NCBI GenBank assembly: GCA_944390115.1 | Contig: CALXOW010000026.1 | Location: forward strand, 1 to 41,870 | Length of the DNA: 41,870 nt | Source of the DNA: an uncultured Anaerobiospirillum sp. | Lineage (GTDB): Bacteria > Pseudomonadota > Gammaproteobacteria > Enterobacterales > Succinivibrionaceae | Direction: 5' to 3' | Shown: positions 1 to 41,870 of the stretch, in pieces | Numbering within the stretch: position 1 is the stretch's first letter | Layout: the number at the start of each line of letters is the position of its first letter | Translations under genes and position numbers: made by a program | The notes under the pieces: generated by a model | Database searches by the model: none | The model's input: only the letters and a program-made list of their open reading frames with translations | Told to the model about the DNA's origin: nothing

Positions 1-135
1 GCTTTTTGTGGTCTTGATAAACATGGTACCCTCGCTTTGTTGTTACTGGTTGTTAGTCATATCATACAGAACAAAAAATGCATTTAAACTTGATATATAT
101 CGCATTTAACTAACATTTCACAGTCAAAGTCGGGT

Positions 136-174
136 AAAAATAGCCAGCCCCCATGACGCAAGCGCCATGAGGGC
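136..174 (-). terminator. Rho-independent terminator of the thr operon
   Basis: Reading on the minus strand, a 9-bp stem (GCCCTCATG with CATGGGGGC, one G-U pair) encloses a 10-nt loop. A T-rich run (TATTTTT) follows a few bases later. It starts 34 bp after the thrC stop codon, where the end of the thrABC transcript is expected. Confidence 0.7.
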
Positions 175-188
175 CTAGAAGTGCTGGG

Positions 189-216
189 TTACCAGCGCTT
201 AGTCAGCTTAGTCGGC
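189..216 (-). repeat. 9-bp tandem repeat carrying the thrC stop codon
   Basis: On the minus strand GCCGACTAA is followed directly by GCTGACTAA and then a diverged GCGCTGGTAA. The first TAA is the thrC stop and the second is in the same frame. This belongs to a pattern seen at several gene ends in the window. Confidence 0.6.
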
Positions 217-1503
217 CAGCTTGAGGTCGTCTAGCATATACGACTTCAAGGTGGCAAAGTCAGCGGCCATCAGCTTCTTGTCTAAAGCTAAGTTCATGCG
301 ATCAGCTAAGGCCTTCGGCAGTGGTAAGTCGATACCTAAGGTCTTATCAACCTCGGCCTTGAACTTAGCTGGGTGGGCGGTGCCTAAGAAGATACCAAAC
401 TCACCGTCCTTTAAGTGCTCAGACAGCACCTTGTGGGCTACGGCAGCATGTGGCTCTAAGACATAGCCGGTTGCCTCGTGGACGCTGCGCATGTGGGCGC
501 GGGTCTCGTCGTCAGAAACCGAGCCGTAATCAAAGTCCTGTAACGACCAGCCCATGAGCTGACACAGGGCCTCCACGCGCGGCCAATTGTTCGGACGGCT
601 GATGTCCATCGCATTGGAGATAGTAGCGACGGTGGCGTGTGGTTCCCACTGACCGGACTTGAGATAGCGCGGTACCGTGTCGTTGGCGTTGCAGGCAATG
701 ACAAAGCGGGCCTTTAAGCCTAAGGCCTTGGCAATAAGACCTGCGGTGATATTGCCAAAGTTGCCGCATGGTACGGCAAAGACCAAGTGCTCACGCTTCT
801 CGGCTGGCACCTGAGCTACCGCCTCAAAGTAGTAGCAAACCTGGGCGAGCAGACGGCTGATGTTGATCGAATTGGCGCTATTTAAGCCTACCGCCTGCTT
901 GAATGCTGCGTCGTCAAAGGCGGTCTTAACCATGTCTTGGCAATTATCAAATGGCGCATCCACCTCAACGGCGTGAATATTGTCACCTAAGGTGGCAATT
1001 AAGCTCTCTTGCAGCGGCGACACCATGCCCTTTGGATAGAGCACTACGACGTTGATCTTAGGCTGGTGATAGAAGGCGTCGGCCACCGCCGCACCGGTGT
1101 CACCGGAAGTCGCAGTTAAGATCGTACACTTGTCGTTGCCAATAATGGCCGATAAGACGCGGGCCATAAAGCGGGCGCCGAAGTCCTTGAAGGCCAAGGT
1201 TGGGCCGTGGAAGAGCTCAAGGCAGGCGCTCTTGCCGTCGACGTTGACGAGCGGGGCCTTAAAGGTAAAGGCATCGGCAATGATGGCCTCCAGCTCAGGG
1301 AGCTCATCGCTGCCAATTAAGTGGCGCAGCACCTTTTGCGAGCGCGTAACTAAGTCCAGCTGCAACAGAGCGTCGATCTCACTTTGTGAGAACGGCTCGA
1401 GCTTGTCCATAAAGAAGAGGCCTTGGTGAGCACCAATGCCCTGCTTGACCGCCTGAGCAAAGGTCACACGCTCAGAGTTGTCTTTGAGATTAACTAATTG
1501 CAT
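208..1503 (-). CDS. thrC: Threonine synthase
   Basis: Converts O-phospho-L-homoserine to L-threonine with pyridoxal phosphate, the last step of threonine synthesis in the cytoplasm. At 431 residues it is close to the E. coli enzyme (428) and can be aligned with it end to end by eye. The PLP lysine is K106 in GPTLAFKDFG, followed by the TATSGDTGAA phosphate-binding loop. SANSINISRLLAQ and the C-terminal FLGTAHPAKFK are also conserved. The ATG at 1503 follows an AGGA about 8 nt upstream. The gene lies 23 bp after thrB on the same strand, and a terminator follows it, so it closes the thrABC operon. The stop codon sits in a short tandem repeat. Confidence 0.97.
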   Translation of the reverse strand: MQLVNLKDNSERVTFAQAVKQGIGAHQGLFFMDKLEPFSQSEIDALLQLDLVTRSQKVLRHLIGSDELPELEAIIADAFTFKAPLVNVDGKSACLELFHGPTLAFKDFGARFMARVLSAIIGNDKCTILTATSGDTGAAVADAFYHQPKINVVVLYPKGMVSPLQESLIATLGDNIHAVEVDAPFDNCQDMVKTAFDDAAFKQAVGLNSANSINISRLLAQVCYYFEAVAQVPAEKREHLVFAVPCGNFGNITAGLIAKALGLKARFVIACNANDTVPRYLKSGQWEPHATVATISNAMDISRPNNWPRVEALCQLMGWSLQDFDYGSVSDDETRAHMRSVHEATGYVLEPHAAVAHKVLSEHLKDGEFGIFLGTAHPAKFKAEVDKTLGIDLPLPKALADRMNLALDKKLMAADFATLKSYMLDDLKLAD

Positions 1504-1526
1504 ATTAAGTCCTAACTCAGGTGGGA

Positions 1527-2513
1527 TTACGCCTCAAGCACCTCAACGTAGGCGCCATGTGGGTCAATCTTGCAGATATGGCAGAAGCCGTCTTGGTTGG
1601 CGATAAACTGGCGCTCCAAGTACTCCTTCATCTTGGTTGCTTGCTCCACATCCTTGAAAATCGAGAAGATGGTCGAGCCTGAGCCGGAGATACCGGTGTT
1701 CAAAGCGCCTAAAGCCGAACCAAAGAGGCGGGCCTCAGCAAAGCCTGGGATTAAAGCCGCACGATAAGGCTCGGCGATCACATCAACCAAGCTGGCGATA
1801 GCCAGGGCCTCATCCTTGGTATAGAGAGCATGAATAAAGGTACCAATGTGGCGGCCAAAGGTGATGACGTCTTGACGTAAGTACTGCGCCGGTAAGATGG
1901 CACGGGCTTCAGCGGTCGAAACCTTGATGCCAGGGAAGCATAAGACCCAGTACCACGAATCAAAGTAAGGCAGGCTTTGGCTGACCTGATTGTTTTCATT
2001 GGTGATGAACTGCATGCCACCAAAGTAGCATGGAGCGACGTTATCGTAGTGGATCGAGCCGGAGATCTTGCCCTCTAAGATACCCATCAGCTCAAGACAG
2101 CCCGCAGGACCAAAGTAATTGTCATGGGCTGCGTCTAAAGCCAGCACCGCTGCGACTACAGAAGAGGCCGATGAACCTAAACCCGAGCATACCGGCAAAT
2201 TCTTTTCCAAGGTCAGCTCTAAGCGCTTAGCCTTAAGTCCAGCGGCTTGCAGGCGCTGCTTGACCAGCTCGTAGGCGTCGTACACGATGTTTTGCTTGTG
2301 ATCGCTTGGCAGCTTGTGCACAAAGCGCCCGCTCACCTTAATGCTGAGATCAGGGGTGACCGTGCCGACCTCATCTGGGCCTAACTCACGAGCGTTGACA
2401 AAATCACCCAGCGGGCTGCCGTCTAATGGGCGTACCGCAATACCCAAGAGGTCAAAGCCTACCGATAAATTGGCCGAGGAGGCAGGGGCATAGGCTCGAT
2501 AAACCTGAGTCAC
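1527..2513 (-). CDS. thrB: Homoserine kinase
   Basis: GHMP-superfamily kinase that phosphorylates L-homoserine to O-phospho-L-homoserine with ATP. It has 328 residues, slightly longer than the 310 of E. coli. The N-terminal YAPASSANLSVGFDLLG and the glycine/serine-rich ATP loop PVCSGLGSSASSVVAA (about residues 109-124) are typical, and GISGSGSTIFSI near residue 275 is the third GHMP motif. The start is a GTG, chosen because AGAGGA lies 7 nt upstream and the product begins like ThrB. In enteric operons thrA and thrB nearly touch; here 99 bp separate them, holding a hairpin and a 12-bp repeat, so thrB may be controlled separately from thrA. Confidence 0.96.
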   Translation of the reverse strand: MTQVYRAYAPASSANLSVGFDLLGIAVRPLDGSPLGDFVNARELGPDEVGTVTPDLSIKVSGRFVHKLPSDHKQNIVYDAYELVKQRLQAAGLKAKRLELTLEKNLPVCSGLGSSASSVVAAVLALDAAHDNYFGPAGCLELMGILEGKISGSIHYDNVAPCYFGGMQFITNENNQVSQSLPYFDSWYWVLCFPGIKVSTAEARAILPAQYLRQDVITFGRHIGTFIHALYTKDEALAIASLVDVIAEPYRAALIPGFAEARLFGSALGALNTGISGSGSTIFSIFKDVEQATKMKEYLERQFIANQDGFCHICKIDPHGAYVEVLEA

Positions 2514-2531
2514 AAGAAATTCCTCTCACTG

Positions 2532-2566
2532 AAAAATTCTAGAGCACCTCAGGCCGAGGCCTGAGG
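2532..2566 (-). terminator. Hairpin between thrA and thrB, possible weak terminator or mRNA-stabilising element
   Basis: On the minus strand an 8-bp perfect stem, CCTCAGGC with GCCTGAGG, closes a CTCG tetraloop. A TTTTT run lies about 10 nt further on, and the thrB ribosome binding site comes right after that. The T run is too far from the stem for a strong intrinsic terminator. A partial terminator or a processing/stability hairpin would fit equally well. Confidence 0.35.
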
Positions 2567-2575
2567 CGGCACTAC

Positions 2576-2623
2576 ATTAGGCTCAAAATTAGGCTCTAAA
2601 TTAGGCTCAAAATTAGGCCTCAC
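2576..2623 (-). repeat. 12-bp tandem repeat overlapping the thrA stop codon, four copies
   Basis: Plus-strand units at 2576, 2588, 2600 and 2612 all begin ATTAGGC; the first three continue CTCAAA or CTCTAA. The copy at 2612 contains the thrA stop codon. As the period is 12, each further unit places another TAA in the thrA frame. Confidence 0.85.
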
Positions 2624-5078
2624 GGGTCCAGTTTTGTAAGCGCAGGATGTCCGAGATGACACCGGCGGCGGTAACGTCAGTACCAGCGCCATAACCGCGA
2701 ATGACCAGTGGGATTGGCTGGTAGTACGCGGAGGTAAAGGACAGGGCATTCTCGCCGCCTACGACCTTGTAGAGCGGATCTTCTGGGCCCACGGCCTTGA
2801 CCGCGCAGCTGCACTTACCGCCGTCCTTGATGGTGGCGACATAACGCAGTACCTTGCCCTCGGCCTTAGCGGCAGCTACCTTCTGGGCAAATTCCTCATC
2901 GGCGTGCTTTAAGTTCTCAAGCACTTCCTGAGCGTTATTGCCCTCTAAGTACTTGCGATCTACTGGGTAGTCGATCTCGATGTCGCTCAAATCGAGCTTG
3001 TAACCACACTCACGGGCTAAGATTAAGAGCTTACGTGCGACATCCATGCCCTCTAAGTCATCGCGTGGGTTGGGCTCGCTATAACCGCGCTCATAGGCAT
3101 CACGGGTGGCTTCAGATAAGGTCTTACCCTCATCGACTAAGCCAAAGATGTAGGAGAGCGTGCCCGACATAATGCCGTTGAACTCGATCAAACGGTCACC
3201 GGCCGCCAGCAGGTTTTGCAGCGTATTGATCACTGGTAAACCAGCACCCACCGTGGCCTCGTAGTAGAACTTGCGGTGGCAGGAACGCGCAATCTGGCGT
3301 AAGCCCTTGTAGTACTCGTAGGAGCTGGTATTGGCCTTCTTATTTGGGGTGACGACGTGGTAGCCCACCTTCATCAGCTCAATATAGGACAGCGCGATAT
3401 CCTCGCTTGAGGTGCAGTCAACAAAGACTGGGTTAACTAAGTGCGAATCCTCAACTAAGCGCTTAGCTTCCTCAATCGAGAAGGCTGGATTATGGCAAGC
3501 CTCTAACAGCTGTGGTACCTGCTCTAAGTTCAGACCGCGTGGATCCTTAACGTAGGTCTTGGAATTAGCCACACAAATGACGTGCAGCTCAACGCCATTG
3601 CGCTGTTGCAGCTCAGTTTGCTGCTTACGAATCTGCTCAAGCAGGGCCTTGCCCACACCACCGACACCAACAATGATGAGATCGATGATCTGACGGCCGC
3701 TAAAGAGCAAGGTGTGGCAGCTATAGATCGCCTCAGAAACCTTGGAATTATCGATAACCGCCGAAATCGAGCGCTCGGAGCTACCTTGGGCAATCGCGTT
3801 GATGTTGATATTGGCTTGAGCCAGGGCACGGAAGAATTTCGAGGATACGCCCTTAGCGGTACGCATACCCTCGCCCACGACCGAGATAATGGCCTTATTG
3901 TCCAAAATCTCAATTGGGTCTAAGAGCTGAGCTTGCAGCTCGAGGGCAAACTCTTCTTCAATCGCGGCACGGGCTAAGAAAGCGTCTTCGGAGTGGACGC
4001 AGAAGGAAATCGAGTACTCCGACGAGGACTGGGTAATGAGGACAATCGAAACGCCTGAGCGCGAGATGCAGGTGAAGAGGCGACCGGCCATACCGACCAT
4101 ACCCTTCATGCCAGGGCCCGAGACGTTGATCATCGAGACGTTCTTGAGATCGGAGATACCCTTGATCGCCAAGGAGCGATCGGTCTCATCAGAGATTAAG
4201 GTGCCCTCACCTTGTGGGTTTAAGGTGTTCTTAATCAGGCATGGAATGCGGTACTGGGCAATTGGTGCAATGGTGCGTGGGTGCAGCACCTTGGCACCAA
4301 AGTACGACAGCTCCATCGCCTCCTTGTAGGACATACGGCGCAACAGCACCGCATCAGGGACGGTGCGTGGGTCGCAGCTGTAGACGCCATCAACGTCGGT
4401 CCAAATCTCACAGCATTGAGCCTTAGCGACAGCGGCTAAGCAGGCAGCGGAGTAATCCGAGCCATTGCGGCCTAACAGCACGAGTTGACCTTGACGGTCA
4501 CCACCGCAGAAGCCCGACATCAAGATAATAGCCTTAGGATCAATGCTCAGGCGGGCAAAGCGCTCGCTGGAGGCGGCGATATCAACCGAGGACTCCAGAG
4601 GCTTACCGTCACAGACCAAGATCTGCACTGGGTCGATCACCTGCACTAAGTGCTGACGGGCCGTTAAGAGCTCAGCCATGATCGCGATCGACAAGGCCTC
4701 ACCGCGACACTCGATAAAGGCGGCGACGGCATCCGGGCACGAGCCTAATAAGGTGATACCCTCAACGCGGCGCTTTAATTCCTTGACCGTCTCTTCGTAG
4801 AAGGCCATAACCTTAGCACCATCAAAGTTAGGGTATTGGGTGTCTAAGGTATTGATGAGCGGACGGATGATGTTATCTAAGGCGCCAAATTCGTTCTTGC
4901 AATCAGAGCCTGCCAGCGCGCTTTTAACCATCGACACCAAAATATTGGTGACGCCCGCAGGAGCCGAGAGCACCAATGCGGTCTGAACCTGGATAGCGGT
5001 GTTAATCGCAATCTCTGACACATTAACGACACGCTGAGCATCTGCTACTGAGGTTCCACCAAATTTTAAGACGCGCAT
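2613..5078 (-). CDS. thrA: Bifunctional aspartokinase I / homoserine dehydrogenase I
   Basis: Catalyses the first and third steps from aspartate towards threonine. It has 821 residues against 820 in E. coli ThrA, with the same order: aspartokinase at about 1-250 (KFGGTSVA at the start, then GRNGSDYSAA and EIWTDVDGVY), paired ACT domains at about 310-460 (VSGPGMKGMVGMA, ITQSSSEYSISF, AQGSSERSIS), and homoserine dehydrogenase from about 465 (VGVGGVGKALLEQ nucleotide fold, VTPNKKANTSS, GTLSYIFG, EPNPRDDLEGMDVARK). The ATG at 5078 is preferred over an in-frame TTG 9 nt upstream because AGGAG lies 9 nt before it and the protein then begins MRVLKFGG as in the family. The ACT domains imply threonine feedback. 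First gene of thrABC. Confidence 0.97.
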   Translation of the reverse strand: MRVLKFGGTSVADAQRVVNVSEIAINTAIQVQTALVLSAPAGVTNILVSMVKSALAGSDCKNEFGALDNIIRPLINTLDTQYPNFDGAKVMAFYEETVKELKRRVEGITLLGSCPDAVAAFIECRGEALSIAIMAELLTARQHLVQVIDPVQILVCDGKPLESSVDIAASSERFARLSIDPKAIILMSGFCGGDRQGQLVLLGRNGSDYSAACLAAVAKAQCCEIWTDVDGVYSCDPRTVPDAVLLRRMSYKEAMELSYFGAKVLHPRTIAPIAQYRIPCLIKNTLNPQGEGTLISDETDRSLAIKGISDLKNVSMINVSGPGMKGMVGMAGRLFTCISRSGVSIVLITQSSSEYSISFCVHSEDAFLARAAIEEEFALELQAQLLDPIEILDNKAIISVVGEGMRTAKGVSSKFFRALAQANININAIAQGSSERSISAVIDNSKVSEAIYSCHTLLFSGRQIIDLIIVGVGGVGKALLEQIRKQQTELQQRNGVELHVICVANSKTYVKDPRGLNLEQVPQLLEACHNPAFSIEEAKRLVEDSHLVNPVFVDCTSSEDIALSYIELMKVGYHVVTPNKKANTSSYEYYKGLRQIARSCHRKFYYEATVGAGLPVINTLQNLLAAGDRLIEFNGIMSGTLSYIFGLVDEGKTLSEATRDAYERGYSEPNPRDDLEGMDVARKLLILARECGYKLDLSDIEIDYPVDRKYLEGNNAQEVLENLKHADEEFAQKVAAAKAEGKVLRYVATIKDGGKCSCAVKAVGPEDPLYKVVGGENALSFTSAYYQPIPLVIRGYGAGTDVTAAGVISDILRLQNWTREA

Positions 5079-5170
5079 AAAGAGCAACTCCTAAACTCCA
5101 AAAAATCCGTCCCAGCACTAAGCGCCCGTAGCTCCACCAAATAAGGACCATGAACGGCCAGCAACTAAGG

Positions 5171-5257
5171 CCCAAATAAAAACAATGACAGGCCCCAACA
5201 AGGCCTTGGGGCGGCCACAATCAGGCCACTGGGTCGGCCCCGACTGCGCATGCAGTC
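5171..5257 (-). promoter_or_regulatory. Structured thrA leader, candidate attenuator
   Basis: On the minus strand the leader first has a GACTGC/GCAGTC hairpin (5242-5257). It then has a 7-bp GCCCCAA/TTGGGGC hairpin (5192-5212), followed 9 nt later by TTTTTATTT. An upstream GGGGC stretch (about 5236-5241) could pair instead with the GCCCC arm of the second hairpin. That is the geometry expected of terminator/antiterminator switching. No threonine- or isoleucine-rich leader peptide was found, so the trigger is unknown and the call is tentative. Confidence 0.35.
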
Positions 5258-5324
5258 AAACCAATAAGCAAAAAATAAGAAAGGCACCAACCAAAACCGC
5301 CTTAAAGCGCCATTTTACGGCCAT
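5256..5324 (-). CDS. Possible 22-residue leader peptide upstream of thrA
   Basis: A 22-codon frame starts at ATG 5324, inside the presumed thrA transcript, and stops within the first leader hairpin. The product begins MAVKWRFK and continues with a hydrophobic stretch rich in Val, Leu and Phe. It has no Thr and only one Ile, unlike E. coli ThrL. The ribosome binding site is weak (GGA only a few bases from the ATG). It may be a chance frame; its position between a promoter and the attenuator-like hairpins is the only reason to list it. Confidence 0.25.
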   Translation of the reverse strand: MAVKWRFKAVLVGAFLIFCLLV

Positions 5325-5350
5325 TAATCCGGCTCTAGGGTGCACGGCCC

Positions 5351-5380
5351 ATTGTCCTAGTTTTAATCAAAACTTGTCAA
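5351..5380 (-). promoter_or_regulatory. Candidate sigma-70 promoter for thrABC
   Basis: On the minus strand a perfect TTGACA (5375-5380) is followed after 18 nt by GACAAT (5351-5356, 4 of 6 matches to the -10 consensus). This gives a leader of roughly 265 nt before the thrA ATG. Confidence 0.5.
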
Positions 5381-5519
5381 CCGTCACGCTTTTGCAGCGG
5401 CACTTGCCCTGTTACAACGCCTCAACGCCCTATTTTGGTGCCAAAACTATGGCTTAGGATTTGCTCAAAATACCCCATCAGGGCTTAATCTACGGGCGCG
5501 CTTACTATGGAGGTGGCTT

Positions 5520-6395
5520 ATGAACATCGCACCAACTTCCTCAACGGCAAGTATCGAGCTGCTGCGGCAAATGGCCGCCTCTCCGCTCAAAAATGAGCTG
5601 CACGAAGCCAACGCTCAGGTTAAGACCCAAGCTACCCACCAGGTTACGACCAACGAGCAAAATTTTGCTCCAACATTCAGCAAATCAAGCCCAAGTGAGC
5701 CTGCTAGCGGCATCAACTCGGCCAAGCTCATCCAAGAGGCTAAGGCGGTGCAAGCTGCACAAACAGCACAAGCAACCAAAAACGCGCAAGCAGCCCCAAG
5801 CACCACCGAGCCTACTGAGGTCAAACCACCGCTGCTTGGCACTGCTCCCAAGACCGTAGGCGCGCCGGTCAGCTCAGGCTTTAATAGCTTGGGCAATCTG
5901 AGTACCAACACCAATTTCCAGGACTTTGCGCTCTTAAACACCAAGCAAGCCGCTTTAAATCAGGCCTTGGCTGTGGCGCAAGCCACAGGCCAAACGGCTG
6001 CTGCGGCGGTGCAACCGGCGCTCATCATTCAGCTTGGTATGCTCCAACAGCTCTACAGCTGGTCGCGCCAATTAGAGCAGCGCAAATTAAACGAGCAGCA
6101 CAACACCAACCCCAGTGCCATGGCCTCCAGCGATGAGGAAGGAGCGGAGGTAGGCATCTCGCAGCTGGTGTGCCTCATCTTTTTTGAGCGCACCTTAAAG
6201 CTAGTGGACAGCTGCAAGCACTTAGCGCTCAACCGCTTCTTAAAGAAAGGGCCTTTAGGCGAGCACCTGCACGAAGAGAACACTGATGATGAGTACGGTA
6301 CCACCTATGCCGACGTGGACGCCGAAACCGACTACATCAAGCGCCCGCGCCACGACAAGCCCGGAATGGATTTCCACTACGCCCTGCTGAGCTAA
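5520..6395 (+). CDS. Hypothetical protein, disordered N-terminal half and helical core
   Basis: I do not recognise this 291-residue protein. The ATG at 5520 has a strong GGAGGT about 7 nt upstream. Residues 1-125 are rich in Ala, Gln, Thr, Ser and Pro, as in a disordered region. Residues 130-195 look helical and Ala/Gln-rich. A short hydrophobic stretch, VCLIFFERTLKLVDSCKHLA (about residues 217-236), is followed by an acidic tail. There is no signal peptide or clear membrane segment. It is transcribed away from thrA and lies upstream of the arabinose-like locus on the same strand, but 270 bp of repeats and promoter sequence separate them, so it is probably its own transcript. Confidence 0.7.
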   Translation: MNIAPTSSTASIELLRQMAASPLKNELHEANAQVKTQATHQVTTNEQNFAPTFSKSSPSEPASGINSAKLIQEAKAVQAAQTAQATKNAQAAPSTTEPTEVKPPLLGTAPKTVGAPVSSGFNSLGNLSTNTNFQDFALLNTKQAALNQALAVAQATGQTAAAAVQPALIIQLGMLQQLYSWSRQLEQRKLNEQHNTNPSAMASSDEEGAEVGISQLVCLIFFERTLKLVDSCKHLALNRFLKKGPLGEHLHEENTDDEYGTTYADVDAETDYIKRPRHDKPGMDFHYALLS

Positions 6396-6440
6396 CGCCC
6401 TACCCCCAGTTCCTACGCTCTCCCAGCCCGTAGCCCAGCC

Positions 6441-6519
6441 CAACCATTGCGCGCTAAGCTCAGCCCCAGCCTCTAACCTGCTCACTTCCTACTGAGCTCA
6501 ACCATGGCGCGCCAAGCTC
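6441..6519. repeat. Diverged direct repeat after the hypothetical gene
   Basis: CAACCATTGCGCGCTAAGCT at 6441 recurs at 6499 with two differences in its first 20 bases; the spacing is 58 bp. A further short repeat (GCTGGGCAAA) lies at about 6588-6618. No open frame of note is present, so this is degenerate intergenic repeat sequence. Confidence 0.5.
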
Positions 6520-6667
6520 GTGCTCTAACCCAAATGCTTTAGCGCTGTGCCCGTGAGTTCAATGAGAGACGCTCACCGCCAGACGGCGCTGGGCAAAATT
6601 GTTGCGGCTGGGCAAATTGAGTACTAGACATTCACAAATTTGGATCTGCCTCACACTTTGTTGCTTA

Positions 6668-6732
6668 TAGCAATTTTGTCCAGTAAATAAGAAAAATTAT
6701 CCACTGTGAACACCGGGTTAAAAACCTAAAAT
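6668..6732 (+). promoter_or_regulatory. AraC-type activator sites and promoter of the permease-GH42 operon
   Basis: Half-site 1 at 6668-6684, TAGCAATTTTGTCCAGT, matches E. coli araI1 (TAGCATTTTTATCCATA) at 13 of 17 positions. Half-site 2 at 6689-6705, AAGAAAAATTATCCACT, starts exactly 21 bp later in the same orientation and keeps TTATCCA. A weak -35 (CTGTGA, 6704-6709) overlaps the end of half-site 2. After 17 nt comes TAAAAT (6727-6732) as -10. Direct repeats in 21-bp phase, with the promoter-proximal one overlapping the -35, is the araBAD arrangement. The convergent AraC-family gene downstream is the obvious partner. Confidence 0.65.
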
Positions 6733-6813
6733 ACCCCATAGCAACACGGTTTGCCCCTTACCGTGTTGGGCGCTGCAGCACTGTACTTTTTGGTTTTTAG
6801 CAGGACATTTTCT

Positions 6814-8097
6814 ATGTTTGGATTCTTAACTCGCGGCGAGCCTGCACCCGCCGCTAACTGGACTACCCCTAAAGACAGTGAGCAGCCCAAGTTACCTTTA
6901 ATGGAAGGCATCGCCTTAGTCGTTGGCGTCTTCTTCTGGCTTGGTTCCTATTTAGGCATGGTGGGCGTGCTGGTGCCTGCCCGCATCGCCGAAATTGACC
7001 CAGAGGCTAAGGCTACCGCCTTAGCGGCAATGTCGGCCATCGCGATGGTAGTTTCGACTATCGCCAACATCTTAGAGGGCGCTTGGTCCGACCGTACCCG
7101 CTCGCGCTTTGGCCGCCGCACCCCATGGCTCTACTTTGGCTCGATTGGTGCCGCCATCTGCATTTACTTCTGGGGTACCGCCGATAGCATCGCCGCGATT
7201 ATCGCGTGGGATGCCATCTACATGATCTTTTTAAACGCCATTGTGGCCCCACTTATCGCCGTACTCTCCGATCGCGTCGCTCCCCGCCATCGTGGCACCA
7301 TTTCCTCGATGTACGCCATCGGTATGTCCGCTGGTAACTATGGCGGTCAAATCCTGGCAGCCTTCTTCATCGGCGTCAATGAGACCAACGGCGTTATCTT
7401 AATGGCGGTGATGGCCCTGCTCTCTGGTCCTTTAGCTTCGGTCTTCTTGCGTGAAAAGAGCACGATCGGCATGCCAGTCGAGAAGCTAACCTTAAAGAAC
7501 TTATCTGAGAACTTCGCCTTCCCCCTCAAGGATTGCCGTGATTACTACTTGGCTTTAATCGGCAAGGTCTGCGTAGTCTCTGCTCAGTTCACCGTTGCCG
7601 GTTATCAGCTCTACATCCTAACCGACTACATCGGCCTGAGCGACAGCGAGTCGGCCTCCTACATCAGCTATATCTCGACCATCTTGATGGTATCAGCCAT
7701 CATCTTGTCCCTGATTTCGGGCCCAATTGCCGATAGGATGCATTGGCGCAAGTGGCCAGTGGTTATCTCCTCTCTGTTAATGGCGATAGGCTGCATCATC
7801 CCAAGCTTTGCCCCGAGCGCCAACTTAATGCTGGTTTATGCCTTAGTCGCAGGCTTAGGTTATGGCATCTTCTCCTCCTTGGACCAAGCCCTGAATATCG
7901 ACGTGTTGCCAAACATGAAGACCGCCGCTAAAGACTTAGGCATCCTCAACATCGCCAACAACGGTGGTCAAGTAATTGGACCGGTACTCTCGGGCATTAT
8001 CATTGCCACCGCTGGCTATGACTACGTGTTCCACTTAGGCTGCGGCCTGGCCTTAATGGGTGCAATTCTCTTAGCCTTCATCAAGAAGGTCCACTAA
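6814..8097 (+). CDS. Sugar permease, MFS/GPH type (glycoside:cation symporter-like)
   Basis: Inner-membrane sugar transporter with about 12 predicted hydrophobic helices in 427 residues. Start chosen at ATG 6814, with AGGA 8 nt upstream, rather than a TTG 63 nt earlier that has no ribosome binding site. The cytoplasmic loop at about residues 89-105, GAWSDRTRSRFGRRTPW, is the signature shared by GPH (melibiose-type) symporters and SLC45-like sucrose carriers. A second half-repeat motif, GPIADRMHWRKWP, follows in the C-terminal half. The GH42 gene starts 101 bp downstream on the same strand, so the two probably import and cleave the same beta-galactoside or arabinoside. Substrate specificity cannot be read from the sequence. 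Confidence 0.85.
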   Translation: MFGFLTRGEPAPAANWTTPKDSEQPKLPLMEGIALVVGVFFWLGSYLGMVGVLVPARIAEIDPEAKATALAAMSAIAMVVSTIANILEGAWSDRTRSRFGRRTPWLYFGSIGAAICIYFWGTADSIAAIIAWDAIYMIFLNAIVAPLIAVLSDRVAPRHRGTISSMYAIGMSAGNYGGQILAAFFIGVNETNGVILMAVMALLSGPLASVFLREKSTIGMPVEKLTLKNLSENFAFPLKDCRDYYLALIGKVCVVSAQFTVAGYQLYILTDYIGLSDSESASYISYISTILMVSAIILSLISGPIADRMHWRKWPVVISSLLMAIGCIIPSFAPSANLMLVYALVAGLGYGIFSSLDQALNIDVLPNMKTAAKDLGILNIANNGGQVIGPVLSGIIIATAGYDYVFHLGCGLALMGAILLAFIKKVH

Positions 8098-8198
8098 CAG
8101 CTTAAGATCCTATAACAGCGTCCCTGCTGCAGTTTAGAACTCCCAAGGCTCTAACCTGTGGCCCCAAGCTTGAGCTACCGTGCAAAAAAGGATTTTCT

Positions 8199-10250
8199 AT
8201 GAACCAAGATCAGATTTTCTTTGGCAGCGCCTATTACCGCGAATACCTGCCTTACGAGCGCCTTGAGCAAGACATTTTGCTCATGAAAAAGGCGCACTTC
8301 AACTACGTGCGCATCGGCGAAAGCACCTGGAGCACCTACGAAAAAGAAGATGGCGTCTTTGACTTCAGCCCAGTTCTCACCGTGCTCGATAAGATGCACG
8401 AAAACGGCATCAAGGTCATTGTCGGCACCCCGACCTACGCCGTACCGGCCTGGCTGGTAAAGAAGCACCCTGAGGTACTGAGCACCACCTTACAAGGACC
8501 AAATCGCTATGGCGCCCGCCAGCTGATGGATATCACCGCCCCGGCCTACCGTTACTACGCTGAGCGCATTGTCACCAAGATGATGGAGGCCGTACACGAC
8601 CACCCAGCCATTATCGGCTACCAACTGGACAATGAGACCAAGTACTACGGCTGCATCAGCTCTAACTTGCAGTACGAGTTCGTCAAGTACTTAAAAGAGA
8701 AGTTTCACGGCGATCTTACCGCCTTAAACCACGCCTTTGGCCTTGATTACTGGTCGAACCGTATCGATGCCTGGGAAGATTTCCCTGATGTTGCGGCCAC
8801 CATCAACGGCTCGCTGATGAGCGCTTTCCAGCAATTCCAGCGCCTTGAAGTCACCCGTTGGCTCAAAAAGCTGGCCGATCTGGTACGTCCTTACCTCAAG
8901 CCGGAGCAATTTCTCACCCACAACTTCGACTTTGAGTGGCGCGATTATTCCTTTGGCGTCCAACCTGACGTCAATCACTTTGAGGCCTCTCAGCCTTTAG
9001 ATATTGTCGGCGTTGACATCTACCACCCATCGCAGGAATATCTCACCGGCAAGGAAATCGCCTTTGGCGGCGATGAGATCCGCTGCCTTAAGGATCAACG
9101 CTACTTCGTCTTAGAGACCGAAGCCCAAGCCTTCAAGAACTGGACGCCATTCCCTGGCCAGCTCACCTTACAAGCACTTGCCCACGTAGCCACAGGTGCG
9201 CGCATGGTCAGCTACTGGCACTGGCATTCGATCCACAATTCCTTTGAGTCCTATTGGAAGGGTCTGTTAAGCCACGACTTAGAGCCTAACCCGGTCTATG
9301 ATGAGGCCTGTACCTTAGGTGCTACCCTCGAGCAATTACAGCCTGAGCTCACGGGCTTCCACAAAGACAACAAGGTTTGCCTCATCGTATCCAATGAGTG
9401 CTTAACTGCCATCGACCAATTCCCGTATCGCGGCCCAAGCCTGCACACGGTCAACTTCAAGGAGCACCTCTACAACGATGTAGTGCGCAAGTACTACGAC
9501 GCCCTGTACGAGCACAATATTGAAGCCGATATTCGCTGCATCGATGACGAGCGCATCTTTGACGGCCGCTACCAACTCCTTGTATGCCCGCTACTCTACA
9601 CCGTCAGTGATGCCAAATTACAGCAATTGCGCACGTTCATTGAGCACGGCGGTCACGTCCTGTTCTCATTTAAGAGTGCGGTAGCCGATGAAAACGTCAA
9701 GATCCGCACGGTACGCCAGCCGGGCCTGCTCACCGACCTGTTAGGCGTGTCCTACCAACTAATAGCCGAGCCGCATAACGTCAACTTGGTCTCAAGCAAG
9801 CTCGATTTGAGCACCGCTGATTGCCAGGCCCGCGATTTCATGGAGCTGGTAACTCTCGATAATCCTAAGGTTGAGGTTTTAGCATCCTACGATCACCGCT
9901 ATTACCAAAAGTACGCCGCTGTTTCCTATCTCAAGCAAGAGCAAGGCGGCAGTGGTACCTATATTGGCGCGGATGTCTCGCAAGACGTGATTGCTCAGGT
10001 GTTAGAGTACATCATCTCCGACAATCAGCTGCTCCCAGAGCGCACCCAGCTTCGTTTCCCATTGATTGAACGCACGGCCCTTGATGGCGCTAACCGCAAG
10101 ATCCGCTTCATCATGAACTTCTCGGAGCAGGAGCAAACCATTACCTATCAGGGTAAGAATGCGCAATCGCTCTTAGACGGACGCACCGTCACCACAGGCA
10201 CTCCACTGACGCTTAAGGACTGGGGTTGCCTGGTACTTAAAGAGCAATAG
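8199..10250 (+). CDS. GH42 glycosidase (beta-galactosidase or related)
   Basis: Cytoplasmic family-42 glycoside hydrolase of 683 residues, normal for the family, with no signal peptide. The N-terminal TIM barrel begins FFGSAYYREYLP. The acid/base glutamate is E146 in GYQLDNET and the nucleophile is probably E306 in YFVLETEAQAFKNW. A beta-galactosidase trimerisation-like domain follows from about residue 390 (KVCLIVSN), with a small C-terminal beta domain at the end. The ATG follows AGGA. It shares an operon with the permease, and a strong terminator follows. GH42 includes beta-galactosidases and alpha-L-arabinopyranosidases; the AraC control seen here keeps the second activity open. Confidence 0.9.
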   Translation: MNQDQIFFGSAYYREYLPYERLEQDILLMKKAHFNYVRIGESTWSTYEKEDGVFDFSPVLTVLDKMHENGIKVIVGTPTYAVPAWLVKKHPEVLSTTLQGPNRYGARQLMDITAPAYRYYAERIVTKMMEAVHDHPAIIGYQLDNETKYYGCISSNLQYEFVKYLKEKFHGDLTALNHAFGLDYWSNRIDAWEDFPDVAATINGSLMSAFQQFQRLEVTRWLKKLADLVRPYLKPEQFLTHNFDFEWRDYSFGVQPDVNHFEASQPLDIVGVDIYHPSQEYLTGKEIAFGGDEIRCLKDQRYFVLETEAQAFKNWTPFPGQLTLQALAHVATGARMVSYWHWHSIHNSFESYWKGLLSHDLEPNPVYDEACTLGATLEQLQPELTGFHKDNKVCLIVSNECLTAIDQFPYRGPSLHTVNFKEHLYNDVVRKYYDALYEHNIEADIRCIDDERIFDGRYQLLVCPLLYTVSDAKLQQLRTFIEHGGHVLFSFKSAVADENVKIRTVRQPGLLTDLLGVSYQLIAEPHNVNLVSSKLDLSTADCQARDFMELVTLDNPKVEVLASYDHRYYQKYAAVSYLKQEQGGSGTYIGADVSQDVIAQVLEYIISDNQLLPERTQLRFPLIERTALDGANRKIRFIMNFSEQEQTITYQGKNAQSLLDGRTVTTGTPLTLKDWGCLVLKEQ

Positions 10251-10285
10251 TCTCACAGAGCAAAAACCATCAAGACAATAATGCA

Positions 10286-10316
10286 AAGCTGCGGACGCTA
10301 AGTGCGCAGCTTTTTT
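10286..10316 (+). terminator. Rho-independent terminator after the GH42 gene
   Basis: An 8-bp perfect stem, AAGCTGCG with CGCAGCTT, encloses an 11-nt loop; the plus-strand T run (six or more) begins within the 3' arm. It ends at the stop codon of the convergent araC-like gene and may serve both. Confidence 0.85.
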
Positions 10317-11197
10317 CATTTGGGCGCCCCGTGAGCGGCACTGCGGTATTCGCCCGGCGTCATGCCGTAATGCTGCTTGAAGATGCGGTAAAAATAGCCG
10401 CTATCGCGGATCCCCACGCGCTGAGCGATATCCTCCACCGACAAGGTGGTCGAGAAAAGCTGCGCTTGCGCCATCTTTAGGCGCTGTATGGTGAGCCAGC
10501 GTTTAGGACTGACCCCGGCAATCTTGGTGAAGAGATGCACGAAATGAGACAGCGACAAGTGCACTTGAGCTGCCACCTCGGGCAAATCAAGCTCAGGGCG
10601 GCTCAAATTGTCGCGCATGTAGATCATAGCTAAGCTCAAGCGATGATCGCTGGGCAGTGGCGGCGGGGCGACATGGGCGGCAATCTCCATGCGCCGAAAG
10701 AGCATTTTCTCGAGGTAATTCAGGGCCAAGATCTGCGAGCAATGCTCTTGGGTGTGATTGCGTCGAATCAGCTCAAGAAAGTCTGAGCTAAATTCGTCAA
10801 AGCAATCAGGAGGCAAGGTAAAGCGCTCGACTAAATGCGTCGCTGTCCCCCAGTGCAAAGCCTCCTGCCAATAACCCCGCGCAAAGAAGTAAACCCATTG
10901 ATGGTGCCACAACGCCGCATCAGGATGGCGCTGATAGTAATGGGGCACATCGGGCGCAAAGAGCAGCAGATCGCCCTTACGGCACACGAACTGAGTGGGA
11001 CCATCGGTGATTAGGCCCTCTCCAGCCACGGTCAAATTGAGAATATAACCGCGCATACCCTGGGGTCGGTTGATGATCTCATCAAATGGCCGACCGCGCT
11101 CCATCGGGGTAATGCCTGAAATCACCGTGTCATCGGTGAAGTAAATGGTGGGCGGAGCCTTAAGCGGATCAGGCATCAGCTCCTGATAATGCGCCAT
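10316..11197 (-). CDS. AraC-type transcriptional regulator with conserved arabinose pocket
   Basis: 293-residue activator closely resembling E. coli AraC: N-terminal arm, cupin sugar-binding/dimerisation domain (about 20-170) and two helix-turn-helix motifs (about 195-290, ending GYFYRIFKQHYGMTPGEYR). The residues that contact arabinose in E. coli AraC (P8, T24, R38, Y82, H93, W95) align with P11, T30, R44, Y88, H99 and W101 here. The blocks GYILNLTVAGEG and HHQWVYF are nearly identical to AraC. It converges on the permease-GH42 operon, whose promoter has AraC-like half-sites. The inducer is inferred to be L-arabinose or a close analogue such as a galactose-type sugar. No araBAD genes lie in the window. 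Confidence 0.88.
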   Translation of the reverse strand: MAHYQELMPDPLKAPPTIYFTDDTVISGITPMERGRPFDEIINRPQGMRGYILNLTVAGEGLITDGPTQFVCRKGDLLLFAPDVPHYYQRHPDAALWHHQWVYFFARGYWQEALHWGTATHLVERFTLPPDCFDEFSSDFLELIRRNHTQEHCSQILALNYLEKMLFRRMEIAAHVAPPPLPSDHRLSLAMIYMRDNLSRPELDLPEVAAQVHLSLSHFVHLFTKIAGVSPKRWLTIQRLKMAQAQLFSTTLSVEDIAQRVGIRDSGYFYRIFKQHYGMTPGEYRSAAHGAPK

Positions 11198-11352
11198 CTA
11201 AGCCTCCCTCAGGCCTCAGCCGAGAAGCGAGCCCACAAACGCAGCGGCCAGCGGTTGCAGCAGTCGCCCTCCGCGCCGCGCAAGCTCAAAGTGAACTTAT
11301 TGCCTGTAGCCTAAATCCTCAGCCTGGCAAATCTACGCACCCCCAGTAGCAC

Positions 11353-11387
11353 CAGCACCATATCGTGCTAACTTGGCAGCACCATAT
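11353..11387 (-). repeat. 24-bp-period direct repeat spanning the DtxR-family stop codon
   Basis: The 11-mer ATATGGTGCTG (minus strand) occurs at 11377-11387 inside the gene and again at 11353-11363 just after it. The copies are exactly 24 nt apart, with the stop codon between them. The second copy is in frame with the first. Confidence 0.65.
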
Positions 11388-11904
11388 TGACGTTGAGCGG
11401 GTTAACCTCTGTCGGCTGGGCAAATTCCTTCGGCAGGATATTGCGCGCCTCCAAGAAGGCCACGATGCGCTCCAAGGTCACATCGGAGATCACATGCTCC
11501 ATGCGACAAGCGTCTTGCTCGGCTTGGCTCGCGGGCACCTCAAGCACGTAGCGCAGGAAGTAAGTGAGGATGCGATGACGGCGAAACACCTGTTGGGCAT
11601 AGGCTAAGCCCTCCGGGCTAAAGATGATGGCACCCGACTTCTCAATTGAGATAAGGCCCTTTTCGACCAATTGGCGTAAGGCACGGGACACACTAGGCTT
11701 AGAAAAGCCTAATTCATTGGCGATATCGACCGCGCGCACCAAGCCGCTTTGGGTACGGGCGCGAATGAGCAAGATCGCCTCTAAATAGGTTTCACCTGAC
11801 TCGGCAACATCGTGATCAGTAGATTTAGTGGGGACCTCAGGCACTGCGGTTAAAGCAGTAACCATAGTCGGAGTTTCCAAATCGACTTTAGTAGCTCGAG
11901 TCAT
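11368..11904 (-). CDS. DtxR/MntR-family metal-dependent repressor
   Basis: 178-residue cytoplasmic repressor of the DtxR/MntR group, which binds Fe2+ or Mn2+ and represses metal-uptake genes. After a roughly 33-residue unstructured extension comes the winged helix (about 35-100, with ANELGFSKPSVSRALRQLVE as recognition region). The metal-binding/dimerisation helices follow, with H110 in FRRH and C133, E136 and H137 in DACRMEH, which matches the DtxR ligand pattern. There is no C-terminal SH3-like domain, as in MntR. AGAGGA lies about 10 nt before the ATG. A TTACC/GGTAA palindrome lies 25 bp upstream and may be its own operator. Iron versus manganese cannot be decided; the Cys ligand leans to iron. 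Confidence 0.85.
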   Translation of the reverse strand: MTRATKVDLETPTMVTALTAVPEVPTKSTDHDVAESGETYLEAILLIRARTQSGLVRAVDIANELGFSKPSVSRALRQLVEKGLISIEKSGAIIFSPEGLAYAQQVFRRHRILTYFLRYVLEVPASQAEQDACRMEHVISDVTLERIVAFLEARNILPKEFAQPTEVNPLNVNMVLPS

Positions 11905-11928
11905 GACTCATCAATCCTCTGAAAAAAG

Positions 11929-11943
11929 TTACCATTGGGGTAA
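11929..11943. promoter_or_regulatory. Candidate operator before the DtxR-family gene
   Basis: TTACC-ATTGG-GGTAA forms a 5-bp inverted repeat with a 5-bp centre, 25 bp upstream of the start codon, where an autoregulatory site would block transcription. A related palindrome precedes the Cys-rich membrane protein gene at 13.36 kb. Confidence 0.35.
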
Positions 11944-11996
11944 GAGCGCGCTCAAGGAGCAGGTAGCCTCAAGGCGCATGTGGTCTCAAAACGCAA

Positions 11997-12057
11997 ACAG
12001 CCCGCCCTATTAAGCTGGCGCTAAAAGCTTAGCATAGCAAAAGTTAGGGCGGGCTGT
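11997..12057 (-). terminator. Long hairpin between the Fur-like and DtxR-family genes
   Basis: A perfect 12-bp inverted repeat (ACAGCCCGCCCT with AGGGCGGGCTGT, plus one more A-T pair inside) encloses about 35 nt. On the minus strand it is followed by TTTGCGTTTT. It lies after the Fur-like gene and before the DtxR-family promoter, so termination of the former is the simplest reading. The large loop is unusual for an intrinsic terminator. Confidence 0.5.
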
Positions 12058-12100
12058 AGCAGCTCTTAGTCGTAGCTGCGGATTAATTCCAACAAGCGGG

Positions 12101-12169
12101 TTACTGAGTGACAGCGTGACCGCTTTACTTGGTGGCCGTGTGACCGCTTTACTTAGTGACCGTAATGTC
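12101..12169 (-). repeat. 24-bp tandem repeat at the 3' end of the Fur-like gene
   Basis: Plus-strand units at 12101 and 12125 (24 bp each) and a partial one at 12149 all begin TTACT and share GTGACCG-like cores. The third holds the gene's stop codon. The period is eight codons, so the two downstream units each supply a further in-frame TAA. Confidence 0.75.
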
Positions 12170-12598
12170 GATGCGCTCTCCCACTAAGGAGAGGTCAATC
12201 TTATTGTTAACACCGATGACGCCCGCAGAAATCAGGCCCATCCGAATCAGGTCATTTAACTCCAGGCGATTGCTCACGCGCAGCTTCTCACCGCTTGGAG
12301 CGGTGATATTACCAAGCTGTGGGCGCACGCGATTGATACCAAGGCTGCGCGCCTTAGCTAACACGCCGATTTGCTCTAAGCGGTTGATCAAGCGATAGAC
12401 CGTAGCAATGCCCAAATCAGGCACGAACTGTTTGGCCTCAAACCACAGCTCTTTAGGCGAGGTGCACTGGCTCTTGGTCAGAATATCGATGATATGACGT
12501 CGTTGCACCGTCATACGCAGGCCGCTTTGCTCCAGCTTGCGAATAGTGTCTTCGGTAAGGTCTCCAACTTGACGATATACCGAATCTTGATTTGGCAT
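12149..12598 (-). CDS. Fur-like regulator lacking the metal-binding C-terminal domain
   Basis: Of 149 residues, roughly 18-85 form a Fur-family winged helix: GLRMTVQRRHIIDILTKS, then a segment ending DLGIATVYRLINRLEQIGVL, which is the Fur recognition-helix signature. After that the similarity stops. The remaining 65 residues contain no His and no Cys, whereas Fur, Zur and PerR have a His-rich metal/dimerisation region there. The tail (from GEKLRVSNRLELND) looks like a small beta-rich domain I do not recognise. It is probably DNA-binding but not metal-responsive in the usual way. The ATG follows AGGGGAG closely. It may act with the DtxR-family neighbour; its own target is unknown. Confidence 0.75.
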   Translation of the reverse strand: MPNQDSVYRQVGDLTEDTIRKLEQSGLRMTVQRRHIIDILTKSQCTSPKELWFEAKQFVPDLGIATVYRLINRLEQIGVLAKARSLGINRVRPQLGNITAPSGEKLRVSNRLELNDLIRMGLISAGVIGVNNKIDLSLVGERIDITVTK

Positions 12599-12635
12599 AG
12601 CTCCCCTCGACTAACCCCATGGCCGCGTGCCGCGA

Positions 12636-12654
12636 AATCTACTTACGATAGATT
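12636..12654. promoter_or_regulatory. Candidate operator/promoter region of the Fur-like gene
   Basis: AATCTA-CTTACGA-TAGATT is a 19-bp inverted repeat 38-56 bp upstream of the start codon, the size of a Fur-type site but not its consensus. On the minus strand it overlaps TAGATT, a possible -10, with TTGGAC 15 bp upstream, which is short spacing for a promoter. Confidence 0.3.
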
Positions 12655-13074
12655 GCGTCCAACCGCGCATTACGTTCAAGCTCGCCCCACCAATGAAGTG
12701 TTCCCAGAGGAGCTCCCAGCTCGACGCCAACGCTCTAGTTAGGATAGCGCAACTAGCCCCAAAAAACTAGCGCTAGCACGCGCCCAAGGCCGCAGGAGCT
12801 CAAGTCAAGCCCTCAAAACACGGGCCCGCTCACGATCCGGCGCCCAAACGCAGCGCACTTTGGCCTCAGCCTCTGCGCATTCCGACCTCGCCAGTAGCGC
12901 TCGCCAGCCTCAGCGGCAACAAACTTCGGCCTCAGCGGCAACGTGTCTAAGCCTACGCTACGGCAAGTACAGCCGCTCTCTTGCTGATACCACCACTCGT
13001 GTTGAGAAACGGCTGCTACTTAATAGGGAGCACCAACTCACGGCGGCATGAGGGCTTGCGTTCTCGCTTGACGC
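12655..13074. other. Intergenic, no gene seen
   Basis: About 420 bp between the Cys-rich membrane protein gene and the Fur-like gene. The open frames here lack ribosome binding sites and have low-complexity translations. A 13-bp direct repeat, CCTCAGCGGCAAC, occurs at 12908 and 12930. I see no RNA gene or hairpin of note. Confidence 0.5.
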
Positions 13075-13317
13075 TTATGACTTGGCTTTATCGCACGACA
13101 GATCGCTGTGACAATGGCACTCGCCATCGCAATTACAGTGATGCTCCTTAGCATCAGCTTGATCATGATCGCAGGTAGCGTGATCGGCGCAGGACGAGCC
13201 CGAGCTGCAACCACAGCTCTTGGCTTTACCTACCAGCTGGCGCGCAATACGACGCAAACCAAAATAACATGGGATGGCGATTAACAGGACGATAACGGCG
13301 GTAATGAGCTTTTCCAT
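13075..13317 (-). CDS. FeoB-associated-type Cys-rich small membrane protein
   Basis: 80-residue protein with one N-terminal membrane helix (about 4-21), a basic juxtamembrane stretch (RRIARQLVGKAK), and then a soluble tail packed with metal-binding residues. C35, C37, C43 and C49 form the CxC-type cluster usual in the FeoB-associated family. A longer than usual extension adds C61, C63, C67, C69 and C75 and six His (for example HHCNCDGECHCHSD). Family members normally sit beside feoA/feoB and are thought to assist ferrous iron uptake. No feo gene is present here. Instead the neighbours are Fur-like and DtxR-family regulators, and palindromes precede the gene, suggesting metal-regulated expression. 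Confidence 0.75.
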   Translation of the reverse strand: MEKLITAVIVLLIAIPCYFGLRRIARQLVGKAKSCGCSSGSSCADHATCDHDQADAKEHHCNCDGECHCHSDLSCDKAKS

Positions 13318-13353
13318 AGGATTCTTACTTATGGCTAACTATACTTAACAAAG

Positions 13354-13379
13354 GGTAACCTAGGTTAGCTACTGCTAAC
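13354..13379. promoter_or_regulatory. Overlapping palindromes upstream of the Cys-rich membrane protein gene
   Basis: TAACCTAGGTTA (13356-13367) is a perfect 12-bp palindrome. It overlaps GTTAGC-TACT-GCTAAC (13364-13379). On the minus strand a TATAGT -10-like hexamer lies just downstream (about 13338-13343), so the palindromes cover the -35 region. The half-site GGTTA resembles the DtxR-box half-site AGGTTA, but the spacing differs from the DtxR consensus. Confidence 0.4.
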
Positions 13380-13406
13380 TTAGCTCATTGTACCATGCCT
13401 TGCGCC

Positions 13407-13435
13407 AAAAAAGCCCCAGAGTTTACCTCTGAGGC
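13407..13435 (-). terminator. Rho-independent terminator after the first KAP gene
   Basis: On the minus strand GCCTCAGAG pairs with CTCTGGGGC (one G-U) around a 5-nt loop, followed by six T. It closely resembles the terminator after the second KAP gene at 16.1 kb, supporting duplication of the whole unit. Confidence 0.85.
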
Positions 13436-13438
13436 GCA

Positions 13439-13461
13439 AGTGCCTTATACCAGTGTCTTAT
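13439..13461 (-). repeat. 13-bp-period repeat at the stop codon of the first KAP gene
   Basis: AGTGTCTTAT at 13452, which includes the stop codon on the minus strand, is preceded on the plus strand by AGTGCCTTAT at 13439: one mismatch in ten, 13 bp apart. Confidence 0.45.
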
Positions 13462-15593
13462 GATCCCTTTTGCACCAGCTCGACCTGATAGCCCATCTTA
13501 CGGAAGCGCTTGAGGTACTCTTCAAATTCACGTTCCAAGATCTTGCGGCTCATCAAGATGCGGCTGCCATCATTAAGCTGCGGAAAATCATTACGCCATC
13601 TTTCTTCGTCATCCAGGTGTAGTTCCGCACGCAGCTCCTCTTGGTATAAGACAAAGCGATGGGCGTCAGGGTAGAGATTGAGCTTAGTGATCATTTCTGC
13701 CCCCGTCTGCTGGGAATTAGCTCTGATAAAATCAGTGGCTAATTGGAACAAAAGGTTATTGCAGGTCGCAAAGAACTGCCCCTGAGTTGGGCCATAGTGT
13801 ACGCCGTGATAGGAATAGACGTTGTCATCCTCAGCACAATGCATGGTCAAATCGCTCAAACCTATGCGGGTAAAATGCTGGAACACCCAAGCCATATCAC
13901 GTTTGCGTACGTAGGAAGCGGTAAATACCTTACCGTCAGCAAAGCTTAGCGTAATGTTGGAGTCGGACTCGTCTAGATCTTGGTGGAACGTCTCAGAACG
14001 CTTACCCAGCTGCTGGTACTCCTCCACCGTCATAACAATGGTTGGTCCCCACGGCGGGTTGACCTTTTGAATGAACTCAGCGCGCGAGAGCTTAGGATGC
14101 GCTTTTTGGTAGTCACGACACAAGGTGTGCAGCAGCTCAGATTTTTGGTCACTGGTGTAAACCTTGCCCGCATAATCGTAGGCCGAATCATCGTTGGTGA
14201 CCTTGCGCTTAGGATGTTTAGACCCCAAGCCATCGCGGTTTGAGCTGGTAACCGAGGTCACCCGGAGCAAGGCTAAGCCCCAAGCGATGCTCTCGCCCAA
14301 AATGACATCATCCTTGATGATTGCGGCAATCTGATTGAGCAGCAGCAAAATGTAATCAAAGTTTTGCTGCAAATAAGCATCGTTTTGGCAGATACGAAAC
14401 AAGACCTGCGCCCACTCATCCGGAAATTCCTGCTTAAGCCACGGCACGAGCTCAGACGCAATCTCTGGGGCCTTACGCAGCTGAGCAAAAGTACTATCCC
14501 AGCTCTTAAAGTCAGGTACTTCCAGCAACAGATCGAAGATCGACGGATAGGCGATCTGAATGCAGACTAAGGCAAAAATCAGCTGCTTAGTGAAAAGCTC
14601 ATGCGCCGCCGCGTTTTCAGGCTGAGTCGGTTGCAGCTGGGGGCTATTAATCAGAGCAAAAAGTGCCAGGCTATTAGCTAGACGCTTGAGCGCGCGCGGA
14701 TTCGAGCCCACCGACCAATAAGCAATCGAGCTTAACTGAGCGATCAGCTGTTCATCAGCTCCTTCTGCCGGGCTTAAGAAGGCATTGGTGAGCAAGGCCT
14801 GCTGCAAGAAGCCATCGATCTTGTAAGTAGGCAGCGGCATCGTAAAGGGCAGCTGCACGAACTTATCGAAGAACGCGCGAAACTGCCGGTCATTGGCCGC
14901 CGTGTGCACACCAAACTTCGGCTCAAGTCCTTTGATCACAACCTCAAAGTCAAGTGCCAGCACAAAGATGCAATGCTTGAGATCGAAGACGTTCTTGAGC
15001 ATTTCCAGGGTATCAACCGCAAGCTTTGGATCGATGCGATCGAGATCGTCAATAAAGATGACAAAGCCCCGATAGGAATGCTGCTCAAGGCTAGCGTTAA
15101 TGAGCTTGGCAAGCTCCGCTTTAAGCTGCAGCACCTCGGAGTTTAAGTTGGGGGCTTGGTTCACTAACAAGGGTGAAATATCAGCGCCGACTTGCTTGGC
15201 AGCGACTTTAGTCCCAATCACCGCAAAACGACTGAACAACGCTGATACCTTGTCTTTGACCACGGCCAATTTGCCGTAGACCTGCACTCCAATCTGGCTT
15301 ACCAGGGCCTCCATAATCCCCACGAGTGCCAGCTACGGCGAATGCATCAAGGCATAGTGCCAGGTGTTGACCTCAATGGCGCAAAAGGGCGCATTATACC
15401 CTGTACACAGATCGCGTTTGAGCGCATTCATGAGTGTGGTCTTGCCACTACCCCACTCCCCCTGCAAGGCGATCGTGATCGGGGTATCAGAGTTCTTAAT
15501 GAAACGGCTTAACGCCTCTTGATACGCTTTTAGCCCCAGCAAATCGTCGCTGCCATCAACTAATGGCACATCAACATTAGAAAAAGCCGCCAT
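13458..15593 (-). pseudogene. KAP P-loop NTPase, copy 1, interrupted by an in-frame TAG
   Basis: Paralogue of the intact gene at 16.2-18.0 kb. Walker A (QGEWGSGKTTLMNAL) lies in the 5' part, which ends ALMHSP at a TAG at 15333-15335. The same frame continues without a break for over 600 codons, with Walker B FVIFIDDLDRIDP at about 15036-15066. The paralogue has a serine codon (TCC) at the TAG position, so a substitution in a serine codon explains it. The first ATG with a plausible ribosome binding site is 15593; translation could restart at 15323, but that product lacks Walker A. The C-terminus carries two tandem copies of a roughly 115-residue module found once in the paralogue. No membrane segments are seen between the Walker motifs. 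Probably inactive, unless the TAG is a sequencing error or is read through. Confidence 0.75.
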
Positions 15594-15952
15594 AATGCTT
15601 TCCCTTTTAGCTTGCCGCAATTGAGTGAGAAATAGAGCACAGCGACCACCTAACGCAAGCCCCACTTGCTTCAAGGCTAAGAGCTGTGTTCCACCCAAGC
15701 GCAATAAGTCATCTTACTGATGGGAGCAATCAAACACTGCAATTAGTACATCGATTAAGGGCTATAAAAAGCCATGTTCTAGGCAACAGGTGCCCGAAAT
15801 ATTTGTTAGAAACAGCTCCCGCTTCTTGGGCCAGTGTAGCCTAATTGAGCCCAGGCATGGTGGGCAGGCCTCACAATTTTGCTACTTAGGATAGCCTCTA
15901 GCGACAAGCCTTACTCGTGCCCGGATTTGTTAGCAGCAGGCCTTAAGGGCGC
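15594..15952. other. Intergenic between KAP copy 1 and the GGDEF remnant
   Basis: About 360 bp with no credible gene. The part next to KAP copy 1 (about 15600-15640) resembles the region just upstream of the ATG of KAP copy 2, so the duplicated block extends into the 5' flank. An upstream in-frame ATG at 15704 could lengthen the KAP product by 37 residues. Confidence 0.45.
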
Positions 15953-16071
15953 GCTTGTGTTCGTACATCTTGGCATCAGCCTGAGCGACCAAAGCCTCAA
16001 TGCTGTGGGCACAGACCTCCCAGGCACTGCCCACGGCCTTAACCCCATCTTGAGCAATACCGGGCGATCAC
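15953..16071 (-). pseudogene. Remnant of a GGDEF (diguanylate cyclase) gene
   Basis: Plus-strand 15953-16037 matches 18251-18336, the 3' end of the first intact GGDEF gene, with only about two differences by eye. Translated on the minus strand it gives the same C-terminus (AQADAKMYEHKR). The match then jumps: 16048-16071 resembles 18413-18440, so about 65-80 bp are missing. Everything further 5' is gone and the KAP copy 2 terminator follows at once. This is the relic of a third GGDEF gene upstream of KAP copy 1. Confidence 0.8.
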
Positions 16072-16104
16072 AAAAAAGCCCCGGATTTTATCTCCGAGGC
16101 TTTT
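16072..16104 (-). terminator. Rho-independent terminator after the second KAP gene
   Basis: On the minus strand AAAAGCCTCGGA pairs with TCCGGGGCTTTT (one G-U) around GATAAAA, ending in six T. It lies about 70 bp after the KAP copy 2 stop codon. Confidence 0.85.
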
Positions 16105-16172
16105 CTCTTAGTGCGACCAAATAAAAACGCGAGCCGCAGTGCAGGCCTTAGTAAGCCCATCTGTTCTGGCTG

Positions 16173-17993
16173 CTATTCTTGCACGACCTCAATGTGATAG
16201 CCCAGCTTGTCGAACAGCTCCAAATGCTTGTCAAACTCCTTCTTAAAATACATATAGCGCGGCAAGCAAACACGTCCTTCCTTAAGTGGCGGAAAATCAA
16301 AACGATATTCTTTAGCCACTTTTGGATCGTTTTCATCAACCGTAGCTGCATCACGGAGTTGGAAGTAGCTTTTGGCATTTGGCCAAATCGTCATAGTCTC
16401 CACCATCTCTTGGGCTGTGAGCTCCGGATGATCTGCAATATATTCACAGAACACCTGATGAATGACATCAAATTTCTTGGAGCGGCTATCAAAGCGCTGG
16501 CCTCGGAACACGTAAACCGAGGTGTCCTTGACGTATTTACGCTTTTGCGCATTATTGGCGCTCGCAGCCTCATTGGTACTTCCGGCCTTAATATTGGTGA
16601 CCGTGGATAGATCCATGACCTGAGATACGATCTCGCCCAGCTCCTCATCGTTGTTAACCATATGCGCAATCTTATTGAGCAACTGCGACAGGTCAAAAGA
16701 GTGTTGCTGCAGATAGGCGTCCTGTTGGCAAATGCGGAACAAGGTCTGCTCCCATTCCTCGTCGAACGCCTCAGACTCCTTGAGCGACTCCAAGATCGCC
16801 TCATCAATCAGCGGTGCCTTCAGGCGTGTGGCCAGCGCAATATCCCAGCCCTTGAAATCAGGCTCATCGAGCAAGAGATTGTAGATAGCAGGATAAGCGA
16901 TTTGGATGCACACCAAGGCATAGCTAAGCTGCTTGGTAAAGGTATCAAGCTCCGCAGGTTGATTTTCTACTAAGCCTTGCGCTTGGGCCTTTTGCGACTG
17001 AATGCGGTTGATGATCGAGATAAGCGACAGGGTATTTGTCAGGCGCTTGAGTGAGCGTGGGTTAGTGCCGACCGTCCACTGGGCGATTTCACTCAAATCG
17101 CTGACCAAACCCTGATTCTTAAGCTCTTCTGCGTTAAAGAAAGCGATATCTTGCAACGCCTTAACTAAGAAGTTGTCAATGGCGTAGGAAGCAACCGGCA
17201 TCGAGAACGGCAGCTGGATGATCTTATCGAAGAAGGAGCGGAACTCACGCTCGTTTTGCGCGGTGAGCTCACCAAATTTCGGCCTTAAGCCCTTGATCAC
17301 CACATTGTAGTCAATGGCCAGCACAAAGACGCAGTGGTCGAGGTCAAACAAATTCTTGAGCAGCTCAAGGATTTCTACCGCAAGCGAAGGATCGATACGA
17401 TCGAGGTCATCAATAAAGAAGATAAAGCCCTTTTTATCTCTTGATTGTGACATCGCATCATTGATCAGAGCAACGATCTCTTGCTTGAGCTTCTCAACGT
17501 TGGAATCAGACTCACCGGCTTTATCATTGCCGCCAAATAGCCCCTCAATGCACTCGCCATTAATGCCGACCGCTTGGGTGGCCACCTTGGTTCCGACCAC
17601 GGCCATGCGCTTGAAGATATCGCCAATCGCCTTCTTGCTCGCTTCCCAGCGCTGCTGATTAGGATTCAGCGAGCCAATTTGGTTAATGATTGACTCCAGG
17701 ATGCTGATAACGGCTTGGGACGGGGAATGAAGCAATGCAAATTGCCACGTGTTGATCCACACGCCAAAATAAGGCGCAGGCGCCACATCGCACAGGCTAA
17801 AGCGCAACGAGTTCATCAGTGAGGTTTTGCCGCTGCCCCATTCACCTTGCAGTGCAATCGTGATCGGGGTTCCGGTGTATTTTATGTACTCAATGAGCGC
17901 CTCTTGATAGACCTGAATGCCAAACAGATCTTCTTGGTTGGGCTGGCGTGGTACATCGATCACGCTCGACTTGAATCCTTTTTGCTCGACCAT
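16173..17993 (-). CDS. KAP-family P-loop NTPase, copy 2 (intact)
   Basis: 606 residues from ATG 17993; an upstream ATG at 18065 would add 24 basic residues and cannot be excluded. Walker A is GEWGSGKT (about residues 50-57) and Walker B FIFFIDDLDRIDP (about 190-202), followed by HCVFVLAIDYNVVIKGL. This is the KAP signature. A helical region with VGTNPRSLKRLTN follows. From about residue 490 comes a C-terminal module (VYVFRGQRF to LGYHIEVVQ) that also occurs twice in copy 1. KAP NTPases such as F-plasmid PifA are linked to phage exclusion and membrane-associated complexes, but this one has no membrane insertion. The gene lies 160-230 bp after a PAS-GGDEF gene on the same strand, an order repeated in the decayed copy. 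Function unproven. Confidence 0.85.
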   Translation of the reverse strand: MVEQKGFKSSVIDVPRQPNQEDLFGIQVYQEALIEYIKYTGTPITIALQGEWGSGKTSLMNSLRFSLCDVAPAPYFGVWINTWQFALLHSPSQAVISILESIINQIGSLNPNQQRWEASKKAIGDIFKRMAVVGTKVATQAVGINGECIEGLFGGNDKAGESDSNVEKLKQEIVALINDAMSQSRDKKGFIFFIDDLDRIDPSLAVEILELLKNLFDLDHCVFVLAIDYNVVIKGLRPKFGELTAQNEREFRSFFDKIIQLPFSMPVASYAIDNFLVKALQDIAFFNAEELKNQGLVSDLSEIAQWTVGTNPRSLKRLTNTLSLISIINRIQSQKAQAQGLVENQPAELDTFTKQLSYALVCIQIAYPAIYNLLLDEPDFKGWDIALATRLKAPLIDEAILESLKESEAFDEEWEQTLFRICQQDAYLQQHSFDLSQLLNKIAHMVNNDEELGEIVSQVMDLSTVTNIKAGSTNEAASANNAQKRKYVKDTSVYVFRGQRFDSRSKKFDVIHQVFCEYIADHPELTAQEMVETMTIWPNAKSYFQLRDAATVDENDPKVAKEYRFDFPPLKEGRVCLPRYMYFKKEFDKHLELFDKLGYHIEVVQE

Positions 17994-18191
17994 AGCTTGA
18001 TGCTTACTTCGTCTTAATTGCGACCGTTTTTTCTCAAATCTCAGCTGACGTCTAGCAGGCCACATTAGCTAGAGCTTGAGCCCAAGTTATCACAGGCATG
18101 CAGCTCAAGCCAGTATAGGCCAAAACAAAGGCTCCAAAGACAAACAAGCTTTATTTATCTGACTTAGGCAACAGCAGTCGTGTAACGACCG

Positions 18192-18230
18192 GACTTGCTA
18201 ATGGCATGACTTGCTAAGGCAGACTTTACT
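18192..18230 (-). repeat. Roughly 16-bp repeat at the 3' end of the first GGDEF gene
   Basis: GACTTGCTAA occurs at 18192 and 18208 on the plus strand. A diverged third copy (GACTTTACT) at 18222 contains the gene's stop codon. Confidence 0.5.
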
Positions 18231-19206
18231 CGCGGCAAGCTTTGAGGGAGCGTTTGTGTTCGTACATCTTGGCATCAGCCTGAGCGACCAAAGCCTCAAT
18301 GCTGTGAGCACAGACCTCCCAGGCACTGCCCACGGCCGCCAGCACCTTAGGAAAATGCGGCACTGCGTCATTGACCAGCTTATCTTTAAGGCGCTGCTCT
18401 AAGGTGGCAAGCTCATCTTGAGCGATGCAGGGCATAATCACCACAAACTCGTCGCCGCCCACCCGGAAGAGCTGGAAGTTATAGCCGTTTAAGACATCCT
18501 TAAGCTTATCGCTCACCATGCGAATGAGGAAATCACCACTCTCATGGCCAAAGCTGTCGTTGATGCGCTTTAACTCATTGATATCGACAAAGAGCACCCC
18601 GATGATCGCGCCCCCGACACAAGGCAGCTCCAAGCTGGCGCCCTTGATCGGCATCAACATCGCGCTTAAGTCCCACAATTGGCAGCTCTTAGCATCAGAG
18701 CTATCCTGCACTTGACCGCCATGGTGCTCAGCAAAGTAGGCGCAAAAGCTCTCATAGCTGTTGCGATTTTGTACGTTGGTTGCCGCATCGTAATGGGCTA
18801 AATGCACCAAGTGATCAAGCCGGTATTGCAATTGGCGCTCGCGCGTTTCCTCGCTTAAGAGCAGCGCACAAAAGCCCTTTTCCTTCCATGGACAGCTCTT
18901 AATGATGAGGTACTTCGCCAGCTCCGGGCTGTACTCGTGCAAAACCAAGGTTTCACCTTGGAAGGCGACGCGATAATAGAAGTCGAGCCACTTCTTGGAG
19001 TTGATCTTGGAGAAAACTTCGCGATAAAAGAGACGATTGAGCAAACGCTCCGGCGGCACTCTAAACAAGCGCACCAGCTCTGCGTTAACGTAGCGGAAAA
19101 TCCAGTCAATCGGCTGGCCGGAATCATCGCACACCAGCTCGATCACAGTAAAAGCCGTCGGCAAATCATCGAAGCACTCATGCAAAGCCGCAAAGTTAAG
19201 ACTCAA
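18226..19206 (-). CDS. PAS-GGDEF diguanylate cyclase, copy A
   Basis: Predicted soluble diguanylate cyclase making c-di-GMP from two GTP. The start is set at TTG 19206, which has AGGAGG just upstream and matches the start of copy B; an ATG at 19230 without a good ribosome binding site is the alternative. A PAS-like sensor (about residues 5-115, ELVCDDSGQPIDWIFRYVN) precedes the GGDEF domain. The GGDEF domain has HYDAATNVQNRNS, FVDINELKRINDSFGHESGD and an intact RVGGDEF (about 250-254). A roughly 40-residue insert lies between the NR motif and the first metal-binding Asp. No RxxD inhibitory site is visible. Immediately upstream of KAP copy 2 and about 60% identical by eye to copy B. Confidence 0.85.
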   Translation of the reverse strand: MSLNFAALHECFDDLPTAFTVIELVCDDSGQPIDWIFRYVNAELVRLFRVPPERLLNRLFYREVFSKINSKKWLDFYYRVAFQGETLVLHEYSPELAKYLIIKSCPWKEKGFCALLLSEETRERQLQYRLDHLVHLAHYDAATNVQNRNSYESFCAYFAEHHGGQVQDSSDAKSCQLWDLSAMLMPIKGASLELPCVGGAIIGVLFVDINELKRINDSFGHESGDFLIRMVSDKLKDVLNGYNFQLFRVGGDEFVVIMPCIAQDELATLEQRLKDKLVNDAVPHFPKVLAAVGSAWEVCAHSIEALVAQADAKMYEHKRSLKACRE

Positions 19207-19387
19207 AGCCCCTCCTCGTGAAGCAACCATTCCACGTTCGTCCGCCTATTTGAGGCAACAGGGGCATCTAGGGCATAAAGTGTGCCCAAATGACAGTCTT
19301 AACGAGCACTGATTTCACGTGAGTTTTCTTCGCGCAAGCCGCGTGAGTGCCAACCGGCTTAACGCTAACAACTCAACACTCGTAGCT

Positions 19388-20299
19388 TTAACGCGCGGCC
19401 TTAAGTTTGCGCTTGTGCTCGTACATGCGCGCGTCAGCCTCTTTGACCAGCTCGGTCAAGTTTTGTGCGCGCTCACTCCAAGCTGTTCCAACCGCAGCTA
19501 AGACCGGAGGAAAGTGCGGCACCGTTTTGTTGGTAAATGAATTTTTGAGGTGCTGCTCCACTACCCACAGCTCATTCTTGCTGATGTCAGGCAGGACCAC
19601 CACAAACTCATCGCCGCCCACGCGAAAGAGCTGGAAGTTGCTGCCGTAGAGCTCATCTTTGATTTTGTCGCTGACCATGCGAATGAGGAAGTTGCCACTG
19701 TCGTGGCCAAAGGTATCATTGATCTGCTTTAAGCCATTGGCGTCGACAAAGACCACCCCGACCATGCTGCCAACCGGCTCATTGGGCTGAACGTGCTCCA
19801 CGTTAGCGCCGCCATTACACTCGGCAAAGTGAGCACAATAACCCTCAAAGCTATTGCGATTTTGCACATCGGTAGCAGCGTCGTAGTGGGCCAAATGGAC
19901 CAAGTGGTCAAGGCGGTAGAGCATACGGCGCTCTTCGGTTTCCTCGACCAAGACACAGCCACAATAGCCCTTTTCCTTCCACGGAAAGCACTTGATCCTG
20001 AGGTACTTGGCAATTTCAGGACTGTACTCGTGCAGCTCGAGGCTTTCGCCTAAAAAGGCCGAACGGTAGTAGAAGTCGAGCCACTTCTTGGCGTTGATGT
20101 TAGGAAATACGTCGCGGTAAAAGTAGCGGTTCAGCAACAGCTCCGGAGCCACCATTTCGATACGCGCCAGCTCCTCGTTGAGATAACGGAAGATCCAGTC
20201 AATAGGCTGCCCCGACTCATCCAGTACTAGTTCAATGACGGTGAAGCCAACTGGGACATCGTCATAACATTCATGAAGAGCATCTAGGTTCAGCCCCAT
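19388..20299 (-). CDS. PAS-GGDEF diguanylate cyclase, copy B
   Basis: 303 residues from ATG 20299, which has GAGGA just upstream. An earlier in-frame ATG at 20362 lies before the likely transcription start and is less credible. Same architecture as copy A: PAS-like sensor (about 8-110), linker helix (EERRMLYRLDHLVHLAHYDAA) and GGDEF domain with FVDANGLKQINDTFGHDSGN and RVGGDEF (228-232). The catalytic residues are kept, there is no RxxD inhibitory site, and the insert in the GGDEF domain is shorter than in copy A. No signal peptide or membrane segment is present, so the signal sensed is probably cytoplasmic. It is first in a same-strand series: GGDEF B, GGDEF A, KAP 2, GGDEF remnant, KAP 1. 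Confidence 0.87.
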   Translation of the reverse strand: MGLNLDALHECYDDVPVGFTVIELVLDESGQPIDWIFRYLNEELARIEMVAPELLLNRYFYRDVFPNINAKKWLDFYYRSAFLGESLELHEYSPEIAKYLRIKCFPWKEKGYCGCVLVEETEERRMLYRLDHLVHLAHYDAATDVQNRNSFEGYCAHFAECNGGANVEHVQPNEPVGSMVGVVFVDANGLKQINDTFGHDSGNFLIRMVSDKIKDELYGSNFQLFRVGGDEFVVVLPDISKNELWVVEQHLKNSFTNKTVPHFPPVLAAVGTAWSERAQNLTELVKEADARMYEHKRKLKAAR

Positions 20300-20345
20300 T
20301 TTATCCTCGCGCGCGGCGCTCCTAAGCAAAAAACTACCAACTTTC

Positions 20346-20376
20346 ATTGTAGCTAGATGCAAGTAATTTGCTGCAA
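20346..20376 (-). promoter_or_regulatory. Weak candidate promoter for GGDEF copy B
   Basis: TACAAT (minus strand, 20346-20351) with TTGCAG 19 bp upstream (20371-20376). The spacing is long, but the position, about 47 bp before the preferred start codon, is sensible. Confidence 0.3.
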
Positions 20377-20691
20377 AAAATTAGCAAAAGCGAGGATTTG
20401 CACCAATCTGGCTCTAATTGGCAAGAATCGTTCAGATATCAGGAATCTGATGCAAGCGTCCGCCGCAATGCTTAAGAGCTCCCGTTCGTCGGCCCCTTAC
20501 CCGCACTGAACCAACAGCCCGCACTTTAACTTGCGCCGCGCCTCAGCGACTTTCTGGCCGCTCACCAGTGGGTCGGCAAAGAGCACAGGATGGGCCGGAC
20601 TACGCTTGCACGCTACCAAGGCAGAGCCTGCGGCAACGGTTGAAGGCAACCATGCGGCGCTTGCAGTGAGAACAATGCGGGCGCTGATTGG
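20377..20691. other. Intergenic, no gene seen
   Basis: About 315 bp between the cold-shock-like gene's stop codon and the GGDEF B promoter. A short inverted repeat, CAGAT/ATCTG with a 7-bp centre, lies near 20430-20450. No open frame with a ribosome binding site and no clear terminator were found. Confidence 0.4.
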
Positions 20692-21387
20692 CTAAATGCC
20701 GCCAGTTAAGATGAAGCCCATGACAAAGATAAAGAGCAGGAAGGCGCCGATGGCCTTGAGCACTAGCTTGCCCAGCTTGGTGTTGACGATGAGGTTGTGG
20801 GCCTTCTTAATTTGCGCTTGGTTGAGGCGCTGATTGAGCTCGCTGGCACGGAATTGATAGCCGTTGTCGATCTCTTTGGCCTCAGCACGGGTGCCGATAC
20901 GCCGCCCTAAGACCACAGGAACACCCGAAACGCGGTAGATGTTGAAGCCATAGCCAAAGGCGTTTTTGAGCTGGGTCTCGCACTTGTAGCGCACGATGCC
21001 GTTGGCGCCCACCGCCGCGCATTCGTTGATGAGGCGCGCTTTGGCCTTTTCCTCGCTGCGCTCACCGCGCTCGAGCCCATAAAGACCACGATCTAAGACG
21101 TCATAGCCGGGGACTAAGTCCTCCTTGGCCACGACAAAGGACTCCGGCTCAACATACAGAGCATCCCCCACAAAGTCCTCACGATTTAAGACCTTGAGCT
21201 CGGCGGCCTGCTGATAGCCGTTTTGGTCCATGCTCGGGGTAAACTCAACCTGCATCTCCATCATCAAGTTAGAGCTATCCTCGCCTTGCGCCAACTCATT
21301 GCGCGTAAAACGATAGATATGGCCGTCCTCGCCTTGGACGCGGCCCACACCCTTCTTATTGTCGTAGGTCGTGATTTGCCCTTGCAT
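20692..21387 (-). CDS. Cold-shock-like / YbjQ-like protein with C-terminal membrane anchor
   Basis: 231 residues in three parts. Residues 1-68 (GQITTYDNKKGVGRVQGEDG) resemble the cold-shock/OB domain found at the start of many small bacterial membrane proteins. Residues about 78-170 (KARLINECAAVGANGIVRYK) resemble the YbjQ/DUF74 fold in the helix followed by a GANxIV strand. Residues 208-228 are a single hydrophobic helix near the C-terminus, so the protein should be tail-anchored with its domains in the cytoplasm. GAGGT precedes the ATG. A strong hairpin separates it from nadA upstream, so it is likely transcribed alone. A role in stress response or envelope sensing would be a guess. Confidence 0.65.
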   Translation of the reverse strand: MQGQITTYDNKKGVGRVQGEDGHIYRFTRNELAQGEDSSNLMMEMQVEFTPSMDQNGYQQAAELKVLNREDFVGDALYVEPESFVVAKEDLVPGYDVLDRGLYGLERGERSEEKAKARLINECAAVGANGIVRYKCETQLKNAFGYGFNIYRVSGVPVVLGRRIGTRAEAKEIDNGYQFRASELNQRLNQAQIKKAHNLIVNTKLGKLVLKAIGAFLLFIFVMGFILTGGI

Positions 21388-21409
21388 TGCTACCTCACTT
21401 AGGAAACCA

Positions 21410-21446
21410 AACAGGCTGCACTATCGCTGGGACAGTGCAGCCTGTT
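21410..21446 (-). terminator. Strong hairpin terminator after nadA
   Basis: A perfect 13-bp inverted repeat (AACAGGCTGCACT with AGTGCAGCCTGTT) with an 11-nt loop lies between nadA and the next gene. The minus-strand side ends TTTGGTTT, a modest T run. Confidence 0.75.
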
Positions 21447-21512
21447 ATTGTAACGAATTTAAGCGCGCGCCACAGTGAAAAGGCTCACGCTCTGACCGTC
21501 ATCTGCTCTGGG

Positions 21513-22586
21513 TTACAGGTCGTTCGGGACCGAACCTGACTTTAACGCAGCCGAGAAAGCGAGCATGCGATTAAGCGGCTTTAAGGCGGCGACGCGAATG
21601 TCCTCAGGCACCGTGATCTCGTGCTTTTGTGGCTCCATGCCTTCTAAGCACTCTAAGATCTTGGCCAAGGAATTTAAGCTCATCCAAGGGCACTTTGCCC
21701 CATCTAAGCTGACGCCCTGTGGCGCAATCGCAGCCTCGATAAAGGTCTTCTCAGGGCAAGCCTGCTGCATCTTGTAGAAGATACCGCGCTCGGTGGCCAC
21801 GATATAGGTCTGAGCGTCGTCCTTCTTGCTAAAGGCTAAGAGCTGCGAGGTCGAGCCGACACAATCGGCTAAGGCGACGACTGAGGCCGGTGACTCTGGA
21901 TGTACTAAGACCTTGGCCCCTGGGTATTGCTCCTTGAGCTTGATAATGCCGCTTGGGTCAAAGGAATCGTGAACCACGCAGCGGCCCGGCCAGCAGTAAA
22001 CGTCGGTCTGAGCGTTATTGGCGATGTAGGAACCTAAGTGGCGATCTGGTAACCACAAGATTTCCTCGCCGCGACCCTTTAAGTAATCGGCCAGCTCCAC
22101 AGCCAAGGACGAAGTCACAATCCAATCAGATTGCGCCTTGACCTCAGCTGAGGTGTTGGCGTAAGCAACGACGGTAGCATTGGGGTGCTCGGCCTTAACC
22201 CGGATGATATCTGAGGTCTGGCAGCACAAGTCCAGGGAGCACTCAGAGTGTAAGTCCGGCATTAAGACGGTCTTCTCTGGCGATAAGATCTTGGCGGTCT
22301 CACCCATAAAGCGCACACCGGCGACCACGATAGTCTTGAGCGGGCTATCCTTACCGACGCGGGCCATCTCCAAAGAATCACCGATAAAGCCGCCCGTTTC
22401 CTCGGCTAAGCGCTGGACAATCGGCGCGGTGTAGTAATGCGCAATTAAGAGCGCTTGGTGCGCGATAAGCGCTGCCTTGACGCGATCAAAGAGCTGATGA
22501 TCGGCGGCCAGCTCGGCCTCAGAGACTTTAGGGGGAATCGGAAAGTGCTCTGGGAGCGTAATATCTTTGAGCATGATTAAGGACAT
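21513..22586 (-). CDS. nadA: Quinolinate synthase
   Basis: Condenses iminoaspartate with dihydroxyacetone phosphate to quinolinate in de novo NAD synthesis, using an oxygen-sensitive [4Fe-4S] cluster. It has 357 residues (E. coli 347) from ATG 22586, which has AGGAG about 10 nt upstream; the longer reading from 22688 lacks support. The three cluster cysteines align as C116 (HSECSLDL), C203 (GRCVVHDS) and C299 (KCPWMSLN). HPESPASVV, VGSTSQLL and TERGIFYKMQQ are also conserved. The extra CxxC just before the last ligand in E. coli is absent. No nadB or nadC lies nearby; the upstream neighbour is the pRiA4b-like gene 107 bp away. Confidence 0.96.
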   Translation of the reverse strand: MSLIMLKDITLPEHFPIPPKVSEAELAADHQLFDRVKAALIAHQALLIAHYYTAPIVQRLAEETGGFIGDSLEMARVGKDSPLKTIVVAGVRFMGETAKILSPEKTVLMPDLHSECSLDLCCQTSDIIRVKAEHPNATVVAYANTSAEVKAQSDWIVTSSLAVELADYLKGRGEEILWLPDRHLGSYIANNAQTDVYCWPGRCVVHDSFDPSGIIKLKEQYPGAKVLVHPESPASVVALADCVGSTSQLLAFSKKDDAQTYIVATERGIFYKMQQACPEKTFIEAAIAPQGVSLDGAKCPWMSLNSLAKILECLEGMEPQKHEITVPEDIRVAALKPLNRMLAFSAALKSGSVPNDL

Positions 22587-22693
22587 GACCCTTTCTCCTA
22601 TTAGCTTAGGAAACGCAACAACGACGCCCCGACCGGGGCTGGTGCTATTGCCACAATCACACGCGACTGCGTGCTGCTTTGGACCCAAAGGCC

Positions 22694-23512
22694 CTAAAGA
22701 TTCTGTACTTTAATCGCAGCGCCGCCTGCCTGCAAGACGGCATTGTTAATTTGCTTTTCAGTGCGCATTGCCCCTAAGGCGCGCAAGCGCGAAGTGCACT
22801 CTTTGAGGTTAAGGCTAAATTCATGTTCCCAATTAGGGTCGACCTTCTCACCGGCAATCACCTTGCGCTCGACCTCTTCGGCGCGCTGATTTAAGGCTTG
22901 TTCGAGCGTAGCCAGCTCTTGGTTTAACAGCTCATAGCTGAGCTCTTCAGGCTCCCCTTCAAGTCCATAAGCTTTGACCGGCACCGCGCCCATCAAGGTC
23001 GCAGGCACAAAGCAGGCAAGCTTCTCCTCACGACGCTTGACCTCCACTAAGTGCTGCACCCCGTGCACCACGTAAAGGAAGCTTGGCTTGACCTCATAGC
23101 CCAATTCCTGGGCAAAGTAAGGCTCTTGCTCGCTCGCAAAGGTATCGCACAGCGCTGAGATCACGGAGTCTAAGGAGGTAACACCCGCCCCAGGCGTCGT
23201 GATCGGGTACGCCTGCAAGTCAGCGGTGTTCATGACGCGCGCGGAGCACCACAAATCAGAACTGCCCGGAGCGCGCTCGAGCTCAAGCCTGGTGCAGTAA
23301 GAGTGCAGCTCCGCTTGGCTTAAGCAAGCTAGCGCCCGGCGCTGCTCGGGAGTCTGAGGCAAGTAGAACACCCCATCTTGATAATTGGCGTAGTCAAAGG
23401 CCAAATTGCATAAGGCCATAGTATGGGGCACGTCGGCCTTGCCCTCAAGGGAAATCAGGCGCCAGACCGCCTCAGGCAGGCCCAACACCGTAATTTTGAA
23501 CAGATACTGCAT
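22694..23512 (-). CDS. Plasmid pRiA4b ORF-3-like protein
   Basis: 272 residues from ATG 23512 (GGTGG about 8 nt upstream). The N-terminus, YLFKITVLGLPEAVWRLISL followed by TMALCNLAFDYANYQDGVFY, fits the start of the pRiA4b ORF-3-like domain: a strand, then a xWRxI motif, then a helix and an aromatic-rich strand. The C-terminal third is a charged helix (QALNQRAEEVERKVIAGEKV) that may be coiled. The family's function is unknown. It lies 107 bp before nadA on the same strand and may be co-transcribed, but there is no functional reason to link them. Confidence 0.6.
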   Translation of the reverse strand: MQYLFKITVLGLPEAVWRLISLEGKADVPHTMALCNLAFDYANYQDGVFYLPQTPEQRRALACLSQAELHSYCTRLELERAPGSSDLWCSARVMNTADLQAYPITTPGAGVTSLDSVISALCDTFASEQEPYFAQELGYEVKPSFLYVVHGVQHLVEVKRREEKLACFVPATLMGAVPVKAYGLEGEPEELSYELLNQELATLEQALNQRAEEVERKVIAGEKVDPNWEHEFSLNLKECTSRLRALGAMRTEKQINNAVLQAGGAAIKVQNL

Positions 23513-23850
23513 CGCTTTTCCACCAAAACAATTGGGAGCTGACACCTCTAACGCACCACCAGCTGGGGTCGCCTCAGCTTTTAGGTAGCTTTGTCTTAAG
23601 CACACCTACAAGCAACTCCCTATTCTAGCTAAGGCTGGGCCCACGCGCCACTTAAAGCCCCATTTAGGGCACCCCAAGTGCGCTTTGAGAGCTGCGACAC
23701 CGGACGGATCAGCTCTATTAGACGAAGGCTGGACCGCAGGGCAGCCGAGCTAGCGTGAACGAAGACCTAGCCACAGTGCGACCAAGTTGCGACCTAAATT
23801 GAGTCGGCCGGGCCGCACTGAGCCCGACCTCAGTTAGGATGGGCTAGCCC

Positions 23851-26800
23851 CTATTTGGGCTGGTCCTTGGGCCCCTTTTGCTCTTTGGGCTCTTTGGGGA
23901 CTTTTTGCTCCTTGTTGCCGGCGTTGATGGCGTTCTCGGTGTAGAACTGGGCATTGTTCGCCAGAATGTCGCTTAAGGCTACTTCCTGATCAAAGGAAAT
24001 GGCGCCCTCCTCTAACATCTTGGCGAGCTCAGCTGCGGTGTAACCCTCATTCATGAGATGACGTAAGCGCAGCTTAATCAGCATGTCACCGACCGCGTCG
24101 ATATCCCATAAGTCCACACCCTCGTTGATGAGCAGCTGAGCAAAGCGCTCGGCGACCTCAGGGGTGACCACCGAAAGCTCGGAGAGATCAAAGTCGGCCA
24201 GCTCTTCATCTAAGAGCGTCAGATCGTTGCCCTCAGAACTGATGGTCATCTCTTGCGGCTTAGGCGCTTCAAACGGTGCCACCAGCGGCTCCATTACGTC
24301 GGGCTGAGTCAAGCCCAGATTAAATTGCACATCCGGCATCTTGCCCGAATCAGACATCGTGCCATCAGCTGACGTTGTGCCCTCAGCTGACGTCGTGCCA
24401 TCACCTGGAGCCGTGCCATCTGCTGAGGTCGTGCCATCACCTGGAGCCGTGCCCTCATTTTGCGCCTGTGCCTGTTGACGCGCCGCCTCTTGCGCCATGA
24501 GCGCTTTAGTGCGCTCAAAGACGCGCTCGATCTTGGCGCTGACCTCGCGATCGATTTTTTGCATATCGGTGGCACTTAAAGCCTTAAAGTAATAAGACTT
24601 AGGCTCCACCGGCAAGACATCAAGCGGTAGCGGCAACTCCCTCTCAAGTAGCTTGTCGGGATCAAAGTTTGATACCAGCTCAAAAGTACTCTCATTAGGC
24701 TTGACGGCCTGACCGCTGTGGCGTGCAAAGAACTCACCGCCTTCCTTGATTTGCTCGCAATCAAGCTCGATATCATTACGCCACGCATTAGGGGCGTATA
24801 AATAGTCCGGCATGCAAGTCTCAAGGTCAAAATGCAAGTGAGCAAGCTGCTTGTGATACACCGTGCCCAGGTTCGGATAGTCCAATGGCTTGAGCGTAGG
24901 CGCACTCCCCTTGGCTTTGGTGATCTGAGCCTCGAGCTTTTTAGCCTGCAGTTTTATCGTCTGCAAATTACGCTGCAAATACTCTTGCTCCGTCTTGAGC
25001 GCCTGCAAGAGCTGCTCTTGACGCTCGATCTCATTGGCACCTGTGAGGAACTCAGGATGATGGAGATAAGCGTCGGAATACTCTTGCTCCTGCGTGCGCG
25101 GAGCGTTGAAGCCTGGATTGCTTGCTTGAGCGCTCGTAAAGCAAGTTATTGGCAGTGCAGCTAAGCCCATCTTATGGCGCTGCTCTGCTGCCTCCGCGCT
25201 AAAATCAAACCAAGATCGGATGTTTAAGGCCGCGTTGATCGTGCTCGGTAAATAGTAGCGGTAGTCGCGCTGTAACTCTTGGGACAGCTCAATTGGGTAA
25301 TCATGCAGCTGATACCACAGCTTAGTGCGATAGCCCTCACCAATCAGGAACAAGTCATCGACAAAGTTGGTGACCGGGCGATTTTGATCTAAGTTGTAGC
25401 GCAGCTCACGACTCCCGACATCCCAATATTGCTGCTCTAAGAACAGCTCCAGCTTGCTTTCGACGGTATGCTGATAGGTCCCCTCGCCCCATAAAGCTAA
25501 GGCCAACTTGTGGGCATCGCCCTCATAGCTTGGCTTTGTAGAGTCGATCTCAGCGCTGGCCTTAAATTTGGTGAGCGGATCAAAGAGGGTGAACGCATCG
25601 CAGATGAAATGGGCCTGATAGTCATAGCCTGCCAACATCAGCGGCAGTAAGCGCTGCACTTCGCTGCCCTCATAACTGCGGCCATAGGACACATTAAGAC
25701 CACTGGCCTGAGCATAGACGTAGAGCGGTGGATAGCACAAGTATTGCGCGATCTCATCGGCGTTGCTAAGGCCAGCGCCGAGCTCACCAGAACCGGCGTA
25801 AGTGTTAAAAGGCTGCTCCTCTAAGCTCAGCTTATCGCCCACCCAGTCGCGCTTTAACTGAGCTTGCAAGCGCTGTGGGAAGTACAGCTGCGCTAAGTTG
25901 TAGCGATCACAGGCGTGGCGCCAAATGAGGCTCGTGAGCTTAGAGAGCTCACAGGTGCGAACACTGAGCTCACTTTGCTGCGCCTCGGAGAGCTTTTCCC
26001 AATGGCTGTAGTTGTACCAAACCTTAAGGAAGGTATCGAGACGCGGGTCGATCTCAGGATCGCGGTGGCGCAATAAGAACTCAGGACGCGAGAAGTTAAG
26101 CCAGAGCAGCATAAACTCCTCACGCTGCGGCGTGTACGGATAAAGCTCTTTAAGTTCCCGTGGCGCCAGCTCCGTGACCCGATTGAAGCCCTTACGATTA
26201 CACTTAGGCTTAGGGTTAGGTGCCTTAAGCGTTGATGGGTCTAAAGTCCCGGCCTTTAAGGCTGCGACCTCATCGTAGGTGAGCACGCGACAGAGCTTAT
26301 TGGACAGCGCAATGACCTGAGCAAAGAAGGCAGCATCAAAGCCCATGAGCGAGCACAGCGCTTCGCGCTTGAGCTCAGGATCAGCACTGGTAAAGTAGCG
26401 TTGCAGATTAGGCGCGCACGCTAAGAGATCAGGACTTGAGAGCCAATCAATCAGCGCCGGGTGGAGCACGCTGTCATCATTAAGATAGATCATGCGCGCT
26501 GGGGTCGCATCGCTACTGCTCAAGCTGACGAGCATGCGCTCATACCAGCTCATATGATAAGTGGCTAAGCTATCGGCGCAATCGACCACCATCGCCTTTA
26601 ACAGATAAGGCGGGGTGTCTTCAGGCACATTGAGGTAACGGCACAGCTTGGCGGAAAATGGGTTGCTCTCACCGTCTGCGTTCTGCGCAAAAGAGGTAGC
26701 CTCGTGCCGGTCAGGGAAGGCAAAGCTTAGCGCATACGAGGCCATCGAGGAAAAGCCGTCGCTGAGCTGTTCACCTAAAGTGTCACGCTCAAAGCGCCAC

Positions 26801-29800
26801 TTATAGGCGACAAAAGGCACCGTGGCCAAGGCCGAGTCAATCACGTCACAGGCGCCGTAGTAATAGCCCAGGCGCTGTAGGCGCGTGAGGAATTTGTGCT
26901 CAAGCTGGAAGCGCTCGTGCAAGCTTTGGTCTAAGGTCTCACGCATCGTGATGAGGTAGATCAAGGTCGTAAGCGGGCTATCTTCCTCAAAGAACATACG
27001 TGGTCTAAAGGCCTGCTGCTCCTTGACATGGTCATACTTCGCCCCGAAGTGCTTGTGCAGATAGCGCAGATAAGTACCAGGACCATCATTGGCCTCATCA
27101 AAGCTCAGCATGCCCGCGACATCTTCGTCTAAAGGCGAGTTATCGGTATAGCGCTCATAGACGCCATAGGCATCCTTAGCCTCAAAGTCCAAGGCCTTGG
27201 ACTTAGCGCTGATAAGTCCACTGCCCTCTGGCAGCGCAATCTTATCGCTGATAAAGCTTTGCAGGCGCGAGAAGAGCTCACTGCTGTGATCCGCCCCCGA
27301 GGTACCCACCACGATCGAGCTGCGCGGCTCCGGCATCTTGGCGGTCCCCGAGACCTTGGCATCGTCGACGCCCACTTTGCCGCCCAGTAAGATTGAATCA
27401 GGCGCACTCTCTTGCAGGCTGGCCACGACCTCACGGAGCTGACTTACCGGCTCTTCAATCGCCGCTGCGTCCAGGGTGCTGTCTTTTTGCTTGCCCTTAT
27501 GGGTTGAGCGCATCTCTTGACGGGCATTTTGGGTGAGCTTATCGGCCTCGCGGCGAGCTGACAGATCAGCCTCGACACCCCGGCGCGTACGTACGCGCTG
27601 CGGCATCTGCGAGCCTAAATCGAGACTGTTGTGGTCGAGCACCGTGCCATCGGACTTGATGCTCTTGGAGCGATAGCCACTGGAGGCCTCGAGCCCAAAG
27701 AGATCGAGATCGTAGAGCAAGGAGATCTTGGTTAAGCGCTCCATCAGCACGGCGTAACCATAGTAGTCCTCATCATTAAAGAGCGGACCTTGGTACTCGG
27801 CACCGGTCTCGACTGCCGCCAGCAACAGCTGCTCTTCGCGCGTGCGCTGATTGTCTTCAATCGGTACCCCGTGCCGTCCCAGCGGCATACCATCGATCTC
27901 TGGGGTTAAGCCATGATCGCTGACCACTCCTAAATTAGACGGCGTCTGCCACTTAGCATCAGGATGCTGATGGTGCTCATGCGCTAGGTTCAAATGAAGC
28001 CAAGCGACCTGATAACTGGAGTTAGTGTAAGTCGTACCAAAGGTGTGGTACGAATTAAAGTGCTCGTGGTAATTGGTTGGAGCGCGCGTGGCAATAAAAC
28101 AGAGCTCCTCGGCGCTCTGATGCCAGCGGCGCTCACGGCGCTCGTAGTTAAAGCCCCATAATTCATGGCCCTGCGCTACCGCCAAACGCGCCTGGGTCAA
28201 GTCCTCGCCCCTGCGTAGCTGCGGGGAGAGCAGCTTGGAGTGCTGCAAGACTGTGACTTGATCGGCCTCGCCTAATTGCCGTAAGGCGGCGTATGGCATG
28301 ATCGAGCAGGTAAAACCAAGCATACCGATGACGTCATCCAAGGAGCTCGGATTATGCTCATCGCTGAAGGTATAGCTGGTGAAGTAGCCGTCTTCAAGCG
28401 CGATCAAGCGCTCAAAATCGTCCGGACTTAAGATACGCTCGATCGTGGCGCGCATCTTCAAGCTCTCGAGCAGTTCGCGATAAGCCTGTTGCAGCTTGCT
28501 CGGGCTTAAATGCTTATTGGTCGCGTAGAAGTCGGCAATCAGGGCATCATCGCTTGGCTCAAAGAAGGCACGCCGCTCAGCCTTGGTGAGCTGACACAAT
28601 TGGTTGAGCTGCTTGCGCAGATCCCGCAAGTGGGTGCGCGCGATCGCCGCCTCCGATTCCTCAAGGCGCATCTCATCGTCGCGCTCATAGTAGGCGATAT
28701 AACCCGTGCTAGTGTAATAGACGTTGCCCAAGCTATCAGGCAAGAAGCGCAGCTTGCCCGGCACAATGCCATTGTAGTGCTCGTTGAGCAAGGTGTAGAA
28801 CTCGGAGAAGCCCTCGCGTGCCATCTTTTGCGCGAACTCGGTGAAGTTCGGGCTGGTGCAATCTAATTGCAGCACCTCTTCCATAAACTTGCGCGCAAGC
28901 TTGCTCTGCTCGTTTTCGGTGAAGTTATGGCCAAAGTCGTACTTAAAGAGGTGGCTTTGGCAATAGTAGAGGTAATTGCTGCAGCTATCAGGCATGCCGC
29001 GCATCATGTCACGGGCAATAATCGAGGTGAAGCTACGCTTAGGACCGTGCATCTTGCGGCTTAACTGCCAGCCATTGCGGCTGTACAAGATCAGCTGATA
29101 GAGGCTCGAGCATTGGTTGTAGAGGAAGTGGGTGCTATTAAGCAAGATCTCAAGGTAGATCTCCAGCTCCTCAGGCAGCTCTTGGTCGAGGTAATAGCCC
29201 AAAGGCGCGCTACTTGCGCCATTAGGCAGCACTTGATCCCAATTGCACCAACCGCTCAACGCGGCAGGGCTCATACTGCCGCGCCGCCAGCGCACACCCA
29301 GTGCGCGCGCCAGCGAGCCCGAGCGATCGTGCAGCCCGAGCTTCATCACCAAATCATGGGCATCAGCACGCCACGCGTCAAAGTCATCGCTGCTTTCCGC
29401 CTGTGGCGCGCCCTGGGCATGCGCCCCCTGAACCCGCGTCCCCTGATCACGCGCAGTGGCACCAGAGCCGTGAGCCCCAGGGCCGTGAGCGCCAGAGGCT
29501 TGAGCGCCCGCCTCAGCGTAGACCACCTCATCGTCCGGCGCGCTCGCTACAACTTGCGCCTGCGCTTCCTCCTGCGCGGCCGCCACCATATCCTCTGATT
29601 GCTGGGTATTAGGCTCATTGACCATCATGCTGGCATTGATGCGCCGCTGCATCAGCTGCGCTAATACCTGCGAAAGAGCACTGCCGTGCACCAAGCTAGC
29701 GCTTAAGAACGGCGCGACTGCGCGCAGCGCATCCTCATGCGGGCGCATGATGGAGCGCTCAAAGGCCTCACCATAAGGGGCGACACTTAAGTGGGAGTAA

Positions 29801-32800
29801 TTTAAGAGCGTATAGCGCTGGCCCACGCCCTTGCCTAAATTTCCTAAATAGCGGCAAAAGCCCTTAAACAGCGCAAAGTTGGGCTGGCTCACCTCACGGA
29901 TACTGTAAAGTGCGCCATAGAGCAGCTGCGAGTAGCTCGGGCGCAATTGGCTGTCATTGAGCAGGTTATAGCTGACCTCACCCACCGTCTTCATATTGCG
30001 ATCGGTCGCATAGCTGCGGGCGCACATCGCCACCGAGAAGGTCGAGGCAAAGTCGTTAAAGCGCATGTCCATGACATTGGAGAAAAGCCGGAGCATGCAG
30101 ATTAAAGCCGGGTAATCGTTGACCGACTCCACGGTATTGATGCGATCATTGACCGGCGCGGCGAGATCTTGCAGGAACTCAGGGAACAAGTCTGAGCGCA
30201 GCCAATTGTAGGTTAAGAGGCGCTCGATATGGCTCTTGCCTTGGCTCAGGGCGATAAAGAGCTTGCGCACCACGTCCTGGACTTTGTGGTCACTCAAACC
30301 AAAGTTCAAGAAGGCGTAGTTTTCAAGGTCGACCATTTCCACGGCCCCTTGCCAGTGGGCAAAGTTGCCATTGATGACCTTGTTGTTGTGCTCTAAGTTG
30401 TTAAGCTCCGGGCCAAATAAGCCGACCCAGGAACTGCGCTGGGCAAAGGTGCCGCCCAAATTGTGCGGCCCCATTACGCCGCTCTTGAGCAGCTCGGCCT
30501 TTAACGCCGAATTGGTGAAGGTGCGTTGGGCATCATCGGCCAGACGATACAGGCTCATAAAGTCAGGCGGCAAGATATCGCCATTGACCGAGAGCATCAT
30601 AAGCACCGCCCGCGCCTGGACATTGTGCTCGGCCAGTTGCTGTAAGTACTTAAGATAGATGATAAAAGGCAGCGGCTTGAACTTACCGGCCGCCTCTAAG
30701 GCCGTAAGCTCCACCCGCGCTTCTGGCACTTGCAAGGCTGCCGCATAATAGAGGCAGGTGTGCGCCAGCGCCGCGTCCTTAGGATCGTCCTTTAAGACCA
30801 GGTACTGTTCGTACATGCCATAAGGCTGATGCATAAAGAACAAGTGCTGGGCAAAGTTCTTGCGCTCGGCGGTGAGCTTATGCTGCACCAGGTAATGGGC
30901 CACGTTCTTAAAGGAGCGGCAGTCTTCAGCATGCGCGCCCCACAGCGCCAAGAGATCAGCCAAGACGTCATCATGGCGCATGCGCGCTGCTTGCGTCAGG
31001 TAATGCAGTGCCGCGCCTTCTTGCTGGGCCGCCGCCCCGCGCACGTACTCATCTAAGTACGGCATCAAGGTCGGCACCAAGTCACCGGCGGTATTTTCAA
31101 TTAAGTCTGCCACCAAGGCATAGCCCTGCTCACGATATTCCGGCAGCATCATACCCAGCTGCAAGAACATCACCGCCAGCTCTAAATTGTAAGTTGGGCT
31201 GTCATCATCAAAGAAGTTTAACGGCGAGCAATCCTCCGAGCCACTACCGGTGATTTGGCCATAGAGGATGGTGAGCCAGTAATTAGGCGAGCTTAACTCA
31301 AAGTTCTTACGCTGCGGCAGCGGCGTGATCAAGTACTTAAAGACCGCCAAGCAGCCATCGGGGCTGTACTCGCGGCGCATCAGCTCAGCAAGCTCCGCCA
31401 TCAAGTGCTCAATTAAAACCTGATAGCGCGTCGCCATAAAGCTCGTGCGCGTGAGCGCATCGCATAGCACCAAGATGGTGTTCGAGAGGACCACGCCCCA
31501 GGCATTGACCTCGCACAGCGACGGGCCGCCCTTACCGGCGAACAGATCGACCGGCACATAGGCGGCGCTCAAGCGCTCCTGCAGCAAGCGCCTGGCATCG
31601 AGTGCCTGCGCTAGGCGCGCGCGGATCACCGCAGAGCGCCCGAAATCGGCCTGGCTGCGCGGGTCAAAATCAGGCCCCAGCGCCGCCCCAGCCCCCTGCT
31701 CTGGTCCCAGAACAAAAGAAGAACGTCCTAAGGAGTCCTGGTAGGAACGCACCGAGTATGGACGGTCGGCTTTGAGCACATCCACGGGCTGACCCAACCA
31801 TGCGCCCAGATCCCAGCCCATATAATTGATGGCCTCATCGACGACGGCCGAGCAATGGCCACCATGGGAGGTAATGTGACCACCGCCACTGCCGCCTGCC
31901 GCGCGCATCAGCTCCGGGTTATTGGCCTCGACCAGACGGCGTAAGTCTGGATCTTGTCCCAAGAGCTGCGCCAACGCCGTGGCAAAGTCGTGGCGCTCAA
32001 TATAGCGATCGTAGCTTTGGAACAGGCGCACGCGATAATGAGCAAAGTCAAAGGCGATGCGCCCCAGATAAAAGCTGGCCAGCGCACGCAAGTGCTGATA
32101 CAAGAAGAGGCGCCCTTCGTCGTTGGCGTTGGCCAAAAACAGCGGCTGGCACATAGTGGCAATGTAGGACGAGGCCTCATAGCAGCCGGTCAAATCAGCA
32201 TAGGTCAACAGGGCATAGCCCATATGCAAGTGCTTGGTGCCGATGAGCTCGCCGGTGTAGTAAGCACGGCCCATAAGATAGGACGACCAAGCTGGAGTAC
32301 CCGGCATCAGCGCGACCATGCCATTGTCGCCAATCAGCTCACCGTATAAGGCCGGGCGCAAATAGTTGTAATCGTAGTACTGGCGCATCACCCAATCGGC
32401 GTTATGGTAGCGCCCGATGAGCTGGCCATTGACGCGCCCGTTATCTTGGAACGGATAGCGATAGTCGCAGCTTAGTTCTTGAGCAGCGATCACGGCCTCA
32501 GGACTGGTGGTTACCTTAAGACCTGGGACATAGGATGCCGCATCAAAGCGGCTAGCAGCACTGCTCTTAGCGCGCGCCGTGTTCACCCCAGGTACCGCCA
32601 TCTTGCTAAAGTGCCCGCCGTCATCACGGGCACCGCCTAAGGCCACACGCTGCGCCAAGGCCTCGCCGGTCAGAGGCTGGCCCTGATCATCATAGAGGGT
32701 GACACTACTGCCAATGCGGGCATTGCAGGCTAAGAAGGAGTCTAAGAAGACATGCTCCGGCGGGCGCGCATTCGACTGAGCGCCCTGAGCCCCATTAGGC

Positions 32801-35130
32801 TGAGCGCCCTGAGCCCCATTAGGCTGAGCAGCCACCTGCTGCGCGGCCCACCGCAGCTCGGCCTCGTACAAGTCCTTGGAGCGCTGCGCTGCCATATAGT
32901 GCTTGAAGACCAAGTTTTGGCGGAAGAGCACATAATTGCACACCAGCTCCATATAGGCGCGCAGATTTTCGCTCGAGTGCTGGCCCACGCGATTGCCCGC
33001 AAAGCCCGACACCGGTACCCCCACCGGCGTTAAGTGCTCGATAATGCGCTGCTTGACATAAAGGTGCAGCGCCCACTTCTCCATTTCGGGGGTGAATTTG
33101 CCCGAGGAGAGCGCTTCACTGAGGCTTTCTTTAAAGAGCTCTAAAGCCTTGTGATACTCAGGCAACGAGGACTCATAGCCCATGCCCTTGGACTCAGCGG
33201 ACAAGAGCTGATAGTAAAAGACGCCCGCGCTATCCTTATCTTGGGTGCGCCAGATAAATTCCTTAACCGCACGGCGCCCGGCCGCCAAGGCATCTTGGCC
33301 AAAGAGATAGCCCTGTAAGGGGCTGACAAAACTCAGATTGTGGTCTAAGGTCGATAAATGGGCACAATGGTCGGCGCGCTTAATGTAGATAGTATTGGTC
33401 AGGCGCGTTAAGTTAAACAAATGCACCCGAAGATGCGAGCACGGCAAGTTATAGCCATCAAGGCCATTTAAGCTCAGCTGTAAGACGCTATCTAAATAGC
33501 AAAAGTGCAGGCCATAGACATGAGGCAATAAGCGCTTAAACTCAGTGCAATTGCGGTACTGGGTCTTAAAGATCGAACCGCTGCCTAAGATACTGGAGGC
33601 CAGATCACTGTCCTCACGCGGCTCTAAAGCGCCGCTTAGGCCGTCCTTACCGACATAGCGATTGACGTAATTGACTAAATCAGACTCGAAGTTGGACTTA
33701 TGGCAGAAGGCGCCAGCGAGCATCTTAAATAAGGTGAGCTGACTGGACAGCTGCACCAGCGCCTCATATTGGTCAAAGTCACTTTCCAAATGGGTCTTAT
33801 CGGCCAGTAAATAGGCGTAGAAGATGACCTCATCGAGCTCTTTGGGATCGGTGAGCGGATAAGACGCCAAGAAAGTGCGGATATCATCTTCGTACTGAGC
33901 GTAAGTGGTAAAGACCAGATCGCGCATCACATCGGCGCCAGCGGACAGATCTTCGGGCTCAAACTCGGTCAAAAGCCACACCGCCGACGGCGCGTTTAAC
34001 AGCGCGCTCACGTGGTTTAAGATGCGGCCCACCGTCTTATGCTCCTCACGGTAGTCGCCTTTTAGGTAGAACTTCGACCACATCGCGCTAAACCACTGGC
34101 GCCGCGCGGCGGCATTGTCTAATTGCAGCGGCGGCAAGGGCGCGAGGTTAGTGGTCTGCGCCACTAAATAAAGGTGGTTTAACAGGTTGCGCTCCAGCAC
34201 TTCGTAGGCTTTACGCAGCTTATCCTTAAGCTCGTCCTCGCGCTTGGGCGGCAGGCCCCAGAAGAGCTTGCAGTACTCATCAAGCTGAGCAAAGTTCAGC
34301 GACTTCAAGCTATCGGCGATGAGCTTACGCAGCTCAGCGGCGTTTAAATCAGGGATTGACTTCGTGCCCAGCTGCTCTAAGTTGTGATAGAGCACGAGCT
34401 CATTGAAGAGCTGATTGGAGCCCGAGAGCAGCTCATTGTTAAGGCGGGTGGCAAACTCAGGGCACTTAGCCTTAAGCTCTGACAGCTCCGGCAGCACATA
34501 GGACGGATCGAAGGTCGCGCCCGAGGCGTGCGCAATCGTCGCCCGCGCCTCCCGTGACGGGGCCCAATCCGAGCGTTCATGGAGCACCGGGCACGGGTCT
34601 TCACCAGGATGATAGAGCTGGGTCGCCGGACCCACGCCATTTTGCGGGCTAAACCACGGATCCAAGCGCCGCCCATCGTCTAAGGCCAGTTCGCTTGCCA
34701 GCGCGCCGCTCTCCTCGGTGAGCGCCTGCGCCGCCGGTGCCGCCTCGTCCCCGGCCCCCGCCTCCGGCGCATCCGCAGCTACCTCCTCAGCGGCGTCATC
34801 AACCGGTGCAGCATCTGCCTGATCAGCATCCATTACCGCGCTTACCGCAGCCTCATCCGAGCCTGCATCATCCGAGTCTGCATCATCTACGGCCTCATCC
34901 GAGTCAGCATCTGACGCAGCGGCGCGCTCCGTTGCTTGGTCCGCTGCGGCGGCCGCCGCTTCGGCTGCAGCTGCGTCGTCGTCGAGCGCTGAGGCCAAGG
35001 CGTCTAGTAAGGCCGAATTATCGTCCGATGAGATATCCGGCTGCTCCACGCTCTTTTGCTCGGGCGTTACGTCAGACTGAGTCCCAGTCTGAGTGCGCTT
35101 AGTGTGATCGGAATCTGAACGTGAAGGCAT
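23851..35130 (-). CDS. Giant protein of unknown function (3,759 residues)
   Basis: One unbroken 11.3-kb reading frame. Start at ATG 35130, with AAGGAG 5 nt upstream. I recognise no catalytic domain. There is no signal peptide or membrane helix, so it should be cytoplasmic. Large segments are helical and rich in Leu, Ala, Tyr, Phe and paired aromatic residues (for example HTCLYYAAALQVPEARVEL). They look like alpha-solenoid or degenerate Sel1/TPR-type repeats; this is impression, not a match. Low-complexity linkers separate them: acidic Ala/Asp-rich (about 48-144), Gln-Pro-Asn-Gly repeats (about 770-785), Gly-Ala-His-rich (about 1851-1911) and a charged stretch (about 2510-2635). A coiled coil lies at about 3367-3411 (EQLLQALKTEQEYLQRNLQT), then Gly-Thr hexapeptide repeats (about 3560-3591) and a Lys-Pro tail. 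Monocistronic, between the lacZ terminator and the pRiA4b-like gene. Confidence 0.85.
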   Translation of the reverse strand: MPSRSDSDHTKRTQTGTQSDVTPEQKSVEQPDISSDDNSALLDALASALDDDAAAAEAAAAAADQATERAAASDADSDEAVDDADSDDAGSDEAAVSAVMDADQADAAPVDDAAEEVAADAPEAGAGDEAAPAAQALTEESGALASELALDDGRRLDPWFSPQNGVGPATQLYHPGEDPCPVLHERSDWAPSREARATIAHASGATFDPSYVLPELSELKAKCPEFATRLNNELLSGSNQLFNELVLYHNLEQLGTKSIPDLNAAELRKLIADSLKSLNFAQLDEYCKLFWGLPPKREDELKDKLRKAYEVLERNLLNHLYLVAQTTNLAPLPPLQLDNAAARRQWFSAMWSKFYLKGDYREEHKTVGRILNHVSALLNAPSAVWLLTEFEPEDLSAGADVMRDLVFTTYAQYEDDIRTFLASYPLTDPKELDEVIFYAYLLADKTHLESDFDQYEALVQLSSQLTLFKMLAGAFCHKSNFESDLVNYVNRYVGKDGLSGALEPREDSDLASSILGSGSIFKTQYRNCTEFKRLLPHVYGLHFCYLDSVLQLSLNGLDGYNLPCSHLRVHLFNLTRLTNTIYIKRADHCAHLSTLDHNLSFVSPLQGYLFGQDALAAGRRAVKEFIWRTQDKDSAGVFYYQLLSAESKGMGYESSLPEYHKALELFKESLSEALSSGKFTPEMEKWALHLYVKQRIIEHLTPVGVPVSGFAGNRVGQHSSENLRAYMELVCNYVLFRQNLVFKHYMAAQRSKDLYEAELRWAAQQVAAQPNGAQGAQPNGAQGAQSNARPPEHVFLDSFLACNARIGSSVTLYDDQGQPLTGEALAQRVALGGARDDGGHFSKMAVPGVNTARAKSSAASRFDAASYVPGLKVTTSPEAVIAAQELSCDYRYPFQDNGRVNGQLIGRYHNADWVMRQYYDYNYLRPALYGELIGDNGMVALMPGTPAWSSYLMGRAYYTGELIGTKHLHMGYALLTYADLTGCYEASSYIATMCQPLFLANANDEGRLFLYQHLRALASFYLGRIAFDFAHYRVRLFQSYDRYIERHDFATALAQLLGQDPDLRRLVEANNPELMRAAGGSGGGHITSHGGHCSAVVDEAINYMGWDLGAWLGQPVDVLKADRPYSVRSYQDSLGRSSFVLGPEQGAGAALGPDFDPRSQADFGRSAVIRARLAQALDARRLLQERLSAAYVPVDLFAGKGGPSLCEVNAWGVVLSNTILVLCDALTRTSFMATRYQVLIEHLMAELAELMRREYSPDGCLAVFKYLITPLPQRKNFELSSPNYWLTILYGQITGSGSEDCSPLNFFDDDSPTYNLELAVMFLQLGMMLPEYREQGYALVADLIENTAGDLVPTLMPYLDEYVRGAAAQQEGAALHYLTQAARMRHDDVLADLLALWGAHAEDCRSFKNVAHYLVQHKLTAERKNFAQHLFFMHQPYGMYEQYLVLKDDPKDAALAHTCLYYAAALQVPEARVELTALEAAGKFKPLPFIIYLKYLQQLAEHNVQARAVLMMLSVNGDILPPDFMSLYRLADDAQRTFTNSALKAELLKSGVMGPHNLGGTFAQRSSWVGLFGPELNNLEHNNKVINGNFAHWQGAVEMVDLENYAFLNFGLSDHKVQDVVRKLFIALSQGKSHIERLLTYNWLRSDLFPEFLQDLAAPVNDRINTVESVNDYPALICMLRLFSNVMDMRFNDFASTFSVAMCARSYATDRNMKTVGEVSYNLLNDSQLRPSYSQLLYGALYSIREVSQPNFALFKGFCRYLGNLGKGVGQRYTLLNYSHLSVAPYGEAFERSIMRPHEDALRAVAPFLSASLVHGSALSQVLAQLMQRRINASMMVNEPNTQQSEDMVAAAQEEAQAQVVASAPDDEVVYAEAGAQASGAHGPGAHGSGATARDQGTRVQGAHAQGAPQAESSDDFDAWRADAHDLVMKLGLHDRSGSLARALGVRWRRGSMSPAALSGWCNWDQVLPNGASSAPLGYYLDQELPEELEIYLEILLNSTHFLYNQCSSLYQLILYSRNGWQLSRKMHGPKRSFTSIIARDMMRGMPDSCSNYLYYCQSHLFKYDFGHNFTENEQSKLARKFMEEVLQLDCTSPNFTEFAQKMAREGFSEFYTLLNEHYNGIVPGKLRFLPDSLGNVYYTSTGYIAYYERDDEMRLEESEAAIARTHLRDLRKQLNQLCQLTKAERRAFFEPSDDALIADFYATNKHLSPSKLQQAYRELLESLKMRATIERILSPDDFERLIALEDGYFTSYTFSDEHNPSSLDDVIGMLGFTCSIMPYAALRQLGEADQVTVLQHSKLLSPQLRRGEDLTQARLAVAQGHELWGFNYERRERRWHQSAEELCFIATRAPTNYHEHFNSYHTFGTTYTNSSYQVAWLHLNLAHEHHQHPDAKWQTPSNLGVVSDHGLTPEIDGMPLGRHGVPIEDNQRTREEQLLLAAVETGAEYQGPLFNDEDYYGYAVLMERLTKISLLYDLDLFGLEASSGYRSKSIKSDGTVLDHNSLDLGSQMPQRVRTRRGVEADLSARREADKLTQNARQEMRSTHKGKQKDSTLDAAAIEEPVSQLREVVASLQESAPDSILLGGKVGVDDAKVSGTAKMPEPRSSIVVGTSGADHSSELFSRLQSFISDKIALPEGSGLISAKSKALDFEAKDAYGVYERYTDNSPLDEDVAGMLSFDEANDGPGTYLRYLHKHFGAKYDHVKEQQAFRPRMFFEEDSPLTTLIYLITMRETLDQSLHERFQLEHKFLTRLQRLGYYYGACDVIDSALATVPFVAYKWRFERDTLGEQLSDGFSSMASYALSFAFPDRHEATSFAQNADGESNPFSAKLCRYLNVPEDTPPYLLKAMVVDCADSLATYHMSWYERMLVSLSSSDATPARMIYLNDDSVLHPALIDWLSSPDLLACAPNLQRYFTSADPELKREALCSLMGFDAAFFAQVIALSNKLCRVLTYDEVAALKAGTLDPSTLKAPNPKPKCNRKGFNRVTELAPRELKELYPYTPQREEFMLLWLNFSRPEFLLRHRDPEIDPRLDTFLKVWYNYSHWEKLSEAQQSELSVRTCELSKLTSLIWRHACDRYNLAQLYFPQRLQAQLKRDWVGDKLSLEEQPFNTYAGSGELGAGLSNADEIAQYLCYPPLYVYAQASGLNVSYGRSYEGSEVQRLLPLMLAGYDYQAHFICDAFTLFDPLTKFKASAEIDSTKPSYEGDAHKLALALWGEGTYQHTVESKLELFLEQQYWDVGSRELRYNLDQNRPVTNFVDDLFLIGEGYRTKLWYQLHDYPIELSQELQRDYRYYLPSTINAALNIRSWFDFSAEAAEQRHKMGLAALPITCFTSAQASNPGFNAPRTQEQEYSDAYLHHPEFLTGANEIERQEQLLQALKTEQEYLQRNLQTIKLQAKKLEAQITKAKGSAPTLKPLDYPNLGTVYHKQLAHLHFDLETCMPDYLYAPNAWRNDIELDCEQIKEGGEFFARHSGQAVKPNESTFELVSNFDPDKLLERELPLPLDVLPVEPKSYYFKALSATDMQKIDREVSAKIERVFERTKALMAQEAARQQAQAQNEGTAPGDGTTSADGTAPGDGTTSAEGTTSADGTMSDSGKMPDVQFNLGLTQPDVMEPLVAPFEAPKPQEMTISSEGNDLTLLDEELADFDLSELSVVTPEVAERFAQLLINEGVDLWDIDAVGDMLIKLRLRHLMNEGYTAAELAKMLEEGAISFDQEVALSDILANNAQFYTENAINAGNKEQKVPKEPKEQKGPKDQPK
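24359..24448 (-). repeat. 18-bp tandem repeat in the giant gene, five copies
   Basis: Units begin at 24359, 24377, 24395, 24413 and 24431; a diverged sixth begins at 24449. Each starts GTGCC on the plus strand and encodes a hexapeptide alternating between GTAPGD and GTTSAD/GTTSAE. The units at 24395 and 24431 are identical. Length variation between strains would keep the frame. Confidence 0.9.
32777..32824 (-). repeat. 24-bp exact tandem repeat in the giant gene
   Basis: Two identical 24-bp units (32777-32800 and 32801-32824) encode the octapeptide AQPNGAQG twice, in a short flexible linker between helical segments. Confidence 0.9.
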
Positions 35131-35234
35131 GACGCGCTCCTTAGGTGAAATGACCGCAAGTAACAAAGCAGCGTTCGACACTGCTTTGGTGCTGAGCTTG
35201 AGGCTTACGCCCTAAGCTTCTTGCAACTTTCAGT

Positions 35235-35263
35235 ATTGTAGATGCTAAGTTAGGCTCAATGAA
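35235..35263 (-). promoter_or_regulatory. Weak candidate promoter for the giant gene
   Basis: TACAAT (minus strand, 35235-35240) with TTCATT 17 bp upstream (35258-35263; 3 of 6 matches). It lies about 105 bp before the start codon and after the lacZ terminator, so the giant gene appears to have its own transcript. Confidence 0.3.
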
Positions 35264-35314
35264 GAAACGGATGGTTCAAATCAATAGTAAAACATAATTT
35301 GGCCAAGCCATGGT

Positions 35315-35346
35315 AAAAAAGCCCGCACCGCAGTGCGAGCTTTTTT
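35315..35346 (-). terminator. Bidirectional terminator after lacZ
   Basis: AAAAAAGCCCGCAC pairs with GTGCGAGCTTTTTT with one mismatch around a CGCA loop, giving a six-T end on either strand. On the minus strand it lies about 55 bp after the lacZ stop codon. Confidence 0.88.
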
Positions 35347-35374
35347 GTGGCGCGCAATCGTGCGCGCCAGCCAC

Positions 35375-35404
35375 TTCGGCTTGGTTCAGCTTAGTTCAGC
35401 TTAG
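35375..35404 (-). repeat. 10-bp tandem repeat starting at the lacZ stop codon
   Basis: Plus-strand TTCAGCTTAG occurs at 35385 and 35395 as exact neighbours, with a diverged TTCGGCTTGG at 35375. On the minus strand the unit at 35395 contains the lacZ TAA and the next unit copies it 10 bp on. Confidence 0.85.
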
Positions 35405-38400
35405 AAGCCTTGGAATACGAAGCTTAAGTGCAGGTCTTGATTTGGTACCTTGTACTGATCTAAGACCGGAGCACCCCAGCTGTCGTCACCACCGATACCC
35501 ATCATGGCCGAGTTCAACTTAACATAGGTGTAGTTGATATCTGGCAGCTCAAATGGGTGACGGGCTTCCTCAATCTGAGTTGGGCTCCATGGTAAGGCCG
35601 AGAAGTTAAATGGCTTATTAACACAGGAGAAGATCATGCCGTGATCGCTCTTATCATCACGCAGGATGAAGTAGCGGGTGTCACAGTGATTGCCCGACTC
35701 TTGTGGCTTTAAGTAGAGCTCAAACTCATCGACCGTGCTCGTGCTGTAGAAGCCTAACTTGTAGCCATCCTTACGATCTGGGTAGTTAGCATAGCTGCCA
35801 CGGCCGTAGTAATCGAGATCGCTAAAGTGCGACTTGAGCGGCATCAAGACGCCAAACTCAGGCAGCTCTGGTAAGCCCTCGGCCTTAGTGTAATCAAGGT
35901 CGACCTGGATTTGGCCCGATGGATAGACGCTGTAGGTCAAGGTGACATAGGCCTCAACCGGCAAGGTTGCCAGCTGCAGCTTGTAGCTAATCTGAGCGCA
36001 GTGCTCTAAGAGCTTGCCTTCATGGCCTACGCACTTAGCAAAGCGTCCGGCATTACGCCATACGCCATCGCGGAAGGCCATCTTATTGCCATTGTCGTTA
36101 TCAGTTGGGGCACGCCAGAAGTTAGGACGGAGCATATCGCCCAAGTACTCGATACCGCCGACTTGATAGCTGACTAAGCCACCCACGCCGTTGGAGAAGA
36201 GGACGCGGAAGTTCTTGCCCACGACGCCGTAGTTAAAGCCAGTGTCAAGAAGCTCCAAGTCACCTGACTTTTGTGGCAGCACGATGTACTGCTCTGGCTT
36301 GAAGATAATGCCCTCACCAAAGGCGACATCAAAACCGGCGTCAGCCCATGGGGTTTCTTCGGCTAACTCCAAGCAAGCTTGGATGATGTACTCGGCGTTT
36401 TGGTCGAAGTTGCCATTGGCGACATTCTCATCTAACAGCGCCAAATTGGTCTTAACCTCGACCGACTCACCTGGAGCGCAGGCAACCGAATCAGTGTAGG
36501 AGGAAACAACCGTGCCGTTTAAGAGCAGACGGACGCGTAAGATGAACTCTTCGGTGTTGGTGAAGAGCGAGTAATTGGTGATCTTGATGGTGTCACAATT
36601 TGGCTCTAAGGTGAAGTCCTGATAGTTGAACTTAACCTCGGCCATCTTGGAGGTCTCAGAGCCGTCAGCATAGGTGATACCGTTACCCGAGAAGTTAAAC
36701 TCGGTTGGGTGATCGTCAAAGTCACCACCGTAGGCGTAGTACTCGACACCAGCCTGGTTTTGTACCAAGAAGGCTTGGTCCTTATAGTCCCAGATAAAGC
36801 CGCCTTGATAGCGTGGGTTGCGCTTAGAAAGATCAGTGTAGAGCTTCATGCCACCGCACGATTGACCCATGGCGTGGGTGTACTCGCACATGATAAATGG
36901 CTTATCTGGGTGCTCTGCTAAGAACTTCTCGACGTCGGCCACCGTGGTGTACATCTGCGACTCCATATCTGAGGTCGCATTGTAGCTGCGGTCGTGGAAT
37001 AAGCCCTCATAGTGGACTAAACGCGAAGGGTCACGCTCACGGAAGAATTGGCTTAAATCGTAGATCGTGCTACCACCATAGGACTCATTGCCGCACGACC
37101 AAATCAGGATGCACGCGTGATTCTTATCGCGCTCGACCATAGCGTGGCCACGAGCAAGCACGGCGTCATGCCACTCTGGGTGATCCTTTGGTAAGGTGTA
37201 CTCATCGCAATGGTCTTGACCTAAGCACTGCCAAGTGCCGTGCGTCTCTAAGTTGGTTTCATCGATGACATAGAGGCCTAACTCATCGCATAAGTGGTAC
37301 AGGGCACTGGAGTTTGGATAGTGCGAGGTACGAACGGCATTGATGTTATTGCGCTTCATGGTCAAGAGATCGCTATAGGTCTCTTGATCGGAGACGGTAC
37401 GGCCGCCCACGGCTGAGAACTCATGGCGGTTGACACCATGGAACACGATGCGCTTGCCGTTTAAGCACATAATGCCATCTTTCAGCTCAAAGCGGCGGAA
37501 GCCCAGCTTTAAGGTGCAGATACCAAACGAAGGCTCATCTAACTCGAAGATCGCGTTCTTAGCGGCGCTCTCGTTGGCCTCTTGGGCATCATAAGCGCCC
37601 TCACCTTCGCAATGGAAGTTGACGCGTGCCGCCTCATCTTGCGAGATCACTTGGCAGATCAAACGATAAAGATGTGGCTTCTCCGCAGACCATGGCTTTA
37701 AGTTCAAGCCGGTTAAATCAAGTGAGAATGGGACATCGACCCCAGCTTGCTCTACCAGCACGGCCTTGGAGCAGACGCGGCGCTCTTCATCGCACAGATA
37801 GAGTTGGACGGCACCCGGAGCATTTAACTTGAGCGTACCCGAAAGTAAAGGCTTGGTATAGGTATCATCCCAGCTTGGCTTGACGAAGATATCCTCAAGA
37901 TAGATCGCAGGCTTGGTGTAGAGGTAAACCCCACGGAAGATACCCGATAAGCGCCAATAGTCTTGATCTTCTAAGTGCGAGCCCGAGCTGTACTTGAAGA
38001 CGCGTACGGCCAGGCGATTGGTACCTGGGCGCAGATATGGGGTTAAATCAAAGTCAGATGGGGTAAAGGAACCGGTGGCGTAGCCCACATAGTGGCCGTT
38101 TAAGTACACGGCGTAGGCCGAATCGACACCTTCAAAGCAGATAAAGCAATTTTGCCACTTGGAGCTGCACTCAAAGAAGGTGACGTAGGAACCAACTGCA
38201 TTAAAGCGCTGTGGGATTTCACCTGGGCGCACTTGCTCGCGGCCATCCCATGGGTAAGCGACGTTGGTATAGTGAGGCTTACCAAAGCCCTGAGTTTCAA
38301 AGTGGCCAGGAACCTTAATAGACGACCAGCCGCTGACATCGAAGTCATCTTGCTCAAAGCCTTTAGGCATTTGACCAAAATTCAAGGCGTAGTGAAATAA

Positions 38401-38553
38401 CCAGGTGCCGTTGAGGCTTTGGCGCAGCGAGCTGCCCGCACCATCCATCATTTCCTGGTAATTGGCGTAGCACAAATGATCTGAGTGCGGGGCTAAGCGA
38501 TTTTGCTCAAAGACGCGCGGATTTTTAACAATACCAAGGTCAAAGTCGCCCAT
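35401..38553 (-). CDS. lacZ: Beta-galactosidase, GH2 (LacZ type)
   Basis: Cytoplasmic GH2 enzyme of 1,050 residues (E. coli LacZ 1,024) hydrolysing lactose and other beta-galactosides. Domain order fits LacZ: jelly-roll (about 35-215, with VPGHFETQGFGKPHYTN and DQDYWRLSGIFR), immunoglobulin-like (about 220-350), TIM barrel from GVNRHEF at 373, second Ig-like, and C-terminal beta-sandwich (LLDTGFNYGVVGKNF to the end). The acid/base is E490 in SCGNES and the nucleophile E557 in FIMCEYTHAMG. The ATG has AGGAG 7 nt upstream. It is monocistronic, with a palindrome over its likely -10 and a strong terminator. No lac repressor or permease is adjacent. The window's other galactosidase is of family 42, unrelated in sequence. 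Confidence 0.95.
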   Translation of the reverse strand: MGDFDLGIVKNPRVFEQNRLAPHSDHLCYANYQEMMDGAGSSLRQSLNGTWLFHYALNFGQMPKGFEQDDFDVSGWSSIKVPGHFETQGFGKPHYTNVAYPWDGREQVRPGEIPQRFNAVGSYVTFFECSSKWQNCFICFEGVDSAYAVYLNGHYVGYATGSFTPSDFDLTPYLRPGTNRLAVRVFKYSSGSHLEDQDYWRLSGIFRGVYLYTKPAIYLEDIFVKPSWDDTYTKPLLSGTLKLNAPGAVQLYLCDEERRVCSKAVLVEQAGVDVPFSLDLTGLNLKPWSAEKPHLYRLICQVISQDEAARVNFHCEGEGAYDAQEANESAAKNAIFELDEPSFGICTLKLGFRRFELKDGIMCLNGKRIVFHGVNRHEFSAVGGRTVSDQETYSDLLTMKRNNINAVRTSHYPNSSALYHLCDELGLYVIDETNLETHGTWQCLGQDHCDEYTLPKDHPEWHDAVLARGHAMVERDKNHACILIWSCGNESYGGSTIYDLSQFFRERDPSRLVHYEGLFHDRSYNATSDMESQMYTTVADVEKFLAEHPDKPFIMCEYTHAMGQSCGGMKLYTDLSKRNPRYQGGFIWDYKDQAFLVQNQAGVEYYAYGGDFDDHPTEFNFSGNGITYADGSETSKMAEVKFNYQDFTLEPNCDTIKITNYSLFTNTEEFILRVRLLLNGTVVSSYTDSVACAPGESVEVKTNLALLDENVANGNFDQNAEYIIQACLELAEETPWADAGFDVAFGEGIIFKPEQYIVLPQKSGDLELLDTGFNYGVVGKNFRVLFSNGVGGLVSYQVGGIEYLGDMLRPNFWRAPTDNDNGNKMAFRDGVWRNAGRFAKCVGHEGKLLEHCAQISYKLQLATLPVEAYVTLTYSVYPSGQIQVDLDYTKAEGLPELPEFGVLMPLKSHFSDLDYYGRGSYANYPDRKDGYKLGFYSTSTVDEFELYLKPQESGNHCDTRYFILRDDKSDHGMIFSCVNKPFNFSALPWSPTQIEEARHPFELPDINYTYVKLNSAMMGIGGDDSWGAPVLDQYKVPNQDLHLSFVFQGF

Positions 38554-38647
38554 CTTAATCTCCTAAAAGGCAATTAGTCTGGCGGGCCTAGCAAAGCTCA
38601 ACTAGCGCGCAAGTAAAGAGCACCCAAAATCCGTCCTTAGCTCCAGA

Positions 38648-38662
38648 TAGGTACTATACCTA
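38648..38662. promoter_or_regulatory. Candidate operator over the lacZ promoter
   Basis: TAGGTA-CTA-TACCTA is a perfect 6-bp inverted repeat about 95 bp upstream of the lacZ start codon. On the minus strand it overlaps TATAGT, a possible -10 (38653-38658). No good -35 is visible at 17 bp, so an activator may be needed. Confidence 0.35.
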
Positions 38663-38884
38663 CACGTGAACCATGCTTGAGGTCCCAAGCTGCAAGCGCA
38701 GCCACAATTGACCATCATAGCAACATGGCTGCACAAAATCGCACAGCCATAGCCCCTAATTCTGAGATTAAGTGAAAAGTGTGAGCTAACCCGCCCATTT
38801 GGCCCCTACCCCCTCAAGCACCGCCCTGCTAACCACAGCAAGACCCAGCTAAGAGCCAAGGTAACCACTCAGTCGGAGCGCGAC
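38663..38884. other. Intergenic upstream of lacZ, no gene seen
   Basis: No open frame with a ribosome binding site is visible here. I looked for AraC-type half-sites like those at 6.67 kb and found none properly spaced. Confidence 0.4.
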
Positions 38885-39002
38885 CAGCCTTACAGCATGG
38901 CGCTGACCCAAGCGCAAGGGCACAGACCTAACGGCATGGCCCCCGACCTAACCGCATAGCCGCAGGGGCGGGACTTACAGCGTGGCCGCAGGGGCGAGCC
39001 TA
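38885..39002 (-). repeat. Degenerate tandem repeats running on from the DUF3298-type gene's stop codon
   Basis: GCCGCAGGGGCG occurs at 38959 and 38985 (26-bp period). Around these, several diverged copies of a CATGCCGTTAGG-like segment (minus strand) recur at about 38890-38960. The gene's own TAG lies in the first unit, and each later unit carries a TAA or TAG in varying frames. Confidence 0.65.
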
Positions 39003-39992
39003 ACGACGTGGTGGCTGGGCGGCCACAGCTTCACCTTGGTGCGGCGCGGCCACAGCATCGGTCACGGACTTACCCTCGATGGCAGCGGCCGACTGCTCGG
39101 CGGCCTCTTTTGCTTCCTGGGCATTGCGCTGGCTTTGGGCTAAGCGCTGTGCTGCCTGCACCTCAGTGGCGCCAGGCATATCATCATCGAGGTGGATGAC
39201 CCCGCTTAAGCTCGAGTGAGCCAAGGCTTGGCGTTGTTCCTCGGTGATTTCATCAACCTTGCCCGACCACCATTTGGAAATTGGCTTGGCACTTTGCAGC
39301 GCCTCGATGCGAATGAGCATACTCTCGGTGGTGGTGGAATTAGGCTTAACTAAGCCAGGGGCGAAGAAGAAGCGCAGGCCACGCTGCGTGATAATGAAGT
39401 TGCTCGGGCTAAATTCGGTGGCGCTAATTACCACCGGCAAGAGCGGTGAGCGCAGTGACTGATACTTGGCCTCAATGGCGCGGGCGCAGAGCATCGCCGC
39501 CAGCTCCGGGTTTTCAAAGAGCTGATTGAAGCGAATCGATTTGCCGCTCTTCACATCGAAGTTGATCGTCTCAACCAAGAGAATCTCCGCCTCTTGCCCC
39601 ACAATCTTTTGCTTGAAGATCGAGAACAAGGTTAGGATCGGCTCGTCTGGATGCGAGTAGGCACTCATCGTGACATTTTGCACCGACTTCTCGTGCTGAC
39701 GGCCCATATGAGCGTGCGCGGAAAAAGGATCTTCGGCGTCAAAGTTGAGGTTGATGTGGCTCACCATCTCGCGCTCAAAGCGGCGCACATAGTAGTTAAC
39801 CAGGCGCGTACAGGTGGTCTTGAACTGCTCGAGCTCACAAATAGGCGGCACCTGCACATGGCTGACGCTAAAGGAGCGCTCCACGGTAAAGGTCTTAGGT
39901 TGAGCCTTAGGTTGAGCCGCCTGAGCACTGGGGCCCATCAGCAGGGTCAGGCCCAGCACCAATGCCATTGCGCCTAATCTCATCTGTGCCAT
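39000..39992 (-). CDS. Secreted/periplasmic DUF3298-type protein
   Basis: 330 residues with a clear Sec signal peptide (MAQMRLGAMALVLGLTLLMG, likely cleaved after SAQA at about residue 25). The mature part begins with beta strands (FSVSHVQVPPI) and a helix with CTRLVNYYVRRFE, as in DUF4163/RsiV-like proteins. Then come LVETINFDVKSGKSIRFNQLF, a helix with ELAAMLCARAI, and FIITQRGLRFFFAPGLVKP, the usual DUF3298 ending. The last 70 residues are an Ala/Gln/Glu-rich, probably disordered or helical tail. GGAGGT precedes the ATG. In Gram-positives this fold binds lysozyme; here its role is unknown. No sigma factor is adjacent. Confidence 0.75.
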   Translation of the reverse strand: MAQMRLGAMALVLGLTLLMGPSAQAAQPKAQPKTFTVERSFSVSHVQVPPICELEQFKTTCTRLVNYYVRRFEREMVSHINLNFDAEDPFSAHAHMGRQHEKSVQNVTMSAYSHPDEPILTLFSIFKQKIVGQEAEILLVETINFDVKSGKSIRFNQLFENPELAAMLCARAIEAKYQSLRSPLLPVVISATEFSPSNFIITQRGLRFFFAPGLVKPNSTTTESMLIRIEALQSAKPISKWWSGKVDEITEEQRQALAHSSLSGVIHLDDDMPGATEVQAAQRLAQSQRNAQEAKEAAEQSAAAIEGKSVTDAVAAPHQGEAVAAQPPRR

Positions 39993-40198
39993 AACACCAC
40001 CTCCAGTGCTCCCACCCAGAACATCGTTAGCCCCTATCTTAAGCTATTTGACTTAGCCCGAAAACAGGTAACCACGCGCCAAGGCAAGCTATCCTCCCCG
40101 AGGCCCTAACCTCAAGCGAAGGCCCCCAGAGAGCTCAAACACAGCACCCCAGCCCTCTACTAAAGACCGGATGAGACTTGAATCAGTGCGGATAGAGC

Positions 40199-40750
40199 CT
40201 AAACGGCTGATACAACCAAGGGTTCCAAGACCTGCTCATATTGCGCCAAAATGGTGGCAAAGGGCACAGCGTGCGCCGGTGAGGTTGAAGGCAACGCGAC
40301 AAACTCAAAGTTGAGCTCAGCTTGGTGGGGCTTGAGGGTCGACTTGGTGAAATGGGTCTTGGCAAAGCCGCCATTGGTGATCACAGTCTTAATGCTCGGG
40401 TGCTGCTGCAATAAGCCCCAGATATCAGCGTAATCGTAGTGCTTGATCTTGCTGTCTAACGAGCCCTCACGCTCGCAGGAGGCCACCACATCATAAAGCG
40501 CAATGCCCAGATCGCTCAGCGCCGCTTGGCGCTGTGCCACCGTGCTCAGGACACTGGGCGCTACTTCGTGCCCTGCCTTTTGGGCGCGCCACTTGGTGTG
40601 CAGCACCGCGATGATCTTAAAGAAGCGGTTTTGCGGATGCGCGTAATAAAAGCCCTGCTCCAAGGACTTGACCGAAGGCATTGAGCCTAAGATCAAGACC
40701 TGAGCATTACTCGGAATAAAGGGCGCAAAGCAGTAAATACGCTCGGCCAT
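40199..40750 (-). CDS. Hypoxanthine/deoxyinosine-type DNA glycosylase (UDG superfamily)
   Basis: 183-residue base-excision repair enzyme. Motif 1, LGSMPSVKSLEQGFYYAHPQ then NRFF (about 21-44), and motif 2, LPSTSPAH (153-160), are the signature of the family-6 hypoxanthine-DNA glycosylases, close to the Mug/TDG group. A TNGGFAK loop lies between them. It should remove deaminated adenine (hypoxanthine), perhaps also uracil. Its ATG shares one base with the stop codon of the prolyl-tRNA editing gene (TAATG), so translation is probably coupled. Last gene of a three-gene operon. Confidence 0.85.
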   Translation of the reverse strand: MAERIYCFAPFIPSNAQVLILGSMPSVKSLEQGFYYAHPQNRFFKIIAVLHTKWRAQKAGHEVAPSVLSTVAQRQAALSDLGIALYDVVASCEREGSLDSKIKHYDYADIWGLLQQHPSIKTVITNGGFAKTHFTKSTLKPHQAELNFEFVALPSTSPAHAVPFATILAQYEQVLEPLVVSAV

Positions 40751-41247
40751 TAGTTTGGTACCTGCACCGCACCGGGAACCTTGGTCACGGTGTGCCCGGA
40801 GTTTTGCACCAGCTGCTCAAGGTCGGTACGCTTGATGTCAATCGAAAAATGATTGTCGAGCGGGTGGCAATTGACCAAGTCAAATTGGTCGAGCTCGACC
40901 GGCTGGACATAGTGGAAGAGATGGCCCTGGTCATTGAGCAGGCACAATGGGCTGACATGCCCCGGAGGAATGCCCATTAAGGCCAGATCCGAGGGCTTAG
41001 CAAAGCTAAAGCGTGGCACGCCCAGAATGTTGGAGAGCGCCTTTAAGTCGGCACGGTAATCTAAGGGCAAGGTGAAGAGATAGAGGTCGTGATGCTTATT
41101 GGTCAAGACCAAGTTCTTGAGCATCGTGCCCTGCATCGCCGGTAACTCGACCGTGATGTCCCCGTGCGCAATCGCCTCGTGCGCGTAGAGGTGGTAAGGC
41201 ACATGGTACTGCGTGAGCAGAGGCAAAATCGTTTCTTTAACGTACAT
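40750..41247 (-). CDS. YbaK/ProX-type prolyl-tRNA editing protein (ProXp-ala/PrdX-like)
   Basis: 165-residue free-standing editing domain that hydrolyses mischarged tRNA, in this subfamily probably Ala-tRNA(Pro). Recognised from K44-N45 in MLKNLVLTNK, FTLPLDYRADLKALSNILG, RFSFAKPSDLALMG, PGHVSPLCLLND and the late HPLDNHFSI (H128, N132). This is the order of the YbaK/aa-tRNA-synthetase-associated domain. It is not fused to ProRS here. It starts 2 nt after the upstream membrane-protein gene, with GGAG in that gene's last codons, and overlaps the downstream glycosylase start by one base. Confidence 0.87.
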   Translation of the reverse strand: MYVKETILPLLTQYHVPYHLYAHEAIAHGDITVELPAMQGTMLKNLVLTNKHHDLYLFTLPLDYRADLKALSNILGVPRFSFAKPSDLALMGIPPGHVSPLCLLNDQGHLFHYVQPVELDQFDLVNCHPLDNHFSIDIKRTDLEQLVQNSGHTVTKVPGAVQVPN

Positions 41248-41249
41248 GG

Positions 41250-41771
41250 CTAATGAGCTCCCGGCTTAGGGGTTTTAACGCTGTGATGGCTTTGAGCTAA
41301 CAGGCCACAGCCCATAATCAGGACTAAGACTAGGCTCAGGAGGAAAGCATAGACCAAGTAGCCGCGCAAGAGCAAAAACCAAATGCTCGGATCAAAGTAA
41401 GTGCGCCCTAAGACCATCGCCTCCACCGCGATCACACGATAGTGGGCATAGTAGCGCTCCACCGTCATCAGCACCCCGTACATCAGGGCCAAGATCATGG
41501 CGATGCCGGGTAAATTTTTCACCAGCAAGGTGATGACCGCAGGCACGATGCGCTCAAACTCCAAGACGCGCGCGCCGCTAGTATCAGGAGTCGTGAGCAA
41601 AGCAATAATGGTCGTGGCACAGATAACGACGATCGTCAGCACTAAGGCCAGCAAGTAGAGGGCGATATAGTGCATGACCGAGTTGGAGTACTGAACTTGC
41701 TCGGGGGTGGCAATTTGCAGCGCTTGACTGGCTTGAGCCTTAGCGATGTAGAGATCTAAGGCCGATTGCAT
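41250..41771 (-). CDS. Integral membrane protein of unknown function
   Basis: 173 residues from ATG 41771; a GTG at 41819 would add 16 residues and is the alternative start. After an amphipathic N-terminal stretch there are about four hydrophobic segments: near 35-58 (IALYLLALVLTIVVICATTI), 80-97 (VITLLVKNLPGIAMILAL), 125-140 and 140-155. It ends in a short polar tail (SHHSVKTPKPGAH). I do not recognise the family. First gene of a tight three-gene minus-strand unit with the tRNA-editing protein and DNA glycosylase; tight spacing implies co-transcription, not shared function. A TTGACA at 41802-41807 overlaps the GTG-start region, but its -10 partner (TATATC) is only 12 bp away. Confidence 0.65.
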   Translation of the reverse strand: MQSALDLYIAKAQASQALQIATPEQVQYSNSVMHYIALYLLALVLTIVVICATTIIALLTTPDTSGARVLEFERIVPAVITLLVKNLPGIAMILALMYGVLMTVERYYAHYRVIAVEAMVLGRTYFDPSIWFLLLRGYLVYAFLLSLVLVLIMGCGLLAQSHHSVKTPKPGAH

Positions 41772-41870
41772 CGCCGCGCCTAAGATATAGCTGCCTTTAA
41801 TTGTCAACAGAGTTTTCACAAAAAAGTTTGAATTTTTTTTTAGGATGCGACCAATAGTGAAGGGTTCCCT

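Follow-up and report, generated by a model that had tools for sequence, protein, structure and literature searches.

Closest described systems

The araBAD control region is a textbook genetic switch, known mainly from E. coli. In Salmonella, AraC reportedly also controls the arabinoside genes araT-araU, a finding attributed to Stringer et al. (2014). These genes are said to belong to another enzyme family and, unlike the locus described here, to lie within a regulon that contains araBAD. According to the accessible part of PMC8341724, araU is induced by arabinose. The closest enzyme of solved structure is BlArap42B (PDB: 5xb7), described in the available portion of PMC8106489 as an alpha-L-arabinopyranosidase. 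It comes from the actinobacterium Bifidobacterium animalis subsp. lactis.

The window, a 41,870-nucleotide stretch of DNA, corresponds to contig C26 in a draft genome of 3.6 Mb (G000, 92.85% complete) whose nearest named relatives, judged by the GH42 gene, are Anaerobiospirillum (Succinivibrionaceae). The segment 6640-11197 carries a control region followed by genes for an MFS permease, a GH42 glycosidase and a convergent AraC regulator (Table 1). Like E. coli araC-araBAD, it combines a putative CRP arm with two direct half-sites 21 bp apart, the second beside the -35. Distances to TCACA and the -10 agree within 1 bp, and the AraC sensor residues are shared. It differs in that the promoter serves a permease and a glycosidase instead of araBAD, and in that the regulator gene is convergent and behind the operon, whereas E. 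coli AraC is divergent. The E. coli looping layout is thus not evident here. As in Salmonella araT-araU, AraC would govern arabinoside genes outside araBAD.

Table 1. Features of the control region and the three genes of the locus
Feature	Position	Strand	Evidence
CRP-like site, TTGGA-N6-TCACA	6640..6655	+	by eye, without a CRP matrix; TCACA arm kept in G003 and G001
AraC half-site 1 (I1-like), TAGCAATTTTGTCCAGT	6668..6684	+	12.4 bits (E. coli matrix)
AraC half-site 2 (I2-like), AAGAAAAATTATCCACT, 21 bp after site 1	6689..6705	+	6.9 bits alone
Weak -35 position ACTGTG, overlapping half-site 2	6703..6708	+	E. coli analogy, 18 bp upstream of the -10
-10 element TAAAAT	6727..6732	+	CTAAAAT identical in G001, at equal distance from site 1
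MFS permease, 427 aa	6814..8097	+	Pfam MFS_1 112 bits, MFS_2 54 bits
GH42 enzyme, probable alpha-L-arabinopyranosidase, 683 aa, marker W353	8199..10250	+	structure match, Pfam domains, marker Trp
AraC regulator, 293 aa, convergent	10316..11197	-	NF007860 264.3 bits (cut-off 208); contacts kept

The three genes were confirmed as the permease-GH42 operon with convergent regulator proposed in the first-pass annotation. The permease has no near relative among solved structures. Elsewhere, the window encodes an open frame of 3776 codons with no match in Pfam (23851-35181, minus strand) and a neighboring pair of KAP-family P-loop NTPases (13458-15323 and 16173-18065, minus strand).

A probable araBAD-type control region

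Both direct 17-bp half-sites are present where the first-pass annotation had placed them. The claimed agreement of half-site 1 with E. coli araI1, at 13 of 17 positions, is correct, and half-site 2 agrees with araI1 at 10 of 17. The overlap of half-site 2 with a weak -35 also stands, the position of this element being set by analogy with E. coli. With a scoring matrix built from four E. coli half-sites only (I1, I2, O1L and O1R, located in the K-12 record), the pair, at its spacing of 21, reaches 19.2 bits. This score is not attained in any of 20,000 order-1 randomizations of 6396-6813 (maximum 16.8 bits). Across 3.1 million positions of scanned DNA, it is exceeded by five different pairs. Two of these lie in E. 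coli and one in the GH42 promoter of G001; for the remaining two, L117 (G001 C144) and L100 (G011), we have no explanation. On its own, half-site 2 is weak, its score being exceeded at 13 single places in 5000-12000, half-site 1 among them.

The two half-sites are identical to each other at 11/17 positions. We rejected this self-similarity as proof, as it lies within the regional background, where a 12/17 repeat occurs at offset 19. The argument is the likeness to AraC sites, not the mutual likeness.

The region has the layout of an araBAD-type promoter, with two direct half-sites 21 bp apart beside a -35 and a set distance to the -10. TCACA precedes site 1 by 17 bp in both G000 and its relative G001 (18 bp in E. 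coli), and the -10 follows site 1 by 59 bp in both (58 bp in E. coli). A consensus promoter scan called no promoter at this control region. The consensus scan for terminators found one terminator-like stem in the leader (6763-6781), and promoter and terminator counts were both below the shuffle means. No obvious third site resembling the distant O2 half-site was found at the locus, where only weak candidates occur, at 10270 (minus strand, 10.3 bits, E. coli matrix) and 6588 (minus strand, 9.9 bits, own-site matrix). The predicted leader contains a nine-pair hairpin (6742-6768) that is largely kept in G003 and not in G001. A structured leader was rejected, the whole leader folding no better than shuffles (z-score -0.55).

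Conservation in close relatives

The expectation that the half-sites recur before orthologous operons held in G003 and in G001 (Candidatus A. pullistercoris), the two relatives with permease, GH42 and convergent AraC genes in the same order. It held in part in G004, where a good first half-site precedes GH42 and the second is poor or degenerate. In G004, no AraC was found at E 1e-30 on a contig that ends ~480 bp past GH42.

The G003 GH42 enzyme is 94% identical to that of the window. The permease match in G003 (L105 4206-5279) covers residues 1-358 of 427 and its frame stops early at 364 codons, so this is either a truncated gene or an assembly error. Identity to G001 falls in an unusual order, from permease (88%; window 6814-8097 against L024 4551-5834) to GH42 (66%) to AraC (54%). 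Sequence flanking the operon in G000 matches that in G001 in short stretches only.

G001 keeps 14/17 positions of half-site 1, 10/17 of half-site 2, 7/7 of CTAAAAT and 11/16 of the CRP-like site, together with the distances from TCACA to site 1, from site 1 to site 2 and from site 1 to the -10. Identity outside the sites is 18/90 over 90 positions further upstream and 26/74 downstream. The whole 83-bp cassette aligns at 44/83, a modest margin over the 39 of the best unrelated alignment, so the case for conservation rests on the sites and not on the whole stretch.

The AraC regulator

Of 11 matches in the genome to the NCBI AraC equivalog model NF007860, the regulator alone passes the curated cut-off; the other ten AraC-family matches reach 75 bits or less. 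Its best solved relatives are structures of the E. coli AraC sensor domain. It keeps all six residues that we take to be the arabinose contacts of E. coli AraC (P8, T24, R38, Y82, H93 and W95), as the first-pass annotation had stated, P8 being placed by an alignment with a 2-residue insertion. The neighboring residues F15, I36 and M42 are likewise kept. The contacts are also kept in an alignment of 13 GH42-linked regulators; 12 have all six, and the G003 sequence is cut off before P8.

P8, T24 and R38 are no longer present in two longer AraC-like paralogs from the same genus, showing that these residues can vary in this background. These paralogs (L091 640-2049 in G002 and L093 664-2229 in G001; 469 and 521 codons) carry a long insert and altered arabinose contacts, and are possibly sensors of another sugar.

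The GH42 enzyme

The homology to 5xb7 spans residues 4-672 (617 bits), and the next solved structure reaches 185 bits. The GH42 catalytic, trimerization and C-terminal domains score 247.5, 91.6 and 28.2 bits, all over their cut-offs. In the text available from PMC8106489, Trp358 of BlArap42B obstructs the site where the C6 hydroxyl of galactose would lie, a group that a His binds in a beta-galactosidase. W353 of the window enzyme falls at the position of Trp358, counted along the alignment to 5xb7. Among 89 aligned GH42 sequences, this marker is Trp in all 82 of this type and His in all seven of a second type from the same bacterial family; the nucleophile column reads M in the seven His-type enzymes, which we take for a one-residue misalignment. 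The marker counts, and the sensor counts given below, exclude three loci (L094, L096 and L097) that duplicate the window, L024 and L002.

From homology and this key residue, we conclude that the enzyme is probably an alpha-L-arabinopyranosidase. The window also encodes a GH2 beta-galactosidase and contig C12 a His-type GH42, and these two can serve galactosides.

Arabinose genes elsewhere and reach of the regulator

The absence of araBAD genes claimed earlier is true of the window and not of the genome, which encodes araA on contig C107 and araD on C41. No ribulokinase in the genome scores over the curated araB cut-off. The best hit was rejected as araB, as it falls below that cut-off, lies in an ABC sugar-transport locus and looks xylulokinase-like by eye. 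The araA gene adjoins ABC transporter genes, and palindromes that appear LacI-like by eye lie upstream of this operon (L118 11660-11790). They suggest another regulator there.

In the stretches searched upstream of araA and araD, the best 21-bp pairs reach 4.4 and 9.4 bits, versus 19.2 at the GH42 promoter. A tandem pattern occurs in perfect form once in the draft genome, at this promoter, with two further places at 2 and 3 mismatches; the reversed control gives one match. Given the single perfect occurrence and the low araA and araD scores, the GH42 promoter may be the only target of this AraC, the pattern searches having covered paired sites at one spacing.

The first pattern, run over G000, G001 and G003, matched ten places, three of which are the GH42 promoters. 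The other seven have 3 mismatches in six cases and 2 on C16. ORF beginnings inspected by eye revealed no arabinose genes near five of them (C16, C35, G001 C1, G001 C144 and G003 C138), G001 C60 and C88 being outside this check. A looser tandem pattern was rejected for producing too many chance matches across 59 genomes. Among the matches listed, the reversed control came close to the pattern in frequency in many genomes; the draft genome was thus searched alone.

Proposed function and alternatives

Conservation and gene linkage lend good support to the earlier proposal that the sensor and promoter plan of the arabinose operon are coupled to a GH42 enzyme. We consider it likely, on the sequence features, that the locus is an arabinopyranoside-utilization operon under araBAD-type control. 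The permease may import an alpha-L-arabinopyranoside, or arabinose itself, and inside the cell the GH42 enzyme would cut off L-arabinopyranose. We infer that AraC binds this sugar as the inducer and, together with CRP, occupies both direct half-sites beside the weak -35, which would switch the operon on. The freed arabinose could then be used by AraA and AraD, encoded elsewhere.

The first-pass annotation had left two inducers open, a galactose-like sugar or arabinose released by the enzyme. Arabinopyranose release is favored because the closest solved enzyme is an alpha-L-arabinopyranosidase, the marker Trp is present and the AraC contacts are unchanged. A galactose-like inducer is disfavored. 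It would go with an enzyme that is mainly a beta-galactosidase and with an AraC whose specificity has changed or that is responsive to galactose or fucose. GH42 is indeed mostly known for beta-galactosidases, and the part of PMC10673005 available describes enzymes that cleave both galactosides and arabinopyranosides. We nevertheless judge such an enzyme improbable here: the arabinopyranosidase is the best solved match by a wide margin, Trp stands where His-type enzymes bind C6, the sensor contacts show no change and the genome has other beta-galactosidase genes.

The operon could also be one member of a wider AraC regulon that includes araA, araD and others, with nothing uncoupled. That only one gene passes the AraC cut-off fits this idea, and our pattern searches would miss single sites, weak pairs and other spacings in a draft that is ~93% complete. 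Yet the pair scores before araA and araD, the single perfect tandem pattern and the palindromes noted by eye before the araA operon all speak against a shared regulon, which we regard as unlikely. Ten further AraC-family matches in the genome could in principle supply a different protein for the half-sites, leaving the convergent regulator to act elsewhere. This seems very improbable, as all ten fall below the AraC cut-off and as the sites co-occur with the convergent regulator in G000, G001 and G003.

The arabinopyranoside operon that we favor is built from components of known kinds in a variant wiring, for which the sequence makes a strong case. A nearly identical araBAD layout here serves another operon in a distant gut lineage, without change to the sensor contacts, and offers natural variants for probing the requirements of such a promoter. 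The regulator also appears to have parted from the catabolic genes by which it is defined. Furthermore, a neighboring AraC regulator may serve as a cue for assigning arabinopyranosidase activity within GH42. Among the matches listed from open-licence literature, there is no report of an AraC-GH42 link, and none combines GH42, AraC, arabinose and CRP.

GH42-AraC pairs outside the genus

Gammaproteobacterial GH42 loci give 155-186 bits with a profile of the AraC sensor in 13 of 14 cases; L002 of G004 is the exception. The profile was built from eight Enterobacterales AraCs and so favors Enterobacterales scores. In 70 other GH42 loci, with flanks of at most 6 kb, it detects no such sensor (0/70, 61 bits at most). 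A GH42 match at E 1e-180 occurs in only 4/395 genomes of the order, which indicates that this GH42 gene is rare there.

Eight Enterobacterales loci encode GH42, then a transporter, then an AraC-type regulator (ORFs listed for four of the eight). G266 has the same order, and G388 encodes transporter, GH42 and regulator. Like the window, these operons (L003, L005-L009, L011, L013, L185 and L186) have an AraC-type sensor with the contacts kept, and the GH42 enzymes of the eight loci included in the tree are of the same clade. They differ in that the regulator gene is last and co-directional and in transporter type, judged by eye; L186 has the transporter first. Each of the seven Enterobacterales genomes searched encodes a second, higher-scoring AraC.

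In the GH42 tree, the sequences of the genus and of the eight Enterobacterales loci form one clade (SH-aLRT 99). A first AraC tree with distant outgroups gave no resolution. Grouping the two sets of GH42-linked AraCs as one clade was rejected (AU p 4.9e-5, with a long-branch warning), and the Enterobacterales GH42-linked and main AraCs group together (support 100/99, with L185 and L186 outside the tree). As the GH42 enzymes of both groups form one clade and the AraC regulators do not, these trees suggest that the two groups recruited their regulators separately, long branches being a caveat.

We speculate that AraC was taken out of the araBAD circuit to become a dedicated sensor of one enzyme's product, acting on just one promoter within an autonomous arabinopyranoside module. 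This module would have been assembled at least twice in gammaproteobacteria, because the AraC regulators next to related GH42 genes fall on separate branches. Should AraC prefer the alpha-pyranose that a retaining GH42 enzyme releases, the circuit could distinguish arabinopyranosides from arabinofuranosides. We hold this reading tentatively, and think it somewhat doubtful as a whole.

CRP-like sites are also present in the Enterobacterales GH42 promoters, and inspection by eye shows tandem motifs with 21-bp spacing in 8/10. The exceptions are L003, with a spacing of 24 bp, and L006, without a clear tandem. With the E. coli matrix, 21 bp is the top-ranked spacing in three of the ten promoters and not in L003, L005, L006, L007, L009, L011 or L013. 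The three are G388 (18.8 bits), L008 (17.5 bits) and G266, which reaches only 5.2 bits.
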